From positions 1 through 64,000 of the forward strand of contig JAGGAC010000026.1 in assembly GCA_017889635.1 (NCBI GenBank): DNA of 64,000 nt, given 5' to 3'. The stretch's first letter is position 1, and every line of letters begins with the position of its first letter. The notes beneath the pieces were generated by a model. It did not search any database. It worked only from the letters and a program-made list of their open reading frames with translations, and had not been told where the DNA came from. Shown piece after piece: positions 1 to 64,000 of the stretch. This stretch comes from Bacillota bacterium. GTDB lineage: Bacteria > Bacillota > Negativicutes > Sporomusales > CTSoil-080. Position numbers and translations under genes: made by a program.

Positions 1-96
1 TTGCAGTGAAACAAAACAGGTTATTCCCAATATGACTATCAACATTAGCATTACCGAGAATCCAACCCCAATTTTCTTTCCTACAGACAACTTCAT
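1..96 (-). CDS. Methyl-accepting chemotaxis protein, N-terminal fragment
   Basis: An open frame starts at an ATG at position 96 and runs off the left edge of the window. The 32 visible codons encode a short basic stretch (MKLSVGKKIGVGFS) and then one hydrophobic segment, the usual start of a membrane chemoreceptor or HAMP-type sensor. A GAGGG ribosome site lies a few bases upstream. The CheV-like gene just upstream on the same strand supports a chemotaxis role. The ligand domain and signalling hairpin are outside the window, so another membrane sensor remains possible. Confidence 0.6.
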   Translation of the reverse strand, partial: MKLSVGKKIGVGFSVMLMLIVILGITCFVSLQ

Positions 97-168
97 TTAC
101 TTCCCTCACTTATTATTAAGTTTGTATTATGGCAACTCGATATTCCTTCTTTGCTTTATTGCCTTAGT

Positions 169-1068
169 CTAAACCGCAATTTTTTTATCAATAATACTTA
201 TTAACTTTTCAATTTCCGGCTTGGTAATTTGCGCATAGGCACCAACAATTTCCCCTTTTAGCTTCATTTCCGGATTAATTAGTGAGGAAAAAATAACCAC
301 CGGCAAATGTTTTAGCTTGTCATTTTCTTTTATCCGTTTAGTCAAATGGTGGCCATCCATTTGCGGCATTTCAATATCGGTAATAATTAATTGAAGTTGT
401 TCTTCAATCGGAGTTCCGGAGGAAGACAGTGCCTCGAGTTTATCCCAAGCCTGCTGCCCATTTTCAGTTGATATCGTGTTATATCCGGCGCTATGTAACG
501 TACCAAGAATAAGCTCTCTTAACATGTGTGAGTCTTCAGCGACAAGAATGGTTTTGGTCTTACGGGTATTAAGCAATTCAGGATCAGCTTCCGGTATTAC
601 TGTCATTTTTTTGTTTATCTCGGGATTTATTTCCGCAAGAATCTTCTCAAAATCCAAGAGAACAATTAAACGATCGTTCATTTTTACGATGCCTACTACC
701 CGATCCGAGCCAGCTATCTGCGGCGCTGGTTCCATTTGCGTCCACGATATCCGGTGAATTCTAGATACATCATCAACTTTAAAACCGGTGAAACAATCAT
801 TGATCTCAGAAACAATTATTTTATAAGAGTCTTTCTCGTCACTTGATAAACATCTCGCCAAATTTACCAGGGGAATTACTCGTCCCCGCAAGGTAAACAT
901 CCCCGCTAAATAGGGATGCGCATTTGCGATTGGGGTAACAGGAAGTGGATTTATTATCTCCCTCACCTTTGCAACATTGATTCCGTAAGAAACACTGCCT
1001 ACCGAAAACTCGATGATTTCAAACTCATTCGTACCTGTTTCAAGTAAAATTCCTCTGTTATCTTCCAT
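169..1068 (-). CDS. cheV: CheV-like chemotaxis coupling protein (CheW domain plus receiver)
   Basis: The 299-residue protein has a CheW-like domain at about residues 15-155, which docks on receptors and CheA. A response-regulator receiver follows at about 170-295. The receiver shows the acidic pocket (VAEDS), the phospho-acceptor Asp in IITDIEMPQMDG and the conserved Lys in QITKPE, so it should be phosphorylatable. This order is that of CheV, which couples receptors to CheA and helps adaptation in the cytoplasm. The start has a GAGGGG ribosome site 4 bases upstream. The next gene downstream is a receptor-like fragment, so this may be a dedicated receptor/CheV pair. Length is normal. Confidence 0.93.
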   Translation of the reverse strand: MEDNRGILLETGTNEFEIIEFSVGSVSYGINVAKVREIINPLPVTPIANAHPYLAGMFTLRGRVIPLVNLARCLSSDEKDSYKIIVSEINDCFTGFKVDDVSRIHRISWTQMEPAPQIAGSDRVVGIVKMNDRLIVLLDFEKILAEINPEINKKMTVIPEADPELLNTRKTKTILVAEDSHMLRELILGTLHSAGYNTISTENGQQAWDKLEALSSSGTPIEEQLQLIITDIEMPQMDGHHLTKRIKENDKLKHLPVVIFSSLINPEMKLKGEIVGAYAQITKPEIEKLISIIDKKIAV

Positions 1069-1244
1069 AAAACCCCTCGCTTATTATTTATTTACCCGTA
1101 ATGATGGCCTATTGAATTTACAACAATATTCGACAACCAATTACTCATTCCTTCTAGCATTTAACCTAAACCCTCTATGTGATACACTAATTTCGTAAGA
1201 ACATTTCGACATTTTTGGCTTATTTATACATCATTAATATAGAC

Positions 1245-1409
1245 TCAAGGAGTAATCACAAGCCGATATATAGGCAATACAAGACAGCAGAGTACAATGA
1301 GATAGACAATACTACCGCCCCAGCGATTATTGTTATTCATCAGCCAGCGGCCATAGGCGAAAGCGTGAATAGCAGCCAGTATACCGATAATTACATGAAT
1401 ATAGAGCAT
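1245..1409 (-). CDS. Small membrane protein of germination operon 1 (54 aa)
   Basis: This short gene begins 7 bases after the gerC stop. Its ribosome site (AAAGGAG) is formed by the last codons of gerC, which suggests coupled translation. The product starts MLYIHVIIGILAAIHAFAYG, has a short polar turn (RWLMNNNNRWGG) and then a second hydrophobic segment ending PIYRLVITP. It is therefore a two-helix hairpin with a short Asn-rich loop. I do not recognise the family. Its position as the last gene of a ger operon suggests an accessory role with the receptor in the inner spore membrane (inference). Germination operon 2 also carries a small two-helix protein. Confidence 0.72.
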   Translation of the reverse strand: MLYIHVIIGILAAIHAFAYGRWLMNNNNRWGGSIVYLIVLCCLVLPIYRLVITP

Positions 1410-1416
1410 TAAGCAA

Positions 1417-2664
1417 TCACTCCTTTCTGATCGGCGTGGTTTTTCGCATAAGGCCGTCTCGCCGCAACTTGGTTTGAACGTCTAAATGGATTACAGCCTC
1501 TGGATATTTGCTATCCCAATGATAATTTTCAAGTTCCTGAACCGTGTTAAATTTCGGACGGATATAATAACCGAAGTTAACTACATCAGTCCCCAAATCC
1601 TGAGTACGCTTCAGCATACTAGTGATTTGTTCGAAAATAGTATTGGAAATCTGCTGTTCTAATAAAACCTTATAATCGCCGGCCTCATAATTGGTACCGC
1701 TTGATACACCAAGGATATCTCCTTCTAAATAGACACTAATTGTGATTGCAGGAATAGTCGATGAGATATCCACGTTAATATTGGGTTTGCGGCCAAGATG
1801 AATATTTATATCAACCTGTTTAGACGGTACAAGTGGATCTTCTAACGACATAAAGCCACGCTCTAAATCTCCCAGCAGTATGGACAGAGCCCTAGTTTCC
1901 TTATTATTAAGAAACCCGACCAGTTTATCGCCCTTAAAAACTGCTGTTCCACACATTTCAAGCGGATTACCGCTTTGTCGCGGAATTTGCTTTGCGAGAT
2001 ATCCTTCGCTCCTATCGTTGCCTACCGCCTCGTTGTTAGCCCGATCTTCACCGTCTAGAGGATTAAGCCCCAAAAGAACTGCATATGGGGCCCCGCTTTC
2101 GTTCTTAAGCCGCTTATAAAATTGATATATATCGGCCCGCAAAAAATAGGAGGATTCAAAATACGATTGAAGCATGCTTTCGACCCACCGTGAAGTCAGA
2201 ACATCGAGATCAGGACGGTTTTTCTCTAATACTTCTTTGGCTGATCCCCGCACTATGGCGAGAAATACCGTTCCCCGATATTCCCGGTGACGCATAAACA
2301 GTCCAAAAAGGTCACCCAGTCCTTTGCGGGCCAGTTCCTCGCTGATAACAAAAATCTTAAGGTGAGAGATTCTTGGTTCTCGGGAAATAATTGATTTTAA
2401 TATATTGCGTCCCTCGGTTAAAGACGGTGCGGTTAAGTTAATAAGTATTGAAGATTTTTGTGATTGACTCTGGCTATCTTTGCCTCCGGCCAAAGAATGG
2501 GGATCTGCAATTCGATAGGTTATAGAAAGCTGGTTGTTCGGAGCTGCATCTATCCCCACTGATAAAATGTAAGCAACTTCATCGGTTTCCTTGGCACCGT
2601 TACAGCCGGTGGTGATTAACGCCCAAACTGTAAATAACAGTAATGTTATTGGTCGTAGGTACAT
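1417..2664 (-). CDS. gerC: Spore germination receptor C subunit, Ger(x)C family lipoprotein
   Basis: The 415-residue product begins with a lipoprotein signal; the lipobox is around LITTGC, with the modified Cys near residue 21. It continues as a Ger(x)C protein (DEVAYILSVGIDAAP is the typical family start). C subunits are anchored on the outer face of the inner spore membrane and are needed for receptor assembly. The start overlaps the end of the B gene by 19 bases, in the order A-B-C. Length is normal and no lesion is seen. Confidence 0.93.
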   Translation of the reverse strand: MYLRPITLLLFTVWALITTGCNGAKETDEVAYILSVGIDAAPNNQLSITYRIADPHSLAGGKDSQSQSQKSSILINLTAPSLTEGRNILKSIISREPRISHLKIFVISEELARKGLGDLFGLFMRHREYRGTVFLAIVRGSAKEVLEKNRPDLDVLTSRWVESMLQSYFESSYFLRADIYQFYKRLKNESGAPYAVLLGLNPLDGEDRANNEAVGNDRSEGYLAKQIPRQSGNPLEMCGTAVFKGDKLVGFLNNKETRALSILLGDLERGFMSLEDPLVPSKQVDINIHLGRKPNINVDISSTIPAITISVYLEGDILGVSSGTNYEAGDYKVLLEQQISNTIFEQITSMLKRTQDLGTDVVNFGYYIRPKFNTVQELENYHWDSKYPEAVIHLDVQTKLRRDGLMRKTTPIRKE

Positions 2665-3749
2665 GCCTTTTTTCGCCTATCCTTTATTATTGCAGCAATA
2701 AACAATATTATTGGAAAAATTACCGCCCCCAGAAATCCCGACAAATATATTTTAGACGCTAGTTTAATGAGCGCTGTCAAATCTGGAGGAAGAAGGGAAA
2801 ACTCTACTATAATGAAAGTAGCCGCTGGAATTAGCGGACGGATGGTGGAGAAATTAGCTAATCTTGATAATAGAAATATACCGGCGAACAGACAGGCCGT
2901 AATGCTTAATATCCCGACAATTACCCATATAACGATAAACAGCGATTCAATATGCTGAACATATCGGTTTAGATAAGCTACGCGGGCTATTTCATATAAT
3001 GGTAGTATCTTTTCTGTTCCTACCTTCAAGCCGAATACCATAATAAATACAACAAATATAAACGAATGTAATATCGAAGCGCCGCCAACTCCAAACACGG
3101 CGGCGGCTTTTAGCGTCCGTGCCGTTTGAAATGAGGGCGCGAGAACCGCAAGAATAATAATACCGACGTTCATGCCTGATAAGCCAACGCTATTTTCCGC
3201 TACCTGGTTTAAACCGTAACCTTGCCAGGGAAATAGATAGTTAACCTCCCACAACGAATAGGACGTAAATAACAGGATAAGAATTAAGCTAACGATAAAC
3301 GGCAATGCCAAATAGATTACTCGGGCAATTGTCTCAATCCCGGTATAAACAATTACTGCCGCTCCTAGACCATACCAAAGAATAGCGGTATCAAGATCAA
3401 TATAGGGTAAAGCGATTAACAGCGTATTTTCGGAATATTCCCTAGTCAAAGAAAAAGCCTGAAAAAAAAATGCAAAAATATAATAAACGCCAATCACTCT
3501 TGCCGCCACTTTGCCAAAAAGTTGTTCGGTTGTCGAAACTAAATCTCCGGGGAACCGGTTAAATACGTGGGCCAGTAAAAATAGCGAACTGATAATTATC
3601 GTTCCAGATATAAAGGGCACAGCCCAAGCCAAAGAACCCATTTTTTCTAAAATAAAAGACGGAGAACTCATCAATACTGAGTTAATTGTCATGATAACAG
3701 CTAAACCGATTCCTTCGGCCGTCCCCATTCGCCCTGGTTGATATTTCAT
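2646..3749 (-). CDS. gerB: Spore germination receptor B subunit (GerAB/spore permease family)
   Basis: A 367-residue integral membrane protein with about ten hydrophobic segments, a member of the GerAB family within the APC transporter superfamily. B subunits carry the germinant-binding pocket; in the best-studied receptor this binds L-alanine. The N-terminus has the family-like run EGIGLAVIMTINSVLMSS. Its ATG overlaps the gerA stop (ATGA), so translation is coupled. Length is normal. The germinant cannot be predicted from sequence. Confidence 0.93.
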   Translation of the reverse strand: MKYQPGRMGTAEGIGLAVIMTINSVLMSSPSFILEKMGSLAWAVPFISGTIIISSLFLLAHVFNRFPGDLVSTTEQLFGKVAARVIGVYYIFAFFFQAFSLTREYSENTLLIALPYIDLDTAILWYGLGAAVIVYTGIETIARVIYLALPFIVSLILILLFTSYSLWEVNYLFPWQGYGLNQVAENSVGLSGMNVGIIILAVLAPSFQTARTLKAAAVFGVGGASILHSFIFVVFIMVFGLKVGTEKILPLYEIARVAYLNRYVQHIESLFIVIWVIVGILSITACLFAGIFLLSRLANFSTIRPLIPAATFIIVEFSLLPPDLTALIKLASKIYLSGFLGAVIFPIILFIAAIIKDRRKKACTYDQ

Positions 3750-5620
3750 GGTTTATCCGACTTCCCTTGGTTGATTTTTTTCCATGTACGACTGATATTC
3801 GGCTGGCGTCGTTGGTCTTTAACATTTAAGGCATCAGGACGGGTATCTTGCTGAAATATCGGGCCGCGCAAAACAACATCATAACCGGCTATTGTCTTTG
3901 GCACCACTGGAGTCATATAAGGAACACCAAAAGATTTCATTTGGCAAAACAACACGGCAATCCACAAGAAGGCGGTTGCTAATCCAACAAGCCCGAAAGT
4001 AGCTGCAAAAGCTAATAGTATAAACCGGAGCAACCGAATGGCTGATGCCATTCGATAGTCGGGAATACAAAAAGAGGCCAACCCTGTACTAGCAACGATG
4101 ATAACAATAATGGGACTAACGATATTGGCATAGACCGCAGCCTGACCTAGAATCAGCGCACCGACAATGCCAATAGATGACCCTAGAAAACCTGGAACTC
4201 GTATGCCTGCTTCGCGAATAAGTTCAAATGAAAATTCCATCAGTACAATTTCAAACCAAGCCGGAAAAGTCACGTTTTCTCTTGAACCGGCAATGGCCAG
4301 CAAAAGTTCGGTAGGTAAAGCATCTTGATGAAAATAAGAAATAGCAATATATATAGATGGCAGAATTATTGAGACAAATGCTCCTAATAACCGGAGTATT
4401 CTCATAAAGTTGACAACAGTTGGTTTATGGCTAAAATCCTCCGCGGAATGGAAAAAGGAAAAAAAACTAACTGGAACGATATGGACAAATGGATTACCTT
4501 CCAGCAATATTGCAATTCGCCCTTCCACCAGATGTCCTGCTACCCGGTCCGGACGTTCCGTAGATAATGATTGGGGAAATGGGATGGATGGATGGTCTTC
4601 GATAAACTGAATAAGTTCCCCGGTATCGCCCAAATAGTCTGTTGCTATTCCTTGAATCCGGCGACGGACTTCGTCTACCAGTGTCGTATTGGCAATAGAA
4701 TCGATATACATAAGCGCGCAGTTAATCTGGCTGCGAGTTCCGACCTTAATGGTTTCGATGATAAGATCACTAGTACGTAACATCGAACGCACCAGTCCGG
4801 TATTTATTCGAAAATTTTCACTAAAAGCAGCCTGAGACCCTTGGACTGACTGTTCAATTTGCGACCGCTCCACTCCCCGGTGTTCCCAAGCGCCGGTACC
4901 AACAATAATCGCTTCATCAATACCGTCGAAGATAATGGCGGTAGATCCGCTGTTAACAGCCGTCTCTATGCTAGCAAAAGTATCACTACGCTTAATTTGA
5001 TTACTGGGCAAACATTCCCTAACGATTTGTTCAGTAAAGTTGCCCTCATAAAGTTCACGCGAATAATTAAACAGCATTAAGGGTTGAAGCACCGAGTTAT
5101 CTAAAAGTTTGCTATCAACCATCCCTTCGATAAACACCGCGAAAGCCTTAACGCGAGGATTTCCGGCAATACTAAAGTCACGAAGCATTATATCGTTATT
5201 GCGGGGCAGCTGGTAAATAGTCTCTACCGTCCGCCTATTTTCCTCGATGCTGGTCGATAAACGCTGGACTTTTGGTGCAGTAATACTTTGGTCATAACGT
5301 AAAAGAACCGGAGTTAATTGACTAAGCTGTTTGTCAAGAGCAGTAATTTCCAGTTTGATTTCGGCAGCTTCTTTGTCCCAGGTTTTCGAGCGTAACACGG
5401 TAGCTAGCTTGTCTATGAAGCCTTCAAGCCTGTGGGCATACCGCAGTAAGGACGAAAAAGCTTCTAAGGCCTTTTCCTTGTCCGGCTGTTGATTAGCAAC
5501 TTTTGGGCTATCATAGGGGCGGTGTTCATCCAGGACAAAAGGAGGAGGAACAGACGGCGGCTGATAACCAAGTATATTTTTAACCGAGCGATATAGCATA
5601 AAAAAAATGTTATCAACCAT
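3746..5620 (-). CDS. gerA: Spore germination receptor A subunit (GerAA family)
   Basis: A 624-residue GerA-family protein. It has a long soluble N-terminal half, then a membrane half with several helices from about residue 400 (for example ILPSIYIAISYFH) and a short basic tail. Family signatures include NTERPD-like STERPDRVAGHLVEGRIAILLEGNPFV and PYMTPVVP near the end. A subunits form the oligomeric core of the germinant receptor in the inner spore membrane. The protein is about 100 residues longer than many homologues, owing to an extended N-terminus with PPSVPPPFVLDEHRP. A GAGGGT ribosome site lies before the ATG. It is the first gene of the A-B-C-small operon. Confidence 0.94.
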   Translation of the reverse strand: MVDNIFFMLYRSVKNILGYQPPSVPPPFVLDEHRPYDSPKVANQQPDKEKALEAFSSLLRYAHRLEGFIDKLATVLRSKTWDKEAAEIKLEITALDKQLSQLTPVLLRYDQSITAPKVQRLSTSIEENRRTVETIYQLPRNNDIMLRDFSIAGNPRVKAFAVFIEGMVDSKLLDNSVLQPLMLFNYSRELYEGNFTEQIVRECLPSNQIKRSDTFASIETAVNSGSTAIIFDGIDEAIIVGTGAWEHRGVERSQIEQSVQGSQAAFSENFRINTGLVRSMLRTSDLIIETIKVGTRSQINCALMYIDSIANTTLVDEVRRRIQGIATDYLGDTGELIQFIEDHPSIPFPQSLSTERPDRVAGHLVEGRIAILLEGNPFVHIVPVSFFSFFHSAEDFSHKPTVVNFMRILRLLGAFVSIILPSIYIAISYFHQDALPTELLLAIAGSRENVTFPAWFEIVLMEFSFELIREAGIRVPGFLGSSIGIVGALILGQAAVYANIVSPIIVIIVASTGLASFCIPDYRMASAIRLLRFILLAFAATFGLVGLATAFLWIAVLFCQMKSFGVPYMTPVVPKTIAGYDVVLRGPIFQQDTRPDALNVKDQRRQPNISRTWKKINQGKSDKP

Positions 5621-5813
5621 GGCTGTGACCCTCGCAATATCCAGTACTAACGCTAGTATAACCTGACAACAGTATAGATATTTCTTGAGAGTATTGGACA
5701 GACGGCTTGCCTCAGTAGCATTTAACCTGAATATTAATGTTATTTAATGAAAAAACTCCTTATAATCGCTATTATAAAGAGTACCTGCATAGCTATGGTA
5801 GGAGGTTCATGGT

Positions 5814-7214
5814 TTGACTACAGACAAGTATCCCCAAAGCTTTGATGGCCTGCTTCAAAAGTTCGCGAAATATAAAGTAGCAATAGTTTCGTTAGCCTTG
5901 ATTATTGGCTTTGTTTATGTTCAGGGATTATTCAGTCCGGTTACTGATAGTAAATTTTCATTAGCTAATCTTTTTTTAGCAACAAACAATCTGCCTATAC
6001 CTTTGGATAATTATATTTCAAACGGGATGGTTTTCTTATTTTCACTTTTTTTCCAGATAGTAATTGCATACATTATTTATTTACTCTTTTCCAATGTCAT
6101 AAAAAAACTTCCTGGAATTAATCCGAAACTACTAAGGAACAACGTTGACTCTTCATCTAAGAAAATCCCTGAACTATTAGCTTTCTTTCTAGCCGAAAAT
6201 TCATTTTGGGTTCTTCCTGGTGTTTTTGCGGCATTTGTATATTATCTGCAAATTAACAATCTTTTTTCCCGGCCCCTAGAACGTTTTGAACTGCAACAAT
6301 ATACAGCCAGCCTGTCCTTTACGCTACTGTGGATAATAAATATCATCTACATTATCATAATATTGGGCAGTTTTTCACTGTCCAAACTACACCTGTCCAA
6401 CTTACTAACTAATAACGTTGTAGAAAAAGACATATATAAAGTAAAAAAGGCGGCATTTATAATAGTAGTAATCCTCTCCTCAATGTTTATGGTTTACTAT
6501 AACGGTTTTTTAACCTATCATATTAAAGTACAGCGAGCATTAGAAGAAAAAGGCGGTTTTGATTTTGTCAAAGTTTATTTTAAGAAAGATTCCGGTTTTT
6601 CACCACTAGGCTGTTACCGGGTGTATATGACTGATAAATACTTTATTGGCTATATAGAAAACACTAAAAAAATAATACTTTTCCCTTGTGACATAATCAC
6701 TAAAGTTGAAAAATGGCATATTGCAGAGAATGCAGATAAAAAAAACAGATACATCCCTATCAGCAATTCCACTACTACTCAGGCCTTAGATGCTTTAACT
6801 CCTGAACAACAGGCCGCCACTGCGGTAGAAAATTTTTACCGATATAGAACAGGCTGGCTCTATAACGAAAGAGTCGGGGAAATTGACAGCATAAAGCTAT
6901 TTACCCTTCTCAGTAAAAAACTCCAACAGGGTTCTTCTTTCAATATAGACCCCAAGCTTTTTGCCAACAGGGCAAATATGATTGACGAAAACACTCAGTC
7001 CAATATCTGGAAAGGAAAAAAACTTACGCAGTTTTGCGGTTTTGAGTTGGTGGTTCCGAACCCCCTTGATAATAATAAGTATGAGGTTAATGTCTTCGAA
7101 GTATGGAAAGATTTTGACGAATTCAGCAAATTTACAATAATAAAAGAAAACGGTGAGTGGCGTATCGATGAAATTACTGAAAATGCCAAGCCCTTTATTT
7201 TTATAGACCCATAG
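5814..7214 (+). CDS. Unknown membrane protein with a C-terminal exported or cytosolic domain
   Basis: I do not recognise the family. The 466-residue protein has about five hydrophobic segments in its first 235 residues. A soluble domain of about 230 residues follows. Its last 130 residues contain AAVENFYRYRTGWL and end in ENGEWRIDEI, which resembles the NTF2-like or lumazine-type domains of zinc-ribbon and TcaA-like membrane proteins (inference). The start is TTG at 5814, because GGAGG lies 8 bases upstream; the nearby ATG at 5809 is out of frame and hits a stop at once. It is divergent from germination operon 1 and convergent with the helicase gene, so it is monocistronic. The A+T-rich coding suits an accessory gene. 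Confidence 0.7.
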   Translation: MTTDKYPQSFDGLLQKFAKYKVAIVSLALIIGFVYVQGLFSPVTDSKFSLANLFLATNNLPIPLDNYISNGMVFLFSLFFQIVIAYIIYLLFSNVIKKLPGINPKLLRNNVDSSSKKIPELLAFFLAENSFWVLPGVFAAFVYYLQINNLFSRPLERFELQQYTASLSFTLLWIINIIYIIIILGSFSLSKLHLSNLLTNNVVEKDIYKVKKAAFIIVVILSSMFMVYYNGFLTYHIKVQRALEEKGGFDFVKVYFKKDSGFSPLGCYRVYMTDKYFIGYIENTKKIILFPCDIITKVEKWHIAENADKKNRYIPISNSTTTQALDALTPEQQAATAVENFYRYRTGWLYNERVGEIDSIKLFTLLSKKLQQGSSFNIDPKLFANRANMIDENTQSNIWKGKKLTQFCGFELVVPNPLDNNKYEVNVFEVWKDFDEFSKFTIIKENGEWRIDEITENAKPFIFIDP

Positions 7215-7231
7215 TGTCTGTTATTGGTGGC

Positions 7232-8656
7232 CTATAATTTAGCGCTGTTTTCAATGCTTTCCCAGGTCATTCTATGTCCGGTGTCACTTGTCAGAATCAA
7301 TTGCCCAGCAGCCCTGGTCACAGCAGTGTACAGCCATCTGGCATTATCTCTAAAAGCATCCTGCCGGACAAATACTTGCATCCATTGACTACCTTGGCTC
7401 TTGTGAGCTGTCAAGCAATAGCCGTAGGTTGCGACTGCCACATCTTTTGATAGTTCGTTCCTACGGCTTTTTACATTTCGATCATACCATTCAGCCGGGA
7501 AAAATTTTTCTGGCGTTAAAAACTGACTGTGATATACCGAAGGCTTTTGCACTTCTGGCAGCACAACGATTTTACGCCACTCATCCTCGATTATATATGC
7601 TTTTTGTTTATAAACACCATTTGCCGTGTTATCGCGCAGTTCCACCATTTCTTCACTGATGATATCAACTTGGGAAAGAAGCAGCCGATCACCATTAACA
7701 AAAAAAGTACCATTGCCAATAACAATAAGACTATCGCCAGACCTCGGAGCATCTGTTACCCCGACTCCAAACCGGGCCGTACGGGCCTTTAGATTTAACG
7801 CCAGCCTACTGCGATTGGTGCCAACAATATAAACGCAGTCCTCAGCTGCCGCTACCGCCTGCAAAAAAGCTTGTTCCGCCTGAACAGGACTTAACACCAA
7901 CACATCGTCTAAAGACTGGTTAGGGATAATGGCTTTTCGTACATTTCTAAGCGCTGTTGCCAAAACAAGTATTTTACTATTTTCCGCTTGACGTTTAACC
8001 TCAGTTAACTCAATGTCACCCTTCTTAATTATTTGCGGGTCTTCGCCAACAGGTTCCAGCTGAAAACTGTCACCGCTGAAAACCACCTTCGCCCCCGTGC
8101 CCTGAAGCCGATCAATCAAATCACGGTAAACACTGGCCGAAATCATTGAGCCTTCATCAACAACTAAAAAATCGTTGCTCGTAAATCGGACATTTGTAAT
8201 CCACTCCCCACTATCTGGATCAGGCGCTCCATACAGAACCGAATGGAGGGTTCTAAACTCAGCCGGAGCCCCATCGCCAAGCTTCTCTCGCAAAACTTTT
8301 ACGGCTTGATTGGTAGGAGCAGAAACAATACATGTTTTCTCTAACGCCTTGGCATAATTAATGATATTTTCCACAATAGTTGTTTTACCTGTCCCGGCGA
8401 AACCGGCAAGAATGTACTGAGAGCGGTTATTATCAGTCATAAACCGCGCTATTTCTTGAAGCGCCTGAGTTTGCTGCGCCGTGTAGTCTATCAGTACTTT
8501 TCGCAAAGTCAAAATACTCGGCAGTCCTTTATCCGACCGCTTCTTGCTGTCCCTGCGTTGTCTAGCGATAACCACTTTATCTTCCTTTTCAGCGTTTATC
8601 ACAGCCTTACCACAATTAAAAAGATCATCCATTATCTCCAAGGTTTCACCCCTCAT
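7232..8656 (-). CDS. SF1B DNA helicase, Dda/RecD-like
   Basis: The 474-residue protein has the motifs of a superfamily 1 helicase: Walker A GFAGTGKTT at about residue 88, DEGSMIS (Walker B-like) at about 165, GDSFQLEPVG (motif III), and the C-terminal TAHKSQGSQW and YTAVTRA motifs. The arrangement is that of Dda and the short RecD2-like 5'-to-3' helicases, without the long RecD2 N-terminal region. Likely roles are DNA repair or replication-fork clearance in the cytoplasm. The start is uncertain. The ATG at 8656 lacks a ribosome site, whereas a TTG five codons in has AGGGG 7 bases upstream. The gene is alone, convergent with the membrane protein gene. Confidence 0.85.
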   Translation of the reverse strand: MRGETLEIMDDLFNCGKAVINAEKEDKVVIARQRRDSKKRSDKGLPSILTLRKVLIDYTAQQTQALQEIARFMTDNNRSQYILAGFAGTGKTTIVENIINYAKALEKTCIVSAPTNQAVKVLREKLGDGAPAEFRTLHSVLYGAPDPDSGEWITNVRFTSNDFLVVDEGSMISASVYRDLIDRLQGTGAKVVFSGDSFQLEPVGEDPQIIKKGDIELTEVKRQAENSKILVLATALRNVRKAIIPNQSLDDVLVLSPVQAEQAFLQAVAAAEDCVYIVGTNRSRLALNLKARTARFGVGVTDAPRSGDSLIVIGNGTFFVNGDRLLLSQVDIISEEMVELRDNTANGVYKQKAYIIEDEWRKIVVLPEVQKPSVYHSQFLTPEKFFPAEWYDRNVKSRRNELSKDVAVATYGYCLTAHKSQGSQWMQVFVRQDAFRDNARWLYTAVTRAAGQLILTSDTGHRMTWESIENSAKL

Positions 8657-8827
8657 TAACCATTCAATAGTTATTTATCCGCTTCAAATTATACCAAACA
8701 GCAGTTCGATAGTAAACAACTAGTCATAGCGTATGTTTATTGGGGAAGCTTTATAAACCCGCATTTTCTGATGGAAGCAATAACCCCCTCCGTACAAAAG
8801 GCTCAGTTATATTAATTACTTTTGCGA

Positions 8828-8856
8828 TTGACATAGTGTTAAGTATCAATTACACT
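8828..8856 (+). promoter_or_regulatory. Sigma-A promoter of the amino-acid ABC operon
   Basis: TTGACA at 8828-8833 and TACACT at 8851-8856 are separated by 17 bases, close to the housekeeping consensus. Transcription would start about 200 bases before the first codon, leaving a long leader. Confidence 0.72.
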
Positions 8857-8923
8857 GACAATATAATTAATAAACAGTAAATATTATTTGTTTGTTAAGT
8901 TTATAAGCTTACTACAGCCAATG

Positions 8924-8959
8924 ACGCCTGTATCACTTCTTAATATGATGGACAGGCGT
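8924..8959 (+). promoter_or_regulatory. Leader hairpin upstream of the amino-acid ABC operon
   Basis: ACGCCTGT at 8924-8931 pairs perfectly with ACAGGCGT at 8952-8959 around a 20-base loop, within the predicted leader RNA. No U-tract follows, so it is not a simple terminator. I do not recognise it as a known riboswitch. Confidence 0.4.
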
Positions 8960-9060
8960 TATTTAATCTGTCGTCAGGGGGTATTCGCTGATAGGAAGCG
9001 TAGAGTTTGTTTTGTTGTTGCCGCAACTATGGTTTCTAATGTTTAATAGGAGGAAGGCTA

Positions 9061-9792
9061 TTGATAAGGTTAGAAGGAATACAGAAACATTTTGGCGCTA
9101 ATCATGTTTTAAAGGATATTAATCTTACGGTTGCTTCCGGTGAAAAACTCGTAGTAATCGGCCCCAGCGGCTCCGGGAAAAGCACGTTGATACGTTGTAT
9201 GAATCTCTTGGAAACACCATCTGCAGGCAAAGTTATTGTTGATGGAGTAGATTTGACAGCGCCTAAAGCACCAATTGAAAAAGTACGTGAGTCAGTAGCA
9301 ATGGTTTTTCAACAGTTTAACCTTTATCCGCATAAGACGGTACTGGAAAATTTGACATTGGCACCTATCTTGATTAAAAAGGTGCCGAAAGCAGAGGCCG
9401 AGAAATCCGGGTTGGCTTTTTTAGAGAAGGTTGGTCTTAAAGATAAGGCTAACTCATATCCATCGCAGTTGTCCGGCGGACAGCAGCAACGAGTGGCGAT
9501 AGCGCGCGCCCTTAATATGAAACCACAAGTAATGCTGTTTGATGAGCCTACGTCCGCACTTGACCCTGAAATGATTCAGGAAGTACTTGATGTAATGGTA
9601 GATCTGGCGAAAGACGGAATTACGATGGTTGTTGTAACCCATGAAATGGGCTTTGCCAGACAGGTTGCCGACCGGGTAATATTTATGGATGAAGGCCGCA
9701 TTTTAGAAGAAGGAAACCCTGATCACTTTTTTGTTAATCCGGAAAATAACCGGACCAAACTATTTTTGAGTAAAATTATCCGGGCTCATTAA
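9061..9792 (+). CDS. Polar amino-acid ABC transporter, ATP-binding subunit
   Basis: A 243-residue ATPase of the GlnQ/HisP type. It has Walker [10 protein letters not shown], a Q-loop ([16 protein letters not shown]), the signature [15 protein letters not shown], Walker [15 protein letters not shown] and the switch His in VVTHEMG. It powers import across the cytoplasmic membrane. The start is TTG, with AGGAGG 6-7 bases upstream. It is first in an operon with a binding lipoprotein and two permeases. The typical substrates of this family are glutamate, glutamine, aspartate or basic amino acids; the exact one cannot be read here. Confidence 0.95.
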
Positions 9793-9820
9793 TCAAAAGT
9801 TAACAGGAGGGCATATTTCT

Positions 9821-10624
9821 ATGAAACGGTTTAGTATGTTGATTTTGGGAATGTTTATCACTGCGGCGCTGCTGACTGGCTGCGGTTCGGATAAACCGTC
9901 GCAATCTTCGGGAGGTACTTCAGATCTTAACGCGATTAAAGATCGCGGCGTTTTGAAGGTTGGCGTAAAAGTAGATGTTCCGAAGTTTGGGTTTAAAGAT
10001 CCGCAGACCGGCCAAATTGACGGCCTGGAAATTGATATCGCCAGAGCTATTGCCAAAAAAATCTTAGGTGATCCCAACAAAATAGAATTGCAGGCCGTAA
10101 CCGCCAAAACACGTGGTCCGCTTTTAGACAATGGAGAAGTTGACCTGGATATTGCTACTTTTACAATTACCGAAGAGCGTAAACAAAGCTATAATTTTTC
10201 TGAGCCGTATTTTACTGATGGTGTTGCAATGATGGTCAAGAAAACTTCCGGCATTCAGTCAATTAATGATTTAAATGGCAAAAAGATCGGCGTTGCCCAA
10301 AGTGCTACCAGCCGAAAATCACTTCAAGAAGCAGCTGACAAAGCTGGTGTACGGGTTCAGTTCCTGGAGTTCGGTACATATCCTGAGATAAAAACTGCTC
10401 TTGATGCAGGCCGGGTTGACGTATTTTCGGTTGACGGTTCTATTTTAGCTGGTTATCTTGATGACAGTACCGTTATTTTAAATGACCGTTTTGCGCAGCA
10501 GCAATACGGCGTTGTTTCTAAAAAAGATAATACAGCTTTAGCGAACGCAATAAATGAGGCTATAACCGAAATGAAGAACAACGGTGAACTTGACAAATTG
10601 ATTCAAAAGTGGGGTATTAAGTAG
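9821..10624 (+). CDS. Amino-acid ABC transporter, substrate-binding lipoprotein
   Basis: A 267-residue family 3 solute-binding protein. It has a lipoprotein signal (AALLTGC), so it is tethered outside the cytoplasmic membrane, in the periplasm of a diderm cell. Typical motifs are DRGVLKVGVKVDVPKFG, DGLEIDIARAIAKK and the ligand-contact stretch TITEERKQSYNFSEPY. The ribosome site is AGGAGG. It captures a polar amino acid and delivers it to the two permeases encoded downstream. Glutamate or glutamine is the commonest ligand for this branch (inference). Confidence 0.94.
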   Translation: MKRFSMLILGMFITAALLTGCGSDKPSQSSGGTSDLNAIKDRGVLKVGVKVDVPKFGFKDPQTGQIDGLEIDIARAIAKKILGDPNKIELQAVTAKTRGPLLDNGEVDLDIATFTITEERKQSYNFSEPYFTDGVAMMVKKTSGIQSINDLNGKKIGVAQSATSRKSLQEAADKAGVRVQFLEFGTYPEIKTALDAGRVDVFSVDGSILAGYLDDSTVILNDRFAQQQYGVVSKKDNTALANAINEAITEMKNNGELDKLIQKWGIK

Positions 10625-11295
10625 TGTCCGGACCATTCGCTGGTTTTAAGTGGCTTGCATTAATTCGTGACTGGTCGGTTTTTGCCGAGGGATTTGCCTA
10701 TACTATTGCGGTTTCGCTGTTAGCGCTGCTGTTAGCATTGATTCTTGGTGTATTATTTGGCGTATTAGGAACTTCCCAATGGAAGCTTGGGCGAAATATT
10801 AACCGAATTTACGTTGAATTTATGCAAAATACGCCACTAGTGATACAGATATTCTTCCTTTACCATGGATTGCCTCACCTGGGAATTGTATTACCGGTGT
10901 TTTCGGTTGGCGTATTGGGAGTAGGAATATATCACGGCGCCTACATGTCAGAAGCTGTACGGGCCGGGATTCAGGCTATTCACAGAGGACAGCTGGAGGC
11001 AGCATATTCGCAGGGATTTAAGTATCAAGATGCCATGCGCCATATTATTTTACCGCAGGCTAAACGAATGGCTTTACCGCCGCTGACCAACCAAGTGGTC
11101 AGTCTTATCAAAAATACGTCGGTGCTGGCAATGGTAGCCGGAGGAGAATTGATGTATCAGGCTGATTCCTGGGCATCAACCAGCTTGTATTACGGTCCGG
11201 CATACATCGTTACCGGGCTTCTCTACCTCATTATTTGCTTGCCATTAGCACTTTACGCCAGTCGCCTGGAACGGCGCATGGAGGTGAGGGCATGA
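10624..11295 (+). CDS. Amino-acid ABC transporter permease 1
   Basis: A 223-residue membrane subunit of the HisM/GlnP family with about five helices. It has the EAA coupling loop ([22 protein letters not shown], split around the conserved Gly), which contacts the ATPase. The start is GTG, overlapping the stop of the binding-protein gene by one base. It ends in an ATGA overlap with permease 2, so the pair is translationally coupled and probably forms a heterodimer. Confidence 0.93.
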
Positions 11296-11942
11296 TCAGT
11301 GAACTTATGAAACCTGAAATTATTGGGTTTTTAGCTGACGGGCTTCTTATAACTTTGAAGATTGCAGTGTCTTCAATCGTTTTAAGCTTGGCGTTTGGGA
11401 TCGTATTCGGGGTAGCCCGTTTTTCCAAACGACCGCTAATTGCTCCCCTAGCGTCCATATATGTGGAAGCAGTACGCAATACGCCTACGCTGCTGTTTAT
11501 ACTTGGCTTCCGTTTTATGACCAGCCTGCCGCCGGTACAGGCGGGAATCGCTGCAATGACTGTATTTACATCAGCCATTGTGGCAGAAATTGTGCGCGGC
11601 GGTTTAGAATCAATTCCCCGCGGACAATGGGAAGCTGCAAAATCCCAGGGACTAAACTATGTACAAACGCTTAGGTATATAGTATTGCCCCAGGCACTTA
11701 GAAACATGATTCCACCATTAATTTCGCAAGGAACAACCGTTATCAAAGATACGGCGTTTGTTTGGGCTGTAGGTATTGAGGACTTATTCGGCAAAGGTAT
11801 GATTATCATGGGTAAGTATGGTACCACGGCTCAGGTGTTTACTTTATTCGGAGTTATGGCGGCTATTTATTTTGTTCTCAACTACGCACTTTCCGCTTAT
11901 GCCCGGGGCTTGCAGCAAAAGTTAAGATTGCGCAGTTATTAG
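11292..11942 (+). CDS. Amino-acid ABC transporter permease 2
   Basis: A 216-residue HisM/GlnP-family permease starting [10 protein letters not shown]. The ATG at 11292 is chosen because it overlaps the preceding stop (ATGA) and has GGAGGTGAGG just before it; the open frame extends further upstream but inside permease 1. The EAA loop is [19 protein letters not shown]. It is the last gene of the four-gene importer operon and is followed 50 bases later by a strong terminator. Confidence 0.93.
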
Positions 11943-11995
11943 ACTTGAGGCTGAAACTTTATAGTTTAGACTTATAATAACTTCAGGAATTTATT

Positions 11996-12043
11996 AAATA
12001 TTAAAGGGTTGCGCTTAACGTTCAGCGTAACCCTTTAATATTT
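11996..12043. terminator. Bidirectional terminator between the ABC operon and germination operon 2
   Basis: Perfect 15-base arms at 11996-12010 and 12029-12043 (each includes AAAGGGTT or AACCCTTT) extend inward by several more pairs. Both flanks are A/T rich, so it can work for both convergent operons. The left arm of the loop and the whole right arm code for the last residues of the gerB frame on the minus strand. Confidence 0.82.
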
Positions 12044-13072
12044 GAAGCTTTATAGCCCCGCACCTTGGCCACTATATAAAGCACCAAAGGCAGCACTACA
12101 GCCATAACCAAGACATCGGGAACATTTGTTGTCAGCATATAATTTATTTGATAGTTCGTACTGGGTAAAATTATCATCGCTGTCACAAATAAAACAAGTC
12201 CCAGTGGTAGTGTTAGCGGTCGATGGTCTTTAAAAGACAAAATCTGGACTAGCCCTTGGACAACTGCATATAAATAAATTATCATCGCATAAAAAGAACT
12301 TATCAGCCAAAACATTGCACCGACGGCTTCAAAACGAGTCAAGAAATCGCCGATATTTATCTTGGTAATTACCAAATAGGCGGGATATAATGCAGTTGAA
12401 GTTTGAACAACACCTAATACCAGCAGTGTACACAAATTGAAAAAGAAACCAAGGCTAGAGCCTACAAGACTGGCAATAATCAGTGATTTTCCGGCCTTTT
12501 GCTGATTAGTACAGAACGGAACTAGCAGTAGAAAATGCAACAGCGAACAACTCGAAATCGTTATGTATACCAGTGCGCCCTTTACAACCGGAGTTATTCC
12601 ATGCTCCAATACCGGCTGAATATTTTCCCAATGAATATTCGATTTCTGCTACCTGAGCAATTGTTTCCAGCCCTAATCTTACACCGATAATTAAAATTGC
12701 GATCAATAGTATCATTATTGCCTGTTTAGGAGTTTGCGGCAAAATCTGGGTTGTAATAAATGTTGCCGTAAGCCATACATTTATGCTTACAGCGATAAAT
12801 TCGGCAAAAATAAAACATAGCGTAACAGTTTTGCCGATTGGCTTTCCAAAAATAACCCCCATTAAACCAATTAAGTTTAGCTCAGAATTTAAATTTGCCA
12901 CTCTGCTAAACAGCCATAATACTAATAAGCCAAGAACTATACCAACAAGTTCGGCTAGCCAGCCATCTTGTTTGGCTATGCCTGTCCAAATTCCCGGGCT
13001 GAGCACCAACCCCATTATTTGAAGAAAAATTAGTACCATAAATTGCCGGTTGCTGATTTTAAACTCTGCCAT
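12022..13072 (-). pseudogene. gerB: Frameshifted germination receptor B subunit (GerAB family)
   Basis: Two overlapping frames together make one normal-length (about 350 residues) GerAB permease. The first starts at the ATG at 13072, which has AAGGA 9 bases upstream, and is clearly GerAB until AQVAEIEYSLG. It then continues as nonsense to 12506. The correct reading resumes in another frame as ENIQPVLEHGITPVVKG and runs to 12022. Removing one base from the GGG/AAAA run at 12623-12629 (CCC and TTTT on the plus strand) joins them as YSLENIQPVLEHG. As read, no functional B subunit is made, so receptor 2 would lack its ligand-binding part. A sequencing error in the homopolymer is a real alternative. 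Confidence 0.85.
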
Positions 13073-13100
13073 ACATCTCATTCCTTACTTATTGCGAATA

Positions 13101-13322
13101 TTATAGTTTGATAAACGCCATAATCGACTGTTGAATACTTGAAAACATTTTCAATGGCGTTGGTATGACGATAAAATTTTCGGCAATGCCAAGTATTACC
13201 CCGCTAACAAGCATGAGACAAAACACAATTTGTTCCTTTTTCATGTTTCGATTTGTTAGCATTTTTTTTTCAATAAATATGATTGCTAGTGCCACGATAA
13301 TAATTACCAAACTCCATGTCAT
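13101..13322 (-). CDS. Small membrane protein of germination operon 2 (73 aa)
   Basis: The 73-residue product has an N-terminal helix (SLVIIIVALAIIFIEKK), a basic polar turn (TNRNMKKEQ), a second helix and an amphipathic C-terminus with FSSIQQSIMAFIKL. The start lies 6 bases after the gerC stop, and its AGAGGT ribosome site is made of gerC codons. I do not recognise a named family. Its fixed place between gerC and gerB suggests a receptor accessory subunit (inference), comparable in role but not clearly in sequence to the 54-residue protein of operon 1. Confidence 0.75.
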   Translation of the reverse strand: MTWSLVIIIVALAIIFIEKKMLTNRNMKKEQIVFCLMLVSGVILGIAENFIVIPTPLKMFSSIQQSIMAFIKL

Positions 13323-13328
13323 TTGTTG

Positions 13329-14522
13329 CTACCTCTTTATTCCCTCTAAAATTGAATTTGCTTTTAGACTTGTCCCTGTTACTCTCACCTTAACCTTGAT
13401 ATTCACATGCAGGCTTGGAAAAATCTCATCCCAGTTATCTCGTAAAGATTCCCAGACTCGATAATTAGTTCTATGAATAACATCGCCAAAGCCAAATATG
13501 TCACTGTTATATTGTTTTTGAGCTGTAAAAATTGCTCCCGCCAAAATATTTTCAATTTCTTTTTCCTCTTCAGCTTCGATCATTCGAATATTTTCTTCTT
13601 TCAGTAAATCAATATCGGTTGAAATGCCGTTAATAGTACCTTCTATTTCCATTTTTATATTTATCTCCGGCTGCTCTTCTGCCTCAGCGGCTGTCAAGAA
13701 TACTTTGGTGCTTAAAATTTTCATTTCGACCATTCCGCCTTGCGGCAAGGTAATTACGCTGAGAAAATTCTTTCCCATGCCAGTTATATAATTGTATCCT
13801 TTACTATCTCTTTCATTTAGCCAACCAACAAGACGGTCTTTCTTAAATACCCCCAGCGGCACAATTTTAACTGTAGCAGGCATAACAACTTTTTTCAAAT
13901 TGTCGGTCTTATCGCTACTATCAGTATTACCTGAAATCTCGACCCCCGCAACCACCGGAGCTTTACCTTCAGTAACCAACATGCTTATTAATTTATCAAT
14001 GGTGACCACTGTAGTTGCCCCCCAAAATTCCTTGGCTAACAGCACTGAGTTAAACAGCGACTCGGCGGGAATAACTTCGGCCGGTGTCAGAACAGAAATA
14101 ACCTCCTTAACAGAAGTATTCTTAGCCACAAACAGGACAAAGTCGGCTCTAATTTCAAAACGTCTTGTAATGAAATCTAAAATTGGCGCGAGGCCTTCCC
14201 TGGCCAGTTTTTCACCAAAAACCAGAACCTGCAGATGGTTGTAAACCAATTTTCGTGGACACTCAGTATACACCTTTCTGTAAGCTTCAAAAACAGTTGA
14301 ACCGGTTGCAGCATAAGTTATTACCGGCGAACCAGAACCTTTATTTTTGCCGGCAATTTGTCCCGGGTTTAAGACTTGGAGCGAAACAATATAGCAGGTA
14401 GCATCTTTGTCAATCCCCAACGCGGATACTATGGCGCACTCGTCTAATTCCCTAGCGTCCCAACAACCGGTTGTAGCTATACTGATAATGATTAATAGGC
14501 TAATTAAGAACTTACGGTTCAT
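13329..14522 (-). CDS. gerC: Spore germination receptor C subunit, Ger(x)C family lipoprotein
   Basis: A 397-residue Ger(x)C protein with a lipoprotein signal (IATTGC, Cys near residue 20) followed by the family start WDARELDECAIVSALGIDKD. It should sit on the outer surface of the inner spore membrane. The ATG overlaps the stop of gerA, with GGAGGAGG upstream. The order in this operon is A-C-small-B, as in the gerK type, unlike the A-B-C order of operon 1. Length and motifs are normal. Confidence 0.92.
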   Translation of the reverse strand: MNRKFLISLLIIISIATTGCWDARELDECAIVSALGIDKDATCYIVSLQVLNPGQIAGKNKGSGSPVITYAATGSTVFEAYRKVYTECPRKLVYNHLQVLVFGEKLAREGLAPILDFITRRFEIRADFVLFVAKNTSVKEVISVLTPAEVIPAESLFNSVLLAKEFWGATTVVTIDKLISMLVTEGKAPVVAGVEISGNTDSSDKTDNLKKVVMPATVKIVPLGVFKKDRLVGWLNERDSKGYNYITGMGKNFLSVITLPQGGMVEMKILSTKVFLTAAEAEEQPEINIKMEIEGTINGISTDIDLLKEENIRMIEAEEEKEIENILAGAIFTAQKQYNSDIFGFGDVIHRTNYRVWESLRDNWDEIFPSLHVNIKVKVRVTGTSLKANSILEGIKR

Positions 14523-15958
14523 TCCGCCTCCTCCCGGTTAAGCGGTAATCTTAAAATAGCGTCGCGCTGAGTTTTGGTAACACGCGGCGATAATGGTTCC
14601 ATATAGGGAACACCCAACGAACGTAAACTGCACAGGTGAAACAGCATACCCATCAAGCCAATAAAAATACCGAAGAGACCAAAACTTGCTGCCAGCACCA
14701 TAAATACAAACCGCAGAATTCGAACCGCAAACGACATATTATAGTGCGGCAAAATGAAGCTCGACATAGCAGTTAACCCAACAACAATCAGCATTCCCTC
14801 AGACACAATGCCGGCTTGTACGGCAGCCTGTCCCATTACCAAGCCCCCAACCATCGATATTGCCGAGCCAATAGCTTTAGGCATTCTGATACTTGCTTCC
14901 CGGAATATCTCAAAGATTGCTTCCAATAATAAAGCTTCAATAAAGGTAGGAAATGGAGTGCCCTCCGCCTGGGCAGCTATATTTATTAAAAGTACAGTAG
15001 GAATCATTTCATTATGAAAGGTCGTAAGGGCAATATAGAGCGCCGGCACAAATAGCGTTAGCAGGAAGGCCGTATAACGCAGCACTCTAATTAATGAGCT
15101 TATAATATAATTATTATAGTAATCCTCGCTTGCCTGAAAAAACTGCACAAAGACCGCCGGAACAATGAGTACAAACGGTGTCCCATCCACTAAAATAGCA
15201 ATTCTTCCGTTCAATAGTTCCGCCGCAACTGTGTCCGGCCGCTCGGTATTTAATACTGTCGGAAAAATAGAAAAAGCGCGGTCTTGAATCAACTCTTCAA
15301 TATTACCGCTTTCCAAAATGCCATCAATAGCGATTCTTTCCAGCCGTAAATTTACCTTTTTAACCAAACTGCCATCACAAATTCCCTTAACATACACGAC
15401 AGCTACCGAAGTCTTGGTAACTCTACCGATAACTTTATTTTCAATCTGCAGTCTGCTGTCTTTTATTATTTTTCGAATAAGAGTCTTGTTGGTCGCTAGT
15501 TTTTCAACAAAGCCCTCTTGAGGGCCGCGCAAAACTCCCTGACTGCTTGGCGAACTGATACTCCGACCCTCGCTGCCACCTGATGACAGTGCTAGACTTT
15601 TGGATAAACCATCAAGCATTATAATGGTGTCACCGGACAAAAGCTGCTGGCATAACTTATCAAAGTCTGTTACTTCGGTAAAATTACTTCCTGACAGGTG
15701 AAGATTTTGTATATACTCAAAGACCTCCTGGTTGGCTAACAATTTATTCGACGCATCATATTGTTCCAGATCTTCTGTCAAGTCATTAATCATTTGTTGG
15801 ATATAGTTTTTATCCGCTAAGCCTTGTATATAAGCGACTGCCATCGATATACTTCGATTCTTGCCACAAATAAACGACCTGATAACCCAATCACTATTCT
15901 TGTCAGCTATTTGCTTTACTTGCTCGATATTCGCAATAAGTTTTATATGTAAATCCAT
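14519..15958 (-). CDS. gerA: Spore germination receptor A subunit (GerAA family)
   Basis: A 479-residue GerA protein of standard length. It has a soluble N-terminal half and then about five to six membrane segments from about residue 270. Signatures include NTERPDTVAAELLNGRIAI, GTPFVLIVPAVFVQFFQ and GVPYMEPLSPR. The ATG at 15958 is preferred over the GTG at 15973, because that GTG is part of the ribosome site GTGAGG. It is the first gene of operon 2. The A subunit alone is intact, but the receptor needs the B gene, which is frameshifted. Confidence 0.92.
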   Translation of the reverse strand: MDLHIKLIANIEQVKQIADKNSDWVIRSFICGKNRSISMAVAYIQGLADKNYIQQMINDLTEDLEQYDASNKLLANQEVFEYIQNLHLSGSNFTEVTDFDKLCQQLLSGDTIIMLDGLSKSLALSSGGSEGRSISSPSSQGVLRGPQEGFVEKLATNKTLIRKIIKDSRLQIENKVIGRVTKTSVAVVYVKGICDGSLVKKVNLRLERIAIDGILESGNIEELIQDRAFSIFPTVLNTERPDTVAAELLNGRIAILVDGTPFVLIVPAVFVQFFQASEDYYNNYIISSLIRVLRYTAFLLTLFVPALYIALTTFHNEMIPTVLLINIAAQAEGTPFPTFIEALLLEAIFEIFREASIRMPKAIGSAISMVGGLVMGQAAVQAGIVSEGMLIVVGLTAMSSFILPHYNMSFAVRILRFVFMVLAASFGLFGIFIGLMGMLFHLCSLRSLGVPYMEPLSPRVTKTQRDAILRLPLNREEAE

Positions 15959-16194
15959 TATTACCAACCTCACTGGAGTCGACAGTATTCCGCGTTTACT
16001 TGACTTTATCTGCTACTTTGACTTCTCGCTTTCACAGCCTAGCCTAAAAAGCTTTGTTAGTCTACAATAAATTATATTAATCCTAACTTTCTCAATCCCC
16101 TGTGTTTTAAACTAGCCATAACTTCCCACGCTATGAAATAGTTGTCTTGATTAGTTTTTCCTTGGTTTGCAAATTGTATACTATTTCCATATGA

Positions 16195-16239
16195 ATGAGG
16201 ACTGCCCGTAGCTTTGAATAAGCAACTGGCAGTCCTCAT
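16195..16239. terminator. Hairpin downstream of the GH13 gene
   Basis: Perfect 12-base arms (ATGAGGACTGCC and its complement) at 16195-16206 and 16228-16239 lie 5 bases after the GH13 stop. The T-rich tail is on the plus-strand side, so termination on the minus strand is less certain. Confidence 0.6.
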
Positions 16240-16244
16240 TTTAT

Positions 16245-18671
16245 TTAGCTCACCATTTTAAAGGCCACAACACCATTTGAAGGAATTACCATGTTGATAT
16301 GCCCGCCGGAAGAAGAAAGCAAGCCGCCCATATTACCAATATCAAAGCCATTATAAACTCCGGAATCACTGTTAAATACCTCCCGCCAATTCCCATCCGG
16401 CAGACTATCGCTATATATATCATAGCCGGCTGAAAATGGCGCATCATTTAAACTGGCACAAACCAGAAATTGCTGCTGACCGTACCAGCGCCTAAAGGCA
16501 ATAATTCTATTGGCATTATGAACATGAATAACCGCTTTGTTGGGAGAACGAAACGCAGCGTTTTCCTTGCTTAACTTAATAAGATCCTGATAGTACCGGT
16601 ATAAAAAACGGCCATTTCCTCGTCGTTCTGCTTCAAAATTTTCTTTGTTAAAGCTAAAATCATTATAGCGGTAGTCTTTCTGGAAGCCCACCTCCTCACC
16701 CATGAAAAACATCGGTATTCCCGCTGACAACAAAGTAAGACCGCTGGCCACCCGGCACCGATTTTCGGCATAACGACGGGTTTCTCCACGCAGCGGCGCA
16801 CGATTTACCGCCACCTCAATAGTTCGGCCTGACGAAGGTGAGTTACCGGCCTCGTCGTGTGATTCATGGTACACCACAGTATGTTCACCAGCATAATTAA
16901 AAGCTCCGGCGAAATAGTCCATCGCCAGCGGTCGGTTATCACCTAAGCCGGCTACCTTCATCAGCCTGGCATACTCGCTGCCGCGCTCTCCGTCACCAAT
17001 AAGATGGTGATAATAATTCGAATACCATACAGCATCAAACCCCAGGCCGCCTTCAGAAGTTGGCTGAGTAACGCCCTGCCAGCCTGAATGATCTTCAGCG
17101 ATCAGCATTATTTTAGGTTTTATCAGCCGCAAGGTCCGCGAAAATTCTCTGAGGAACTTCGTCCCAAAGGCTCGTACATCTTCAAGCGGTCTGCCATCAA
17201 CATGCAACTTGGGATAAAGATGCATTGAGCCAGTCTGGTCAACCCGCAGACCGTCAACATGGAATTCCTGCACCAATTGAGCTGCACTGCTGATAAACAT
17301 TTTTCTGACCATCTCATCCCAAAACCTTGGCGAATATCCGGTAGACTCATTATCGACATAACCGCCGTCAGGGCTAGGGTAATTAGACGGCTGCCCCTCA
17401 TACCAAAAATAGATATTTTTATCATCCCTGGTCGAATCATAATGCCACTCAGCCCGTTCGCCATGATGGGCATAGTGGTTATAAACTACATCCAGCAATA
17501 CAACTATTCCTCTTTGATGGCACTCCCGCACAAAATGTTTAAACTGATCTCGCCCGCCGCCGGCAAACTCCACCGCGAGGTAATGCGAAGTCGCATATCC
17601 CCAGCTGGCCCAGCCTTCAAATTCACTCATCGGCATTAACTCAATGGCATTTACCCCAAGCTCAACAAGGTAATCAATCATCTCCATTGCTTCTTTCAGT
17701 GATCCAGGAACAGGGCCAAACTGGTCATATTTGTCGTAGCCCAGCCCGCCAATATGCATTTCATATATAATTAAATCTTCCACTCTAGTTGGAATAGGGC
17801 GAGTTTGATTGAATTCATTCTGCCAAAAATCGTCTGAACTTAACCATCTTGTCTGAGGGAAGGGTTCGTCAAACAACTCGGTAACTCGTTCCGGATCAAT
17901 TACCACCGAACAACTCAGCATTCCCATCAAATCATGATAAGTTCCGTCCCACTGTTCTGTTTTTGGATTTTTACGGCCTTTGCCAATTTGGCATCTCGAA
18001 TATAGATCGGTTCGATAGACTATGCTGCCATCCTCCTGGGTGATTCGAAACATATACGGTGTATGGTCAAACGCCGCAAAGTTTCGGAGTTCAGGTGAGC
18101 TTCTAAGATCGCTATACCAAATGCCGGTGCTTTCATCCTTGTTTAACTTAAACTGACCTGGAGCGCTGATCATACCGGTGCCGTCATCCGCTATATATCC
18201 GCTGTCAGAGTTTCCCCTGACCATTTCCACCGCCTGGGCGTTCGGCGCCCACACCGAAAACATAATTGACGGATCAGCTGCATCAGCTAAATAATACTTG
18301 TTAGCCCCCAGCCGTCGACAATTTGTCAGAAAATATTCCTCGTTTTGTTCCCCTTGCCTCAAAACAAATTTCCGGTGTCGTAAATCCACGTTCTTATCAT
18401 TTACTTCAGTAGGTATCCCCCATTGGTTAGGAATGTCCGGCCCATCAAGCAGCACCCCCCACCTAAAAGTTTTGCCAGCCTCTGAGTCATTCAAGTTTAC
18501 CCTGGCCGTAAAACTAGGACTGCCGGTATACGAACGCTCTTCAGTCATCGTTACGGTTGTCCATGTATCAGAGTAGTTTCCCGATTCATCCCAGCTGCCT
18601 GTTAATCTCACATTTCTAAAAAGTTCTCCATTTAAACCTACATGATAGTTAAAAATAACACCAGCCACCAA
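16245..18671 (-). CDS. GH13 alpha-glucan-active enzyme (branching enzyme/pullulanase-like)
   Basis: An 808-residue glycoside hydrolase family 13 protein. An N-terminal beta-sandwich/CBM48-like region (about 1-280) precedes the (beta/alpha)8 barrel. All four catalytic motifs are present: DVVYNHY (about 392), GLRVDQTG with the nucleophile Asp (about 472), LIAEDHSGW with the acid/base Glu (about 522) and HESHDE (about 601). It should be active on alpha-1,4/1,6-glucans such as glycogen. The extra N-terminal domain resembles glycogen branching enzymes and debranching enzymes, but which activity it has is unclear. No signal peptide is visible, so it is cytoplasmic. The start is TTG or the adjacent GTG, with GGAGGT 6-9 bases upstream. 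It is not in a glycogen operon. Confidence 0.87.
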   Translation of the reverse strand: MVAGVIFNYHVGLNGELFRNVRLTGSWDESGNYSDTWTTVTMTEERSYTGSPSFTARVNLNDSEAGKTFRWGVLLDGPDIPNQWGIPTEVNDKNVDLRHRKFVLRQGEQNEEYFLTNCRRLGANKYYLADAADPSIMFSVWAPNAQAVEMVRGNSDSGYIADDGTGMISAPGQFKLNKDESTGIWYSDLRSSPELRNFAAFDHTPYMFRITQEDGSIVYRTDLYSRCQIGKGRKNPKTEQWDGTYHDLMGMLSCSVVIDPERVTELFDEPFPQTRWLSSDDFWQNEFNQTRPIPTRVEDLIIYEMHIGGLGYDKYDQFGPVPGSLKEAMEMIDYLVELGVNAIELMPMSEFEGWASWGYATSHYLAVEFAGGGRDQFKHFVRECHQRGIVVLLDVVYNHYAHHGERAEWHYDSTRDDKNIYFWYEGQPSNYPSPDGGYVDNESTGYSPRFWDEMVRKMFISSAAQLVQEFHVDGLRVDQTGSMHLYPKLHVDGRPLEDVRAFGTKFLREFSRTLRLIKPKIMLIAEDHSGWQGVTQPTSEGGLGFDAVWYSNYYHHLIGDGERGSEYARLMKVAGLGDNRPLAMDYFAGAFNYAGEHTVVYHESHDEAGNSPSSGRTIEVAVNRAPLRGETRRYAENRCRVASGLTLLSAGIPMFFMGEEVGFQKDYRYNDFSFNKENFEAERRGNGRFLYRYYQDLIKLSKENAAFRSPNKAVIHVHNANRIIAFRRWYGQQQFLVCASLNDAPFSAGYDIYSDSLPDGNWREVFNSDSGVYNGFDIGNMGGLLSSSGGHINMVIPSNGVVAFKMVS

Positions 18672-18708
18672 ATCTGCACCTCCGATTAATCTTATTAATC
18701 TATCTAAA

Positions 18709-20040
18709 TTAGTTAAAATCCCCCTTAGATTCCTGGATATCAGCAGCCCTTAGTGCGGCCATAATTTTTTTGCGCCGCGCTTGATCTTCAACGCCCTCCG
18801 CGATAGCGCGCTGGGTACGGCCTGAATAATCCTCAATGTCGGTATCCGCTCCATTGTCCAGAAACCATCGTATCTGAGCAAGATATCCCTCTAATTGGTC
18901 AGGAGCAACGGTAGTAGCGCGTAGTACGGTGTCATGAAGAGCTGTTAAACCATTAGCTGTAGGCTGCTCATTCAAGGCAGCAGTAAGTGCCTGTGAACTC
19001 ATGTGCCGCCCAATCTCTTGAAGAATTTTCAAGTGATTGAAGACAGCAGCACGAATGATTGCGTGAACTCCCATTGGGTGACGCTCGCGGACAATGGGAT
19101 CGGCCCCTTTTTCAAGCAGATACTTGACAAGCATAATTCGAAGTTCCGCCACGTTTTGGTTGGGTGGAATTCCATTATTTCCTGTGACTGCTACTATCAG
19201 TGGCGGTTGCTGCAACGGTCCGCCCAGCCGATTCAAATCGATATTTTTCGTTTCAACAAAGCTTTTAATTTCTTCAAGTAGATTTTTAAAGTTTCCCGTT
19301 TCTTTAGCTGCCCGCGCAAGTACCTCCTCCATCATACCGATAAGAGTATCGCTTAACTGCTGGTCAGCGGCCTGGTCCGGCAAATATACTGGTGCGATCC
19401 GCCCCAAAAGAACCTTATAGTAAGCAGCTTTCGCCGCCTTGGAACTGTCATAAGATTTAATCACCTCAAGCATCGGTTCATTTTGAAACTGACCGGCAAG
19501 TTCGCTCCCGCCCAAACCTCGCACAGTGGTAGCAGCTGTGTTTGCGCCGGATTTCAGCGCGAATTCAGCTAAAGCCAAATGTCCGTAGAATACTGCTTGA
19601 AGAAACAAAGTATGGCCGTTAAGCTCCCAAATCCGGTCAAGATGGTCCGGACATTTAGTCAAAAGCAGTTTAGCGGTCTGAACATTTCCTGATTGACCTG
19701 CGAAATGAATCGGAAGAGCCCCTGATTTTCGATGCGCGAGATCTGAACTGGCCTGACGAAAAGGACCATTTATAAGCAAATCAACAGCATAAGCCTGTCC
19801 TCTAACCGCTGCCGCAAGAAGCGGCGTCCAGCCGTCCTCATCATATTGGTCAGGATTGCCACCATAATCTAGCCAAGCGCCGAGTCCTCTTATATCACCA
19901 TCTCTAGCCATTCCAACTATCCGACCTATATCCGGTTCACCGGCACATTGATCACCACATTGGATATTCAACGCATAATCTTTTGTATAAGAGTTTCTGT
20001 TTCGCCGGCATCCAGCAGCATCATAAATTTGAATATCCAC
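18709..20040 (-). CDS. Ankyrin-repeat protein
   Basis: A 443-residue soluble protein made largely of ankyrin repeats. Repeat-like units include DEDGWTPLLAAAVRGQ, SGALPIHFAGQSGNVQ, NGHTLFLQAVFYGHLALA and, near the end, NGLTALHDTVLRAT and NGADTDIEDYSGRT. The N-terminus is Cys-containing (IQCGDQCAGE) with no clear signal peptide. Ankyrin proteins usually bind other proteins. Here it is the last gene of a five-gene operon of enzymes, only 41 bases after the ThDP enzyme, so it may scaffold or protect those enzymes (inference). The start is GTG, with GGAGGT 7 bases upstream. Confidence 0.82.
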   Translation of the reverse strand: MDIQIYDAAGCRRNRNSYTKDYALNIQCGDQCAGEPDIGRIVGMARDGDIRGLGAWLDYGGNPDQYDEDGWTPLLAAAVRGQAYAVDLLINGPFRQASSDLAHRKSGALPIHFAGQSGNVQTAKLLLTKCPDHLDRIWELNGHTLFLQAVFYGHLALAEFALKSGANTAATTVRGLGGSELAGQFQNEPMLEVIKSYDSSKAAKAAYYKVLLGRIAPVYLPDQAADQQLSDTLIGMMEEVLARAAKETGNFKNLLEEIKSFVETKNIDLNRLGGPLQQPPLIVAVTGNNGIPPNQNVAELRIMLVKYLLEKGADPIVRERHPMGVHAIIRAAVFNHLKILQEIGRHMSSQALTAALNEQPTANGLTALHDTVLRATTVAPDQLEGYLAQIRWFLDNGADTDIEDYSGRTQRAIAEGVEDQARRKKIMAALRAADIQESKGDFN

Positions 20041-20081
20041 TTCTCTTACCTCCGTATAGGGAATTGAGGTTTAAAACGACA

Positions 20082-21698
20082 CTAGCTTTTAGTTTGATTG
20101 ACTAATAGATCAATTAAAAACGGTCCTTGATGATTAAACATTTTTTCGATAGCGGGTCTTATGTCAGCAGGTTTTTCAACTCGGACGCCAGTAACACCCA
20201 ATGCCTCAGACAGTTGTACATAATTTATCTCAGGAGTTTTGATATAAAAGGATTCCGGGAAATTACGCCCCGTGATTTGGTGCTCCTGCCAATACTGGCG
20301 AAGATTATTTTGCAGTATTCTATACCCCTGGTTGTTACATACAACAAACTTTGCTCCGATGTTGTAATGAGCAGCCGTCCACAAAGCCTGGATTGTATAC
20401 ATGCTGCCCCCATCGCCGCCAAAGCCAATCACCGTAGCTTCAGGCGCGGCAATTTTAAGACCTATTGCCCCCGGAATGCCGACTCCCAAGGAAGTCCATC
20501 TGGTTTGAAAAAAGCATCCAGGCTTTGTGCTAAGAATGTAACGGTTCAATTCGACGGAACAAGTTTCGGCTTCATCAAAAATAATCGTATTCGGCGGCAT
20601 ATGTTCAGCAAATTCCCGCATAAACCGACCAGGTATCACTGGAATAGAATCCCAAGACTCAATATCCGCTTTTATTTCCAAATCAAGCTGGGATCTTTTT
20701 TCGTCAGCCAACATTTTATTACGCTCTAGAACAGTTTCTTTTTGCTCTGAAGTTTGAATACGTTCAACAATGCTGTTGAGTTTCTTAAACGTTAACTTAG
20801 GATCACTTACAATGCCAATATCCACTGGGAAGTTCTTGGCTATTTCATAAGCGTTCAAGTCAATATGAATAAGTGGTTTACCATGAGGGAAAATATCCGC
20901 CAACAATGGGAATACCTCCGGGAATAAATAAGTGCCGCTGACAAAAATCACATCCGCCTTTGCCATAGCTGCTTTTGAATATTTGCCTGACATATGATTC
21001 AATAGCCCGCGATAATTTGGATTCGCTCCGCTAATATTCATTTCAGAGCCTTCCGCAGCCCAAACTTCTGCCGCAACAAGCTTTACTAACTGAGCCAATT
21101 CGTCTTGAGCTCCAGAATAGGCAATTCCATCGCCAATAATAAAAACTGGATGTCTGGCATCAATAAGCATTTTAGCAACCCTTTCCAGTTGAGAATCATC
21201 CGGCGCTGTACGGGTATCAAGTATTGTCGAAGGAACAATCTCTTCTTCGCTTTGCATGTCCAGTATATCCATTGGCAAACAGACAAAAACCGGTCCCATT
21301 GGCGGAGTCGAAGCAACTTTTACAGCCCTTCGAATTACTCTGAGCAGCGAAGAGGAATCCACTACCCGTGTCGCCCATTTCGTCACCGGCTTAGCCATAG
21401 CCACAATATCGGCTGCCATATGTGCTTCCATTGCGTCGTATTTTATGCCAGCTTCACCAGCAAGTACAATAAGTGGGGCATGTCCCCGCATCGCCTGGTA
21501 CAACATGCCAATGCCGTTTCCCAGACCAACCCCGGAATGAAGCTGAATAACAGCCGGTTTTTTTGTTTTTCTGGCAAAACCGTCGGCAATTGCCACAGCT
21601 GTAGCTTCCTCCAGAGCCAGGATATATTGGAACTCTGGATAGTAGTCCCCTACCGCATCAAGCAGCCCCTGCTCCACCGATCCCGGATTGCCGAACAT
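20082..21698 (-). CDS. ThDP-dependent decarboxylase/lyase, benzoylformate decarboxylase-like
   Basis: The 538 visible residues make a three-domain thiamine-diphosphate enzyme. The catalytic Glu lies in LALEEATAVAIADGFA, a BFD-like stretch reads QLHSGVGLGNGIGML, and the ThDP/Mg motif GDGG...NN occurs at GFGGDGGSMYTI and VVCNNQGYRIL. It probably acts on a 2-oxo acid in the cytoplasm; the substrate is unknown. The conserved N-terminus is longer than this start: the same frame reads RTGRHAVIEQLLADGIKYM upstream of residue 1, back to a stop. An ATG at 21765, 6 bases after the previous gene, is one base out of frame. Either a frameshift at the GGG at 21758-21760 or a rare ATT start is needed. See findings. 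Confidence 0.85.
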   Translation of the reverse strand: MFGNPGSVEQGLLDAVGDYYPEFQYILALEEATAVAIADGFARKTKKPAVIQLHSGVGLGNGIGMLYQAMRGHAPLIVLAGEAGIKYDAMEAHMAADIVAMAKPVTKWATRVVDSSSLLRVIRRAVKVASTPPMGPVFVCLPMDILDMQSEEEIVPSTILDTRTAPDDSQLERVAKMLIDARHPVFIIGDGIAYSGAQDELAQLVKLVAAEVWAAEGSEMNISGANPNYRGLLNHMSGKYSKAAMAKADVIFVSGTYLFPEVFPLLADIFPHGKPLIHIDLNAYEIAKNFPVDIGIVSDPKLTFKKLNSIVERIQTSEQKETVLERNKMLADEKRSQLDLEIKADIESWDSIPVIPGRFMREFAEHMPPNTIIFDEAETCSVELNRYILSTKPGCFFQTRWTSLGVGIPGAIGLKIAAPEATVIGFGGDGGSMYTIQALWTAAHYNIGAKFVVCNNQGYRILQNNLRQYWQEHQITGRNFPESFYIKTPEINYVQLSEALGVTGVRVEKPADIRPAIEKMFNHQGPFLIDLLVNQTKS

Positions 21699-21771
21699 AT
21701 ATTTTATTCCATCAGCCAGTAATTGCTCTATGACCGCATGTCTTCCGGTTCTAATAACCCTTCATCCTTTC

Positions 21772-22521
21772 CTACCAGCCATATTTCCGTAGTCCATTTT
21801 CAAGGACTTCGACCAGTTTTTGTCCGCAAAGATACGAACACGCCGTAGAACGGGCCGAAATAAATGGATAATCTACAATAACCGAAGTTCTTTGCCCGAC
21901 ATTACCATGGTACTGACCGTTTGGCCCAACGGCGTCTCGCAAGATGTATTCCAGCGGATAAGGCGGCGGCCCGATGACAAAATCAGTCCCTAAAAACAAA
22001 TTAAAGTCCCGAGCAAAAGCCAGGCAGGTAACCCCATAGCATTCAACGGCAATAGGCTTGTCCTTTTTGTAAAAGGCTAATATCATATCATGTACCCGTC
22101 GGTTATTTACCATATCGACAATTGGTCCGCTTCCGCCTACTATAAGCAGCGCATCATATCTATCCAAGCCGCGTTCTGCTTTCTCCAGAAGACTATAATA
22201 GCTTTCCATCTCTTTTAAATAGTTAGGCGAACTAAGGTAAGGGCGTTCGGGAAACATTTTTTCGATGTTCTCAGGATTATTTAACCTCCCGGACGAGTCA
22301 ATGTCCCTGGTCTTTTTCGCCATTTCCTCCGACACCACCGTCCGTCCCAGCGGCGGATCAACGAAACTTGCGTCCATGCTTGGCGGCAGAGCATGAGGAA
22401 TTTTCCCCTTGGGCGTGGCAAATACCGTGGTATAGCCTGCTTGATCAAACGTTTCCAGCGGACCGACGAGTTCTTCGCCCCAGTAGCCATACTCTGATAA
22501 AACCGCAAGAATTTTTTTCAT
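21772..22521 (-). CDS. DJ-1/PfpI family protein A
   Basis: The 249-residue protein starts MKKILAVLSEYGYWGEELVGP at an ATG with GGAGGGAG upstream; the in-frame codons before it overlap that site. The fold family is DJ-1/PfpI: a parallel sheet with a Cys at the nucleophile elbow (AVECYGVTC) and a glycine-rich IVGGSGP. Members include Hsp31-type glyoxalase III enzymes and cysteine hydrolases. The extra segment with PEDxPY-like PERPYLSSPNYLKEM suggests an Hsp31/glyoxalase-like subgroup (inference). It lies 31 bases after a second DJ-1 gene and immediately before the ThDP enzyme in the same operon. Confidence 0.85.
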   Translation of the reverse strand: MKKILAVLSEYGYWGEELVGPLETFDQAGYTTVFATPKGKIPHALPPSMDASFVDPPLGRTVVSEEMAKKTRDIDSSGRLNNPENIEKMFPERPYLSSPNYLKEMESYYSLLEKAERGLDRYDALLIVGGSGPIVDMVNNRRVHDMILAFYKKDKPIAVECYGVTCLAFARDFNLFLGTDFVIGPPPYPLEYILRDAVGPNGQYHGNVGQRTSVIVDYPFISARSTACSYLCGQKLVEVLENGLRKYGW

Positions 22522-22552
22522 AAGCTCCCTCCACACTGAACATAATTGTCAA

Positions 22553-23188
22553 TCATAGAGATTCCCCGTTTTCAACCTTCAATATTTGTTCAACAATTTT
22601 GTCAACGAAAAGCGCTGTCTCATGATAGGTACGACCGGTCACCAAATCTTTATCGACTACTACACCAGAAGGATCATCACTAAACACGCCGCCGGCATTT
22701 ATTATATCTGCAAGAACTACGTTATTGCAGATAACCTTTCGGTTCCGCAAAAGCTCCGGATTAGGCGTGATAATCCACAGGCCATGGCATAACGCTCCTT
22801 TTATAATCCGTTGGCTTTTCATTGCTCGGGCGTAAAAATCTACCGCTGGAGCGGTCTTTACCATATCAGCTGTGATTGGCTTCTTGTCAGGCGGTTCAAA
22901 ATGTCTTAACCGTACACTAGTATAGTTCGCTGACATAATTACAGCCGCATAGTCCTCAAGTTTAACCTTATCGAAGTCGATACTCACATCTAAAGTTTCC
23001 GGTGTTTTTCCTGCTTCACTCACCGTGCTGATAAAAGTCATTTTGGCGTTCCCCCATAATCTGGACATAAAGTCTACAACCATCCCATACTGATTAAATT
23101 TTTCACGATATACTGCAATTTCTTCTGGGATATACTGACTTTCCACAAGAATTGCAACCTTTTTATTTTGTAATTTATCGTTATTCAC
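22553..23188 (-). CDS. DJ-1/PfpI family protein B
   Basis: A 211-residue DJ-1/PfpI protein with the typical start KKVAILVESQYIPEEI (conserved Glu) and a nucleophile elbow Cys in KGALCHGLWI. This is the PfpI/YhbO type, known as putative cysteine peptidases, chaperones or glyoxalases. The start is GTG; GGTGG lies close before it and GAGGG further upstream. It sits between the AGE-like gene and a second, more distant DJ-1 paralogue. Two different DJ-1 proteins in one operon suggest a heteromer or two steps acting on reactive carbonyl compounds (inference). Confidence 0.85.
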   Translation of the reverse strand: MNNDKLQNKKVAILVESQYIPEEIAVYREKFNQYGMVVDFMSRLWGNAKMTFISTVSEAGKTPETLDVSIDFDKVKLEDYAAVIMSANYTSVRLRHFEPPDKKPITADMVKTAPAVDFYARAMKSQRIIKGALCHGLWIITPNPELLRNRKVICNNVVLADIINAGGVFSDDPSGVVVDKDLVTGRTYHETALFVDKIVEQILKVENGESL

Positions 23189-23213
23189 TTCGCCACCACT
23201 TCCCTCACTCTAG

Positions 23214-25223
23214 TCATTTACTGCAGCGCGGGCAAAATTGAACATTAATTGTTTTGCCAAGATCTTCTTTTCTAAGCTGAATCTGAAAATTATCTTTATC
23301 AAAATTCGTTCGCGGAACACCGTTTATAGTTATACTTACAATCTCAACATCATTCGGTTTGAAAAAATCAGGCAGCACATTAATTGACAGTAAAGAGCTA
23401 TTTACCGATGGTATGAAATACATGGAAAAGGTTTTTTCGCCTGGCGGACGATTTCCAACATAAGAACTTAAATAAATGTGCGCTAAATAGTTAAGTTCAA
23501 AGGCATGGTAGCCAGCCTTAGCATGGCTGCCCTTATTGGCGTACTCGCCTTGGATTATCGGAACGCCGTTGTCATTGACCCGGAAATAAATTCCCCTATG
23601 CTCCCGGTCCAGAAAATATACATTCCAAAACGCCATCATTTCTCTGGCCAATTTCAGGTATCTGCCATCCTTAGCATCAGCGCCATGCAGTATCAGGTAT
23701 GCCAGAATCGCCTGTTCCTGCTGCCAAAAATCTTTAGTATTGCTCCAGGCAAACTCTAGCGGCATACCATTGCCAGGTTCCCGCTCCACAGTATCAAATA
23801 AGCCGCCATGAATAACGTCCACGCCATGTGTCGCGATCTTATCCCCGATATTTTGGGCAAGCTCAATATAACGCTTGGCCTGAGATGCGTATTTTCCGGC
23901 TTTATCTTTATCACCGGCTTCAAGGTATTCCCTTTCCCGGCACAATAAATAATAAGCGCACCGTGTTAAGTTCCAGGCAATTTTAAGATTATGCCCAACA
24001 ACCGCCCGGTTCTGCTGCCAGGAATAGCTATGATCAGGTTTCCAGTCATCCATAAACCGTTCATTGACATAAGGATTTCCACCGTCAGGAAACTTTTCTA
24101 CAATAAATCCCAGCGTCATCTCCAACATGTCCCGGCATTTATCTCTTATGCGAATCAAATTGCCGCTGTTATCGCCAATCGGCAACGGATCAAGAGCCGA
24201 AAGAAGGTTGACAAGATAGGCCGGAATGTGATCGCCGATCGAATTCCAGTTCTTGCGCAGTTTATTTTTACCTAAAGCCTCAGAATCAGGGCGCATTGTC
24301 ACATAGTCGATATGGGAAAAGTAGCCGCCATTCCCTGGAAAGCCTTTAACCTTGGCCTTTTCATCATCTAAGTAGAAATCATTGAAGGCATTAATGGTAC
24401 GCTCGATATCTTTTAAAACTTCCCACTCCTGGGTAATACGATAATACTGTGCCAAACCTGCCAGGGCATAAATTTGTTCGTACAAAGGAATAGAGTTTAA
24501 GTCATCAGGATTTTGCGACGGAATAACCAGTTTGGAACTGGTTTTAAGTTTTCGCCACCCATGAGCCCAAATACATTGCGTTCCGTCATGGGTAAGACTC
24601 CGAAACGTCTGACGCTGATACTCAACACCAGCCTTAGCCGCAAGGTAATATCTGCGGCTGCCGGTCAATAGATAAGCTGACGACAGTCCGTAAATCAAAC
24701 GCGAAAGCGTGGCGCATTCCTGAATATTATCATCTGTTTCTCCGCCAAGAATATTAAGATTAGTGCGATATAATTCAGCAAAATCATCGGTAGCATAGTT
24801 GCGTCTAGTACCAAAGATATCATCCAGCCATTCGTCAGCCAACAACCTAATCTGGTTAAGCCACCAATGGGTTTCTTCAAACGCCAAAATATCCGGGACT
24901 GAGTTTAAAATATGTATAATACTGGCATCAAAACTTGACGCTGATTCTACCTCCTGATAAATCCCCTCAACCGCTAGCAGCCAACCGATACTAATATTCT
25001 TTTTTATTTTTTTGCAGATATCCGAACAAGAATCATTAACTGGCTCAGGCAGTCGGTTTCGCTCCAATGTGTCAAGGTTCTCTACTACCTTAAACTCTGT
25101 ATTAGCGCGCACTCTGACTTTAAAGCTGTCACCGCTGCGACACTGAAGCGTAAACGAGTTACCATCAGCATCAATCGCGGTTACGTCGCCCATGATGCTG
25201 ACTTGCTGAATAAACTGTTTCAT
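23214..25223 (-). CDS. AGE-superfamily (N-acylglucosamine 2-epimerase-like) protein with an extra N-terminal domain
   Basis: A 669-residue protein. Residues 1-110 form a beta-rich domain (SIMGDVTAIDADGNSFTLQC). Residues about 115-610 are an alpha-toroid typical of AGE-type sugar epimerases/isomerases, with the family landmarks WWLNQ, VGHNLKIAWNL, DFWQQEQAILAY and KAGYHAFELNYL. The last 60 residues are another beta domain ending in FCPRCSK, a CxxC pair. The catalytic His residues of this family appear present (GHN and YHAF). It is the first gene of the five-gene operon. The start at 25223 is chosen over 25241, because GGAGG overlaps the earlier Met codon. The extra N- and C-terminal domains are unusual for the family, so the substrate may be unusual too. 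Confidence 0.8.
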   Translation of the reverse strand: MKQFIQQVSIMGDVTAIDADGNSFTLQCRSGDSFKVRVRANTEFKVVENLDTLERNRLPEPVNDSCSDICKKIKKNISIGWLLAVEGIYQEVESASSFDASIIHILNSVPDILAFEETHWWLNQIRLLADEWLDDIFGTRRNYATDDFAELYRTNLNILGGETDDNIQECATLSRLIYGLSSAYLLTGSRRYYLAAKAGVEYQRQTFRSLTHDGTQCIWAHGWRKLKTSSKLVIPSQNPDDLNSIPLYEQIYALAGLAQYYRITQEWEVLKDIERTINAFNDFYLDDEKAKVKGFPGNGGYFSHIDYVTMRPDSEALGKNKLRKNWNSIGDHIPAYLVNLLSALDPLPIGDNSGNLIRIRDKCRDMLEMTLGFIVEKFPDGGNPYVNERFMDDWKPDHSYSWQQNRAVVGHNLKIAWNLTRCAYYLLCREREYLEAGDKDKAGKYASQAKRYIELAQNIGDKIATHGVDVIHGGLFDTVEREPGNGMPLEFAWSNTKDFWQQEQAILAYLILHGADAKDGRYLKLAREMMAFWNVYFLDREHRGIYFRVNDNGVPIIQGEYANKGSHAKAGYHAFELNYLAHIYLSSYVGNRPPGEKTFSMYFIPSVNSSLLSINVLPDFFKPNDVEIVSITINGVPRTNFDKDNFQIQLRKEDLGKTINVQFCPRCSK

Positions 25224-25358
25224 TACTGCCATTTCCTCCATTCAAATTGCGCTCTTCTCACCACAAAATTTCATTCACTTCATACAACACGTTACTTATT
25301 ATTTCTCAATATACTAGTTACTATGTCCCGCCTACCGCTAAGCAGCTTGCAAAACAAA

Positions 25359-25400
25359 AACCTGCTCACCAGGCTTAACTTCAGCCAAAATGAGCAGGTT
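25359..25400 (-). terminator. Terminator after the DJ-1/OYE operon
   Basis: Ten-base arms AACCTGCTCA at 25359-25368 and its complement at 25391-25400. On the minus strand the hairpin is followed by TTTTTGTTTTG, a good U-tract. It ends the operon of the third DJ-1 gene and separates it from the AGE operon. Confidence 0.78.
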
Positions 25401-25477
25401 GATTACTTATGGTATTTATTCTTCAAACCATTATCGAGCAGTATCAGCCATGAGGCCAATATAAATGCTTTGTTATC

Positions 25478-26074
25478 TCAAACTATAACATCATACTCCA
25501 TCCGTTTTGCTGTCGCAACGGCCACTTCACTGCCAAGCAATTGTTTTATAATATAGAGCGACACATTAATCCCGGCAGAAATGCCTGCTGCAGTAATTAT
25601 TGAGCCTTCGTCAACATATTTACAATTTTTAACGACTTTAACGGCAGGAAATTCACGTTCAAGACGGTCAATATCAAGCCAATGTGTGGTGGCATGTTTG
25701 CCATCAATGAGACCTGCCTTTGCCAACAAAAATGCGCCTGTACACACTGAAACAATAAGCTTTGTGTCAGCCTTACGGCTGCGAATCCACTGGATTACGT
25801 GTTCGTTATGTATCTCAATTTCTTCTGCTCCATAGCCGCCGGGAATAATAAGAATATCAAAATCAGGCGAATTATTAAAACTATAATGCGGCTGGACCAA
25901 TAACCCGTTTCGCGCCTTTACTACTGTTCCATACTGTGAAATTGTCTGAACTAAAAATGGTTTGTCTTGTCTATCAGGAAAAGAAGTCAGGGAAAAAACT
26001 TCAAACGGTCCTGCGAAATCTAATACTTCCACCTCATCAAATAAAAGTATCCCCACTCGCCAAAACCTATCCAT
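25478..26074 (-). CDS. DJ-1/PfpI family protein, isonitrile hydratase/AraC-sensor type
   Basis: A 198-residue DJ-1/PfpI protein of the subgroup that includes isonitrile hydratase (InhA) and the N-terminal sensor of GATase1-AraC regulators. It has the conserved Asp in VEVLDFAGPFEVF, the nucleophile Cys in IVSVCTGAFLLA and a THW motif (KHATTHWLDIDRL). It has no DNA-binding domain, so it is an enzyme rather than a regulator. The ATG at 26074 has GGAGG 5 bases upstream; the longer frame starts in that site. It follows the OYE-like gene by 38 bases and is likely cotranscribed with it. Substrate unknown. Confidence 0.86.
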   Translation of the reverse strand: MDRFWRVGILLFDEVEVLDFAGPFEVFSLTSFPDRQDKPFLVQTISQYGTVVKARNGLLVQPHYSFNNSPDFDILIIPGGYGAEEIEIHNEHVIQWIRSRKADTKLIVSVCTGAFLLAKAGLIDGKHATTHWLDIDRLEREFPAVKVVKNCKYVDEGSIITAAGISAGINVSLYIIKQLLGSEVAVATAKRMEYDVIV

Positions 26075-26112
26075 CTCATCCTCCACTTACTATTCGTCAG
26101 TTAAATAGTCTC

Positions 26113-27216
26113 TCATTCGCCGCTTGAGACCATTTGCCGCTTGAAAATACAGATCGTACCGCCAGGATTGTAACACTTATTACAGAAAACGCATTTTGCG
26201 GGGTCCAATTCTCCACGCTGCCAGCGGTTAATAAGATCAGTTTCACGAATCAGCGAGCGGCTAAGCGCAATATATTCAATAGCGGTTTGATTAATAATCT
26301 CTGTCAGTTGATTAAATTCTCGGTTACCGCCCACCAAAATAACCGGAACCGTTAATTCTTGTGCCAATTCATCTGCATACGGTCTAAAATACGACTCTTG
26401 ACCCCGCCTTATTAATCTTGACGGTCCCTTGTTCATCCGTGATGAGCGACTGCCGCCGCTTACCTCAATAGCGCTTATTCCAAGTTCCGCTAAGGTTTTA
26501 CAAACATATTTGCATTCTTCAAAAGTCATACCTTGATCCATAAAATCTTCACAATTAATTTTAATCAGGATTGGATATTCCGGACCTACCTTTTCCCTGA
26601 CTGCCTTATATGTTTCCACAACCATTCTAGCCCTGTTTTCAATACTGCCGCCATAACAGTCTGTTCGCTGATTATAATAAGGATTTAGAAATTTGCTTAA
26701 CAAGTAGCCATGGGCGCTATGCAGCTGAACACCATCGAAACCAGCCTTTTTAGCCCGAAGTGCAGCATCAGCGAACGCAGTTTGTACAAACAAAATCTCC
26801 TCAGTTGTCATTTCTTGGGGAGTAGTATTGTAACCCGTATCAAGTACTTTGCTTGGCCCCCACATTACCTTGCCGCCGGCTAACTCAGGTGAAGCTTGGG
26901 AACCAAGACAGGCAAGCTGCATAATTATATTGCCGCCATAACTATGAACGACATCCACAAGCTTCTTATATTCGTCAATATAGGAATCATCATAAAGAGC
27001 CATTTGTCCCTGATAAAGCTGTTCTAACTTAGTTACAGCCGTAAGTCCGGTGATAATTGTCCCCACTCCTCCTCTCGCCAAATTTTCATAAACCTGAACT
27101 AACTCCTGAGTCATGCGCCCGTCTTCACCAGCTACGCCATCATAAGTAGCCGAGCGAAAAAATCTGTTTTTTAGCTTCATACCAGCAAATTGTGTTTGGT
27201 CAAATAACGATTTCAT
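26113..27216 (-). CDS. Old Yellow Enzyme-family NADH:flavin oxidoreductase
   Basis: A 367-residue FMN TIM-barrel ene-reductase. The active-site pair is intact as HSAH in VQLHSAHGYLLSKF. The family phrase YGGSIENRARMV is present, as is the C-terminal FMN-phosphate loop (VILVGGNRE). A Cys-rich tail (CVFCNKC plus a further Cys in GGTICIF) resembles the iron-sulphur ligand region of 2,4-dienoyl-CoA reductase-like enzymes, but the flavodoxin/NAD domain of those long enzymes is absent. It reduces activated C=C bonds in the cytoplasm. It is paired with a DJ-1 gene downstream. A close paralogue lies at 39687-40709. Confidence 0.9.
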   Translation of the reverse strand: MKSLFDQTQFAGMKLKNRFFRSATYDGVAGEDGRMTQELVQVYENLARGGVGTIITGLTAVTKLEQLYQGQMALYDDSYIDEYKKLVDVVHSYGGNIIMQLACLGSQASPELAGGKVMWGPSKVLDTGYNTTPQEMTTEEILFVQTAFADAALRAKKAGFDGVQLHSAHGYLLSKFLNPYYNQRTDCYGGSIENRARMVVETYKAVREKVGPEYPILIKINCEDFMDQGMTFEECKYVCKTLAELGISAIEVSGGSRSSRMNKGPSRLIRRGQESYFRPYADELAQELTVPVILVGGNREFNQLTEIINQTAIEYIALSRSLIRETDLINRWQRGELDPAKCVFCNKCYNPGGTICIFKRQMVSSGE

Positions 27217-27282
27217 TGCTTCACCCTTTACAAATTTTTATATTTCAGCCTGCAAAAATATGCTATCATGTTGAAAAAACGT

Positions 27283-28047
27283 TTATTTATTAGTTTTTTT
27301 ATCCGCTTCGATCAATAGACGAACTGCTTCCACAGCAACTTCAATTGCGGCGCTTGGATCATGAATATGGTCATTAGGCAAGCCTGCCTTTTCCCGTTCC
27401 TGATTCCACACAACGGATAGTACGCACCCCGCTCTGGCCCTAAGAACACTAGCCACAATATAGAGCGCTGCTGACTCCATTTCCGAAGCCAAACATCCCG
27501 CTTTAATCCAGGCGTCCCATTTATAGTTTAGCTCGGCGCCAACTGGCATACGATTAGGATTGTGCTGTCCGTAGAATGAATCTTTGCACTGAACAACGCC
27601 GGTATGAAAACTCTTGCCCAAATTAGCAGCAGCATTCACCAGGGCAGTGGTAACACTAAAATCAGCAACAGCCGGATATTCGATTGGAGCATACTCTTTC
27701 GAGGTCCCCTCCATACGTACTGCAGCAGTCGCCACCACCACATCACCGCTCAGCACCTGTTCCTGCATACCGCCGCAGGTACCAATTCTGATAAAGGTTC
27801 GAACCCCGGTCATATATAGTTCCTCAACAGCAATCGCCGCCGACGGGCCGCCAATACCGGTAGAAGTAACCAACACCCGCTCTCCATTTAACAAACCTGC
27901 ATATGTAGTGTATTCCCTGTTGGTTTTTACAGGTGATGGATTTTCTAACAACCGGGCGATTTTTTCCACCCGGCCTGGATCACCGGGAAGTATGGCATAT
28001 TTTGCCCCCTGCTCCAGAGTCAAACCAATATGATAAAGTTCTTTCAT
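27283..28047 (-). CDS. udp: Uridine phosphorylase
   Basis: A 254-residue nucleoside phosphorylase of the NP-I family. It has the phosphate-binding [13 protein letters not shown] at the start, [14 protein letters not shown], the RIGTCGG motif and the ribose/base-binding EMESAALYI. It splits uridine (or a related nucleoside) with phosphate into uracil and ribose-1-phosphate. The GGAGGT site precedes the ATG. It lies 66 bases after deoC on the same strand, which suggests a nucleoside salvage pair. Purine-nucleoside preference cannot be excluded. Confidence 0.9.
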
Positions 28048-28113
28048 CCAAATACCTCCCTGTATTCACCCCAATTTAGCACTTTCTTTAGCGCCGCATT
28101 TTATTGGTAGTAT

Positions 28114-28764
28114 TTACGCGCCCTGAATAATAGCTATACTTGCACTGGTGCCTAATCTGTCGGCACCGGCTTCCAGCATTGCCACTGCGCGCGCATAATC
28201 GCTGATTCCTCCGGAAGCCTTTATTTTTATTCGGTCCCCGACGCATTCTTTCAGCAGCCTAATATCCTCCAGCGTAGCTCCGCTGCCGGAAAATCCAGTG
28301 GATGTTTTGACAAAATCAGCACCAGCCGCAATTGCAGTCAGACAAGCCTGCCGTTTTTCGTCATCATTCAGGAGGCAGGTTTCCAGGATTACTTTGACAA
28401 GCGCCTTCCCTTTTACAGCCTGCACCACGCTGGCGATATCCTGCTCAACACACTCCCAGTTGCCGGACTTAAGTGCGCCAACATTAATCACCATATCCAC
28501 TTCGGCCGCACCATTCGCTATCGCCTCAACTGCTTCAGCACACTTAATATTAGTGGTATTCGCCCCAAGCGGAAATCCGATCACGGTGCATACCAGTACC
28601 CCGGTGCCTTCTAAACAAGCGGTAGCAGACTGAACCTGACATGGATTAACGCAGACCGACTTGAACTTATGTTCCTTGGCCTCATTGCAAAGAGCTATAA
28701 TTTGCTCTTTAGTCGCTTGTGGTTTAAGCAACGTATGGTCAATTTTGAGAGCAATTTGCCGCAT
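28114..28764 (-). CDS. deoC: Deoxyribose-phosphate aldolase
   Basis: A 216-residue DeoC that cleaves 2-deoxyribose-5-phosphate to acetaldehyde and glyceraldehyde-3-phosphate. Motifs: [12 protein letters not shown] at the start, [15 protein letters not shown], the Schiff-base Lys in [12 protein letters not shown] and [10 protein letters not shown]. The ATG at 28764 is chosen because it matches the family N-terminus and has AAGGTGA upstream; the open frame runs 55 codons further but has no ribosome site and overlaps the next gene. With the downstream uridine phosphorylase it forms a nucleoside catabolism unit. Confidence 0.94.
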
Positions 28765-28897
28765 ATACTTCACCTTCCTGCTTGTTATCAATAGTATGGC
28801 ACAGTATGAAAACCTAATCTCATTAATATACACAAAAAAATTATACCAATAGTTAACCATTACTTGTTTATTTTCATCAGTCTTAATCCAAGAATAT

Positions 28898-29719
28898 TCA
28901 CCTGCTGTTAGACGTAATAATGTCAGCACGACTTATAAACGGATGATGATACCTTAATCGTCCTGCGGTCCGCCCAAACTCAATGCTCTCTTCTGGACAG
29001 AAATGTAAACATGCCAAACATTCCTGGCAATGCGACTTCCATTCCGGTCGACCATTGACTAAGCGAATATTATCAACAGGGCAAATCTTTTCACAAATTC
29101 CACATGATGTACAACCAGCAGAACTTGAAAATTTGCGGTCATTTTTAGGCAGCAGACTTTTTCGCCAAAAGCTGTTAATTGCCGAACAAGGCAGCCAAAA
29201 ATATTCCGTTTCGATTGTCCGTATTTTTATCCGGATTATTTCTGCCAGTGCCTTAAGTCTATTATCGGCGTTTGTTAATATTATGTCCTGCTTATGCTGC
29301 GGTGGAAGGTTGGAAAGAGGAATATAGTTTGAAATCATCTCAACATGAAATCCGGCAGTTAATTTCTTTCCTTTATTGACTAATAATTTATTCAACTGAT
29401 TAAACGCACTGCTAAAATAGTGGTTTCCACAGGTTACAATAGCAAATACGTACCCCACTGATTTCATGTCCAGTTTACTAATAAATTCGGCTACTATTGG
29501 CGGCATACCAAAATAATGCATAGGAAATACAAAGCCGATACTCTCAGCATCAGTAGTTACAGTTTCTTCTTTATTAGCCGAAGCTATCGAAATCAGGGGG
29601 CAATTAGGCAAGCTTTGGCTAATTGTCTTGGCAGCATATAATGAGTTTCCGGTTGCGGAAAAGTAGTAGATAATTTGTTTTGCAGCAGAATCCTTTAATT
29701 TTATTCCTTGCTCATTCAT
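28898..29719 (-). CDS. EFR1-type ferredoxin with flavodoxin domain
   Basis: A 273-residue fusion. It starts with a flavodoxin-like domain ([15 protein letters not shown], the FMN loop) of about 170 residues and ends with two 4Fe-4S motifs, [12 protein letters not shown] and [12 protein letters not shown]. Such EFR1 proteins are common in anaerobic Firmicutes and are assumed to pass electrons; the partner is unknown. The ribosome site AAAGGA is adjacent to the Met at 29731 and 12 bases before the Met at 29719, so I prefer the latter, with some doubt. It is monocistronic and ends within the upstream region of deoC. Confidence 0.85.
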
Positions 29720-29883
29720 CAGCTGACACATTCCTTTCTTAACTCAAAACAAAATAAATTATTGTCAAGAGGCTTACCAGCACTCTAATGAACCTTTTTT
29801 ACAACTAACTATACCTTATGGTTATTTCATATATTTGTCAATGCTATAGCCTTTAGATCTATCTCAGTCAACCAATATTAGTT

Positions 29884-29922
29884 AAAAACCCGTTTAAAAC
29901 TTATCGTTTTAAACGGGTTTTT
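29884..29922. terminator. Bidirectional terminator after the amidase-GerM operon
   Basis: Perfect 17-base arms at 29884-29900 and 29906-29922 around a 5-base loop, with a run of A at the left end and of T at the right. It can stop transcripts from both sides. The amidase-GerM operon ends here. Confidence 0.9.
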
Positions 29923-29934
29923 ACTGCATTTTTT

Positions 29935-30531
29935 CTAGCGCTTAATCAGATTCTCTGACCGAGCAAGGGGTTGACTAGTATCAAGATGTCCTGTAATGGT
30001 ATCGATTTTTTTGCCATTAACCATAATCTGTACTTTTTCAACCTCTGGAAATTCTGTCAGAGTATCAACTATTGCTGCAACAAGCATCATCTCAGCAGTT
30101 GATCCGCCATGATTACTTTTTATTAAATCGTCACTAAAATCGGCGTAGGCAATGTGATTTTTTACTTTTACGCCTAGCACCTTAGTGCCAGCAGGTACTA
30201 CCGATACTAGCTGTGAACTCTGCGGACCTGCAACCAAATTCTCAAGGGCTGTTTGAAGCGGATGCTCGGTTTTGGGTACAGATTGAGTCTCTGGAACTAA
30301 GTACATAGCATCTTCAGTTGCATGATAGGTTGTAACTTGCATCATTTCCTGAGCTTTTGGGGAATTTTTCGGAGCTGGAGCAGGCAATTCCTGCTGATTT
30401 TGCTTCACATTGACGTCAACATTCGGCGCTGCTGTATCATTACCGTCGCTTTTGGGAGGTGGTGCACCACAACCAGCTGCCAACCCAAGCATCACAACAA
30501 GTACAGCACAGATAACATATCTCGGAAACAT
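29935..30531 (-). CDS. GerMN-domain lipoprotein
   Basis: A 198-residue lipoprotein. The signal has a lipobox at GLAAGC; a Pro/Lys-rich linker follows and then a GerMN domain (about 75-190) with HPLQTALENLVAGP and FPEVEKVQIMVNGKK. GerM-type domains occur in spore cortex and germination proteins and also in general envelope lipoproteins. Its start codon overlaps the stop of the amidase gene, so the two are coupled. The pairing with an amidase and a WalR-like promoter points to peptidoglycan work in vegetative cells or sporulation (inference). Confidence 0.9.
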   Translation of the reverse strand: MFPRYVICAVLVVMLGLAAGCGAPPPKSDGNDTAAPNVDVNVKQNQQELPAPAPKNSPKAQEMMQVTTYHATEDAMYLVPETQSVPKTEHPLQTALENLVAGPQSSQLVSVVPAGTKVLGVKVKNHIAYADFSDDLIKSNHGGSTAEMMLVAAIVDTLTEFPEVEKVQIMVNGKKIDTITGHLDTSQPLARSENLIKR

Positions 30532-31625
30532 TAATTTATACCTCCTAGTTTAGCGGCTTGAACAAAGAAATTGTTTACTCCGTTGACAATGCCTTGAGCA
30601 AGCTTTTGCTGGAATTGAGGCGTATTAAGCAGTTTTTCCTCACTAGGGTTTGACAGAAAAGCCAATTCGACAAGTACAGCGGGCATAGCAGTATTTTTGA
30701 GCACATAGAAGTTAGCCGGGTAAATGCCCCGATCACTTAGACCACTCGCTTTGACCATGCCATCTTGGAGATTCTGAGCCAGCAGTTTGCCATAGATTGT
30801 ATTTTTATAGAAATACGATCCTATACCGCCGACTTGGGAATTTTGAAACGAATTGGCATGGATAGATAAAAATATATCAGCATTATTTCTATTGCCAACC
30901 TCGGCTCGGGCGCTTAATTCTTCTGTGGCGCTGTCATTCGGTGCGTAAACATCACGATCATTTACCCGAGTCATATATACTTTTGCTCCAGCTTTCTCTA
31001 GGAGTGCCTTTACTTCCATCGCTACAGCTAAAGTCACAGCTTTTTCCTGAACACCATTCGGCCCAATAGCCCCGCTATCAGTGCCGCCATGCCCTGGATC
31101 GACAGCAATCACCTTGCCTTTCAAGCTGGGAGTAAAGTTGAAGTTTGGAACTGACAGGGGCTTGTCAATATCAATAACAACCCGGAAAGGTCGATTTGTC
31201 GCTGTGTCCTCCGGCAATGTATATACCTTACACTCAGTATCATCAATTGCTTCCGGCAAATTAATTACTAGCCGACAGTCAGACTTGTCCAACGACGAAA
31301 TACTTAGATCACTGGCAATTTTTCCGTCAAGAACAATATTGTTTGCAACATTTCCTAACTCAGCCCCTTTAATATCGACAATAAGCTGGGGGGTTGGCGA
31401 ACTACTTAACGACTTGGAAACCTGTACCGGGCCAGTAACTTCAACTACTAACCGCAGACTCTTTTCCCCGGTAACTCCGTCAGTACGAACAGCATGCCTA
31501 ACACTAGATAAACGAGTTAATGAGTCTTGCTTAGAAGCTCCGGCATCAACCGGAACAGCTAATGCAAGCTGCGATATGATTATAATCTGTAACATCAGCA
31601 CTGATAGCATCTTTTTCAGCGGCAT
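30531..31625 (-). CDS. N-acetylmuramoyl-L-alanine amidase with AMIN domain
   Basis: A 364-residue secreted enzyme with a signal peptide (about 1-28). An AMIN domain follows (about 40-150) that would target it to septum or envelope polymers. The catalytic domain is Amidase_3 (about 175-355), with zinc ligands His in VDPGHGG, Glu in QEKAVTLAVAME and His in LSIHANS, and the catalytic Glu in VLVELAFLSN. It cuts the bond between MurNAc and L-Ala in peptidoglycan and resembles AmiC-like enzymes. Its promoter carries a WalR-like box at 31706-31732. It is the first gene of a two-gene operon. Confidence 0.94.
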   Translation of the reverse strand: MPLKKMLSVLMLQIIIISQLALAVPVDAGASKQDSLTRLSSVRHAVRTDGVTGEKSLRLVVEVTGPVQVSKSLSSSPTPQLIVDIKGAELGNVANNIVLDGKIASDLSISSLDKSDCRLVINLPEAIDDTECKVYTLPEDTATNRPFRVVIDIDKPLSVPNFNFTPSLKGKVIAVDPGHGGTDSGAIGPNGVQEKAVTLAVAMEVKALLEKAGAKVYMTRVNDRDVYAPNDSATEELSARAEVGNRNNADIFLSIHANSFQNSQVGGIGSYFYKNTIYGKLLAQNLQDGMVKASGLSDRGIYPANFYVLKNTAMPAVLVELAFLSNPSEEKLLNTPQFQQKLAQGIVNGVNNFFVQAAKLGGIN

Positions 31626-31699
31626 AAGCAGTTCCTCCTAAAAATTTTTGCAACAATTAAATAATAATTGAGGGCTGATTTTTTTTGTTATTAAAAGTC

Positions 31700-31732
31700 A
31701 TTATAGCATCCTATCATTACAATTTTGTTACA
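31700..31732 (-). promoter_or_regulatory. WalR-like box and -10 of the amidase-GerM operon
   Basis: On the minus strand TGTAAC (31732-31727), 5 bases, TGTAAT (31721-31716), 10 bases, then TATAAT (31705-31700). Both hexamers fit the published WalR consensus TGTWAH-N5-TGTWAH and lie where a -35 would be. An amidase is a classical WalR target. Confidence 0.72.
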
Positions 31733-31780
31733 ATTTTTTTTACAGGCATTGCCATATATGTATAAATAAATTAATATAGT

Positions 31781-31800
31781 AAATAGTATTATTACTATTT
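31781..31800 (+). promoter_or_regulatory. Probable Fur-family operator (autoregulation)
   Basis: A 20-base inverted repeat with perfect 8-base arms AAATAGTA and TACTATTT around TTAT, ending 17 bases before the Fur-family start codon. Size and symmetry fit Fur/Zur/PerR boxes, although the sequence is not the exact consensus. Confidence 0.6.
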
Positions 31801-31817
31801 AGGATGGTGTGTAAGTA

Positions 31818-32240
31818 ATGGAAAAATTATTGAATGCGCTCCGGGCTAAGGGTTACAAAATGACACCACAGCGCCGAGCCGTCGCAGCCGCTTTAATCAA
31901 GTGCGGAAAATTTGCCACAGCCCAGCAATTGCTGTTACAAGTCAAGCAAACAACACCCGATGTCAGTCTAGATACAATCTATCGCAACCTCAGTCTTTTT
32001 GTAAAATTGGGCTTGGTAACCGAAATCCATCTTCCTGGCCGGGAAGGTAATATATTTGAAGTAACTACTAATCAACACCATCATCATTTAGTTTGTATTA
32101 ACTGTGGTAAAACCGAGTGTTTGGATTACTGCCCAATCAGCAGCCACGATCTCGAGAAAGCTCGGGAACGGGACTTTCAAATTATATCGCATGCTTTAGA
32201 ATTCTATGGTTACTGCCGCACATGCCGGACGGCAGGATAA
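31818..32240 (+). CDS. Fur-family metal regulator, Zur-like
   Basis: A 140-residue Fur-family repressor: winged helix (KMTPQRRAVAAAL, SLDTIYRNLSLFVKLGLV), metal site HHHHLVCINCGKTECL, and a second CRTC pair. The two CxxC pairs form the structural zinc site. The gene directly before a ZnuA-like protein suggests zinc (Zur) or manganese as the signal rather than iron, but the sequence does not prove this. A palindrome just upstream is a likely self-operator. The start has a weak ribosome site (TAAG) and matches the family length. Confidence 0.93.
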   Translation: MEKLLNALRAKGYKMTPQRRAVAAALIKCGKFATAQQLLLQVKQTTPDVSLDTIYRNLSLFVKLGLVTEIHLPGREGNIFEVTTNQHHHHLVCINCGKTECLDYCPISSHDLEKARERDFQIISHALEFYGYCRTCRTAG

Positions 32241-32273
32241 CCAACTAACTAACAACCAAGGAGAGATATTATT

Positions 32274-33218
32274 ATGAAACTTAACGTAAAATCCATACTT
32301 ATCCTGGCATTATCGTTATTATTGCCTATTTCACTGGCAGGGTGCGCCAATACTGCCAATACAGCTAAGTCGGCTGGAAAACTAAAGGTTGTAACTTCGA
32401 TTTATCCGGTATATGAGTTCACCAAACAAGTAGGCGGCGATAAAGTTGACGTCAGCATGCTGGTGCCGCAAGGAGCCGAACCGCATGATTGGGAGCCGAC
32501 AGCCACCCAACTCATCCAGATCAAATCCGCTAAACTCTTTTTGTATCACGGAGCCGGCATGGAAAATCTCGATAAAATATTGAATCAAGATACACTAGGA
32601 ACTGCCAAGGCGGTAGCGGTAAGCCAAAATATACAACCCCTAAATGAGGAACATACTGGTGAGAATGAAGCTGATCATAGTGCCGGTCATAACCACCCGG
32701 ACGCTCATATGTGGCTTGATCCCTTATCCGCCCAACAGGAAGTATTAAATATTGCGCAGGCTCTTCAGGCTGTTGATCCTGAAAACAGCGACTACTATAA
32801 ACAAAATGCTGAAAAATATAACAAAGAGTTAGCACAGCTTGACCAAGAATACCAAAGAACACTCAATAATCTTCCCAGGCGGGACATCATTACCAGTCAT
32901 GCAGCCTTTAGTTATCTTACTAAGCGTTATAACTTGACCCAAGTAGCTATTATGGGACTAGCTCCCGACAGCGAACCGACCCCCGAAAAACTGGCTAATA
33001 TAATCGACTTCTGCAAAAAACACAAGGTTAAATATATCTTCTTTGAAACGCTGGTTAGTCCAAAACTGTCCGAAACTGTAGCCCGGGAAACAGGGGCAAA
33101 ACTACTTGTGCTTAATCCGCTTGAAAGCCTGACAGTCGACGAAACAAATCAAGGTAAAAACTATATCACGGTTATGCAGGATAATCTAGCTAATCTAAAA
33201 ATAGCACTTAGCGAATAG
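32274..33218 (+). CDS. znuA: ZnuA-like metal-binding lipoprotein
   Basis: A 314-residue cluster A-I metal-binding protein with a lipoprotein signal (ISLAGC). Metal ligands are visible as His in AEPHDWEP, His in DAHMWLDP and His in ITSHAAFSYL, plus an acidic residue near ETLVSP. A short His/Asp-rich loop (NEEHTGENEADHSAGHNHP), typical of zinc proteins, lies before the second ligand. It captures zinc or manganese in the periplasm. The gene follows the Fur-family gene by 33 bases. No ABC ATPase or permease follows it, so the rest of the transporter must be elsewhere. Confidence 0.9.
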   Translation: MKLNVKSILILALSLLLPISLAGCANTANTAKSAGKLKVVTSIYPVYEFTKQVGGDKVDVSMLVPQGAEPHDWEPTATQLIQIKSAKLFLYHGAGMENLDKILNQDTLGTAKAVAVSQNIQPLNEEHTGENEADHSAGHNHPDAHMWLDPLSAQQEVLNIAQALQAVDPENSDYYKQNAEKYNKELAQLDQEYQRTLNNLPRRDIITSHAAFSYLTKRYNLTQVAIMGLAPDSEPTPEKLANIIDFCKKHKVKYIFFETLVSPKLSETVARETGAKLLVLNPLESLTVDETNQGKNYITVMQDNLANLKIALSE

Positions 33219-33221
33219 TAG

Positions 33222-33280
33222 TATAATAAAAAGAGGTAAAGCTGGTTCAGTACAAATCAGCTCTACCTCTTTTTATTATA
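33222..33280. terminator. Bidirectional terminator between znuA and the tolC-type gene
   Basis: Arms of 23 bases at 33222-33244 and 33258-33280 with a single mismatch, rich in A on the left and T on the right. It serves both convergent operons. Confidence 0.9.
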
Positions 33281-33297
33281 AAAGAAATTTCAAAGTC

Positions 33298-34593
33298 CTA
33301 TTCCACGCTTACTCCTATTGCTTTATCTAAACGGGCCCGGCTGACATTATAGTCATACAGCGCTTGGATATTGTTGGTTTTCGCAGTATTTAGGGCCAAC
33401 TCGGCGTCAATAACATCAAGGTTGATTCCTATGCCGCTATTATAGCGTTTAAGGGCCACCGTAAAGTTAGTCTGAGCTTCCTCCACTGCCACCTTGCTTG
33501 TTTCAATACGCTTTTCAGCTTCTTTCAGGCTTAAATAAGCCTGACTGGCTTCGAGCGTAATATTATCCCCAATTTCCTTTACCTGTTCCCTGGCTTTAAT
33601 TAACGCATACTTAGCTTTCTCTATTTTAGCCGAACCTACCCCGGAATCCAATATATTCCACTCAGCTATCAACGCGGCAGTCCAGTGACTATAGTCTGTT
33701 CCTGGATACTCTATATTATTCCAGACATTTGTTCCGACCAAATTGACAGTTGGCCGCTTTTCCCCTTTGGCAATTTTCATTTGAGTTTCGGCAATTGCTA
33801 AGTTAGTTTTTACCTGATCTACTTCAAGCCGATGCTTTAACGCATAATTAATGCTATCATCCATCGTCAGCGGATACTTATCGTATTTTAATTCCGCCTT
33901 CAATTTCAGTTCGCCGCGCAGGGGAAGTCCCATCACATGATTGAGCCGGTACACAGCCATCTCATAATTATTCTGAGCCTTTATCAAATTATCCTCAACA
34001 TTAGCCACCTGAACCTTAGTCCTAAGTACATCGGCCTTAGCAACAACCCCAACCTCAAATTGCCGTTCAACATTTCTCTGGTGGTTCGTGAGAGCATCCA
34101 CCGATTGTTGGGTTACATTAACCATATTTCTGGTGGCAAGCACTTGATAAAAATCTGTTGTCGCCTCTAATTTTATGTCTTGTTTACTTGTTTGGAAACT
34201 TAAATTAGCTACTTTCGACCCCAGCTTTTGCGCCTCGACTGCGTTTTCCAGTTTACCTCCGCTGTAGAGCGGCACCGCCAACGTCAGTTTGTGACTAAAG
34301 TAATTATACGGCGACACCGCAGCCAGGGATGCCACATAGGTTGGCGGCTCGGTGGAACGCATATTGGTATTAGTATAAGTAAGCGAAAAGCCTTTATTGC
34401 CTTTGGATTCTTCTACTTCCCATAACGCTTTTTCTTTATCAGCTGCCGCCATTTTTACCCCATGGCTGTTTTTTAGCGCTAAATTAACACTATCCTCAAG
34501 TGTTAATTCGAGGGGATTTGCTAGTACCGGCTGCGTCACCATAAGTAAAGCAGAAATTATAAGCATTTTAGTAGTATAACGTGATCGTTTCAC
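33298..34593 (-). CDS. TolC-family outer-membrane efflux protein
   Basis: A 431-residue outer-membrane channel. It has a signal peptide (to about residue 25), two internal TolC repeats rich in coiled-coil heptads (about 30-220 and 240-425) and the typical SVNLALKNSHGVKMAAADKEKA start. It forms the outer-membrane exit for the RND pump encoded upstream. The ribosome site is AGGGGG-like. It is last in the tetR-adaptor-RND-tolC series. TolC presence confirms a diderm envelope. Confidence 0.9.
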   Translation of the reverse strand: MKRSRYTTKMLIISALLMVTQPVLANPLELTLEDSVNLALKNSHGVKMAAADKEKALWEVEESKGNKGFSLTYTNTNMRSTEPPTYVASLAAVSPYNYFSHKLTLAVPLYSGGKLENAVEAQKLGSKVANLSFQTSKQDIKLEATTDFYQVLATRNMVNVTQQSVDALTNHQRNVERQFEVGVVAKADVLRTKVQVANVEDNLIKAQNNYEMAVYRLNHVMGLPLRGELKLKAELKYDKYPLTMDDSINYALKHRLEVDQVKTNLAIAETQMKIAKGEKRPTVNLVGTNVWNNIEYPGTDYSHWTAALIAEWNILDSGVGSAKIEKAKYALIKAREQVKEIGDNITLEASQAYLSLKEAEKRIETSKVAVEEAQTNFTVALKRYNSGIGINLDVIDAELALNTAKTNNIQALYDYNVSRARLDKAIGVSVE

Positions 34594-34658
34594 AAAACTG
34601 ACCCCCTATAGCATTTTTCAGCTTAATATTCTCATCAACTATATTTCTGCCATAGCTA

Positions 34659-37607
34659 TTACATCTTTCGAGTGTTTGTACTTACTGTTGACTTATCTTG
34701 ATCCAGTGAAACTTTGTACCAGGCAGCATACATTGTCGGAAGAACTAACAGGGTCAAGACTGTTGCTCCAAAAAGCCCGGCAGCAATTGCTACCGCCATA
34801 GGTCCCCAGAAAACGCTTGATACAAGGGGAATCATCCCCAGGATAGCCGCAGCAGCGGTCAGCATAATCGGCCGGAATCTAATAACAGCCGCGTTTATTA
34901 TTGCATCCCAAAGTGCTTCGCCGGCAGCAATCTGCTGTTCGATCTGGTCAATAAGAATAACTGAGTTCCTCATGATGATACCCATCAAAGCAAGTATGCC
35001 GAGTTGTACCACAAACCCCATGGGACTCCCGGTTAAGAGAAGCCCCAGGCTGACGCCAATAATGCCAAGCGGCGCAGTCAGCAAAGTCAGAATCATTTTC
35101 GGGATACTCTGTAGTTGGAACATAAGCAAGGTAAGAATAGCCAAAATCATCATCGGAATCGGCGCCATTAAAAAGGTTCCCGCCTTCTTACTCATCTCCA
35201 AAGGCCCGTCGATATCGATACTGTATCCTGCCGGCAGATTGTCACGTACTTCCTTAAGTTTGTCATAAACTTTCTGCGCAGCATCATTCCCCATCGTTCC
35301 CTGAGTTACATTAGCCTGAATCGTAATCGTCGGCTTCAAATTCCGGCGCCAAATTAAACCTTCTTCAGCATCATAGCTTATTTTAGCAATCTGACCGAGT
35401 GGAACATACTTACCATTGCCAATCGAAATATTTATATCTTTTATTTGATTTAAGTCTTTCTTGTTCTCATCGGCAAGACGAAAAACGATACTGACGGTTT
35501 TATCTTTTTCACGATACTCAGTTATCGGCGCTCCAGTTAAATAGGTCTGAAGACTCATCGCCAGACTCTGACTGTCAAGGCCAAGTGCCCTGGCCTTATC
35601 CTGATCGATATTTAGACGCATTACCTTGCTTTTCTCGTTCCAGTCGAAATTGATATCTTTAATTATCTCTTCCTTAGCCATAATATCCTCGACCTGTCCA
35701 GCAATTTCCCGAACCTTATCATGATCATGACCAGTAATTCTAAGTGCAACCGGGTATGGATTTGGCGGCCCCATTTGGATTACTGAAGTATTCGCGCGAA
35801 CATTAGGAAAGTCTTCAGCAAACAAAGCCTGGACCTTTTTCTCCAGTTCTTTACGGGCCGTAAAATCTTTGGCGACAATAACAACCTGGGCATAACTAGT
35901 ATCAGGAAGAGAAGGCGTTGCAGTCAACACAAAGCGGGGTGCGCTCTGGCCAACATAATAAGTGTAACTGACCATATTGGGATCATCGGCAATAAGCTGG
36001 GCAAACCTTTGTACTTCCTGTTCGGTTGCCGCTTGCGACGAGCCTTGCGGCAACCGCATGTCAACCATAAGTTCCGGACGAGTCGACGCTGGGAAAAATT
36101 CTTGTTTGACCAGTCCCAGGAGAGCCACTGAGCCGATAAAGCTGACGCCAGTTATCCCGAGCACTAATTTCCTGTGACTAAGACACCATACCAATACACT
36201 TTTAAACAATCGATAAAACTTTTTGTCATAAATATCTGCTTCCTGTCCATGCTCGCCTGCTGGTTTTACTTTTACCAATAGATAACCAATAAGCGGAGTA
36301 ACTGTGCCGGCAACGCCCCATGATATCAGCAAAGCGATTGTTACAACCGTAAAAATACTGCCCACAAACTCGGCGGCACTTCCGGGAGAAAATCCTACCG
36401 GGATAAAGCCGGCGCAGGTAACAAGTGCTCCGGTCAGACGAGGATAGGCCGTGGCGGTGTAAGCGAAGCAGGCGGCGTCAAACCTGGTCCACCCCTGTTC
36501 AAGTTTGACATTCATCGTTTCCACAACGATAATAGCATCATCCACCAACAGCCCAAGAGCAATGATGAGTGCGCCCAACGAAATCTTCTGGAGATCAATA
36601 CCGAATATATTCATTGCAATAAATACCCCGCAAATAACCAGGGGTATACAAAGCGCAACAACTATCCCAGATCTAACACCAAGACTTATGAAGCTAACGA
36701 TAAGAACAATAAGAATCGCTTCAGCCAAAGATTCAACAAATTCGTTAATCGACGCTTTAACGACCTTGGGCTGATTGGCCACCGTATTTAGCTCCATTCC
36801 CAGCGGTAAACTTTTCTTGACCTCGGTCACTGTTTTTTCGAGGTTTTCCCCCATCGAAAGTACGTTACCGCCCTTTTCCATTGAAACAGCCAATCCGATG
36901 GCCGGCTGACCATTATAAAACATTTTTGGTTCCGCCGGCTCAACATAACTACGTTCTACTTTTGCAATATCACCCAGCCGAAAAGACTTACCGCCAGCAC
37001 GAATAGGCAGACTTCGTAAAGCTTCGATATCTTCGAACATGCCGCTAACCCTTATGTATACATCATCAGATGTGGTCTCAAGCATGCCCGAAGGCGCCAT
37101 AGCATTCTGGGCCTGCACGGCACTCACAATTAGGCCTGGATCAATGCCTAACTGTGCCAGTTTGCTGCTTTCCATTTTAACATATATTTTTTCAGGCTGC
37201 ACTCCAACCAGGTCGACTTTTTTTACATTAGGCACACTGAGCAATGTTCGGCGGATTTTCTCAGCATTTTCCCGCATCTCTTCATAACTATAACCATCGC
37301 CAGTCATAGCATAAATAGTGCCAAACACGTCATCAAAACGGTCATTAAAGTACGGACCGACAACACCTTGGGGCAGCGTTCCTTTTATATCGTTAACCAT
37401 GTTACGTACTTCCAGCCAGGTAGGTCTAACCGAGGCTTCTGAAATTGTATCTTTGAGGTTAACATAGATAACCGCCTGCCCGGTACTGGAGAAACTTTTT
37501 ACATAGTCAATCCCGGGGGTATCCTGAAGCTTTCTTTCAATCTTATCGGTAACCTGTTCCTCCACCTGACGGGCGGTGGCGCCAGGCCAGGCAACACTTA
37601 CAACCAT
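34659..37607 (-). CDS. RND-family efflux pump, 5' end missing
   Basis: The 982-residue frame is an RND (AcrB/MexB-like) transporter with two periplasmic porter regions and about eleven visible membrane helices. The TM4 Asp pair for proton transfer is present (GLLVDDAIIVVE). In the same frame, upstream of the first Met, it reads LGGIFSYQKLGRLEDPDFTIRQ, which is conserved RND N-terminus. That reading meets a stop at 37710-37712 after 34 codons, without a start codon. The first helix is therefore out of reach of normal translation, although it is coded. The upstream adaptor frame runs through the same DNA. See findings. The pump is probably non-functional as read. Confidence 0.85.
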   Translation of the reverse strand: MVVSVAWPGATARQVEEQVTDKIERKLQDTPGIDYVKSFSSTGQAVIYVNLKDTISEASVRPTWLEVRNMVNDIKGTLPQGVVGPYFNDRFDDVFGTIYAMTGDGYSYEEMRENAEKIRRTLLSVPNVKKVDLVGVQPEKIYVKMESSKLAQLGIDPGLIVSAVQAQNAMAPSGMLETTSDDVYIRVSGMFEDIEALRSLPIRAGGKSFRLGDIAKVERSYVEPAEPKMFYNGQPAIGLAVSMEKGGNVLSMGENLEKTVTEVKKSLPLGMELNTVANQPKVVKASINEFVESLAEAILIVLIVSFISLGVRSGIVVALCIPLVICGVFIAMNIFGIDLQKISLGALIIALGLLVDDAIIVVETMNVKLEQGWTRFDAACFAYTATAYPRLTGALVTCAGFIPVGFSPGSAAEFVGSIFTVVTIALLISWGVAGTVTPLIGYLLVKVKPAGEHGQEADIYDKKFYRLFKSVLVWCLSHRKLVLGITGVSFIGSVALLGLVKQEFFPASTRPELMVDMRLPQGSSQAATEQEVQRFAQLIADDPNMVSYTYYVGQSAPRFVLTATPSLPDTSYAQVVIVAKDFTARKELEKKVQALFAEDFPNVRANTSVIQMGPPNPYPVALRITGHDHDKVREIAGQVEDIMAKEEIIKDINFDWNEKSKVMRLNIDQDKARALGLDSQSLAMSLQTYLTGAPITEYREKDKTVSIVFRLADENKKDLNQIKDINISIGNGKYVPLGQIAKISYDAEEGLIWRRNLKPTITIQANVTQGTMGNDAAQKVYDKLKEVRDNLPAGYSIDIDGPLEMSKKAGTFLMAPIPMMILAILTLLMFQLQSIPKMILTLLTAPLGIIGVSLGLLLTGSPMGFVVQLGILALMGIIMRNSVILIDQIEQQIAAGEALWDAIINAAVIRFRPIMLTAAAAILGMIPLVSSVFWGPMAVAIAAGLFGATVLTLLVLPTMYAAWYKVSLDQDKSTVSTNTRKM

Positions 37608-38736
37608 CTGCCTGATTGTAAAATCCGGGTCCTCCAGCCGTCCAAGCTTTTGATAGGAAAATATCCCGCCGAGAAATATAACCAGTATAAAGTAATATAT
37701 CAGTTGAATTTAAGCCTTCGAGTACCTGAACCTGATTGTTTCCATACTGTCCAAGTTTGACAGGCCGCAAATTGACTATGTCGCCGCTCACCACCCATAC
37801 ATTAGGCACATCATCAGTTTGGTAAATTGCTGATAACGGAATATATATCGCAGGCTTAGTACCAGATGCATCTACAGCAACCGTTGCTGTCATACCAAGT
37901 TTTAATTCTGGTGGCGAATTTAAAAGGCTAATCCTGGCCTTATAGGTTCGGGTTACTTTGTCGGCCACCGGAGCTATTTCCCGGACCTTACCGTCAACAA
38001 TTGTCCCCGGCAGCGCCCAAAAGGTAACTTTAATCTGCGAAGCTTTGCGCAATTCCTCCACTTTGTTTTCTGGAATGCTTATTTCTACTTCCTGTTCGCC
38101 GCTCTTAATCAGCGTAATAACCTTTTGTCCTACGCCAACTACCTGGCCAACCTCAACATCGATACCAGCAACCACACCGTCGCAATCGGCATAAAGTGAA
38201 CTGTAGTCTAATTGGTTTGATCCCTGAGCATACTGAGCTGAAGCCTGCCGTGCTGCGGCAACGGCAGCGTCATAAGCACTTTGCTGCTGTTCATATGCGG
38301 CTCGGCTAACAATTCCGTCATCATATAGCTGGCGGTAACGGCTAAGATTATTTTCCGCAAGCTTTAACTGGGACTGAGAAGAATAAACCTGTGCTGAACT
38401 AATATTAACATTTTGCTGAATATCCTTAGCATCAATCTGCATCAGAACATCTCCGGCATGAACAATACTCCCAAGCTCGACGTTGCGTTTAATGATTTTT
38501 CCGCCTACCTGAAAAGCCAACTGACTTTCATATCGGCCCCGTACCTCGCCGGAATATGTATTAGTTTGATTCATAGCGCCAACACCAATCGTACTGGTAC
38601 GAACCAACGGTACATCCACATCCACCGCCTTGGTCGATGAACTTGATCCGATAATCAGCCCTGCCGCTACACACAGTAATACCACCAGAGCTGCCAACCC
38701 ATAATACATTTTCTTTTTCTCGAGCCTTTTTTGCAA
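37543..38736 (-). CDS. RND periplasmic adaptor (membrane fusion protein), 3' end fused out of frame into the RND gene
   Basis: The first 342 residues are a normal HlyD/AcrA-type adaptor. They comprise an N-terminal membrane anchor, a lipoyl half (GRYESQLAFQVGGKI), a coiled-coil hairpin, a beta-barrel (LKLGMTATVAVDAS) and a membrane-proximal part ending QVQVLEGL. The last 55 codons encode nonsense that is the RND N-terminus read in another frame. The natural end of the adaptor, its stop and the RND start are missing, a loss of roughly 100-150 bases (estimate from family length). It links pump and outer-membrane channel. An operator-like palindrome lies 150 bases upstream. Confidence 0.87.
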   Translation of the reverse strand: MQKRLEKKKMYYGLAALVVLLCVAAGLIIGSSSSTKAVDVDVPLVRTSTIGVGAMNQTNTYSGEVRGRYESQLAFQVGGKIIKRNVELGSIVHAGDVLMQIDAKDIQQNVNISSAQVYSSQSQLKLAENNLSRYRQLYDDGIVSRAAYEQQQSAYDAAVAAARQASAQYAQGSNQLDYSSLYADCDGVVAGIDVEVGQVVGVGQKVITLIKSGEQEVEISIPENKVEELRKASQIKVTFWALPGTIVDGKVREIAPVADKVTRTYKARISLLNSPPELKLGMTATVAVDASGTKPAIYIPLSAIYQTDDVPNVWVVSGDIVNLRPVKLGQYGNNQVQVLEGLNSTDILLYTGYISRRDIFLSKAWTAGGPGFYNQADGCKCCLAWRHRPSGGGTGYR

Positions 38737-38889
38737 CTATCCCACTCCCACTGCCAAATTTCTTTTTAAAATATACCAACCTAAATGCCCCCTGATATTG
38801 ACGACTATTGGTTAGATACCCCCTCCTTTAAGCCCGAATCCGCGGTAAAACATTAAACATAAAAGTAAAATAGCAAAGCTCTATATTTT

Positions 38890-38911
38890 TTGACTGACTT
38901 CAGTCAGTCAA
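38890..38911. promoter_or_regulatory. TetR operator before the RND adaptor gene
   Basis: Perfect 9-base arms TTGACTGAC and GTCAGTCAA around TTCA. The left half is the same TGACTGACTTCA found in the tetR and lpxL promoters. The right half also reads TTGACT on the minus strand, so it may overlap the -35 of the adaptor-RND-tolC operon. The exact -10 is unclear. Confidence 0.75.
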
Positions 38912-38942
38912 TGGCATAAAAAAGCTAGCCTTTTTACCATGC

Positions 38943-39560
38943 TTACACGCTTAAAACTAGTTTTCCCTCGGTCATGCCCAATGCTTTCTCCAGAAGAGAT
39001 ACGGCAATATTGGCCCGGCACCTCATTTGCTCCGGCGAATATTTTTTACATACTGCTTCATGAAGACAACCAACTATTGCCATAATAAAATCCACAGTAT
39101 CACTAAGATAGGGAACTTTGAAATAGCCCTGCTCAATCCCTTCTTCAATAATCCTGAGCAAAATCGGTGTAAACGCCTTTGTCCCTTGCCGACGAACCTT
39201 ATCTAAAATGTGCAGGTGTTCATCATTAAATAAATACTCAAACAGCAAGCCTTCGTTGGTATGAATGCCTTCAAATGCTTTACTTATTACCCAGGAAATT
39301 TTTTCTGGAGGCTGCACCAATTCATTAGCACTCAGCACTTCAATCTCAGCAATAACCTTAGCCAGATACCGAACTACGATAGCTTCCAGAACCTCTTCCT
39401 TAGACTTGAAATAATAATAAAAGGTCCCCTGAGCAACACCGATTTCCTTTACAATATCGCTAATCGCGGTCTGGTGGTAACCCCGTTCGTTAAATAAGAA
39501 CTCGGCAGTATCTAATATTTCGGCGATTCTGGTTTGTGGATCTTTTGTTATCCTGCTCAT
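38943..39560 (-). CDS. TetR/AcrR-family repressor
   Basis: A 205-residue TetR repressor. The N-terminal HTH spans about residues 10-55 (TRIAEILDTAEFLFNERGYHQ and ISDIVKEIGVAQGTFYYYFKSKEEVL, in two helices). The ligand-binding all-alpha domain that follows has no recognisable ligand signature. It lies between its own promoter/operator and the RND operon. Copies of its putative operator control three promoters. The family usually responds to hydrophobic drugs, bile acids or fatty acids, which would fit efflux and lipid A modification (inference). Confidence 0.92.
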   Translation of the reverse strand: MSRITKDPQTRIAEILDTAEFLFNERGYHQTAISDIVKEIGVAQGTFYYYFKSKEEVLEAIVVRYLAKVIAEIEVLSANELVQPPEKISWVISKAFEGIHTNEGLLFEYLFNDEHLHILDKVRRQGTKAFTPILLRIIEEGIEQGYFKVPYLSDTVDFIMAIVGCLHEAVCKKYSPEQMRCRANIAVSLLEKALGMTEGKLVLSV

Positions 39561-39579
39561 ACTTTTTCACCTCAGTAAC

Positions 39580-39625
39580 TGACTGACTTCAATCATATTA
39601 TAGTTATATTGGTCATTGCTGTCAA
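39580..39625 (-). promoter_or_regulatory. tetR promoter with operator
   Basis: On the minus strand TTGACA (39625-39620), 17 bases, TATAAT (39602-39597), a perfect consensus. Immediately downstream is the operator half TGACTGAC with TTCAATCA at 39580-39595 on the plus strand. Binding would block the start region, giving autoregulation. Confidence 0.8.
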
Positions 39626-39631
39626 TATCAC

Positions 39632-39668
39632 CTCATGCACTTAGTTGTAGACTACCTAAGTGCATGAG
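39632..39668 (-). terminator. Hairpin at the end of the lpxL-lpxL-OYE operon
   Basis: Perfect 13-base arms CTCATGCACTTAG and complement at 39632-39644 and 39656-39668, 19 bases after the OYE stop. No clear U-tract follows on the minus strand, so it may be a weak terminator or a processing site. It lies just upstream of the tetR promoter. Confidence 0.5.
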
Positions 39669-39686
39669 TGGTAAGATTTCAGTCCG

Positions 39687-40709
39687 TTAACATTGACTTG
39701 TATTTAAAATGCAGAAAAATGCCCCATCAAAATTTAAGCAAGCATTACATGAACTGCATTTAGCTTTATTTCTATTTCCTTGTTCCCAGCGTTGAATAAG
39801 ATCAGGCTCAGCAATCAATGGCCGGGCTAATGAAAAATACTCAATTGACGTCTTAGTCAGCGTTTCAGTCATCGCCGCAAACTCCCGATTGCCGCCAGCT
39901 AATATAATAGGAACTTTGTTGTGCGCGGCAATTTCGGCAACATGCTCCTTAAACCAATTATCTTTAATTGATTGCGGATACCAGTCACAGCTAATTTCAA
40001 TCGCGTCTATTCCTAATTGAGACAATTTACCACATAAATATGAGCAATCTTGAAAAGTAATTCCTCGTCTCGCATCTTCCATACAACTCAGCTTTATAAG
40101 AACAGGATATTCATAACCAACCTTTTTCCGCACAGTATTATAGGTTTCGAAAATCATCTTTGCTCGATTTTCAATACTGCCGCCATATTCATCATTCCGA
40201 CGATTATAATATGGCGATACAAACTGACCTAACAAACAACTGTGTGTCCCCTGTAATTCTATACCATCAAATCCCGCCTCTTTAGCCCGCTGCGCGGCAT
40301 CTCCAAATGCCTTTTGCATAAGTTGAATGTCTTCTTGGGTCATTTCCTTGGGTTTAATCTTAGTCCTCACATTTTGCACCGCACTTGGTCCCCAAATTAC
40401 ATGCTCGTCTTTAAACATGAATGAACCTCGATACCCAATTTGAAGCACAATTTTAGTATCATATTCGTGCACCATACTCGTAATCTTTTTATATTGGCTT
40501 AAAAAAGATTCCTCATAAACTTCCAATCCTAGAACATCTGTAAAACCAGTAATAATAGTACCAACGCCACCGCGGGCCAAATTTTGATAAACCATAAACA
40601 TCTCGTCAACAAGGTCTTTACTGCCACGGTTTTCAAAAGTCGCCGCTCGAAAAAGGCGGTTTTTTAGGCAAATGCTTCCCAGTCTTGTTTTATCAAATAA
40701 AGCTTTCAT
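39687..40709 (-). CDS. Old Yellow Enzyme-family oxidoreductase with altered active-site motif
   Basis: A 340-residue paralogue of the protein at 26113-27216, with the same TIM-barrel landmarks (YGGSIENRAKMI, PIILAGGNRE) and a Cys-rich tail (CSSCNACLNFDGAFFC). The usual HxxH substrate pair reads QGTH (ELQGTHSCLLGQF), so the first His is replaced by Gln. The C-terminal flavodoxin/NAD domain of long family members is absent. It lies 44 bases after the second lpxL gene with no promoter in between, so it is in that operon. The altered site may change substrate choice or reduce activity. Confidence 0.86.
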   Translation of the reverse strand: MKALFDKTRLGSICLKNRLFRAATFENRGSKDLVDEMFMVYQNLARGGVGTIITGFTDVLGLEVYEESFLSQYKKITSMVHEYDTKIVLQIGYRGSFMFKDEHVIWGPSAVQNVRTKIKPKEMTQEDIQLMQKAFGDAAQRAKEAGFDGIELQGTHSCLLGQFVSPYYNRRNDEYGGSIENRAKMIFETYNTVRKKVGYEYPVLIKLSCMEDARRGITFQDCSYLCGKLSQLGIDAIEISCDWYPQSIKDNWFKEHVAEIAAHNKVPIILAGGNREFAAMTETLTKTSIEYFSLARPLIAEPDLIQRWEQGNRNKAKCSSCNACLNFDGAFFCILNTSQC

Positions 40710-40753
40710 TTTATTAGCCCCTTCATTCTATCTTCACGCCGACAAATTAACTA

Positions 40754-41620
40754 TTAAACAATCTGTGTATGCTTCCAACGATTATGCAGCCAAAACCATT
40801 CATTGGGAAATTGGCGAATATGATTTTCAATAATAGTTGTAAGCTGTTGGGTAATAGTAAATACATCCGCATCGCGATTAGCCGTTTTTTCCACAAATAT
40901 CGGCTTACTCAAGACAGCTGTATGACCGCCATCTTCTTTTCTAGTAATAAAAGCCGGTACAATCGGCGTACCTTTCATCCTTGCCATTGCTGCCGCCCCT
41001 GTCGCCGTAGAAGCCGGAACTCCGAAAAATTTAACAAATGTCCCTTCATTACCAGCATCCTGATCCATTAATAACCCAAGTATCTTTCCTTCTCCCAACA
41101 ACCGAATCATCTCACGGATCTCATTTTTGTAAACCACATGCATCCCTGACAACATGCGATATTCATTAATAAACCGATTCATTGCTGTATTCGTCTGCTT
41201 TTGAGCTACCCCGACCACTGGAAAACCATTAAGAGACAGTGCCGGTCCCAATAATTCCCAATTACCACTATGAGCTGTTGCAATTACAACTCCCTTGCCA
41301 TAAGCCAAGGCCTCATGTAAATACTCCCGCCCCTTAATTGTAACCAACTGATTAATATTGCTTTTGTTTAAAAGCGGAAACCGTAGTACTTCTATCAGCA
41401 TATTCCCAAAACGTGTAGTACTGCTTTTCACAATATCGCTTGCAAGTTCTCTATCCACACCAAAACTGCGCATAATATTTCCAACAGCTAATTTCTTGCG
41501 CCTTTTCGGTACGAGAAGCCAACCAAGGCTACCGATCGCTTTCCCGCTATAATACCTTGCTTTTAGCGGTAATATACAAAAAAACCGGCTAATTAGTTTC
41601 ATTATGTAATAGACTACCAT
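40754..41620 (-). CDS. LpxL/HtrB-type acyltransferase 2
   Basis: A 288-residue lipid A late acyltransferase of the LpxL/LpxM family. It is an inner-membrane protein with an N-terminal hydrophobic helix (IMKLISRFFCILPL). The catalytic HxxxxE motif is intact in ATAHSGNWELLG, and other family residues are seen in LGLLMDQDAG and PNEWFWLHNRWK. It adds a secondary acyl chain to lipid A. The ATG at 41620 is chosen because AAGGA lies 8 bases upstream; the open frame begins 6 bases earlier with TTG. It follows the paralogous gene by 48 bases. Confidence 0.92.
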   Translation of the reverse strand: MVVYYIMKLISRFFCILPLKARYYSGKAIGSLGWLLVPKRRKKLAVGNIMRSFGVDRELASDIVKSSTTRFGNMLIEVLRFPLLNKSNINQLVTIKGREYLHEALAYGKGVVIATAHSGNWELLGPALSLNGFPVVGVAQKQTNTAMNRFINEYRMLSGMHVVYKNEIREMIRLLGEGKILGLLMDQDAGNEGTFVKFFGVPASTATGAAAMARMKGTPIVPAFITRKEDGGHTAVLSKPIFVEKTANRDADVFTITQQLTTIIENHIRQFPNEWFWLHNRWKHTQIV

Positions 41621-41668
41621 TCGCAACTTCCTTTACCATCGAATTCAAACAGTCTTGCCGAAAAACAA

Positions 41669-42565
41669 CTAGGCCTGACTTTCCATATATGGCGTATTCC
41701 AACGTTTTTGAAACCACAGCCAATCTTCCGGATGTTCCATAATGGCCGCTTCAACAATCTTTGTCATTCGCGCTGTATTCTCATAAAGCGCTTGCTTCGG
41801 ATCGTCATGACGCTCATAGCTAAATGGACGTTCGATAACGATACGGTAACCGCCTTTAGAACGGTGAAAAATAAAACCCGGTACAATAATCGAATCAAAT
41901 TTTTCGGAAAAAACCGCCGGACCGACAGGTGTAGACGCCTTTTTTCCTAAAAAGTCTATAAATACCCCATCTTTTCCCCCGTCTTGGTCAGCCAAAAACC
42001 CTAATACTTTACCTTTTTTTAAAGCTCTGGCTGCTTTAATCATTTCAGTTGTTCCGCGGCTAAAAACTTCCACTCCCATCCTTTCGCGATATTCATTTAA
42101 AAACCGACTATACTGAGCATTTGGCTGTTGTTTAACAATAGTTGTTATTGGAAAACCAGCTAAGGCCAAGCCGGCTGCTAGCCATTCCCAATTGCCAATA
42201 TGTGCGGTAAGGAAAACTACCCCTTTTCCGGATGCTACAGCCTGTTTAAGATTATCCAAACCATCAATTGAAATATATTTCTTGATTTTTTGTGGAGTCA
42301 ACCTTGGCGTATACATGACTTCGACTAACATTTGGCCTAAATTATAAAACAACCGCCGAATAACCTTTTCCGCATCCTCATATGATATTTTCAAGCCGCG
42401 CATAGCTTGGTCAATTCCGCGCTTTCGCTGGCGCGCCGCCACTAAATAATATATATACCCTAAGCTGCGTCCAAATTTAACCACTAAAGAATACGGCAAT
42501 AAACAAATAATAAAACTAAATCCCTTTAATAAACGATACTGTAAATTATTAAACATTCTACTCAC
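41669..42565 (-). CDS. LpxL/HtrB-type acyltransferase 1
   Basis: A 298-residue LpxL-family protein with a hydrophobic N-terminal anchor, the HxxxxE motif in LTAHIGNWEWLA, a downstream GFLADQDGG and the C-terminal EDWLWFQKRWNT. The two tandem copies are about as different from each other as separate LpxL/LpxM enzymes. They may therefore add different acyl chains or act at different positions (inference). It is the first gene of the operon; the start is 8 bases after a 34-base perfect palindrome. The promoter/operator module is at 42646-42691. Confidence 0.92.
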   Translation of the reverse strand: MSRMFNNLQYRLLKGFSFIICLLPYSLVVKFGRSLGYIYYLVAARQRKRGIDQAMRGLKISYEDAEKVIRRLFYNLGQMLVEVMYTPRLTPQKIKKYISIDGLDNLKQAVASGKGVVFLTAHIGNWEWLAAGLALAGFPITTIVKQQPNAQYSRFLNEYRERMGVEVFSRGTTEMIKAARALKKGKVLGFLADQDGGKDGVFIDFLGKKASTPVGPAVFSEKFDSIIVPGFIFHRSKGGYRIVIERPFSYERHDDPKQALYENTARMTKIVEAAIMEHPEDWLWFQKRWNTPYMESQA

Positions 42566-42572
42566 CCCTACA

Positions 42573-42606
42573 CCGATTATTGACTGACGCGTCAGTCAAT
42601 AATCGG
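42573..42606. promoter_or_regulatory. 34-base perfect palindrome before lpxL
   Basis: Perfect 17-base arms centred at 42589/42590. The core is TGACTGACG followed by its complement, flanked by CCGATTAT and its complement. It lies in the 5' untranslated region just before the lpxL start, so it can act as a TetR operator in DNA or as a hairpin in RNA that hides the ribosome site. Confidence 0.8.
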
Positions 42607-42645
42607 AAATACAATTTTATCGCAGCTCTAAGATCTCTCGACCGC

Positions 42646-42691
42646 TGACTGACTTCAATCATATTGTAGTTTTTTTGGTCAATATTGTCAA
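42646..42691 (-). promoter_or_regulatory. lpxL operon promoter with TetR operator
   Basis: On the minus strand TTGACA (42691-42686), 17 bases, TACAAT (42668-42663), then TGACTGAC/TTCAATCA at 42646-42661 on the plus strand. The arrangement, spacing and most bases are those of the tetR promoter at 39580-39625. Confidence 0.8.
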
Positions 42692-42702
42692 TAATTCATA
42701 GA

Positions 42703-42744
42703 CGAAAAAAGGCATAGACATATTCCTATCTATACCTTTTTTCG
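42703..42744 (-). terminator. Terminator between the zinc-ribbon gene and the lpxL promoter
   Basis: Arms of 16 bases (with one mismatch), CGAAAAAAGG and CCTTTTTTCG outermost, at 42703-42718 and 42729-42744. A/T-rich ends suit termination in either direction. It separates the zinc-ribbon gene from the lpxL promoter. Confidence 0.75.
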
Positions 42745-42841
42745 ATGTATGCTTGCCACAAAACTATTTTTTCATTTCCAAGACCATTTTCCCCCACTGT
42801 TGAATACAGTACTATAACTTATTAAACCATTAATTTAAAAC

Positions 42842-43189
42842 TCATTTCTTTGATTCGGATGAAAAAATAACCGAGTCGTTAATTAACTGGCTTCCCGGCC
42901 AAGGAACATGGCGAAATATTTCGTCTATTGAATTATCATCTCGCACTCTGTCCTTACTTAGCACTTTACGATAATGGATATATGGTCCTTTTTTGCCGCA
43001 CTCAGGACAATATGTATTGTTTGCTCGGTGTTTGTTAGCTTTCCATGAGAACAAATTAAAATGCAGCCCGCAGTTTTGACAAATGAAACCATTGACAAAA
43101 ACGCCCTCACGTTCTTCCTCGCCAACACCAATACTAACAGGCTTGTTTCTTACAATCGGTACCGGTTGCCTAATAAATTCACTGTCCAT
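42842..43189 (-). CDS. Unknown zinc-ribbon protein (115 aa)
   Basis: I do not recognise a family. The 115-residue soluble protein has two CxxC pairs (FICQNCGLHFNL and TYCPECGKKG) that would bind one zinc ion, between about residues 37 and 65. The flanks are charged and Pro/Val-rich. The ribosome site (GGAGG-like) and start codon are good. It is alone between intergenic regions. It may bind RNA or protein, but there is no evidence for either. Confidence 0.65.
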   Translation of the reverse strand: MDSEFIRQPVPIVRNKPVSIGVGEEEREGVFVNGFICQNCGLHFNLFSWKANKHRANNTYCPECGKKGPYIHYRKVLSKDRVRDDNSIDEIFRHVPWPGSQLINDSVIFSSESKK

Positions 43190-43381
43190 AAACTATGCCT
43201 CCTTAATATATAATAGAAAGTAGTATGTTTATTGGACCTCTAACTTTATCCAACCATCCTATTTTTATCGTCAAGTCTATAACTATATTACTATTTTATT
43301 TCGGCAATACTTGTTTTGTCCCTGCCAGCAAAGTTCCTTTATGCGGCATATATTGGCTCAAATAATCCAATAAGAACTAGA

Positions 43382-43429
43382 AAGTTAAGGACCTGACTTC
43401 GCTTAAATACGAAGTCAGGTCCTTAACTT
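43382..43429. terminator. Perfect 20-base inverted repeat
   Basis: Arms of exactly 20 bases at 43382-43401 and 43410-43429 (ends AAGTTAAGGACC and complement) with an 8-base loop. It lies 32 bases after the stop of the 66-residue gene (minus strand). T-rich but not uninterrupted tails follow. Terminator is the simplest reading. Confidence 0.6.
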
Positions 43430-43461
43430 ATTATTAACCCTATTAACTTTATTCAAGCAAC

Positions 43462-43662
43462 CTAGACTGCTGGCTTACTGGAACTGACAGCATCTGCGCC
43501 TAATGTATTCTTCTTCAGTATATTCCTAACCCCCGTGCCTTTCTCATACTTCCTGTGATATTTTACGGCCTCAAAGCGCTTTACGATTTCACGAACTTGC
43601 CAAAGAGGACTAGCCCAATATCCGCCACCCAAATCTACTACCGATAACCGTTGTTCCTGCAT
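43462..43662 (-). CDS. Small unknown protein (66 aa)
   Basis: I do not recognise this 66-residue basic soluble protein (LGGGYWASPLWQVREIVKRF is its centre). It is probably real, because AAAGGAG lies 9 bases before the ATG and a strong hairpin follows the stop. There is no signal peptide or membrane segment. It stands alone, between the zinc-ribbon gene and the FIST-PAS-PucR gene, all on the minus strand but with gaps above 200 bases. Confidence 0.5.
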   Translation of the reverse strand: MQEQRLSVVDLGGGYWASPLWQVREIVKRFEAVKYHRKYEKGTGVRNILKKNTLGADAVSSSKPAV

Positions 43663-43852
43663 AACTTCCGTCTCCTTTATTATTAGTCAGCCAACTTGCA
43701 TACAGCTAGTTCTCGATCAGCAACAGGCACTGAATAAACCAAACGAAACTATCATTTTTTACTTTTTTCGACACATTTTTACATATTTATAATTATAAAT
43801 TTCCCTGTCACAAATTGCTATTATCTCCGTCGCCCAAAATACACACAAAAAA

Positions 43853-43891
43853 AAGCCGCATGTACTATCCTTGAAAGATAATAACCGGCTT
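43853..43891 (-). terminator. Terminator of the FIST-PAS-PucR gene
   Basis: AAGCCG at 43853-43858 pairs with CGGCTT at 43886-43891, and TATC/GATA pair inside. On the minus strand eight T follow. It lies 7 bases after the stop. Confidence 0.65.
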
Positions 43892-43897
43892 CAGACT

Positions 43898-46468
43898 TTA
43901 TTGATTGATTACCATGTTTAATTTATTTAATTTTACAGCTGCCGCTAGGGCTAGTCGCGACTCATATTGGTCAATATCCACACCTAATATTTTCTCAATA
44001 CGCTGTTTGCGAAAAACAATGGTTTTATGATGAAGATACAGTTTGTCCGCCGCTTCTTTCAAGTTAGAACTTTGAAGAATCTCTTCAAGAGTACTTAAAA
44101 AATCAGTTCCCTTACGTTGATCATAATCGATCAAATTGCCAACTTTTTCGCGAACAAACTCATTTGCCTGCTCTTTCCCGCCTATATTAGCCAGTAACTG
44201 AAAAATTCCCAAGTTGCGGTAATGGTTCACGCACCCACTGCTTTGGTCCTGACACTGCGATGAAACAAGGGCACTCCATGCCTGCCGATAACCTAGCCTC
44301 ACGCCATGCAAACCGCTGTGCTTATTACTTACACCAATTATTACCGTCAAATTAGAGGCATACTCTTTTATCTTTTCTTTTATTGCCCCAGCTATTTGAA
44401 GACTAGTTTCATACCCATCATCCACTTCTTTAATCTGGCATAGAATGCCAATGCCATCGCGACAATCCCACACCAAATAATCGGAGTCACTACTCAGTAA
44501 ATCAATAATATCATCTTTTAATTGAATATCTATAATACTGTCATCGTGCTCCTCAACTAGCGTACTGTTTTTCTTAATTGCAACTAGACAACAAAACAAA
44601 GGCAATGCAAAATCTATCCCGAAAGAATTCGCTGTTGATAAAGCATGGTTGTCAACGGTAGCGTTACCAGCAAGTATATCATTAATGAAATCGCTTTTAC
44701 GACGCAGTTCATAGGTAAACCTAAGTAGCCGCTCAGCCTTCCAGCGTTCCGTTATGTCAATTGCTACAAGGGCTACGGTCTTTTTTCCCTGAGCCTGATA
44801 AGTCATTGGTGCCATCCGGCCTTCAATGACTATCCTTTTTTCGAAAATTTCTACTTCGCGAATCATAACCTGTGGCATCCCGGATAATATAGTCTGCCGT
44901 ACTTGCTCCAGCATTGCATCAGCGTCTTTCTTCGAGAATGCGTCATACACTGTTAACCCACAAAACTCCGGAGTAGGCCAGGTTACCTTTTCTTTATTAC
45001 TATTACCAAATATTTCGACATATCGGCCATCTTCATCAATAATAAGACTAACATCAGGTACGGCCTGAACAAAGTCTGTTAACTTAGTTTTGTTTGCCCG
45101 GAGGGCCGCTTCAGTCTTCAGGTGCTCATAATTTGCCTGCATCAACGCCTGATTAGTACTAATTAACTCGGCTTTCTGTGCTTCAAGCTCTTCCAGCAGT
45201 TCCCGGTTTTCAACCGCAACCCGGCCAGTGTGTGACAGTTGACTACCAATTACCAAACAAGCGACCGACAAATTATTATATCGACTGTCACCAATATCAG
45301 TCACACCGTGTTCACCAAAACAGCAAAAACCAACTAGCGGCTTTCCTGACAATACTTCTTTCATACCGGCTATTTCAGCTACCGCCTTATTGTCAATTAG
45401 TCTTTGACGCAGCGCACAGTAAAAGACCAGCCCCAAAGCAGGGTCAGTAATTCCACCGCGGATTCTTGCTAAACGTATGCCGCCCCCACCGGCGAGCGCC
45501 ATTTTATCAGGATCTGCATCCATTTTGGTTATTACACTTCCCATAGATATGGGTTTCTCTAAGCGAATTCCGCCTCGTTCCGTAAAATAGCTGGCGACAT
45601 TTACATTATATTGCCCGGTTGCATCAGCTACACCAATAGTAGTACCTGTTGCAATGCTCAAATGCTGCCCTGCTAATTCTTTCTCAGTAAATCCCAGCAA
45701 CTTACAGTACGCTTCAGCTGCTACAGTATCGTCCAGCATTAAAATCTCATTTCCGTCAACAGCAGTCACGGTTGCAGTTATTTTAGTAGGATATAAGCCG
45801 TGCATCAAACTAATGCCAAACTGAAGTTCCGTCTCAAAGATTGCCAGCAACATACTATCATTATAAACTTCTTGTCCACAAAGAATATAATTTTTCTCCA
45901 TCCGCCAATCATCAGCTGCCGCTCCGCCAACAATCTGAAATTCCCCATAAGATTCTGCTTTAATTGCTTCAATAATTTCAAAACTGCAACTATCATTTTC
46001 TAAGGTATTGCCTGGCGAAAAAAGCATCGCAAAAGCAGTTCGGCCTTGCCTGCGCATTTCCCAGGTATATTGCGAGTCATGAAAAAAAGGCCTTAAAGAC
46101 GGAGCATTGATTGTTTGCGCCACAGCCTGCCGCCAATCCTGTGATACACCGTTCCCAATGCCGCAATGCACTCGTAAAAAAGGCGATGCTATAGCCACCA
46201 CCGTAACTGTTCCATTAACAAATTCATCACAAATTTCCCCAGCAGTCGTCACCCCAAATACAGATGACTCGCCCACCACACTGTGAATACCTGTAAGCAC
46301 CTCGTTTAAATCATAACTTACCGAACAAAAAACCATCACTGCCGATATACTATGTAGATGAATACTTGCCAACGCCATTTCAGCTGCCTTCGCTCCTGCC
46401 ACGAACGCCGACTCATCTTTAGCCATACCATAACCTACTTCAATTGCTGGTCGATTATTCGGTTTCAT
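43898..46468 (-). CDS. FIST sensor - PAS - PucR-type DNA-binding regulator
   Basis: An 856-residue soluble protein with an unusual order. FIST N- and C-domains (about 1-385) would sense small ligands; FIST domains are proposed to bind amino acids. A helical linker and a PAS domain follow (about 455-575; FVQAVPDVSLIIDEDGRYVEIFG). A PucR-like region comes next, with a C-terminal helix-turn-helix (KEAADKLYLHHKTIVFRKQRIEK) at about 800-845. No kinase or phosphodiesterase is present, so it should be a one-component transcription regulator. The ATG at 46468 has GGAGG 5 bases upstream; 16 codons of the open frame lie further out. It is divergent from an outer-membrane protein gene, a possible target. 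Confidence 0.85.
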   Translation of the reverse strand: MKPNNRPAIEVGYGMAKDESAFVAGAKAAEMALASIHLHSISAVMVFCSVSYDLNEVLTGIHSVVGESSVFGVTTAGEICDEFVNGTVTVVAIASPFLRVHCGIGNGVSQDWRQAVAQTINAPSLRPFFHDSQYTWEMRRQGRTAFAMLFSPGNTLENDSCSFEIIEAIKAESYGEFQIVGGAAADDWRMEKNYILCGQEVYNDSMLLAIFETELQFGISLMHGLYPTKITATVTAVDGNEILMLDDTVAAEAYCKLLGFTEKELAGQHLSIATGTTIGVADATGQYNVNVASYFTERGGIRLEKPISMGSVITKMDADPDKMALAGGGGIRLARIRGGITDPALGLVFYCALRQRLIDNKAVAEIAGMKEVLSGKPLVGFCCFGEHGVTDIGDSRYNNLSVACLVIGSQLSHTGRVAVENRELLEELEAQKAELISTNQALMQANYEHLKTEAALRANKTKLTDFVQAVPDVSLIIDEDGRYVEIFGNSNKEKVTWPTPEFCGLTVYDAFSKKDADAMLEQVRQTILSGMPQVMIREVEIFEKRIVIEGRMAPMTYQAQGKKTVALVAIDITERWKAERLLRFTYELRRKSDFINDILAGNATVDNHALSTANSFGIDFALPLFCCLVAIKKNSTLVEEHDDSIIDIQLKDDIIDLLSSDSDYLVWDCRDGIGILCQIKEVDDGYETSLQIAGAIKEKIKEYASNLTVIIGVSNKHSGLHGVRLGYRQAWSALVSSQCQDQSSGCVNHYRNLGIFQLLANIGGKEQANEFVREKVGNLIDYDQRKGTDFLSTLEEILQSSNLKEAADKLYLHHKTIVFRKQRIEKILGVDIDQYESRLALAAAVKLNKLNMVINQ

Positions 46469-46639
46469 ATACTCCTCCAGTGCGTACTGTAAAACTACAC
46501 CGAACACAGTGCACATCTTCTTTTACGAGCTTTTTCTACTTAATATGTCAGCATTACGTATTATTCGACACCAGTTTACACTATTACCCAATTTCAGTCA
46601 ATGTATTTTTGTTAATTCGCACGCATTTCTTCGACATTT

Positions 46640-46677
46640 ATCATTAATATTTCAAACCATTTTCAAATATTAATGAT
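46640..46677. promoter_or_regulatory. Inverted repeat before the outer-membrane protein gene
   Basis: Perfect 13-base arms ATCATTAATATTT and complement at 46640-46652 and 46665-46677 with a 12-base spacer, between the divergent FIST-PAS-PucR and OMP genes. This looks like an operator for a dimeric regulator. The adjacent regulator is the obvious candidate (inference). Confidence 0.6.
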
Positions 46678-46718
46678 CGATATAAAATTATAAATTATTA
46701 AGGGGAAGGTGTCGTTTT

Positions 46719-47336
46719 ATGAAAAAAGTTTGTCTTTTGGCATTTTTGCTGCTTTTCCTAACTTCGGCAGTTTGCGCTGCCAGCCCTTTGGCAGACTGCT
46801 CCTTAGGAGAAATAGCCTTTAACCTGGATTTGGGCGTTCCTAGTATCTCCGACAATAGTACGAAAGTTGACGGAAAACATAGTCTCGGCTATGGGGTCAC
46901 TGCAGGAGTTGGCTTTGGCTTTGCCGGCCACTATTCGTACGATAACTTTGAAACAAAATCGCCGCTCCACGCGAGCAGTGAAATCAAGGCTCAACAAATT
47001 TGCCTAGTAAATAATTTATTTGATTTAGTTGGAAATATTTCAATTTTTGGCGGGGTTTCACAAACTCAGGTTGTAGGTAGTTCTAAACATAATGGTTTGG
47101 TTGTTGGCGTTGCTGGCAGCGTTCCACTTGGCTTTAATACTAAGGCTTATGCTGTTTTAACCGGCGGCACCCGCATTAGCGGCTATGAAGCCGGCCTCAG
47201 TTATGAATTTACCGACCATGCCGATCTCACGCTTGGCTATCGCGATACTAAATACAAGGACTTAACTTTTAACGATGGCAGCTCTAGCGATGCTACTGTG
47301 AAAGGTTTGGTCGGCGGCGTCAGCTTCAAATTTTAA
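46719..47336 (+). CDS. Outer-membrane beta-barrel protein (about 8 strands)
   Basis: A 205-residue secreted protein with a signal peptide (cut near SAVCAAS). Alternating amphipathic strands with Gly and aromatic residues follow (YGVTAGVGFGFAGHYSYDNF, AGLSYEFTDHADLTLGYRD), and the protein ends GGVSFKF with a terminal Phe, the usual BAM sorting signal. This is the design of small outer-membrane barrels. Ligand or pore function is unknown; it might be an OmpW/YfaZ-like protein. The ribosome site is AGGGGAAGG. It has its own promoter region with a 38-base inverted repeat and is followed by a perfect terminator. Confidence 0.8.
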   Translation: MKKVCLLAFLLLFLTSAVCAASPLADCSLGEIAFNLDLGVPSISDNSTKVDGKHSLGYGVTAGVGFGFAGHYSYDNFETKSPLHASSEIKAQQICLVNNLFDLVGNISIFGGVSQTQVVGSSKHNGLVVGVAGSVPLGFNTKAYAVLTGGTRISGYEAGLSYEFTDHADLTLGYRDTKYKDLTFNDGSSSDATVKGLVGGVSFKF

Positions 47337-47394
47337 CTAGTCTTTATCCCCATAACCCTAAATAAAGACTGTGCTTAAACACAGCCCTCCATAA

Positions 47395-47433
47395 AAAAAA
47401 TTGCTTAAAACAATACGTTTTAAGCAATTTTTT
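47395..47433. terminator. Bidirectional terminator after the OMP gene
   Basis: Perfect 17-base arms at 47395-47411 and 47417-47433, A-run at one end and T-run at the other. Serves the OMP gene and the opposite flavin reductase operon. Confidence 0.92.
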
Positions 47434-47442
47434 ATTTATATT

Positions 47443-47943
47443 TCAATCAATATATGTTGCCATAATTTCACCATAATACATAATATGATAATCGCCATTA
47501 GGGTAGCAGGAGGCTTGATATTCTGCTTCCAGCTGCGCTGGAGCCATTGCTTGCTTAAAAATCACCTTGCACTCATAATGCAGTCCGCAGTCAGCAATAA
47601 CTGGCGTAGCAATCTTTTTCCCAGGATTGGTTGATAATCCAGCAGCCTTAAATTTGTCCACAGACCTCCCGGATTTAGCACCACACAAGGCCAGCTCTTG
47701 TTTCATATCATTAAATGGTATACTGACCGTAAACTCGTTACTCTTCTCGATTATTCCATAAGTATACCGAGACGGTCTTACCATCGCCATAAATACCGGT
47801 TTTCGCCAAATAAAACCAATACTCCCCCATCCGATAGTCATGGTATTTAGTTTGTCGCCATCCCTCGTAGTTAGAAACGCACCTTTATTTAACTGTTCAA
47901 TTGCTTTTGCGGCATATTCATTATAAGCGACCTCAGTACTCAT
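47443..47943 (-). CDS. Flavin reductase-like FMN-binding protein
   Basis: A 166-residue protein of the flavin reductase-like/flavoredoxin fold. The stretch GAFLTTRDGDKLNTMTIGW is the FMN-binding start, and PSRYTYGIIEKSNEFTVSIP also fits the family. In anaerobes such proteins transfer electrons or reduce FMN. It ends the PadR-EmrA-EmrB-Usp operon. The ATG at 47943 has AAGGAG 9 bases upstream; the open frame starts 9 bases further. Confidence 0.87.
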   Translation of the reverse strand: MSTEVAYNEYAAKAIEQLNKGAFLTTRDGDKLNTMTIGWGSIGFIWRKPVFMAMVRPSRYTYGIIEKSNEFTVSIPFNDMKQELALCGAKSGRSVDKFKAAGLSTNPGKKIATPVIADCGLHYECKVIFKQAMAPAQLEAEYQASCYPNGDYHIMYYGEIMATYID

Positions 47944-47979
47944 CCATATCATCTCCTTAGAAAATATATCGAACTATAC

Positions 47980-48423
47980 TTATTTTACCACTAAAACTGG
48001 GCATTTAGCATAGTAAAGTACATAACTGCTTACACTTCCTAATAATATCTCCCTAATAACCCCTAAACCTCGGCTGCCCATTACAATCAAATCATAACTC
48101 CTTTCAGCGCAAAAATCCACGATTACCTCGGTTGGCAAACCAACTTCCACAAAACTTTGCACTGCCACCTGCGCCGGTATTTGTTTTAAAGTCTCGTTAA
48201 CAACCGCCAGACCAGCGTCCTTTATATCTTCGACAACTTTTTCTGGAATATAAATGCCGCTACCAACATCACCAAAGGCCGATATTTTTGAAAATAGATT
48301 AACTACATTCAAAACGCTTACTGACGCATCACTAAGCTCAGCCAAATAGCCAGCATGGGCTGCAGCCCGCAAAGAATTTGGCGAGCCATCTGTCGGCACC
48401 AAAATATTTTTAAACTCAGGCAT
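47980..48423 (-). CDS. Universal stress protein (UspA family)
   Basis: A 147-residue Usp domain: KNILVPTDGSPNSLRAA at the start and the ATP-binding loop GSRGLGVIREILLGSVSSYVL at the end, so it is of the nucleotide-binding type. It is cytoplasmic. The ATG at 48423 has GGGAGGG upstream. It is in the middle of the efflux operon and may be a stress marker cotranscribed with the pump. Confidence 0.92.
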   Translation of the reverse strand: MPEFKNILVPTDGSPNSLRAAAHAGYLAELSDASVSVLNVVNLFSKISAFGDVGSGIYIPEKVVEDIKDAGLAVVNETLKQIPAQVAVQSFVEVGLPTEVIVDFCAERSYDLIVMGSRGLGVIREILLGSVSSYVLYYAKCPVLVVK

Positions 48424-48443
48424 TTTTATCCCTCCCACTTATT

Positions 48444-50024
48444 TTAAGCCGACTTCGGCTTTGGATTTACACTTGGTGACCGCCTACGAATGAAAAGCGC
48501 TAGGAGACCACCGAAAAAACACAGGATTGCAACCGTAAAAAATACATCCTGGAACGACATAATAGCAGCCTGCTTAGCAACCATCGAACTCAGCATTGCT
48601 TTAAAAACTGCATATTGCGCTGGCAACAGTCCCCGGCCAGTGAGCCATCCCTGTACTGCCACCGCAATCTCTGAGCTTGTCATACCTTGGTTTCCCCATA
48701 GAGTTTGAAACAACTGAAATATTTCCTGCGAAGAGTGGTTAGCAGCTGTTAAGTATTCTTTTAATACCGCCGTATGGTATATTTCGCGGCGCGTTAACAG
48801 TGTTTCAGCAAAAACAACCCCGATACTGCCACCAATAATTTTAGCTAAATTAAATATTCCTGATCCAACCCCGATTTTATCTTTCGGCAACGAGGACACA
48901 GCACAATTAGTCAACGGCGACATGGTTAGCCCCAGCCCCATTCCAAATAACGACAGTCGGAATAAAAAATCATGTGTTGCATAATTTAAATTTATTGTAT
49001 CAAGGGAGTACAACGCAGCGGCAATAAGCATAATCCCCGTAAATGCTGGGGCACTTGACCCAAAGCGGTCGGCTAACCGCCCTCCAATTGGTGAAAAAAA
49101 TACCATAGTGGCAGTCATTGGGAGCATCATCAAACCCGCGGTTGTCGAATTATACCCCAAATATGATTTTAAGAAAAACGGTAATAAATATGACCCACCG
49201 TAAAAAGCAACAAAAGATATAAACCCGATCACATTGGCAATTGCAAAATTTCGATTGCCAAACAGCCGCATGTCGATCATAGGGTTATTCACCCTGAATT
49301 CAACTGCTAAAAATAGGATAAATGCGGCGACAGCCAAATAAAACAACGTTACGATATAAAACGAATCCCAGCCTTCCTTCTGGCCCTGGTTAAGAGCTAC
49401 TAGAAGCGAACTAATACCGATAATTAATAGCGTTGCTCCCGGATAGTCTACTGTAACTTTGTCTTTACTTCCTGAAGCTGGAATGATAAGCAGCGCTAAG
49501 AAAATGCTGATTATACAGACCGGCCCAATCGAAAAGAAGACTGAGCGCCAGTCAAACTTTTCGATTAAATATCCCCCGAGTGTAGGTCCCATTGCACTGC
49601 CGGCAGCAGCCATCGCGCTCCACACGCCGAGTGCCTGCCCCCGTTCATGAGGATCAAAAGTTTCGGCAACAACAGTCATCGCATTAGGCAACAACATTCC
49701 AGCTCCCACCCCCTGAAGAATCCGGAAAATTATCATTGTCGCTGATGATGCTGCCACCCCACAGAGCAAAGAGGCGACGGTAAATAAAATCAACCCCAGT
49801 ATATACACCTTTTTCGCACCAAACAGATCGCCGAGCTTACCGGTTAAGGGTAGCGTCGAGCCATATGGCAGCATATATCCCAGCGACACCCAAACAATCG
49901 AATCCATATTGAAATTTAGTGCCGCCATAATGTTTGGAAGCGCAATGTTAACACAGCTACTGACATATGAGCTAAGTACCGTTCCAATACAAACAGCACT
50001 TAATATCGCATATTTTTTAAACAT
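48444..50024 (-). CDS. EmrB/QacA-type multidrug MFS transporter (DHA2)
   Basis: A 526-residue membrane protein with about 14 helices, as in DHA2 drug/H+ antiporters. Motif A is seen in GKLGDLFGAKKVY and motif C-like in GAGMLLPNAMTVV. With the adaptor encoded just upstream it forms an EmrAB-type pump, which needs an outer-membrane channel. The ATG at 50024 has AAGG 10 bases upstream; the open frame continues six codons further. Confidence 0.92.
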   Translation of the reverse strand: MFKKYAILSAVCIGTVLSSYVSSCVNIALPNIMAALNFNMDSIVWVSLGYMLPYGSTLPLTGKLGDLFGAKKVYILGLILFTVASLLCGVAASSATMIIFRILQGVGAGMLLPNAMTVVAETFDPHERGQALGVWSAMAAAGSAMGPTLGGYLIEKFDWRSVFFSIGPVCIISIFLALLIIPASGSKDKVTVDYPGATLLIIGISSLLVALNQGQKEGWDSFYIVTLFYLAVAAFILFLAVEFRVNNPMIDMRLFGNRNFAIANVIGFISFVAFYGGSYLLPFFLKSYLGYNSTTAGLMMLPMTATMVFFSPIGGRLADRFGSSAPAFTGIMLIAAALYSLDTINLNYATHDFLFRLSLFGMGLGLTMSPLTNCAVSSLPKDKIGVGSGIFNLAKIIGGSIGVVFAETLLTRREIYHTAVLKEYLTAANHSSQEIFQLFQTLWGNQGMTSSEIAVAVQGWLTGRGLLPAQYAVFKAMLSSMVAKQAAIMSFQDVFFTVAILCFFGGLLALFIRRRSPSVNPKPKSA

Positions 50025-50081
50025 AAAATTAGAACCTTCCATACGGATTTCTTTTAGTAATTTTTACTTACGACCAACACT

Positions 50082-51098
50082 TTACCTAGTTGAAATTTTT
50101 ATTATTGCTGACATTCCCGGTTTTAGTACCAACTCGGATTCCTCAGGTTTAATTTTAATTGGCAGTCGCTGAGTAACCTTAGTAAAATTTGCCGAACTAT
50201 TCTCAGTTGCAAGTAAGGCAAACTGCGACCCGGTTGCCGGGCCAACCTCACTCACCTGTCCGGTAAAGGTCGTACCAGGATAAGCATCAACCGTAAATTT
50301 GACCTGTTGACCGATTTTAACCCGTCCAATATAGGTTTCTTCAATATTTGCGCCAATCCAAACGTCAGCCGGATTTGTTATACTAAACAGTTGTTGACCA
50401 GCGGCAATAACTTCACCGACCTCAGCCGACTTTATAGCAACCACCCCGGAAACCGGTGCCTTCACGAACGCATCCGCCAATTGAAGTTCCACAAGTTCAA
50501 GCGCCGCCTTGGCTTTTTGAACCTGAGCCTGAGCCATCTGAATATCCTCCTGGCGTGAGCCTTCGGCACTAAGGCTTAATGCTTCGGCAGCCGAAGCATA
50601 TTTTGCTTTAGCGATATCATAGGCAGTACTACTGGCATCATTCTGATGTGCTGATATTACCCCATCCTTAAATAACGCTTCATCCCGTTCACTATTCTTT
50701 CGGGCATTTTCCATACTAGCCTTCGCCTCTAAAACCCCTGCATTAGCCTGAGCGATCTCCTGATGCCGCTTTCCGGCAATTGTTGCCGCAAGATTAGCCT
50801 CGGCAACCGCCAGGCTAGCTTTCGCCTGATTTACTTGTGCCGCAAGTTCCTCTTTTTCAATTACAGCAATTACCTGGCCAGCCTCGACATTATCGCCTTC
50901 ATTAACCAAGACTTTCTCTATCCTGCCACTTGCTTTAGCGCTTACCGCAACAATCGTACCTTTTACTCTGGCATCATCGGTTGACACTGTCTGACTGGCA
51001 TAAATCCACCACCATATTCCACCAGCCACGAAAATCGCCACTAATAGTATTGCAATCATCGCCACATGGCGGTTATTTAGCTTTGGAGTAACCTTATT
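50082..51098 (-). CDS. EmrA/HlyD-type membrane fusion protein
   Basis: A 338-residue adaptor with one N-terminal membrane helix (HVAMIAILLVAIFVAGGIWWW in two pieces), a biotinyl-lipoyl part (GRIEKVLVNEGDNVEAGQ), a long coiled-coil hairpin (about 90-190) and a beta-barrel domain (VKFTVDAYPGTTFTGQV). It bridges the MFS pump and a TolC-type channel. I chose the GTG at 51098, which has AGGGA 6 bases upstream, over an ATG seven codons before it that lacks a ribosome site. Confidence 0.9.
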   Translation of the reverse strand, partial: NKVTPKLNNRHVAMIAILLVAIFVAGGIWWWIYASQTVSTDDARVKGTIVAVSAKASGRIEKVLVNEGDNVEAGQVIAVIEKEELAAQVNQAKASLAVAEANLAATIAGKRHQEIAQANAGVLEAKASMENARKNSERDEALFKDGVISAHQNDASSTAYDIAKAKYASAAEALSLSAEGSRQEDIQMAQAQVQKAKAALELVELQLADAFVKAPVSGVVAIKSAEVGEVIAAGQQLFSITNPADVWIGANIEETYIGRVKIGQQVKFTVDAYPGTTFTGQVSEVGPATGSQFALLATENSSANFTKVTQRLPIKIKPEESELVLKPGMSAIIKISTR

Positions 51099-51180
51099 CA
51101 CAAAAATTCCCTGCCTCATTTTATAAATTCTTATTCTGCTAAAATAAAAAATAACCTACTCGGCAAAAGCAGTTAAAATG

Positions 51181-51540
51181 CTAATTTCCTAGTAGATCGG
51201 TACGTAATATTTTTATCTTCCTTTCCAACTTTTTCAATCGATCCTCCAGCAACACTTCCAGCTCCGGCACCCTAGTAATACCTGCTTCAGTAATAGTATA
51301 AATCCTTTTGCTGCGAGTCTCCGAACTAGCCCATTCGCCAACAATATAGGACTTCTCTTCCAGCCTTCGAAGTAGCGGATACAAAGCATTGGTATTTGGA
51401 GTATAGGCGCCTTCTGTACGCCGGTTAATTTCTGTCACCATTCTATTACCATGAGCCGGACCATGCTTAAGTATTTTTAGAATGTATAAACCAAGAGTCA
51501 GTCTCATATAACTTTCATAATCCTCTACCTTTTTTGCCAC
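51181..51540 (-). CDS. PadR-family regulator
   Basis: A 119-residue PadR repressor. The winged helix is LGLYILKILKHGPAHGNRM and NALYPLLRRLEEKSYIVGEW, followed by a C-terminal dimer helix. It probably controls the EmrAB operon directly downstream. The start is the GTG at 51540, preceded by GAGGAGGGA; the longer frame lacks a site. PadR members usually respond to phenolic compounds or drugs. Confidence 0.9.
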   Translation of the reverse strand: MAKKVEDYESYMRLTLGLYILKILKHGPAHGNRMVTEINRRTEGAYTPNTNALYPLLRRLEEKSYIVGEWASSETRSKRIYTITEAGITRVPELEVLLEDRLKKLERKIKILRTDLLGN

Positions 51541-51587
51541 GCTCTCCCTCCTCACTCTACCGTAAGCCATACTTATTATTTTTACTA

Positions 51588-51603
51588 TTGATAATTATAT
51601 CAA
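51588..51603. promoter_or_regulatory. Possible PadR operator
   Basis: TTGATA and TATCAA flank ATTA, 48 bases before the padR start codon. The size suits a small operator, but the sequence is A/T rich and not the known PadR consensus, so this is weak. Confidence 0.3.
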
Positions 51604-51713
51604 GATTTTGTATTTGAATCAACGCATGAAAACCCCTGCTGTACACCAAACGAGACCCGAATAAAGGAAAAAGTCGCTCAGAGCGACCGAAAACTTACTT
51701 TCTTATAGTAAAC

Positions 51714-52502
51714 TTAACTACTGGCGCTGGTATATGACTTGAGAGCATAATGCCAAAATCTGCGAGACAACCATAAGAATATCCCGGCAACAACAATTGA
51801 CATCATTGTTACCACGGCGTTCCAAGCGCCTAATAGAGCGGCAGCCGGTGCATTAGTAATGAAAGCCACTGGCAACACATATGTAAGTACAAGTCTTAGC
51901 CAGCCTCGATACATCGAAACCGGAAATCGGGCAGTTTCAAAAAAAGAATTGAATATGAACGAAAGATCATCCATCCGGATAACCCAAAAAGCCGTCGTCA
52001 TTAGCAGCATCCACAGTGAATAGACGAGCACCAGCGAGGCAGCAAAACTAATGACAAACACCGCACAATCTGCTGACGACGGAATATAACTCTTTGCTGC
52101 CAAACCGTAAATTATTAACCCCAACCCAAACACGACGTCTAACAGCCGCCAGAATACCAAATGACGAAAGCTGACAAAAAACATACTGTCCACAGGCTTG
52201 GTAAGAACATAATCCAAAGTTCCCCTACGAACATGTTCTAAGAGACGGGTCATGTTGGGACGCAAGGCAAATTCGACAAAGCCCTGCAGCATATTGAAAA
52301 TTCCAAGCAGCACCAGAACCTCCGAATAAGCCCAGCCGCCCAACTCATTGGTTTGATAAAAAAATATCTTAACAGTCAGTATTGCAACCCCGATCCCGAT
52401 AAAACTAACCAGCAAATTGCCGATAAACTCACCGCGATATTCCAATTCTTCAACTAAACAAGTCCTGAAGAATTCACGAAAAATCCGCCAGTGTCGCCGC
52501 AT
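51714..52502 (-). CDS. ABC-2 type transporter permease (COG3694/DUF990 type)
   Basis: A 262-residue membrane protein with about six helices, of the ABC-2 permease type that comes in pairs with a COG4586-like ATPase. Typical are VEFALRPNMTRLLEHVRRGTLDYVLTKP in two segments and PVSMYRGWLRLVLTYVLP near the end. It is the last gene of a three-gene exporter operon. No substrate can be inferred. Confidence 0.87.
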   Translation of the reverse strand: MRRHWRIFREFFRTCLVEELEYRGEFIGNLLVSFIGIGVAILTVKIFFYQTNELGGWAYSEVLVLLGIFNMLQGFVEFALRPNMTRLLEHVRRGTLDYVLTKPVDSMFFVSFRHLVFWRLLDVVFGLGLIIYGLAAKSYIPSSADCAVFVISFAASLVLVYSLWMLLMTTAFWVIRMDDLSFIFNSFFETARFPVSMYRGWLRLVLTYVLPVAFITNAPAAALLGAWNAVVTMMSIVVAGIFLWLSRRFWHYALKSYTSASS

Positions 52503-52529
52503 ATTATCCCCCCATAGCCTGATTTTTCT

Positions 52530-53246
52530 TCAGCCCAGAATAGTAGTCCAAATGAAAGCTCCTAAAAAACCGGTTCTGATATCGGCCTCCTTAGCAGCCC
52601 CGGTAACTAAATCAATCGGAAATCCGACCATATAGCGAAACGGCAGGTAAATGCTAACTTCTTGCAGTAATGGCGGCAATAAAGCTAATGGCGCAATACG
52701 GCCCGACATAAACAGCGAAACTGCTTCAAACATGCTGTAAATGGCGGTAACCTTGGTAATCCAAAATCCGAAAAGGCCAAACATATAACTAATAGTAAAA
52801 CGAATGACTGCCCCCAGAAAAAGCGCAAAGATAAACAGCAGCCATTGAGGTCCACTTAAATTAAGCTTTAGCGCTGGAACAACCATCGCCAGTAGAAGCC
52901 ACACCGGAATCAGCGCCACAATAAATAGTGCTTTATAGACAAGGTTTTCGGCAATAGCCCAATGAATGGGATGGAAAGGCCGGACAATACTGTACGAAAA
53001 TGTCCCGTCGCGAATCTGACGGTCAAGTTCCCATACATCCCAAGCACTTGTAGCACGCTCAACAAAAATAAGCGTGGCAAAATAGAGAATGAAATAATCG
53101 GTCTGAGTTTCATAAATATTTATCCATACAAGCATGATAATTAGTGGTTGAACCATCGTGCCAATTAGCCAAACCAAGGTTGCGAGCTGGTAGGCAAACA
53201 TTTCAATATACTTCATCCGGAGGAGAACAAGGTATTTACTTAACAT
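52530..53246 (-). CDS. ABC-2 type transporter permease (COG4587/DUF990 type)
   Basis: A 238-residue membrane protein with about six helices. The conserved stretch WDVWELDRQIRDGTFSYSIV is close to the one in the partner permease (TRLLEHVRRGTLDYVL), so they are distant paralogues. The start at 53246 has GGAGG 6 bases upstream and overlaps the ATPase end by 11 bases. Partner of the permease downstream. Confidence 0.87.
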   Translation of the reverse strand: MLSKYLVLLRMKYIEMFAYQLATLVWLIGTMVQPLIIMLVWINIYETQTDYFILYFATLIFVERATSAWDVWELDRQIRDGTFSYSIVRPFHPIHWAIAENLVYKALFIVALIPVWLLLAMVVPALKLNLSGPQWLLFIFALFLGAVIRFTISYMFGLFGFWITKVTAIYSMFEAVSLFMSGRIAPLALLPPLLQEVSIYLPFRYMVGFPIDLVTGAAKEADIRTGFLGAFIWTTILG

Positions 53247-54216
53247 GCGCATCCTCCTGAAAAGCTAAAGAAATAACTTCTTCCATCGGCGGATCCTGGA
53301 TATTTAAGTCATTCACCGAGAACTCGCGTAACAAATTTGCCGCAACTTCCGAAACACGGTCTCTGGCAATGCGTAGTGTAACCTTCCCCTCTTCGCAGAC
53401 GACTAATTCGCCGAAATTCTCCCACGCTACAATAGGCATCGAAGAAAGACTAACCTCGACAATTTTGTAGGGCGCTAATCGTTCGGTTAATACCTTCAGA
53501 TCGCCATCATACATCAACTTTCCATGATTAATGATCATTACCCGCTCACATAACGCCGTGACATCACCCATATAATGCGAAGTCAATAATACCGTTGTTC
53601 CTGTTTCGCGATTATACTTAGCAATAAACCGCCGCACCTTTTCCTGGGTATTGACGTCCAATCCGATGGTCGGCTCATCCAAAAATAAAATCATCGGGCG
53701 ATGCAGTAGTGCTGCGGCCAACTCACATTTCATCCGTTGTCCCAGCGATAATGTACGGGTCGGTTTGGTCAAGAGCGATTCTAATTCCAGAAGTTCGACC
53801 AGTTCGTCCAGGGTTCGGCGAAAGGCGTTCTCTTCCAGTTCATAAATAGCTTTGTTGACCAAAAAAGTTTCCATCGGTGGAATATCCCAAATCAGTTGAC
53901 TTTTTTGCCCCATAACCAAACTGATCTTTTTTTTAAACTCAACTTTTTGCTCAAAAGGAACAAAGCCATCTACACGAATTTTTCCTGCCGAGGGGTAAAG
54001 CAGCCCCGCCAACATTTTAATAGTAGTGGTTTTCCCAGCGCCGTTAGGCCCCAGAAAACCAACTATTTCCCCCGACTGAATGGTAAAGGAAACATCTTTG
54101 ACGGCTTCTACATTTCGGTATTCACGCTTAAATATACTGCGGGCTGCCGCAAGCCATCCCGCCTGACGTATATGTACTTGAAAATTTTTGTTCAATTGTT
54201 CAACTTGGATCGACAT
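53236..54216 (-). CDS. ABC-2 exporter ATP-binding protein (COG4586 type)
   Basis: A 326-residue ABC ATPase: Walker A GPNGAGKTT, signature SLGQRMKCELAAAL (the second Gly replaced by Gln, usual in this family), Walker B MILFLDEPTIGLD, and the switch His in LLTSHYM. A C-terminal extension of about 90 residues is typical of the natA-like group. It drives the two-permease exporter encoded downstream. Substrate is unknown, perhaps a peptide or polysaccharide fragment. It starts the operon. Confidence 0.93.
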   Translation of the reverse strand: MSIQVEQLNKNFQVHIRQAGWLAAARSIFKREYRNVEAVKDVSFTIQSGEIVGFLGPNGAGKTTTIKMLAGLLYPSAGKIRVDGFVPFEQKVEFKKKISLVMGQKSQLIWDIPPMETFLVNKAIYELEENAFRRTLDELVELLELESLLTKPTRTLSLGQRMKCELAAALLHRPMILFLDEPTIGLDVNTQEKVRRFIAKYNRETGTTVLLTSHYMGDVTALCERVMIINHGKLMYDGDLKVLTERLAPYKIVEVSLSSMPIVAWENFGELVVCEEGKVTLRIARDRVSEVAANLLREFSVNDLNIQDPPMEEVISLAFQEDAHVK

Positions 54217-54435
54217 TCAGCCCTCCAGCCCTTATTTTTTGTAAGCTCAACCCCTGCGCAAAATCACAGCAGCGTTTGTCCAACACGACATATATCGGAC
54301 TTCTGACCTAATATATTATTCACTTTTAATTATATTACATTTCGCCCCATTTCCCTATTCCATCCTGCTTAATTAACAAATTGGACAGTCGAACGCATTG
54401 CACATTGTGCCCGAATTTTTGCCAATAAAAGAAAT

Positions 54436-54472
54436 ACCGTTGCCTGTCAAAAAGCGCTCGACAGGCAACGGT
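54436..54472 (-). terminator. Terminator after the DUF4405-like gene
   Basis: Perfect 13-base arms ACCGTTGCCTGTC and complement at 54436-54448 and 54460-54472. On the minus strand a T-rich stretch (ATTTCTTTTATT) follows. It lies 28 bases after the gene. Confidence 0.8.
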
Positions 54473-54499
54473 TTAGAGGGATGTTTATACAGGTTATTA

Positions 54500-54775
54500 T
54501 TATTTGATTTTAAAATAGGCCTTCATTGGTTTAATGTTTAGACCCAGATGTATTAGACCGGCAATAATAAATATATAGCCCGCCAATTCATGCACTCCCT
54601 TGGGATAGACAGATTGAGCCGGACGCGCTGGAACGCTGGTATCAACACTATTATTAACTGCTGACTTTTCTATCGCGGGTGGCTTACCTCCGCCATGATA
54701 CAGCGCCATTTGCAACCCTGTTATAGAAACAAGCAAAAAGGTCACTAACAGGACAATTGACGTAATTCGCCGCAT
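54500..54775 (-). CDS. DUF4405-like small membrane protein
   Basis: A 91-residue protein with two membrane helices joined by a Pro/Ser-rich loop of about 35 residues. The second helix region reads HELAGYIFIIAGLIHLGLN, with His residues that could bind heme, as in the DUF4405 group (inference). The ribosome site is GGAGGAAGG. It has its own promoter with a WalR-like box and its own terminator, so it is a monocistronic member of the same regulon as the amidase. Function unknown. Confidence 0.75.
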   Translation of the reverse strand: MRRITSIVLLVTFLLVSITGLQMALYHGGGKPPAIEKSAVNNSVDTSVPARPAQSVYPKGVHELAGYIFIIAGLIHLGLNIKPMKAYFKIK

Positions 54776-54834
54776 AGCTTTCCTTCCTCCTTAAACATAT
54801 TTTGTCTTGAACTAATAGAATATGTTTCACTCTA

Positions 54835-54867
54835 AGTATATCCCGCCAAAGTTACATTAATGTTACG
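54835..54867 (-). promoter_or_regulatory. WalR-like box and -10 of the DUF4405-like gene
   Basis: Minus strand: CGTAAC (54867-54862), 5 bases, TGTAAC (54856-54851), 10 bases, TATACT (54840-54835). The first hexamer deviates by one base from TGTWAH. Layout is identical to the boxes of the amidase and the two Pro/His-rich proteins. Confidence 0.68.
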
Positions 54868-54868
54868 G

Positions 54869-56089
54869 CTAAGAACCTGCTTTTACTCGGTAACAGATAT
54901 ACAGGCCAACCAGCCATACAGGAGCAACATATAGGGAATAACGCATATCAGGAATAAACGCCATAATTACAACCAACGCTGCCAGAAAAGCTAAACAAAA
55001 GTACGAACTAATGGGATAAAATGGCATTTTAAATTCAAGCCCCTTATACTCACGAGCTTTATGCGCCCGAAACTTCAACTGTACAACTAATATTATCGCC
55101 CAATTGATAATAATAGCAATTGTCGCTAACGCCATAAAATAGAAAAAAACCTTTTCCGGATCAAGATAGCTGATTAGTACCGCGACTAGGGTAAGCGCCG
55201 AAGAAGCCAGCACCGCTGGTACCGGTACACCATGCGAATTAAGCTTGCCAAAGATTTTAGGAGCATTACCTTGCACCGCCAGGCCATAAAGCATCTTCCA
55301 GGGAAATATCGCCAAAATAACTGTCATCGCACCAACATAAAAAATCAGTATTCGCCACATTACCTGATTAATCGCCTGCGGGATAGATTTTTTTGGGTTT
55401 TCGGCTTCTCCGGCAGTGATACCGACAAGCTCAACCCCGCCAAATGCAAACATTACAATAACCAGCGACATAAACCAGTCATAGATTCCTTTGGGGAAAA
55501 AGCCGCCATGCTCCCACAGGTTACTAATTCCGATAGGTTGTCCACCATGGCCAACACCGAAAACAATTATAAATACGCCGAAAATAATCATGCCAATAAT
55601 TGCTAACACCTTGATAATTGCAAACCAAAACTCAAATTCACCATACGCTTTTACATGAATAAGATTAATTATGGTTATAATTCCCAAACAAACCAGTGCT
55701 GAAATCCAGGTTGGAACATCTCCTAGCCAATAATTTATGTAAGTGCCAACAACTGATAATTCAGCCATACCAACAACTACATAATTAAACCAATAGTTCC
55801 ACCCAGCCATAAACCCCGGCAGTTTACCCCAGTACTCATAAGCATAATGACTGAAGGAACCTGATACAGGATTATCAACCGACATTTCCCCCAGCGCCCG
55901 CATTATAAAGAAAATAACAATGCCGCCAATTAAATATGACAAAGTAATAGCTGGCCCCGCCATTTTTACAACAGTGGCTGAACCATAAAACAACCCTGTT
56001 CCAATTGCGCCACCTAGGGCGATCATTTGAATATGACGGTTTTTTAGTCCACGCTGTACATGCTGCTCAGGATTATTATCATTACTCAT
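54869..56089 (-). CDS. Amino-acid permease (AAT/APC family) with an internal deletion
   Basis: A 406-residue permease close to the GABA/aromatic/proline permease group (LKNRHIQMIALGGAIGTGLF is the classical start, SGSFSHYAYEYWG follows). Near residue 270 the usual stretch between LAIFPW and MLYGLA is missing. In homologues it contains about 45-50 residues, including a helix, and ends in TGRMLYGLA. Here it reads LAIFPWKMLYGLAVQGNAP. The reading frame is kept, but one membrane segment is lost, so the topology of the C-terminal part would invert. The ATG at 56089 has GGAGG 5 bases upstream. It is monocistronic. Confidence 0.82.
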   Translation of the reverse strand: MSNDNNPEQHVQRGLKNRHIQMIALGGAIGTGLFYGSATVVKMAGPAITLSYLIGGIVIFFIMRALGEMSVDNPVSGSFSHYAYEYWGKLPGFMAGWNYWFNYVVVGMAELSVVGTYINYWLGDVPTWISALVCLGIITIINLIHVKAYGEFEFWFAIIKVLAIIGMIIFGVFIIVFGVGHGGQPIGISNLWEHGGFFPKGIYDWFMSLVIVMFAFGGVELVGITAGEAENPKKSIPQAINQVMWRILIFYVGAMTVILAIFPWKMLYGLAVQGNAPKIFGKLNSHGVPVPAVLASSALTLVAVLISYLDPEKVFFYFMALATIAIIINWAIILVVQLKFRAHKAREYKGLEFKMPFYPISSYFCLAFLAALVVIMAFIPDMRYSLYVAPVWLVGLYICYRVKAGS

Positions 56090-56283
56090 ACTTTCCTCCT
56101 CAGCCATAAATCATCGTTTGATTCTCCATAATTCTCATCTTTATATTTTGATTATTAAGAAATTAGTTTGTCTTTACCTACATAATCATAGGATAACCGA
56201 GATTAATTGTCAACGATTCCATTAATTTCTACCTGTTCTTTATATAACTTTAGGCCTTTGCAAATATACATTATTTTCACCTT

Positions 56284-56316
56284 CGTAACATTCTTGTAAC
56301 ATTATAATATTATACT
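56284..56316 (+). promoter_or_regulatory. WalR-like box and -10 of the 122-residue Pro/His-rich protein
   Basis: CGTAAC (56284-56289), 5 bases, TGTAAC (56295-56300), 10 bases, TATACT (56311-56316). One base off the WalR consensus in the first hexamer. Confidence 0.68.
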
Positions 56317-56368
56317 AATAATATTAGTAGCATTTACTTGTTACAAATTATAAAGGAGGATTCTTACT

Positions 56369-56737
56369 ATGAAAAAGACATTAACTGTACTACTTGCTTT
56401 ATTTGTTGTCGGCCTTGCACCAACTGTAAGTGCTAATGCTGTAAATCCAGACTTAGCTGCTCCACAATATCAAATGTATGCTGCTCCAAACGAACCGGTA
56501 CCACCTGCTCCACACAAAAAGAAGAAACCTCGCCCTCAACCTGCACCGCATAAACTTGCACCGCAGCAACCTGCACCACATAAACCTGCACCGCAGCAAC
56601 CTGCACCACAGCAACCTGCACCGCATAAACTTGCACCGCAACAACCTGCACCGCAGCAACCTGCACCGCAGCAACCTGCACCGCATAAAAAACCTATACA
56701 GCATAAACCCGGTCAACCGGACCAGCCACAACCTTAA
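56369..56737 (+). CDS. Exported Pro/His/Gln-rich pentapeptide-repeat protein (122 aa)
   Basis: The 122-residue protein has a signal peptide (MKKTLTVLLALFVVGLAPTVSANA). A linker with YQMYAAPNEPVPPAPHKKKK follows, and then ten units of five residues alternating PAPHK, LAPQQ and PAPQQ. The tail is KKPIQHKPGQPDQP. It is unstructured, basic and His-containing, so it could bind metals, anionic polymers or peptidoglycan (inference). A paralogue with the same signal peptide and PAPHKKK motif is at 58842. The ribosome site is AAAGGAGG. Its promoter has a WalR-like box. Confidence 0.8.
   Translation: MKKTLTVLLALFVVGLAPTVSANAVNPDLAAPQYQMYAAPNEPVPPAPHKKKKPRPQPAPHKLAPQQPAPHKPAPQQPAPQQPAPHKLAPQQPAPQQPAPQQPAPHKKPIQHKPGQPDQPQP
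56540..56689 (+). repeat. Ten tandem 15-base repeats inside the Pro/His-rich gene
   Basis: The 150 bases are exactly ten units of the form CCTGCACCGCANNAA, each coding for P/L-A-P-HK or P/L-A-P-QQ. The copies are nearly identical in DNA, so unit number may vary between strains by slippage. Confidence 0.9.
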
Positions 56738-56755
56738 CCAATGCGGCCAGGGTAA

Positions 56756-56793
56756 AAAATAAAAGCTTCCTTTATGCAGGAAGCTTTTATTTT
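56756..56793. terminator. Bidirectional terminator after the Pro/His-rich gene
   Basis: Perfect 16-base arms with AAAAGCTTCCT and complement at 56756-56771 and 56778-56793, then a T-run. Shared with the convergent methionine gene. Confidence 0.9.
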
Positions 56794-56818
56794 TTTACCT
56801 TCTAGACTCCGACTTAAA

Positions 56819-58609
56819 TCAACCAACGCAGCGATGCAAGATTTTCATAATCATTTCAACCCGATTGAATGGAGTTATAAAATAAAAGCCATCAACACCA
56901 GACTTTACCTCACAAGCAATCTTTACCGCCAAATCGACGCCTTGCTCTTCAGCCTCTTCTTTAGTCATATTAGGGTCAAACATCTTGATATATTCTGCAG
57001 GGACATTGATGCCAGGCACTTCATTATTAATAAACTGAGCATTTCTATAGCTTACCAGCGGCATAATACCGCCCAAAATCTTAGCTTGCGAACTTTTCCT
57101 TACCTTAGGCAAATAGGCTATTGTTTCGGCATCAAATATCGGCTGAGTAAGAAAGAACCCAGCTCCCTTTTCAGTTTTTGCTAACATCCGTGATAATTCC
57201 ACATCCTTATTCAGGACATTAAGATTCAAAGCGCCGCCAATACAAAACTGATCATCAACAAAGATTTCTTTATTCATTTCTGTTATGAATTCAATTAGTT
57301 TTGTGGAATTCAAGTTAAAAACACTTTTAATTTCACTAGTGCTGGCATTTGGAATAGCATCACCTGTTACCGCCAGAACATTTCTGATTTCTTCAATATG
57401 CCCCGCTAAAAGTATAGATTTCAAAGCATTTATATTTCTGTCCCGGCAGCAAATATGCGGCATTGTTTCAATGCCTACTTCCCGTTTTATCTTGGCGGCA
57501 AGCATAACCGAGTCCACCCTAGCTCTAGCCAACGGAGAATCAGCAATAGTAATTAGATCAACTCCATGTTCCTTACAAATAAACGCATTATGAACGATTT
57601 TATCAATATTTATATCAAATGGCGGATCTAATTCTACCGCTATAGTAAATTGGCCATTTTTTAATTTATCAAAAAAGTTGTTTTTCGTTTTTCTTACTGC
57701 ACGTAATTCTTTTCTTTCACCCTTAGCAACTGAGGAAGGCTTTAACGGTTGTAATTGCACTTTTTCAGCCAGTTTTTTAATATGGCTGGGAGTAGTTCCA
57801 CAACAGCCGCCAATAATATTTGCCCCCAGACCAGGCATATTGCTCAATACACTCGCAAAATAATCGGGATTATTATTATAAACCATTCTTTCATTAACAA
57901 TCTCCGGATACCCAGCATTCGGGAAAATTGACAGCACATCTTGTGAAAAATCTAAATTACTTATAAGTTTTGCTAAATGAGTTGGACCTACACCACAATT
58001 AAACCCATAGGCGTCAATAGTAGTAACCTTTCTTATCTGGTCTCGGATCCTTTCAAGGCTTATTCCCTTTCTGGTAAAGCCCTCAGAAGTCATAACAAAC
58101 TGGGTCAAAATAAAAGCGTCAGCCGCTTTATCTTTAATGTAACTGGCAATCTCAGACAAGTAATCCAGTCGGCTAAAGGTTTCAAAAATAAAAATGTTAG
58201 CTCCAACATTCAAAAATGTGTCAACAATAAACATGTACTCATCTAAAATCCGCGTCTTATCCAATATCGTACCATCAGCTGTCATTTCAGGTATAGGTCC
58301 AATACTTGCGGCAATAAATACTTTATTCCCCAATGCAGCCTTTTGAGCAAGCGCATATCCCTTCTCCAGTATTGTTTTTACTTCCTGGCGCGTTTTATTT
58401 AGAACAATAGAATTAGCAGAAAATGTATTGGTTCTGATTAGCTGTGCTCCAGCTTCGATATACTCAGCATGAATTTTTTCTATTATTAGCGGATTAGTAA
58501 TATTGGCCAATTCAGGAAATGTATCATTATTACTAATTATTTGCGAATAATAGGTTCCCATCGCACCATCGGCAATCAAAACATTGTTCTTTAAGTAATC
58601 TTTAATCAT
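56819..58609 (-). CDS. Bifunctional homocysteine S-methyltransferase / methylenetetrahydrofolate reductase
   Basis: A 596-residue fusion like YitJ of Bacillus. Residues about 1-285 are a zinc-dependent homocysteine methyltransferase (IADGAMGTYYSQ start, zinc Cys in GFNCGVGP and the pair in IIGGCCGTTP). Residues about 310-590 are a MetF-type FAD-containing methylenetetrahydrofolate reductase (TIAVELDPPFD, AGFFLTQPIFDAET). It links folate one-carbon units to methionine formation in the cytoplasm. The ATG at 58609 has GGAGG 6 bases upstream; the open frame is 15 codons longer. It is alone, between the two Pro/His-rich genes. No S-box or cobalamin riboswitch is seen in its leader. Confidence 0.93.
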   Translation of the reverse strand: MIKDYLKNNVLIADGAMGTYYSQIISNNDTFPELANITNPLIIEKIHAEYIEAGAQLIRTNTFSANSIVLNKTRQEVKTILEKGYALAQKAALGNKVFIAASIGPIPEMTADGTILDKTRILDEYMFIVDTFLNVGANIFIFETFSRLDYLSEIASYIKDKAADAFILTQFVMTSEGFTRKGISLERIRDQIRKVTTIDAYGFNCGVGPTHLAKLISNLDFSQDVLSIFPNAGYPEIVNERMVYNNNPDYFASVLSNMPGLGANIIGGCCGTTPSHIKKLAEKVQLQPLKPSSVAKGERKELRAVRKTKNNFFDKLKNGQFTIAVELDPPFDINIDKIVHNAFICKEHGVDLITIADSPLARARVDSVMLAAKIKREVGIETMPHICCRDRNINALKSILLAGHIEEIRNVLAVTGDAIPNASTSEIKSVFNLNSTKLIEFITEMNKEIFVDDQFCIGGALNLNVLNKDVELSRMLAKTEKGAGFFLTQPIFDAETIAYLPKVRKSSQAKILGGIMPLVSYRNAQFINNEVPGINVPAEYIKMFDPNMTKEEAEEQGVDLAVKIACEVKSGVDGFYFITPFNRVEMIMKILHRCVG

Positions 58610-58783
58610 TATTTTCCTCCGTCTATGCTGGAACTCCAAATCACCGTTCGGCAAACTGGGAGTAAAACCGCTATTTTATTTATCCAATTATGCACATAGT
58701 GCTAAAATCCTTCTCATGTTCCGAAGATATTCATCAGCCATATCCTACCTGCTTACCAAACATATCTATAAAAGTTAATTTAT

Positions 58784-58816
58784 TGTAACAACATTGTAAC
58801 AATCATCTTTTATAAT
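58784..58816 (+). promoter_or_regulatory. WalR-like box and -10 of the 72-residue Pro/His-rich protein
   Basis: TGTAAC (58784-58789), 5 bases, TGTAAC (58795-58800), 10 bases, TATAAT (58811-58816). This is a perfect WalR consensus match. Confidence 0.72.
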
Positions 58817-58841
58817 TAGATCAAATAAAGGAGGTTAGTAC

Positions 58842-59060
58842 ATGAAAAAGACATTAGTCGCAGTACTTGGCTTATTTGTTTTGAGCATTGGCTCAACAGT
58901 AAGCGCTCACAGCCAACTCGAGATTGCACAACAACCACCAGTGCAGACCGCTTATGCAGCGCCAGGTCATCAACCTGAGCCCCAGCCTGCTCCTCAGCCT
59001 GCTCCTCACAAAAAGAAAGCAAAACCAGCTCCGCATCAAGGCGAACAACCCAGACCATAA
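58842..59060 (+). CDS. Exported Pro/His-rich protein (72 aa), paralogue
   Basis: A 72-residue protein with a signal peptide (MKKTLVAVLGLFVLSIGSTVSAHS) almost the same as in the 122-residue protein. The mature part has AYAAPGHQPEPQPAPQ, PAPHKKKAKPAP and a short basic tail. It has the same composition as its paralogue but without the long repeat array. GGAGG lies before the ATG. Its promoter has the best WalR-like box. It is monocistronic and followed by a hairpin terminator. Confidence 0.78.
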   Translation: MKKTLVAVLGLFVLSIGSTVSAHSQLEIAQQPPVQTAYAAPGHQPEPQPAPQPAPHKKKAKPAPHQGEQPRP

Positions 59061-59159
59061 TAGGTACTGCTAAAATTTAAAAATTATTATCCCCAGACAT
59101 TAAAAACTACTGATTTCCGATCTGCCTTTTGGCAGGCGAACAGTAACAGAAACTATTTG

Positions 59160-59209
59160 AAAAGGCACAGTGCTTTGTTGAAGTGTTCAACAGTTGCTCT
59201 CTGCCTTTT
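59160..59209 (+). terminator. Hairpin with T-rich tail after the 72-residue gene
   Basis: AAAAGGCA at 59160-59167 pairs with TGCCTTTT at 59202-59209, with GTTGAA/TTCAAC inside. A T-rich tail follows. It lies about 100 bases after the stop, so the transcript has a long tail or a separate small RNA. Confidence 0.55.
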
Positions 59210-59229
59210 ATATATTTTATCGTTATCAC

Positions 59230-59276
59230 ATAAAGCCGCAACCAACTCATAATATTGAAGTCAGTTGCGGCTTTAT
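59230..59276. terminator. Terminator of the iorAB operon
   Basis: Perfect 13-base arms ATAAAGCCGCAAC and complement at 59230-59242 and 59264-59276, about 55 bases after the iorB stop, usable in both directions. Confidence 0.75.
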
Positions 59277-59331
59277 TGTTCATTTCTTTAACTTCAGATT
59301 ACACCAATTCCATACCTAACAATAATCAGAA

Positions 59332-59910
59332 TTAATCAACAAGTGCAAGACCAGCATTAAAGGCTTTGATATTGATGTCCGCCATACCTGTTTTGACATT
59401 TTGACGGATTGCTTCTTCCCAGTTGATATCAGTCAACTTCATTCCTTTTACCAGCGCCCCAAAAAGAACAATATTCATCGTCCGGCCGTTGCCGACTTCT
59501 TTGGCAACTTCCGCAGCTTTGATAACAGTTGTAGGCACTTTGCTCTTGATTATCTCCAACACGCCTTCAGGATAATCGTTTTTGCCCATTAGAATCGGGG
59601 CAGAAGGAATTCTGTAGTCATTGACTACGGCCTTACCTTTTGGACTCAGATATTCCAACCAGCGCAGCGCTTCCATAGTTTCAAAGGAAACCAGTATATC
59701 AGCCTGTCCTTTGTCAATAATCGGCGAATATACCTTCTTACCGTATCTTACCTGATTACTAACACTGCCACCGCGTTGAGCCATGCCATGCACTTCTGAC
59801 ATTTTTACATCATACCCGGCATCCATTAGTCCAGTGGATAAAATTTTACCTACCAGTATGGTACCTTGTCCGCCTACGCCAACTAATAATATATTTTTTA
59901 CATCGGACAT
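59332..59910 (-). CDS. iorB: Indolepyruvate:ferredoxin oxidoreductase, beta subunit
   Basis: A 192-residue gamma-type pyruvate oxidoreductase domain: GVGGQGTILVGKIL at the start, GMAQRGGSVSNQVRYG in the middle. With IorA it oxidises arylpyruvates to arylacetyl-CoA, reducing ferredoxin. The ATG at 59910 is right after the iorA stop, with GGGTG upstream; the longer frame begins with GTG nine bases before. It is the last gene in the operon. Confidence 0.94.
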   Translation of the reverse strand: MSDVKNILLVGVGGQGTILVGKILSTGLMDAGYDVKMSEVHGMAQRGGSVSNQVRYGKKVYSPIIDKGQADILVSFETMEALRWLEYLSPKGKAVVNDYRIPSAPILMGKNDYPEGVLEIIKSKVPTTVIKAAEVAKEVGNGRTMNIVLFGALVKGMKLTDINWEEAIRQNVKTGMADINIKAFNAGLALVD

Positions 59911-59911
59911 G

Positions 59912-61690
59912 TTATTCACCCACCCTCTTGATTGCTTTCACTGGGCAAACCTGCTTACAAACTTCACAGCCTACACACTGACTCTCGTCAATCTTGACTT
60001 TTTTGGTGCCTTTGTTAAACTGCAGCGCCGGGCAGCCGGTTTTAATACAAGCCTTACAGCCAATACACTTGTCAGTTTCAACTACGCATTTACCAAAGTA
60101 ATTGCCGAATTCTTTTTTGTCAGCTTCAGACTGTTTCTTAAGTACACAAGGCCACCTGGTAATAATTACTGAAGGTTCATCCAGTTCCAATGCCCAAGTG
60201 AAGGCTTCTTTCAATTCTTTCAAGTTAAGTGGGTTTACGGTCCGTACATGCTTAATACCGAGTGCTTTTACTAACGGCTCGATTTCAATGATCGTGGTTG
60301 GCATTCCTTGGAGAGTAAAACCGGAACCAGGATTTTCCTGATGGCCGGTCATGCCGGTAATCCGGTTGTCAAGAATACATGTAATAGTATTACTGCGGTT
60401 GTATACAACATGCATTAAGCTATTAATGCCAGTATGGAAAAAAGTCGAATCCCCGATAGTAGAAATAGTCCGCATGTTTTCATTAAACCGGTTGAATATC
60501 TTCTGCGCACCATGACCCATGCTGATACTGGCGCCCATGTCGATGGTAGAATCTTTAGCATTCAATGGGTCAGACCCACCTAAAGAGTAGCAGCCAATAT
60601 CCCCGGTAATCATGACATTTTTAAGTTTCGCGAGTTCATAGAAGAAACCACGATGAGGACAACCAGCGCACAACGTTGGTGGGCGGTTAGGCACAACCGA
60701 AAGATCATAGTCAATTACTGGACGTGTCTCGCCAAGTAAAGCTTTGCCAACAATATCAGGCGTCAATTCCCAAATGTTTGTGATTTTTTCCTTGCCGATA
60801 CAGTGAATTCCAGCTGCTTTAATCTGCTCTTCCATAAATGGTTCAAGTTCTTCAACAACATATAAGGTTTCAACTTCTGCGGCAAACGCTTTTATTTTTG
60901 CCATTGGCAACGGATAGGAAAAACCGATTTTTAGATATGATGCGTTTTCGCCGAATACTTCCTTAGCATATTGATAGGCAACACCGGCGGCAATAACACC
61001 AACCTTTTTATTGTTCCATTCAATGTAGTTAAGCTCAGTTTCATTAGAAAAAGCTTCTAACTTTTTAAGCCGCTCTTCAACTTTAACATGAAGGTGGCGG
61101 GCATTAGCTGGCACCAAGTCGTATTTTTGAAGATTTTTCACATACGGCTTTTTAGTCGGTTTAACTGCTTCACCGATTTCGACCAAGCTTTTGCTATGAC
61201 AAACCCGGGTAGTCATCCGGAACAAAATCGGAGTATCAAACTTTTCGCTAATTTCCATAGCAGTCTTGACCATGTCTTTACATTCCTGGCTGTTAGCAGG
61301 CTCCAGCATAGCGATTTTAGCAAATTTCGCATAGTTGCGGTTATCCTGTTCGTTCTGTGACGAATGCAGTCCCGGATCGTCGGCAGATACCAGCATCATG
61401 CCGCCATTTACTCCAGAATATGCAAAGCTGAACAGTGGGTCGGCCGCAACATTCACTCCAACCATCTTCGCGGCAAACAGAGTTCGGGCCCCTGCTACTG
61501 AAGCACCTATTACACATTCAAAGGCTACTTTTTCGTTGGGAGCCCACTCAGCAATGACTTCATCTTTGTACTCAGCAAGGTTTTCCAATATCTCAGTGCT
61601 GGGAGTGCCTGGATAAGCTGAAGCATAGGAAATGCCTGCTTCCAAGGCTCCCAAGGCTACCGCTTCGTTACCGGTTAATAGTTTCTTCAT
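59912..61690 (-). CDS. iorA: Indolepyruvate:ferredoxin oxidoreductase, alpha subunit
   Basis: A 592-residue ThDP-dependent subunit. It has an N-terminal PorA-like domain (TGNEAVALGALEAGISYASAYPG), then a ThDP domain (TGDIGCYSLGGSDPLNA, LDNRITGMTGHQ) and two C-terminal 4Fe-4S motifs (CIGCKACIKTGCP and CVGCEVCKQVCP). It oxidises indolepyruvate, phenylpyruvate and similar 2-oxo acids from aromatic amino acids. The ATG at 61690 has AGGAGG 7 bases upstream. It follows the Mpv17-like gene by 31 bases. Confidence 0.95.
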   Translation of the reverse strand: MKKLLTGNEAVALGALEAGISYASAYPGTPSTEILENLAEYKDEVIAEWAPNEKVAFECVIGASVAGARTLFAAKMVGVNVAADPLFSFAYSGVNGGMMLVSADDPGLHSSQNEQDNRNYAKFAKIAMLEPANSQECKDMVKTAMEISEKFDTPILFRMTTRVCHSKSLVEIGEAVKPTKKPYVKNLQKYDLVPANARHLHVKVEERLKKLEAFSNETELNYIEWNNKKVGVIAAGVAYQYAKEVFGENASYLKIGFSYPLPMAKIKAFAAEVETLYVVEELEPFMEEQIKAAGIHCIGKEKITNIWELTPDIVGKALLGETRPVIDYDLSVVPNRPPTLCAGCPHRGFFYELAKLKNVMITGDIGCYSLGGSDPLNAKDSTIDMGASISMGHGAQKIFNRFNENMRTISTIGDSTFFHTGINSLMHVVYNRSNTITCILDNRITGMTGHQENPGSGFTLQGMPTTIIEIEPLVKALGIKHVRTVNPLNLKELKEAFTWALELDEPSVIITRWPCVLKKQSEADKKEFGNYFGKCVVETDKCIGCKACIKTGCPALQFNKGTKKVKIDESQCVGCEVCKQVCPVKAIKRVGE

Positions 61691-61721
61691 GCCCAAACCT
61701 CCTGTTTTTTATAATTTAAAT

Positions 61722-62378
61722 TTATGCGGTTTGTCTTCTTCTTGCATAAGAAAGAAGGACACCCAGCGCAATAGATAGGTAAGCTGCTGCTAATACCCGA
61801 TATTCCGGCGGCAACATAAAGACAATAGTATGAGCCGGAATCCAAAAAAACGGTTGAATTTTGAGAACAATAAAGTTGATAAACGCCTGCCAGTCAATAT
61901 GGACTAAAACCTCCGCCAAGGCAGGTGCGGCTTTGTCGGTCTCTCTCATATCGATATAAGTGTCACTCACCCGGTGAGCCGCTGAAAACATTGGCCCAAA
62001 GGTCAGATTCATAAAGGCACTAGTATAGAACGCTCCTAAGAGCAGACTCAAAAAACCTTCGCCGACAAACAGCATGCCAGCTTTTGCCGCCCCAGCAACA
62101 CCATTTGAAAAAACTTGAAACATTAGCGCAACAAGCATACCGATAATGCCCCATATAAAGGACTTATAGATCATACCGGCAGGCTTTTTCCACGCACCGG
62201 ATACAATACGGATAGCGAGAAGTTCGCCCATGGTTGCCAGTATCAAAAATTTAATAAAGGCCATTATATAGGGGTGAGCCGCAGTCATTTGAATAAATAC
62301 CTCGTGTGTTACAGGAACGATAAGTAAGGCTGATATCACGCAAAGCACGATTGCCCATATAAAATCTCCTTGTTTCAA
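61722..62378 (-). CDS. Membrane protein, Mpv17/PMP22-like
   Basis: A 218-residue protein with about four to five membrane helices. The C-terminal stretch FFWIPAHTIVFMLPPEYRVLAAAY resembles the signature of the Mpv17/PMP22 family (W, P, F, xP, RV), otherwise mainly a eukaryotic organelle group (inference). The start is TTG with GGAGGGG 5 bases upstream. It lies between ptb and iorA in the operon, so it may pass an organic acid or proton across the membrane as part of arylacid fermentation. No direct evidence for this exists. Confidence 0.72.
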   Translation of the reverse strand: MKQGDFIWAIVLCVISALLIVPVTHEVFIQMTAAHPYIMAFIKFLILATMGELLAIRIVSGAWKKPAGMIYKSFIWGIIGMLVALMFQVFSNGVAGAAKAGMLFVGEGFLSLLLGAFYTSAFMNLTFGPMFSAAHRVSDTYIDMRETDKAAPALAEVLVHIDWQAFINFIVLKIQPFFWIPAHTIVFMLPPEYRVLAAAYLSIALGVLLSYARRRQTA

Positions 62379-62417
62379 TTGGTCCCCTCCGTTTTACAAT
62401 ATTATAAACTTTCTATT

Positions 62418-63326
62418 TTAACCCTTAACCCTGCTGAGGGCCACGCAGGCTAAGGCAATTGAATTAAGCTTAGCTTCAGGAGAATCAGAACGAGATACCA
62501 TAACAATCGGATTAGTTGCGCCCAAAATTATTCCGGCATTTTTCGCCTTAGCGTAATGAATCATTAATTTACCAAAAATATTTCCGGCTTCAATAGTTGG
62601 TACCAAGAAAATATCGACATCGCCAGCAACTTTGCTGTTAATACCTTTATGCTTTGCTGCTTCAGCGCTTGAAGCAACATCCATAGCGATCGGTCCTTCA
62701 ATCACACTGGACGGAAATTCCCCTGCGGCAGCCATATCCACCAAAGCTTTGGCATCGACAGTCGCTGGCATTTTCGGATTTACTTGCTCATTTGCTGTTA
62801 ACACTGCAACCTTTGGTGTAGCAATACCCATATTTTGCAGGGCTTCAATGGCGTTAAGCAGGATACCTTTTTTGGCAGCTAGATCTGGCGCAATGTTCAT
62901 TCCACCATCAGTTTTAAAAATAATTTTTTTCTCGCCAGGAATTTCAAATGCTGCAAAATGGGAAAGCGTTCTTCCTGAGCGCAAACCATACTCGGCGTTA
63001 AGCGCAGCTCTGAGAAAGTTACTGCTGTTTATCAGGCCTTTCATGTAGATTTGTGCTTCACCACTACTTACTTTCTTCACAGCAATGAGCGCTGCCTGAT
63101 CATCATCAGTTTCATGAATAATCTCCGTGTCAGCCGCCAGACCAACTTTAGCCGCCAGCGGCTTAATTTTTTCAGCGTCACCTACAAGAATAGCTCTTGC
63201 TAAACCTGCATCCTCAGCGGCTTTAATGGCCAAGAGTACATCTTCATCCTGCGCCACAGCCACACTAATTGTTACTTTGCCAAGCTTTTTAGCTTTGTCT
63301 ACAACTTCATTAAAATTCTTCAACAT
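62418..63326 (-). CDS. ptb: Phosphate butyryltransferase (or related phosphate acyltransferase)
   Basis: A 302-residue phosphotransacetylase-family enzyme (VAQDEDVLLAIKAAEDAGLARAILVG at the start, GPIAMDVASSAEAAKHKGI in the middle, ILGATNPIVMVSRSD near the end). It converts an acyl-CoA and phosphate into acyl phosphate and CoA. Next to buk and iorAB the acyl group may be arylacetyl or branched-chain rather than butyryl. GGAGGT precedes the ATG. Confidence 0.93.
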   Translation of the reverse strand: MLKNFNEVVDKAKKLGKVTISVAVAQDEDVLLAIKAAEDAGLARAILVGDAEKIKPLAAKVGLAADTEIIHETDDDQAALIAVKKVSSGEAQIYMKGLINSSNFLRAALNAEYGLRSGRTLSHFAAFEIPGEKKIIFKTDGGMNIAPDLAAKKGILLNAIEALQNMGIATPKVAVLTANEQVNPKMPATVDAKALVDMAAAGEFPSSVIEGPIAMDVASSAEAAKHKGINSKVAGDVDIFLVPTIEAGNIFGKLMIHYAKAKNAGIILGATNPIVMVSRSDSPEAKLNSIALACVALSRVKG

Positions 63327-63345
63327 AATTGTTACCTCCGTTTAA

Positions 63346-64000
63346 TTATTGATATATCTTGGCATCCTCTTCACCTCTGAGCACTCTTAGTGCCCCGGCA
63401 GCTAAAGACTCCAGTTCTTCCTCCCCTGGGACAACAACCACAGGAGCAATAAATTTTGTCTTTTCAGTAATGCCTTTAACAACTCTCTCAGAATATGCAA
63501 TTCCACCGGTCAAAATTATCCGGTCGACATCGCCATTTACTACAGTAGCAAGTGCTCCAATGTCCTTCGCAATTTGATAAATCATTGCTTTTAGAATGAG
63601 TTCAGCCTTTTTGTCGCCTTCAGTAACCATTTTTTCGACAGTACGAATATCCTTAGTTCCCAGATAGGCATAAAAGCCACCTGATCCAAATAATCTCTTT
63701 TTAAGCTCTTCATAAGTATACTTACCGGAAAAACATAGCTTGAGCAGTTGACTTGCAGGCAGTCCACCACAACGATCAGGCGCAAAAGGGCCTTCTTCTT
63801 TGCCATCGCTGATATCAACCATTCTACCGTCGCGATGTACCGATAGAGATATTCCTGTTCCCAAATGTGCCACAACAAGTTTAGCTTCAATATAGCTTTT
63901 CCCTATCTCAATAGCCACTTTACGAGCAACAGCTTTCATGTTAAGCGCATGGCACATACTTCCGCGTACAATATCCGGCGAACCTGATATCCTGGCTACC
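63346..64000 (-). CDS. buk: Butyrate kinase, 5' end outside the window
   Basis: The open frame runs from the right edge of the window to the stop at 63346. About 218 codons are visible. It belongs to the acetate/butyrate kinase family: VARISGSPDIVRGS, CHALNMKAVARKVA, VAHLGTGISLSVHRDG and the ATP-binding TGGIAYSERVV. It makes ATP from acyl phosphate made by the ptb product. A Met inside the frame at 63957 is not the start, because the conserved sequence continues upstream. It is the first visible gene of the operon. Confidence 0.94.
   Translation of the reverse strand, partial: VARISGSPDIVRGSMCHALNMKAVARKVAIEIGKSYIEAKLVVAHLGTGISLSVHRDGRMVDISDGKEEGPFAPDRCGGLPASQLLKLCFSGKYTYEELKKRLFGSGGFYAYLGTKDIRTVEKMVTEGDKKAELILKAMIYQIAKDIGALATVVNGDVDRIILTGGIAYSERVVKGITEKTKFIAPVVVVPGEEELESLAAGALRVLRGEEDAKIYQ

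Follow-up and report, generated by a model that had tools for sequence, protein, structure and literature searches.

Germinant receptors are modelled as channels made of GerA, GerB and GerC. In the stretch of DNA analysed here (the window, 64,000 nucleotides at its full length), a gerA-gerB-gerC operon is followed by a further open reading frame of 54 codons, and this locus raises a double question: is the frame a gene, and does its product belong to the receptor? A preliminary description had placed the frame at 1245-1409, with its ATG 7 bases after gerC and an AAAGGAG motif supplied by gerC codons, but had left out the strand. The arrangement is as described, on the minus strand: the frame runs from ATG (1407-1409) to TGA (1245-1247), a gap of 7 nt (TTGCTTA) separates it from the gerC stop (1417-1419), and the AAAGGAG motif lies within the last gerC codons (AGA AAG GAG TGA; Table 1). 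The 54-residue product, MLYIHVIIGILAAIHAFAYGRWLMNNNNRWGGSIVYLIVLCCLVLPIYRLVITP, is called D below.

Table 1. Coordinates of ger operon 1 in the window, with the predicted parts of the D protein
Feature	Position	Strand	Basis
gerA, 624 aa, GerA subunit	3746..5620	-	PF03323 E 3.1e-163
gerB, 367 aa, transporter-like subunit	2646..3749	-	PF03845 E 3.1e-24; TIGR00912 below its cut-off
gerC, 415 aa, lipoprotein subunit of receptor	1417..2664	-	TIGR02887 E 1.6e-62, PF25198, PF05504
AAAGGAG ribosome-binding site, inside last gerC codons, 10 nt before D ATG	1420..1426	-	sequence
D gene, two-helix membrane protein, fourth gene of ger operon	1245..1409	-	sequence, relatives, AlphaFold2
D predicted helix 1, residues 2-25	1335..1406	-	AlphaFold2; conserved [HY]15, [ST]18, [YF]19, W22, L23
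D predicted turn, residues 26-28, NNN	1326..1334	-	AlphaFold2; conserved N28
D predicted helix 2, residues 29-52	1254..1325	-	AlphaFold2; conserved G31, [AG]32, P46

The genes gerA, gerB and gerC, in this order, are consecutive and overlapping or abutting on one strand, the arrangement by which a GerABC operon is recognized; operon 1 of the window is an ordinary gerA-gerB-gerC operon plus a fourth gene, D. No sigma-G-like site above chance precedes gerA (0.8 of shuffles were as good), and a scan of 1060-1420 for sigma-70-type promoters and terminators returned a weak terminator-like site within the D gene, of which no use was made. Further downstream on this strand, 176 nt after D, a CheW plus receiver-domain protein (CheV-like) is encoded (169-1068). 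A second ger operon of the window (13329-15973, minus strand) comprises gerC (13329-14522) and, just upstream, a 484-aa frame (14519-15973) that we take as gerA; no D follows its gerC. The source genome as a whole holds twelve GerC genes, only two of which have D directly downstream, and on contig C20 one of its operons carries two tandem gerC genes with D after the second. LpxC is also present in this genome, consistent with a host that has two membranes, such as the Negativicutes assumed in the preliminary description.

That D is a gene follows from its relatives. A match at E<=1 is found in 50 of 60 related genomes, and the nearest relative, whose sequence also stands on the record of a soil MAG (Bacillota isolate CTSoil_081), is 72% identical across all 54 residues. 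Between this relative and the window copy, 20.0 of 38.2 synonymous sites differ (pS 0.524), as do 19.0 of 123.8 non-synonymous sites (pN 0.153); across fifteen D pairs in another family, pN/pS ranges from 0.15 to 0.37. None of the 85 distinct copies collected in this work contains an in-frame stop, whereas the other two forward frames are interrupted by stops in 83 and 52 of them. D encodes a protein maintained by purifying selection, and its frame, whose conservation among relatives the preliminary description had named as the check to be made, is kept far beyond close relatives. A chance open reading frame, which a short and hydrophobic product might bring to mind, is refuted by these relatives, the intact frame and pN/pS, together with the gene order and GerC co-occurrence described below, and we give it practically no weight. 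Very improbable, too, is a leader or spacer that acts through coupling, mRNA stability or termination and is translated to a peptide of no consequence: D is indeed the last frame of the operon and lies near the gerC stop, but amino-acid conservation, with pN well below pS, largely refutes this explanation, and in three family lineages D persists away from the operon.

The relatives form a single family. We aligned 33 relatives from the class (alignment A1; near-copies and the loci L003, L019, L028 and L052 were left out) and 25 of 29 loci from the phylum (A3; without L082, L098, L099 and L101), and the two sets match one another with an hhalign probability of 99.3% (E 7e-21); a third alignment of 31 rows (A6) was drawn from the sources of both. 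Over 68 aligned rows the conserved columns are W22 (64/68), N28 and G31 (62/68 each), L23 and P46 (56/68 each), H/Y15, S/T18, Y/F19 and A/G32; the window copy carries an alanine at the otherwise conserved position 18. N28 and G31 usually stand in the pattern G-N-x-x-G. No family of Pfam or NCBIfam covers these proteins, and the matches are scattered and weak: no Pfam family occurs in more than 4 of the 33 class members (best E 0.0022), and the best match among phylum members is DUF3953 (E 5.7e-4, 2/25). The only library match of the window copy, YqhR (PF11085; E 0.38, 11.1 bits against a cut-off of 27), is a weak stretch of membrane helix that is not common to the family, and was rejected as a name. 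Also tried as a lead was CLC_0170, which we took to be a family name; no such NCBIfam match was obtained, no mention of it was found in the openly accessible literature, and it was likewise set aside. In that literature, outside which most subscription papers fall, D-subunits appear only for Bacillus, and we found nothing on the present family. A scan of a viral collection with one D relative gave no match.

The predicted shape of D is simple. AlphaFold2, run on the single sequence, returns a helical hairpin with a mean pLDDT of 90.5 (helices 2-25 and 29-52), which agrees with the two-helix hairpin of the preliminary description; the Asn-rich turn proposed there needs qualification, as the NNNN run is particular to the window copy and the conserved elements are N28 and G31. 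The hairpin is generic in shape and no solved structure matches it: searches of the PDB gave no relative by sequence (best E 0.082, to light-harvesting helices) and none by fold at E<=0.001. On the model, the conserved W, N and G lie on the turn side of the hairpin. Lysine and arginine average 2.6 at the turn, 0.07 at the N-terminus and 0.97 at the C-terminus of the 68 aligned rows. By the positive-inside rule, the positively charged side of a membrane protein is its inner side, so that the turn is predicted to face the spore core.

Gene order ties D to the receptor. Among the 85 distinct copies, 74 lie directly 3' of a gerC on the same strand (47 from the class, 27 from the phylum) and 11 do not. 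In these 74, the distance from the gerC stop to the first D residue is 0 to 181 nt, and in the class sample it is often within a few nucleotides. Co-occurrence is equally tight. Of the 200 genomes in the class sample, 55 contain the GerC family (PF05504) and 52 contain D at E<=1e-3, all of them within the 55, whereas D is found in 0 of the 145 GerC-negative genomes. Among these 52, the matches in G019, G032 and G050 are weak. A further weak match, in G043, was validated by its position as a divergent D located 38 nt after gerC and raises the count to 53 of 55 GerC-positive genomes; G028 and G030 have GerC and no D match. In the phylum sample of 398 genomes, D was detected in 54 with the A1 profile and then in 64 with the A6 profile, all among the 332 GerC-positive genomes.

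Genomes with the D family hold up to 12 GerC genes. We built a GerC tree from 126 proteins, 72 with and 54 without D downstream; the 72 all cluster in a single group of 82 members (SH-aLRT 93), and the D label requires 6 changes, whereas the 500 shuffles averaged 41 and none was as low. This sampling was not blind: D-bearing GerC proteins entered through D, while D-less ones came from the listed best PF05504 matches and were widened later. In the wider trees the group comprises 83 of 133 GerC (support 99), 84 of 154 (support 100) and, in the widest class tree, 87 of 179 (support 100, FastTree). L082 was left out of the GerC trees because its gerC is split, and three very long branches (L128, L129 and L130) were dropped from the 133-, 154- and 179-GerC trees. 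Of the 87 lineage members in the widest tree, 74 have D just downstream, five are tandem gerC copies in D-bearing operons (L165, L124, L042_1660, L104_145 and L276), seven have no D in their operon and an orphan D elsewhere in the same genome, and a single one (L259, G038:C36) has neither, in a genome with D in another operon. Outside the lineage, D follows 0 of 92 GerC genes in the same tree; the GerC of the second window operon belongs there. As a control, we turned to 63 genomes scored as D-negative and to their GerC closest to that of the window: 30 were retrieved, 29 of which fall outside the lineage, and the sole one inside (L210, G043) proved to be the one with the divergent D downstream. 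The D family is widespread across the phylum and genomically bound to one GerC lineage.

The interpretation that best accommodates these observations, to which we assign a probability of roughly 0.7, is that D is a real two-helix membrane protein and the fourth (D) subunit of one lineage of the GerABC nutrient receptor. One ancient receptor type probably has an unnamed fourth part. The accessory germination subunit of the preliminary description is strongly supported by the gene order (74/85), the co-occurrence with GerC and the restriction to one lineage, from which we infer membership in the complex and an effect on germination; what goes beyond that description is how widely the family occurs and that it is tied to a single receptor lineage. 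Further support comes from the seven lineage operons whose genomes keep D elsewhere, one of which, in G470, was located by a forecast made from its orphan D. Against this reading count the generic shape, the lineage operon (L259) with neither D nor an orphan, two orphan-bearing genomes with no lineage GerC detected, the weak sequence pairing described below and the lack of a sigma-G-like site above chance before gerA. D would be made in the forespore together with GerA, GerB and GerC and, on the model above, would insert into the inner membrane of the spore as a hairpin whose short turn points to the core. It could then make contact with the membrane part of GerA or GerB, the conserved W-L....N..G-A face forming the packing surface. 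Its most likely role would be to assist in the assembly of this receptor type or to determine how readily it opens. If this is true, structural models and reconstitutions of this receptor lineage that omit D are incomplete, and a germination gene without a name is present in most genomes of lineage members. Within genomes that carry as many as a dozen receptors, the family also serves as a clean sequence marker of one class.

The nearest functional precedent, by analogy, is GerUD of Bacillus megaterium. PMC4661057 describes GerUD, GerKD of B. megaterium and GerKD of B. subtilis as small proteins with short ends and two membrane helices, whose genes lie within or next to a GerABC operon; B. megaterium without GerUD shows an apparent Km for glucose that rises from 1.7 to 7.5 mM, that is, a lower apparent affinity for the germinant. 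According to the same source, the GerUD loop, of about 20 residues, maps to the outer face, and the protein tolerates truncation, helix swaps and even reversal of its sequence. We located GerUD in NC_014023, by length and place, as a 76-aa gene divergent from gerUA. The present family resembles GerUD and GerKD in that the D gene lies in or adjacent to a receptor operon (in the window and, after gerC, in the 74 linked copies) and in its two membrane helices joined by a loop with short ends, which AlphaFold2 predicts for D. It differs from GerUD in several respects. There is no sequence similarity to GerUD: hhalign gives 0.6% against GerUD alone, and 0.4% (A1) and 0.3% (A3) against GerUD with four relatives. 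D has 54 residues and a turn of about 3, GerUD 76 and its far longer loop; the charge pattern of D predicts a core-facing turn, whereas the GerUD loop was mapped outward; operon-linked D always lies on the gerC side, whereas GerUD is divergent from gerUA. With respect to GerABC operons in general, that of the window adds a fourth gene and belongs to a distinct GerC lineage. From gene order and predicted shape, our best reading is that D would work like the Bacillus D-subunits; it is not filed in the GerUD family because sequence similarity to GerUD is absent and the predicted topology is opposite.

Another explanation is that D acts during sporulation as a membrane chaperone for the insertion or solubility of GerA, GerB and GerC and is no part of the finished receptor. 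A chaperone role was suggested for D-subunits by the authors of PMC4661057, since a single helix or the reversed GerUD sequence sufficed. The strict columns of the D family (W22, N28, G31 and P46) suggest specific contacts, whereas GerUD tolerates changes of sequence, and we consider the chaperone unlikely for the present family. A bolder version of the fourth-subunit reading is advanced here tentatively, as somewhat less likely than not: Bacillota outside the Bacillus models may possess an ancient four-part GerABCD receptor class, in which D would be a fixed structural subunit, its hairpin inverted relative to GerUD, needed for assembly or gating and serving as the sequence marker of the class.

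The copies that lie away from ger genes bear on another alternative, in which D would be a spore-membrane protein in its own right, for example a factor for membrane packing or dormancy, sharing only a transcript with the receptor and making no contact with it. Six genomes have a lineage operon without D and an orphan D elsewhere (G004, G011, G014, G016 and G018 in family f3, G005 in family f4). The f3 orphan precedes a class III aminotransferase gene by about 90 nt, and the f4 orphan adjoins malic enzyme and LysR genes. In family f140, one orphan (L096) is found beside a PCMT-like methyltransferase and another (L107) between unnamed membrane proteins; only G470, the genome of L096, has a D-lineage GerC among the f140 orphan genomes. 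D-less operons and orphans together imply that in three or more family lineages D moved out of its operon without being lost, and its presence away from ger genes in f3, f4 and f140 means that it can work from another locus. From the six f3 and f4 genomes we expected an orphan D to be the sign of a D-less lineage operon. Of five further genomes with orphans, this forecast was borne out in G470, one of whose four GerC falls in the lineage, but not in G424 or G020 (87% complete), which keep an orphan D with no lineage GerC detected. In G046 and G017 the operon is complete and a second, unlinked D-like piece is present, lacking a start codon in one case and short in the other; these pieces may be decayed. 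Both the unlinked loci and the two genomes in which the forecast failed favour a separate protein. Against it stand the restriction of D to one GerC lineage where up to 12 GerC genes are available, and its absence from the GerC-negative class genomes; a general spore factor would not be expected to track one receptor type across the phylum. We regard a separate protein as distinctly unlikely, and prefer the fourth subunit.

Sequence pairing between orphan D and D-less GerC is weak. Per genome, the orphan D correlates at 0.17-0.54 with the D-less GerC and at -0.34 to 0.25 with the D-bearing GerC. In a swap test, 32 of 45 comparisons were concordant and 8 of 1024 swaps did as well, with only 14 of 24 concordant for orphan-versus-operon pairs. 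The Mantel correlation (r 0.71) is confounded by shared descent and for this reason was not used as proof of contact. The genomes in which D moved elsewhere and the one operon from which it was lost are natural experiments that make its function directly testable. Upstream of the f3 orphan genes (L010, L011, L013, L014, L021 and L038), about 45 nt before the ATG, a conserved block GAnTA-18 nt-AATACTA (CATACTA in L021) resembles a sporulation sigma site, with weak significance in single sequences.

Follow-up and report, generated by a model that had tools for sequence, protein, structure and literature searches.

A conserved neighbourhood of AGE-fold, DJ-1-fold, ThDP and GH13 genes in a Bacillota bacterium and its possible role in carbohydrate processing

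Described relatives of the encoded proteins

The AGE family includes cellobiose 2-epimerase, D-mannose isomerase, glucose 2-epimerase and YihS. Benzoylformate decarboxylase is a described ThDP enzyme, GlgB, TreZ and GlgX share the GH13 catalytic domain, and Hsp31, glyoxalase III and PfpI belong to the DJ-1 superfamily. Relatives of all four groups were found side by side in a stretch of 64,000 nucleotides from a Bacillota contig, hereafter the window. A search of the open-access literature, a body that leaves out most subscription journals and all preprints, returned no published description of this gene set. The features discussed below are as follows.

25359–25400, minus strand: terminator-like hairpin with a T-run, upstream of the AGE gene (−25.3 kcal/mol, z −4.05, 0/200 shuffles as good)
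23214–25223, minus strand: AGE-fold enzyme with an N-terminal OB-fold domain (residues ~1–112) and a C-terminal beta tail (PF07221, model)
22553–23188, minus strand: DJ1a, DJ-1/PfpI-fold protein (PF01965, 43 bits)
21772–22521, minus strand: DJ1b, ThiJ-like/Hsp31-like DJ-1-fold protein (PF17124, 70.1 bits; PF01965, 31.5 bits)
20082–21765, minus strand: ThDP (TPP) enzyme, benzoylformate-decarboxylase-like (PF02775, PF00205, PF02776)
18709–20040, minus strand: ankyrin-repeat protein, ANK (PF12796, 62.4 bits)
16245–18671, minus strand: GH13 protein, GlgB/TreZ-like (PF00128, 77.6 bits)
16194–16240, minus strand: strong hairpin directly after the GH13 stop codon (−29.3 kcal/mol, z −7.03, 0/200 shuffles as good)

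The AGE gene was read from ATG 25223, in agreement with the MK.F.QS start of its relatives. The protein matched PF07221 at 27.6 bits, above the cut-off of 23.4, and its AlphaFold model (pLDDT 89) had the D-mannose isomerase 5x32 as best PDB match (Z 34.0, 379 residues, rmsd 2.4). The top 24 rows of the structure search were all AGE-family entries (Z 28–34), the barrel being shared with the described enzymes over 367–401 residues, and an AGE-like fold was also found there in the transaldolase AprG (Z 23). The protein is thus predicted, from model and sequence, to have an AGE-type (alpha/alpha)6 barrel. H338, H417 and H579 were invariant in 39 sequences. H579, the histidine of the YH motif, fell opposite the YHN histidine of cellobiose 2-epimerase (5zig) and was the only histidine seen aligned to a solved epimerase; H338 and H417, assigned by motif, are putative catalytic residues. 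Unlike the described family members, the window protein carries an extra OB domain and a C-terminal tail (~670 residues in all), sits in an operon with GH13, DJ-1 and ThDP genes, and shares 14–18% identity with the enzymes of known substrate. The N-terminal domain modelled separately (pLDDT 89) showed OB topology, and its PDB matches were mostly OB-fold proteins. Since the E-values of these many OB matches were weak (best 8e-4), no ligand is claimed for the domain.

The nearest solved family of the ThDP protein was benzoylformate decarboxylase (E 1e-57). E49, which we take to be the catalytic Glu, and H72 were kept in the alignment of relatives, and the three TPP domains together with the conserved E49 place the protein in the ThDP decarboxylase/ligase superfamily. 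It resembles benzoylformate decarboxylase in the GNPGS motif, the presumed catalytic Glu and the H70 equivalent, but has no His at the place of H281. The protein reached 303.7 bits against NCBIfam NF005485, under the equivalog cut-off of 493, and was therefore not filed as a benzoylformate decarboxylase.

The GH13 protein likewise shares the catalytic domain and residues of GlgB, TreZ and GlgX. In 38 sequences, D478, E526, H605 and D606 were conserved at a level of 95% or more, and D478, E526 and D606 are presumably the catalytic Asp, Glu and Asp. The PF00128 match and these conserved residues place the protein in the GH13 superfamily. In contrast to the described enzymes, its N-terminal part is long and different, and it scored about 160 bits against the GlgB and TreZ models (160.4 for GlgB model NF003811), where the cut-offs are 741 and 538.8.

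Both DJ-1-fold proteins scored above the Pfam cut-offs and are assigned by sequence to the DJ-1/PfpI superfamily, while the cut-off of the PfpI subfamily model TIGR01382 (139.05 bits) was reached by neither DJ1a (57.1) nor DJ1b (38.1). E16, C134 and H135 of DJ1a were invariant in 25 sequences. In DJ1b, whose profile search matches were Hsp31, glyoxalase III and plant DJ-1D, C166 was invariant. The fold family and the Cys are thus common to both proteins and to Hsp31, glyoxalase III and PfpI. The differences are that the Cys is followed by Tyr in DJ1b and by His in DJ1a, and that the two types occurred in a single open frame in 26/65 loci.

Extent and state of the gene run

The initial annotation had described an operon of five genes on one strand, and the open reading frames and Pfam matches agree with both the strand and the named folds: AGE, DJ1a, DJ1b, ThDP and ankyrin genes filled positions 25223–18709 of the minus strand. 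The short gaps that it reported were also borne out, at 25, 31, about 6 (if the ThDP gene starts at ATG 21765), 41 and 37 bases. All five members are present, but it had overlooked a sixth gene and two lesions. The sixth gene, GH13 (18671–16245), lies 37 bases 3' of the ankyrin gene and is preceded by its own GGAGG site. We count the set as six genes because of this distance, because the ankyrin–GH13 gap held no hairpin beyond those of shuffles, and because GH13 was near AGE in 47 of the 65 other loci.

The hairpin at 25359–25400, also picked up by the terminator scan, was taken as the upstream boundary, and the hairpin at 16194–16240 is a possible end of the transcript, though without a T-run. 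A third DJ-1 gene (25478–26086) and an Oxidored_FMN gene were ruled out as operon members, as they lie beyond the terminator-like hairpin; apart from L001 (the window's own DNA), none of the 76 loci had a tblastn match to either product listed (E 1e-4). The sigma-70 scan gave 24 sites against 21.4 in shuffles and the terminator scan 8 sites against a shuffle mean of 9.8. Neither was an excess, and therefore no promoter is claimed.

The two lesions concern the ThDP and DJ1b genes. The only well-placed ATG of the ThDP gene, at 21765, reads ATG AAG GGT TAT TAG and is out of frame with it. The ThDP open frame begins after TGA 21764, and the first candidate start codon in it (ATG, GTG or TTG) is ATG 21698; the relatives start 3–5 residues ahead of the (T)GR motif. 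The DJ1b frame as listed opens at GTG 22536. After its residue 180, near base 21999, the protein is without a 24-residue segment that is present in 41/41 aligned relatives. These lesions may have disabled two of the six genes.

Distribution of the gene set and its neighbours

Scanning genomes with AGE alone as the query yielded 65 loci, which bear 15 phylum labels. DJ1a was present in 59, DJ1b in 48, GH13 in 47 and ThDP in 30 of them, and among the 46 loci whose sequence runs on for at least 9 kb past AGE the numbers were 43, 37, 39 and 23, respectively. The strand was that of AGE for 63/63 DJ1a, 49/49 DJ1b, 30/30 ThDP and 48/49 GH13 genes counted. The core genes thus form a conserved neighbourhood, and separate occurrence in all relatives, which the initial annotation had named as refuting its reading, was not the case. 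All five families, with any ankyrin counted, were found together in 6/65 loci, and GH13 was also in all six. These results show that the association is more than chance and that the core set is conserved in very different bacteria, its members being tied by fusions. In a count over 46 rows of the AGE tree, DJ1a and DJ1b changed between shared and separate frames at least 7 times, and AGE and DJ1a shared one open frame in 3/65 loci (L050, L055 and L074). ThDP was not found in 35/65 loci, some of them on short contigs, and GH13 was absent from 7/46 long loci. L065 had AGE alone despite long flanks, and L042 had AGE and GH13 only.

The AGE tree had 62 rows, namely 61/65 loci and the window. The rows taken in were 22/48 DJ1b loci for A1, 38/65 for A2, 24/59 for A3 and 32/65 for A4. 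The conservation alignment held 55 DJ1a, 41 DJ1b, 26 ThDP, 37 GH13 and 7 ANK relatives, chosen by a score cut and without stops. The open reading frames were the longest frames with uncurated starts, so that overlaps between neighbouring genes are inexact, and the Pfam scan covered part of the neighbouring genes.

The scattered phyla, a copy on a conjugative Nostoc plasmid with an integrase nearby, and the finding that the window genome is the sole carrier within its order (1/28 genomes) argue for mobility. The "Methanospirillum" locus L060 consists of a 3.4-kb contig, and its AGE is nearest to the one from Syntrophorhabdus; as the contig is likely mis-binned, we make no archaeal claim.

A homologue of the window ankyrin protein occurred in 7/65 loci, with up to 62% identity (L013), and any ankyrin in 15/65, a count that omits frames labelled DJ1a (L014, for instance, has a DJ1a-ankyrin frame). 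In some other loci ankyrin repeats were fused to DJ1a or SnoaL domains, and SnoaL, GMC, EthD or VOC genes stood elsewhere in place of the ankyrin gene or beside it. The proposal that the ankyrin protein is a scaffold thus did not hold as a general feature, and a constant scaffold was ruled out, since a minority of loci carry one.

The accessory families in the 65 loci were SnoaL-like (23), GMC (17), EthD (13), VOC (9) and MIase (6). Small genes beside the cluster elsewhere, considered phage-tail-like from their lengths, proved to be SnoaL, VOC and GMC by sequence and Pfam, and that idea was dropped. GMC was found in 0/11 loci judged anaerobic from organism names versus 17/54 others (Fisher p 0.054), a weak contrast that is only suggestive of its absence from anaerobes. 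Carbohydrate neighbours in other loci were GlgX, GlgB, glycogen synthase and SMP-30.

Sister clusters in the window's class carried dCache-HAMP-SpoIIE, STAS beside AGE, a HATPase-DJ1a fusion, STAS beside GlgX, and a MatE protein whose tail matched HATPase weakly. The 10 proteins scanned there included no recognisable sigma factor. Similar STAS/GlgX/SpoIIE layouts were found on Streptomyces and Deinococcus plasmids, and Runella had STAS, GlgX and an ATP-binding protein. In one AGE clade (L048, L031, L064 and L066) TIR-domain genes followed AGE, as identified by Pfam in L031, L048 and L066 and through clustering with L066 in L064; SLOG genes were found in three of these loci and nSTAND1 in two. 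In L066, AGE is separated from the DJ-1 fusion by the TIR and SLOG genes, which overlap the fusion by 4 bases. The clade thereby resembles Thoeris-like TIR/SLOG and nSTAND conflict systems in the genes that adjoin AGE, but the L066 TIR and SLOG proteins match the ThsB and ThsA models only partly. Thoeris-like TIR (ThsB), SLOG (ThsA), nSTAND, STAS, HATPase and SpoIIE were not found among the six window proteins.

Competing readings of the gene set

We propose, tentatively and with a probability of about 0.45, that the six-gene run is a copy of a carbohydrate-processing module that has spread horizontally. The GH13 protein would cut or rearrange an alpha-glucan (glycogen-like or maltodextrin), and the OB-AGE enzyme would act at C1/C2 of the sugar or oligosaccharide as an epimerase or isomerase. 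The DJ-1 pair, as one unit and often one polypeptide, would convert an alpha-oxo-aldehyde or lactone-like intermediate, and the ThDP enzyme would cleave or form a C–C bond in a 2-oxo acid or an acyloin. GMC oxidoreductase and small SnoaL, EthD, VOC or MIase proteins may add oxidation and rearrangement steps in other hosts, which probably use oxygen, while ankyrin repeats, if present, may join or hold components. The window copy would be an anaerobe-type version without GMC, maybe partly decayed, as its ThDP start codon is out of frame and its DJ1b is without a conserved strand. The route for a sugar or 2-oxo acid suggested in the initial annotation is compatible with the folds, with both compound types involved; its ankyrin-scaffold part is not retained. 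Co-occurrence, strand agreement, fused frames, kept putative catalytic residues, carbohydrate neighbours and mobility support the carbohydrate module. It is weakened by the low AGE identity, the AprG fold, the loci without ThDP or GH13, L065 and L042, the two window lesions and the weak GMC/anaerobe contrast. Moreover, no analysis pointed to a substrate, and plain catabolism does not explain the STAS/SpoIIE and TIR/SLOG neighbours.

These neighbours, seen in the sister clusters and in the TIR, SLOG or nSTAND clade, together with the plasmid and Runella layouts and the common ankyrin repeats, could instead mean that signalling systems drive the module, with enzymes switched by STAS/HATPase/SpoIIE partner switching or by TIR/SLOG/nSTAND sensors and a metabolite change that answers stress or invasion. 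We judge this reading rather unlikely, as the window and 61/65 loci were not found with TIR/SLOG neighbours in the part of the neighbours scanned, STAS and SpoIIE models matched in 0/65 main-type loci, and PADLOC gave the window only generic GlgB and ankyrin-type matches (for GH13 and ankyrin, with none for the other four). A more specific form, which we consider unlikely, is a mobile operon family whose enzymes, not a sigma factor, are the switch targets: with one branch switched through the HATPase-DJ1a fusion and another through nucleotide-sensing TIR/SLOG/nSTAND proteins, its core would change a glucan-derived metabolite on command, and the window would hold a stripped-down ankyrin-bearing version. 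The patchy spread and the SnoaL-like, EthD, GMC, VOC and MIase genes, together with two Nif11-like peptides in Nostoc pNsp_a and several small ester-cyclase or NTF2-type proteins in the Runella sister cluster, could also mark a small-molecule biosynthesis cluster, in which sugars feed a secondary metabolite tailored by these proteins. We regard this as improbable: the window and many other loci have no tailoring-type proteins, the families counted included no recurring synthase, carrier protein or dedicated transporter, and the conserved part consists of sugar and DJ-1 enzymes.

Damage control, with DJ-1 and VOC proteins removing reactive carbonyls from glucan turnover and AGE and GH13 simply co-regulated, appears very unlikely. 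Of the named proteins with solved structures, Hsp31 and glyoxalase III are nearest to DJ1b, and E, C and H are kept in DJ1a; however, the window DJ1b has lost its conserved strand, and the frames that DJ1a shares with AGE and with DJ1b suit steps of a single pathway better. Compatible with any of these readings, and with somewhat less than an even chance in our estimate, the window copy would be a decaying relic, with a ThDP gene that lacks a normal start and a DJ1b short of part of its core, in which the operon no longer works. The out-of-frame ThDP start codon, the DJ1b loss, seen in 0/41 relatives, and the status of sole carrier in the order point that way. Against it, the window deviates at few conserved positions (AGE 4/144, DJ1a 3/40, ANK 2/73 and GH13 7/165), the one-base ThDP shift may stem from faulty assembly, and translation could conceivably begin at an ATT.

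Annotation of the set goes no further than epimerase, DJ-1, TPP enzyme and amylase, and the set recurs on plasmids. The sister clusters offer a test of partner switching or TIR/SLOG signalling acting directly on metabolic enzymes, and identifying the substrate would give this conserved gene set a function.

The six-gene run and its products

Six consecutive genes on the minus strand, encoding an AGE-fold protein, two DJ-1 proteins (DJ1a and DJ1b), a ThDP enzyme, an ankyrin protein (ANK) and a GH13 protein, span 25223-16245. The initial annotation had proposed an operon of the first five, all of which are there, but missed the sixth, GH13, 37 bases beyond. Hairpin z values give folding energy relative to shuffled sequences.

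25400-25359, hairpin with T-run upstream of the six-gene run (z -4.05)
25223-23214, minus strand, AGE-fold gene
23188-22553, minus strand, DJ1a gene
22521-21772, minus strand, DJ1b gene
end at 20082, minus strand, ThDP enzyme gene
20040-18709, minus strand, ankyrin protein gene
18671-16245, minus strand, GH13 protein gene
16240-16194, very strong hairpin without T-run, directly 3' of the GH13 stop (z -7.03)

At the ThDP-ANK and ANK-GH13 junctions, structure was no greater than in shuffles. GerA and GerAC genes (GerA-type spore germination) lie right after the run at 15973-13329. At 25478-27216, a third DJ-1 protein adjoins an Oxidored_FMN (old-yellow-enzyme-type) gene, and a terminator-like hairpin separates both from the AGE operon. 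The source assembly is a draft (4.5 Mb, 152 contigs, completeness 99.2%).

In the AlphaFold model of AGE (pLDDT 89), the barrel at residues ~113-600 matched D-mannose isomerase (Z 34.0) as well as cellobiose 2-epimerase and glucose 2-epimerase, with 15-18% identity to the matched enzymes; the first 116 residues, modelled separately, are predicted to be an OB fold. DJ1a is PfpI-like and DJ1b Hsp31/glyoxalase-III-like. The family nearest to the ThDP enzyme is benzoylformate decarboxylase, but the score was under the equivalog cut-off, and the equivalent of H281 in that family is absent. GH13 is intermediate between GlgB and TreZ, far under both cut-offs, and the genome has GH13 matches at four places, this gene counted.

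Two lesions were found in the window copy. The ThDP relatives start 3-5 residues ahead of a (T)GR motif (27 rows), and the window ATG at the matching position, 21765, reads ATG AAG GGT TAT TAG. An open ThDP frame begins immediately after a TGA at 21764. The first of the usual start codons within it is ATG 21698, a start that would leave ~20 residues of the first domain missing. Possible causes are a one-base shift, an error in the assembly, or initiation at a rare ATT codon. Independently of this, DJ1b lacks 24 residues (..R.S....KHVTGH..EYDY..G) found in 41/41 aligned relatives, and a counterpart was also recognised by eye in the sister-type DJ1b of locus L089; the third catalytic residue by Hsp31 numbering would presumably sit inside this segment. 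Where at least 93% of relatives share a residue, the window departed at 4/144 positions (AGE), 3/40 (DJ1a), 13/84 (DJ1b, mostly from the gap), 5/67 (ThDP), 7/165 (GH13) and 2/73 (ANK). Outside the two lesions, the proteins appear intact from their sequences.

Neighbour genes and fusions in relatives

Genome contigs were scanned with the AGE protein as query, which gave 65 loci. Because these were picked by AGE alone, their neighbour genes are an independent test. DJ1a was present in 59, DJ1b in 48, GH13 in 47 and ThDP in 30 loci, while the window ankyrin had a homologue in 7 and any counted ankyrin occurred in 15. Accessory families were SnoaL-like (23), GMC (17, none in the window's own genome), EthD (13), VOC (9) and MIase (6). 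Forty-six loci extend 9 kb or more past AGE; among these, the counts were 43 for DJ1a, 39 for GH13, 37 for DJ1b, 23 for ThDP and 10 for any ankyrin. The counted genes shared the AGE strand in 63/63 (DJ1a), 49/49 (DJ1b), 30/30 (ThDP) and 48/49 (GH13) cases. AGE, DJ1a, DJ1b and ThDP co-occurred in 27/65 loci, and all five families, any ankyrin accepted, in six (Actinomycetales RSA1, Actinomadura, Solidesulfovibrio, Desulfarculus and two Sphingobium), GH13 being present in 6/6. The true exceptions were L065 (AGE alone) and L042 (AGE and GH13 only); L030 and L036 are cut, or nearly so, by contig ends.

DJ1a and DJ1b form a single open frame in 26/65 loci, and AGE and DJ1a do so in L050, L055 and L074. 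By Pfam, DJ1a continues into ankyrin repeats in L014, and L062 has an ORF matching that frame in length alone. SnoaL-ankyrin fusions occur in L015 and L048. The L015 protein (11468-15334; 1288 residues) has an HpcH/HpaI aldolase-like stretch in addition, and at L018:13681-15774 a prenyltransferase alpha/alpha toroid domain is fused to ankyrin repeats. On the AGE tree, the DJ1a-DJ1b fusion state changed at least 7 times (46 rows), and GMC and ankyrin presence 11 times each (62 rows); parts have therefore been gained and lost frequently.

Distribution and probable transfer

In a tree of 62 AGE rows built by a quick method, 21 phylum-label changes were needed for 15 labels, compared with 36.9 when shuffled and a possible minimum of 14; the labels are part clustered and part mixed. 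Starred forks unite different phyla; the row of the window sits on a long branch and belongs to no starred small set. The gene was found in 1/28 genomes of the order (the window's own), 1/299 of the phylum sample and 12/300 of the class sample, these being the window, 10 of a more distant type (some fragments) and one weak match. Among 72,556 plasmid records 20 matched, and only one was of the close type along its whole length, the conjugative Nostoc ATCC 53789 plasmid pNsp_a, with an integrase gene nearby. Its AGE cluster includes two Nif11-like leader peptide genes (L078:21173-21833), the first confirmed by Pfam. Horizontal transfer into the window genome is the simplest reading. In a Methanospirillum-labelled contig (L060), the AGE/DJ-1 cluster is of bacterial type and closest to that of Syntrophorhabdus; the contig is probably mis-binned.

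Regulatory neighbours and proposed function

A second AGE type (34-39% identity) clusters with genes for partner switching and for GlgX-type GH13, DJ-1 and ThDP proteins. Two genomes from the window's class (Pfam domains from the first only) have the order MatE protein, GNAT-like protein, dCache-HAMP-SpoIIE, AGE, STAS, HATPase-DJ1a fusion, DJ1b, ThDP, STAS and GlgX; the MatE protein has a weak HATPase tail under the Pfam cut-off, and the GNAT-like protein was called by eye without a Pfam match. At L089:7999-8997 (minus strand), a DJ-1 protein is fused to an anti-sigma-kinase-type HATPase; its neighbours are GlgX, STAS genes and a SpoIIE phosphatase that has sensor domains. On Streptomyces and Deinococcus plasmids the arrangement is AGE-STAS-GlgX-STAS with SpoIIE. 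In Runella, AGE-STAS-GlgX-antagonist occurs together with an ATP-binding gene, and several ester-cyclase/NTF2-type genes lie in a row upstream. No STAS gene was found in the annotated stretches of the Gemmobacter, Gloeothece and Nostoc C052 plasmid clusters, and no sigma factor was recognised in the sister-cluster stretches.

Within the main type, L048, L031, L064 and L066 form a clade (support 87) with same-strand genes 3' of AGE encoding TIR domains (Pfam in L031, L048 and L066; clustering in L064), SLOG (L031, L064 and L066) and nSTAND1 NTPases (L031 and L048). The stretches are L066:12267-16079, L031:12005-18680, L064:6112-8126 and L048:13873-19781. In L066, TIR and SLOG are part of the operon itself, placed after AGE and before the DJ1a-DJ1b fusion. 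The fusion and the SLOG gene overlap by 4 bases, and PADLOC gave partial ThsB and ThsA matches for the TIR-SLOG pair. Because of the regulatory neighbours in the sister and TIR/SLOG types, a signalling-controlled effector is a serious rival reading of the gene set, even if we consider it rather unlikely.

Sugar-enzyme operons as such are already known. No name for this gene set was found in the open-access literature searched, and the system is quite probably as yet undescribed. It is a conserved, modular and mobile enzyme set with fusions. We infer, with a probability of about 0.45, that it converts a glucan-derived sugar, which would be epimerised or isomerised, and that the DJ-1 and ThDP steps may act on carbonyl or 2-oxo intermediates.

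Follow-up and report, generated by a model that had tools for sequence, protein, structure and literature searches.

A TetR-family repressor with candidate operators at its own gene, an RND pump operon and an lpxL-lpxL-OYE operon in a Sporomusales bacterium

In Klebsiella pneumoniae, the TetR-family protein RamR represses ramA, the product of which directly activates both acrA and lpxL-2 (PMC4310594). As is proposed for the locus described here, a ligand-responsive TetR protein thereby governs both acrAB, which encodes an RND pump, and a gene for a late acyltransferase of lipid A; however, the control in K. pneumoniae is indirect, running through the AraC-type RamA to scattered genes, whereas the candidate operators in the present case lie on the target promoters themselves and within a single cluster. 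Changes in lipid A were measured in the RamR-RamA system (PMC4310594). Similarly, MarA of E. coli activates lpxL and lpxC (PMC12052159); this is again an efflux regulator reaching lpxL, although MarA is an AraC-type activator with a chromosomal regulon, and there is no TetR operator at lpxL. Hence the claim in the original prediction that no such unit had been described was too strong, as both RamR-RamA (PMC4310594) and MarA (PMC12052159) join efflux and LpxL. As far as the literature was searched, it is a TetR operator placed directly at an lpxL-lpxL-OYE operon that is without precedent, and no TetR protein directly controlling lpxL or pagL was found in that search, the pagL part of which was weak.

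The pairing of tetR with the pump is of a more familiar type. AcrR, TtgR, SmeT and MtrR are likewise encoded beside adaptor and permease genes with operators at both, an arrangement that recurs in those relatives that were examined; we know of none of the four described with an lpxL-lpxL-OYE operon. NemR and NemA of Escherichia coli are a TetR repressor and an Old Yellow Enzyme (OYE) reductase; unlike the present locus, this system has no lipid A genes and an OYE of another subfamily, and cysteine sensing is not indicated in our case. The operator of Bacillus subtilis FadR (YsiA) has the form TGAATGA-N4-TCATTCA, which resembles one of the sites found here (operator D, TGACTGA-N4-TCAGTCA), although the targets of FadR, in contrast to those predicted for our TetR, are fatty-acid degradation genes.

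The stretch of DNA analysed, hereafter the window, is 64,000 nt of contig JAGGAC010000026.1 (assembly GCA_017889635.1) from a Bacillota bacterium (Negativicutes; Sporomusales; CTSoil-080). The host is an anaerobic two-membraned Firmicute with a 4.5 Mb genome. The pump, tetR, OYE and acyltransferase genes are all on the minus strand (Table 1), and the identities originally proposed for the TetR, RND adaptor, two LpxL and OYE proteins were borne out by Pfam and NCBIfam profiles.

Table 1. Genes, promoters, candidate operators and hairpin at the tetR locus, in window coordinates
Feature	Position	Strand	Basis
TolC-type outer membrane factor, 431 aa	33298..34593	-	Pfam OEP 190 bits; gene order matches relative G002
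RND permease	34659..37709	-	Pfam ACR_tran; 80% to that of G002, starting at its residue 14
RND adaptor (MFP)	37543..38736	-	NCBIfam RND_mfp 233 bits, cut-off 94.9
Operator A, TTGACTGACTTCAGTCAGTCAA, 10-bp perfect arms, upstream of adaptor	38890..38911		related palindromes in G002, G048
TetR-family repressor, 205 aa, N-terminus MSRITKDP	38943..39560	-	Pfam TetR_N 67.6 bits, cut-off 24
Operator B, TGACTGACTTCAATCA on +, abuts tetR -10 on downstream side	39580..39595		sequence match
tetR promoter, TTGACA (39625-39620), 17 bases, TATAAT (39602-39597)	39597..39625	-	12/12 consensus
OYE-type reductase, 340 aa, C-terminal Cys cluster	39687..40709	-	Pfam Oxidored_FMN 174.7 bits
LpxL-type acyltransferase b (LpxLb), 290 aa from TTG, HSGNWE	40754..41626	-	Pfam Lip_A_acyltrans 178 bits
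LpxL-type acyltransferase a (LpxLa), 295 aa from ATG, HIGNWE	41669..42556	-	Pfam Lip_A_acyltrans 165 bits
Operator D, 34-bp perfect palindrome in lpxL leader, core TTGACTGACGCGTCAGTCAA	42573..42606 (core 42580-42599)		palindrome search
Operator C, TGACTGACTTCAATCA on +, abuts lpxL -10 on downstream side	42646..42661		sequence match
lpxL-lpxL-OYE promoter, TTGACA (42691-42686), 17 bases, TACAAT (42668-42663)	42663..42691	-	11/12 consensus
Strong hairpin flanked by A and T runs	42698..42748		-24 kcal/mol, z -8.3

Both acyltransferases exceed the Lip_A_acyltrans cut-off of 22.3 and have an intact HX4E motif, and both fall below the cut-offs of the named subfamilies (153-169 vs 248 bits for PRK08419; 122-134 vs 297.8 for TIGR02207). 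LpxLa belongs to an accessory clade (support 100/100) whose sister group is one of the core types of lipid A acyltransferase, and LpxLb clusters with the other ('core type 1', support 100/100); hence the operon holds one enzyme of each type. Elsewhere in the genome there are three more LpxL copies, of which contig C70 has two and C1 the third.

The promoters of tetR and of lpxL-lpxL-OYE are the two most promoter-like (sigma-70) sites in the 4.9 kb scanned. They had been noted to share a layout of TTGACA, 17 bases, TATAAT or TACAAT and then the operator, and both this and the coordinates were confirmed: a gapless alignment found 43 of 49 bases to be identical, giving a score of 37 where 500 shuffled pairs reached at most 17. 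In each, TGATTGAAGTCAGTCA, the reverse complement of TGACTGACTTCAATCA, starts one base past the -10 element. From the -10 through the operator the two are identical save for one -10 base, and changes have built up in the spacer.

The window contains TGACTGACTTCA at exactly three places (38891, 39580 and 42646), the first of these lying in operator A, which is the related palindrome that had been noted upstream of the RND adaptor. It counts against a shared repressor that the palindrome is imperfect in operators B and C (TGACTGA-CT-TCAATCA), and that the spacing of the arms, two or four bases, is not constant amongst the operators. Operator D, which precedes the ATG of lpxL by around 17 bp, did not feature in the earlier account. 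All four operators fall inside 3.8 kb, and a strict search for TGACTGA-N0-8-TCARTCA across the 4.5-Mb genome returned only five places, of which four are operators A to D. The fifth (C36:18182) was rejected as a member of the regulon, as it is a hairpin followed by a T-run and hence a terminator. Remoter members were also rejected: with up to three mismatches the 16-mer matched 86 times, against 61 for the reversed control, which is near background, and the matches at two mismatches mostly overlap or adjoin the ends of open reading frames. The operator set is real and well supported as a group of TetR binding sites, which falls short of proof of binding.

A blind search of 381 genomes of the class was made with the 22-mer TAYAATNTGAYTGAAGTCAGTC, comprising the -10 and operator, using reversed patterns as a control. 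Six exact matches were found, with none for the reversed controls; five lie directly upstream of a tetR of the same subfamily (in G000, G002, G018, G193 and G320), and the remaining one falls at the window's lpxL promoter. There were two further matches with a single mismatch in these 381 genomes, neither of them at tetR. A site upstream of polysaccharide genes in G018 (G018:C14), with one mismatch in the -10, was rejected as a common target. The window TetR is 62-63% identical to that of G002, the nearest relative, 53% to that of G018 and around 50% to those of G193 and G320. In G002 the tetR promoter has an identical -10 and operator, and a related palindrome, GACTGACTTAAATCAGTC, is found upstream of the adaptor gene, whilst the tetR promoter of G018 reads TTGACA-18-TATAATTTGACTGAAGTCAGTCA. 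In another relative, G048, TTGACTTAAGTCAGTC occurs at tetR, and ACTGACTAAAGTCAGT lies downstream of that gene, towards the adaptor; in G193, TGACTGACTTAAATCAGTCA lies downstream of tetR, around 5 kb before an adaptor-permease pair. The layout of a -35, a -10 and an abutting palindrome is kept at most of the roughly 30 related tetR loci examined, the type of palindrome varying, and across these loci the TGACT/AGTCA type accompanies a TetR N-terminus of the form R-[IV]-[TS]-K-D-P. The order tetR-adaptor-permease is itself widespread, being found at about 20 loci.

The genes, promoters and operators, and the retention in relatives of operator palindromes at the promoters of tetR and the pump, can be read from sequence alone, and the predicted autoregulation and pump link are conserved. 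The predicted lpxL link is limited to the window genome. None of the 101 relatives examined has lpxL-lpxL-OYE beside a tetR of this kind, and the operator is absent upstream of orthologues of the first lpxL (57-73% identity) in five other genomes. The original prediction had proposed a search for the operator in relatives, and had taken its absence before lpxL there as refuting; the search succeeded upstream of tetR and the adaptor gene and failed upstream of lpxL, so that, in the sense of conservation, one of the outcomes it had named as refuting was obtained. Its central claim, that one repressor runs all of these genes, retains the common predicted operator at tetR, adaptor and lpxL, and is weakened by the lack of the lpxL operator in any relative.

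These data might instead reflect an ordinary local repressor of tetR and the RND pump, with lpxL-lpxL-OYE having gained a locally duplicated promoter-operator that confers regulation without any selected function. The tetR-pump pair with its operators is ancestral and widespread, and the lpxL link is found in one genome only. Furthermore, the likeness of the lpxL and tetR promoters extends into the spacer, where that of G002 differs, and the lpxL promoter hence seems to be a recent copy. However, operator D is an additional, independent and perfect site that is not a copy of anything in the tetR promoter; the spacer has diverged between the two promoters, whilst the segment from the -10 through the operator has been left unchanged save for one -10 base; and related TetR genes adjoin lipid A genes at two other loci. 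Regulation without function is unlikely, if the strongest of the alternatives. The whole is probably best explained by a local TetR controlling tetR, the pump and lpxL-lpxL-OYE via operators A to D.

The signal to which this TetR responds bears on a second alternative. The best-scoring named model for the window protein is Bacillus FadR (NCBIfam NF053878), at 66.7 bits, which is below the cut-off of 200; the same model is the best for five related TetR proteins, all of them far under the cut-off. The best solved structures by sequence are those of B. subtilis FadR (1vi0 and 3whb). By fold, FadR entries rank 4-13 amongst other TetR proteins when compared with an AlphaFold model (pLDDT 87.7), and SmeT, a multidrug repressor, fits about equally well. 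The lipophilic toxin previously suggested as the inducer is a guess, and a fatty-acid or acyl-CoA signal, which fits at least as well, is plausible and would account for the presence of lipid A acyltransferases in the unit. A reactive electrophile or toxic enone would instead make the locus a detoxification switch like NemR-NemA, combined with a pump and membrane hardening. An OYE gene does lie in the operon, the pairing of TetR and OYE is known from NemR-NemA, and there are several cysteines near the C terminus of the window TetR. However, these cysteines are mostly not kept in the nearest TetR proteins, the closest matches of the window TetR are to FadR rather than NemR, and the reductase is far under the cut-off of the N-ethylmaleimide reductase (NemA) model (103.9 against 403 bits), being nearer to FadH/BaiCD-type enzymes. 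An electrophile-sensing switch consequently appears rather improbable.

It is very improbable that the palindromes before lpxL and the adaptor gene are RNA hairpins acting in leader stability or termination instead of TetR operators. In favour of hairpins, good folding was calculated for the lpxL leader (z -3.5), where the 34-bp palindrome could make a long stem, and for the interval between tetR and the adaptor gene (z -3.8), and long palindromes are a recurring feature downstream of related tetR genes. However, the transcribed strand has no T-run after either operator A or operator D, their arms are the same as those of the operator abutting the -10 of tetR, and the core covaries with the tetR operator across species (the TTGACTGA, TTGAAC and TTGACC types).

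On the preferred reading of a local TetR acting through operators A to D, the protein very probably represses its own gene, the pump operon and lpxL-lpxL-OYE. We infer TetR binding and repression, an inducer and a change in lipid A. The TetR would be an autorepressor that binds TGAYTGA/TCARTCA palindromes as a dimer. At tetR and lpxL-lpxL-OYE, where the operator abuts the -10, the bound protein would block RNA polymerase; operator D, within the leader of lpxL, would make repression tighter, and operator A would control the pump operon. Binding of an inducer, most likely lipophilic or fatty-acyl, would then allow expression of all three units, yielding an RND-TolC pump, a reductase of the OYE type and a further pair of late acyltransferases of lipid A which, beside the three copies elsewhere in the genome, may alter lipid A acylation. 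In this lineage, the tetR promoter would have been copied and captured as the promoter of lpxL. Such a scheme suggests that membrane, detoxification and pump are all adjusted by a single signal. If so, a single local repressor would couple late lipid A acylation, efflux and ene-reduction without recourse to the two-component or AraC-type regulators of enterobacteria.

The efflux arm of this scheme is the weakest part of the claim. By comparison with G002, around 115 bp are missing at the adaptor-permease junction, near 37700. On inspection of the junction in three frames, the C terminus of the adaptor has been lost and replaced by out-of-frame permease sequence, and the permease lacks a start codon and its first 13 or so residues, homology beginning at residue 14 of the G002 protein and the first ATG of its frame occurring only at 37607. 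The pump genes are therefore not intact in the window genome as assembled, with an assembly error as the alternative; the pump arm may be broken, or the assembly may be wrong at the junction. Hence the inclusion of efflux in the unit of one repressor, as first proposed, keeps the operator before the adaptor in its favour and has the junction deletion against it, and the wider story of co-regulation is only partly supported.

Lipid A regulation in diderm Firmicutes is hardly known, and related TetR genes are found beside other lipid A genes. On contig C41 of the window genome, the gene for a paralogue (37% identity) lies beside pagL; TATAATTTGAACAGTTCAAATTATA is found at this tetR and TGATTATTATTTGAACCATTCAAATAATAATCA upstream of pagL. 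In G003, a TetR of the family (41%) precedes pagL and an lpxL of the LpxLa clade, with TTGAACCGGTCAA repeats upstream of pagL. Together with the window, this makes three neighbourhoods with lipid A acyl genes amongst about 30 loci, where around 0.1 would be expected at random by a rough, post hoc estimate. A tentative reading, which we consider possible but not the likelier outcome, is that in diderm Firmicutes a FadR-like subfamily of TetR proteins has repeatedly been wired to the remodelling of lipid A acyl chains, with fatty-acyl signals swapping in a second, inducible set of late acyltransferases or a lipid A deacylase. The loci behind this reading, lpxL-lpxL-OYE in the window, pagL at C41 and pagL-lpxL in G003, each have their own candidate operators at tetR and before the lipid A genes. 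PagL was rejected as a general partner of this kind of TetR, as only two of about 35 pagL genes adjoin one (around 33 do not). That relatives of this tetR recur next to pagL and lpxL offers a testable idea of the signal, and a simple handle on inducible change of the outer membrane in this lineage.

Two hairpins are found at the borders of the lpxL operon. That at 42698-42748 is a probable bidirectional terminator, parting the operon from the upstream gene. The second, between OYE and tetR, lacks a T-run, and hence some read-through into tetR is possible.

The second operator of this TetR family lies downstream of tetR and ahead of the target gene, and is often the centre of a far longer perfect palindrome with arms of 10-21 bp, seen at window positions 42573-42606, in locus extracts L129, L152 and L156, and elsewhere. 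Two loci pair a TetR of this family with pagL, a lipid A 3-O-deacylase family gene. At L156, a perfect palindrome lies at the -10 of the tetR paralogue, and a 33-bp palindrome is found upstream of pagL; at L220, TTGAACCGGTCAA is present in repeated copies upstream of pagL.

TetR genes found beside pagL, with positions in the locus extracts and source genomes
Feature	Locus extract	Genome position
TetR paralogue and adjoining pagL	L156:8901-10344	window's own genome, C41:25403-26828
Same-family TetR, then pagL and accessory lpxL	L220:8443-10682	related genome G003:C32

Operator-like sites also occur in two other related genomes. In G193 (C19:150009; L334), TGACTGACTTAAATCAGTCA lies downstream of tetR and includes the entire adaptor operator core of G002, the nearest relative, with an adaptor-permease pair around 5 kb beyond it. 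In G018 (C14:219203; L227:9204), an exact TGACTGACTTCAGTCA is located about 125 bp 5' of a run of UDP-glucose dehydrogenase and glycosyltransferase genes, which may be a surface-polysaccharide target for the TetR of G018. On the same contig (L279:9544-11505), an Old Yellow Enzyme-type reductase (OYE) gene, about 50% identical to the window OYE (39687-40709), has pagL immediately downstream, a further case of a lipid A enzyme adjoining an OYE.

The window OYE itself has a C-terminal cysteine cluster, CSSCNACLNFDGAFFC, which may ligate an Fe-S cluster in the manner of FadH/BaiCD-type reductases; a second OYE-family gene in the window (26143-27216) has 49% identity to it. At the adaptor-permease junction (37543-37730), approximately 115 bp are absent relative to G002, removing the adaptor C terminus and the permease start, which represents either a true lesion or an assembly error.
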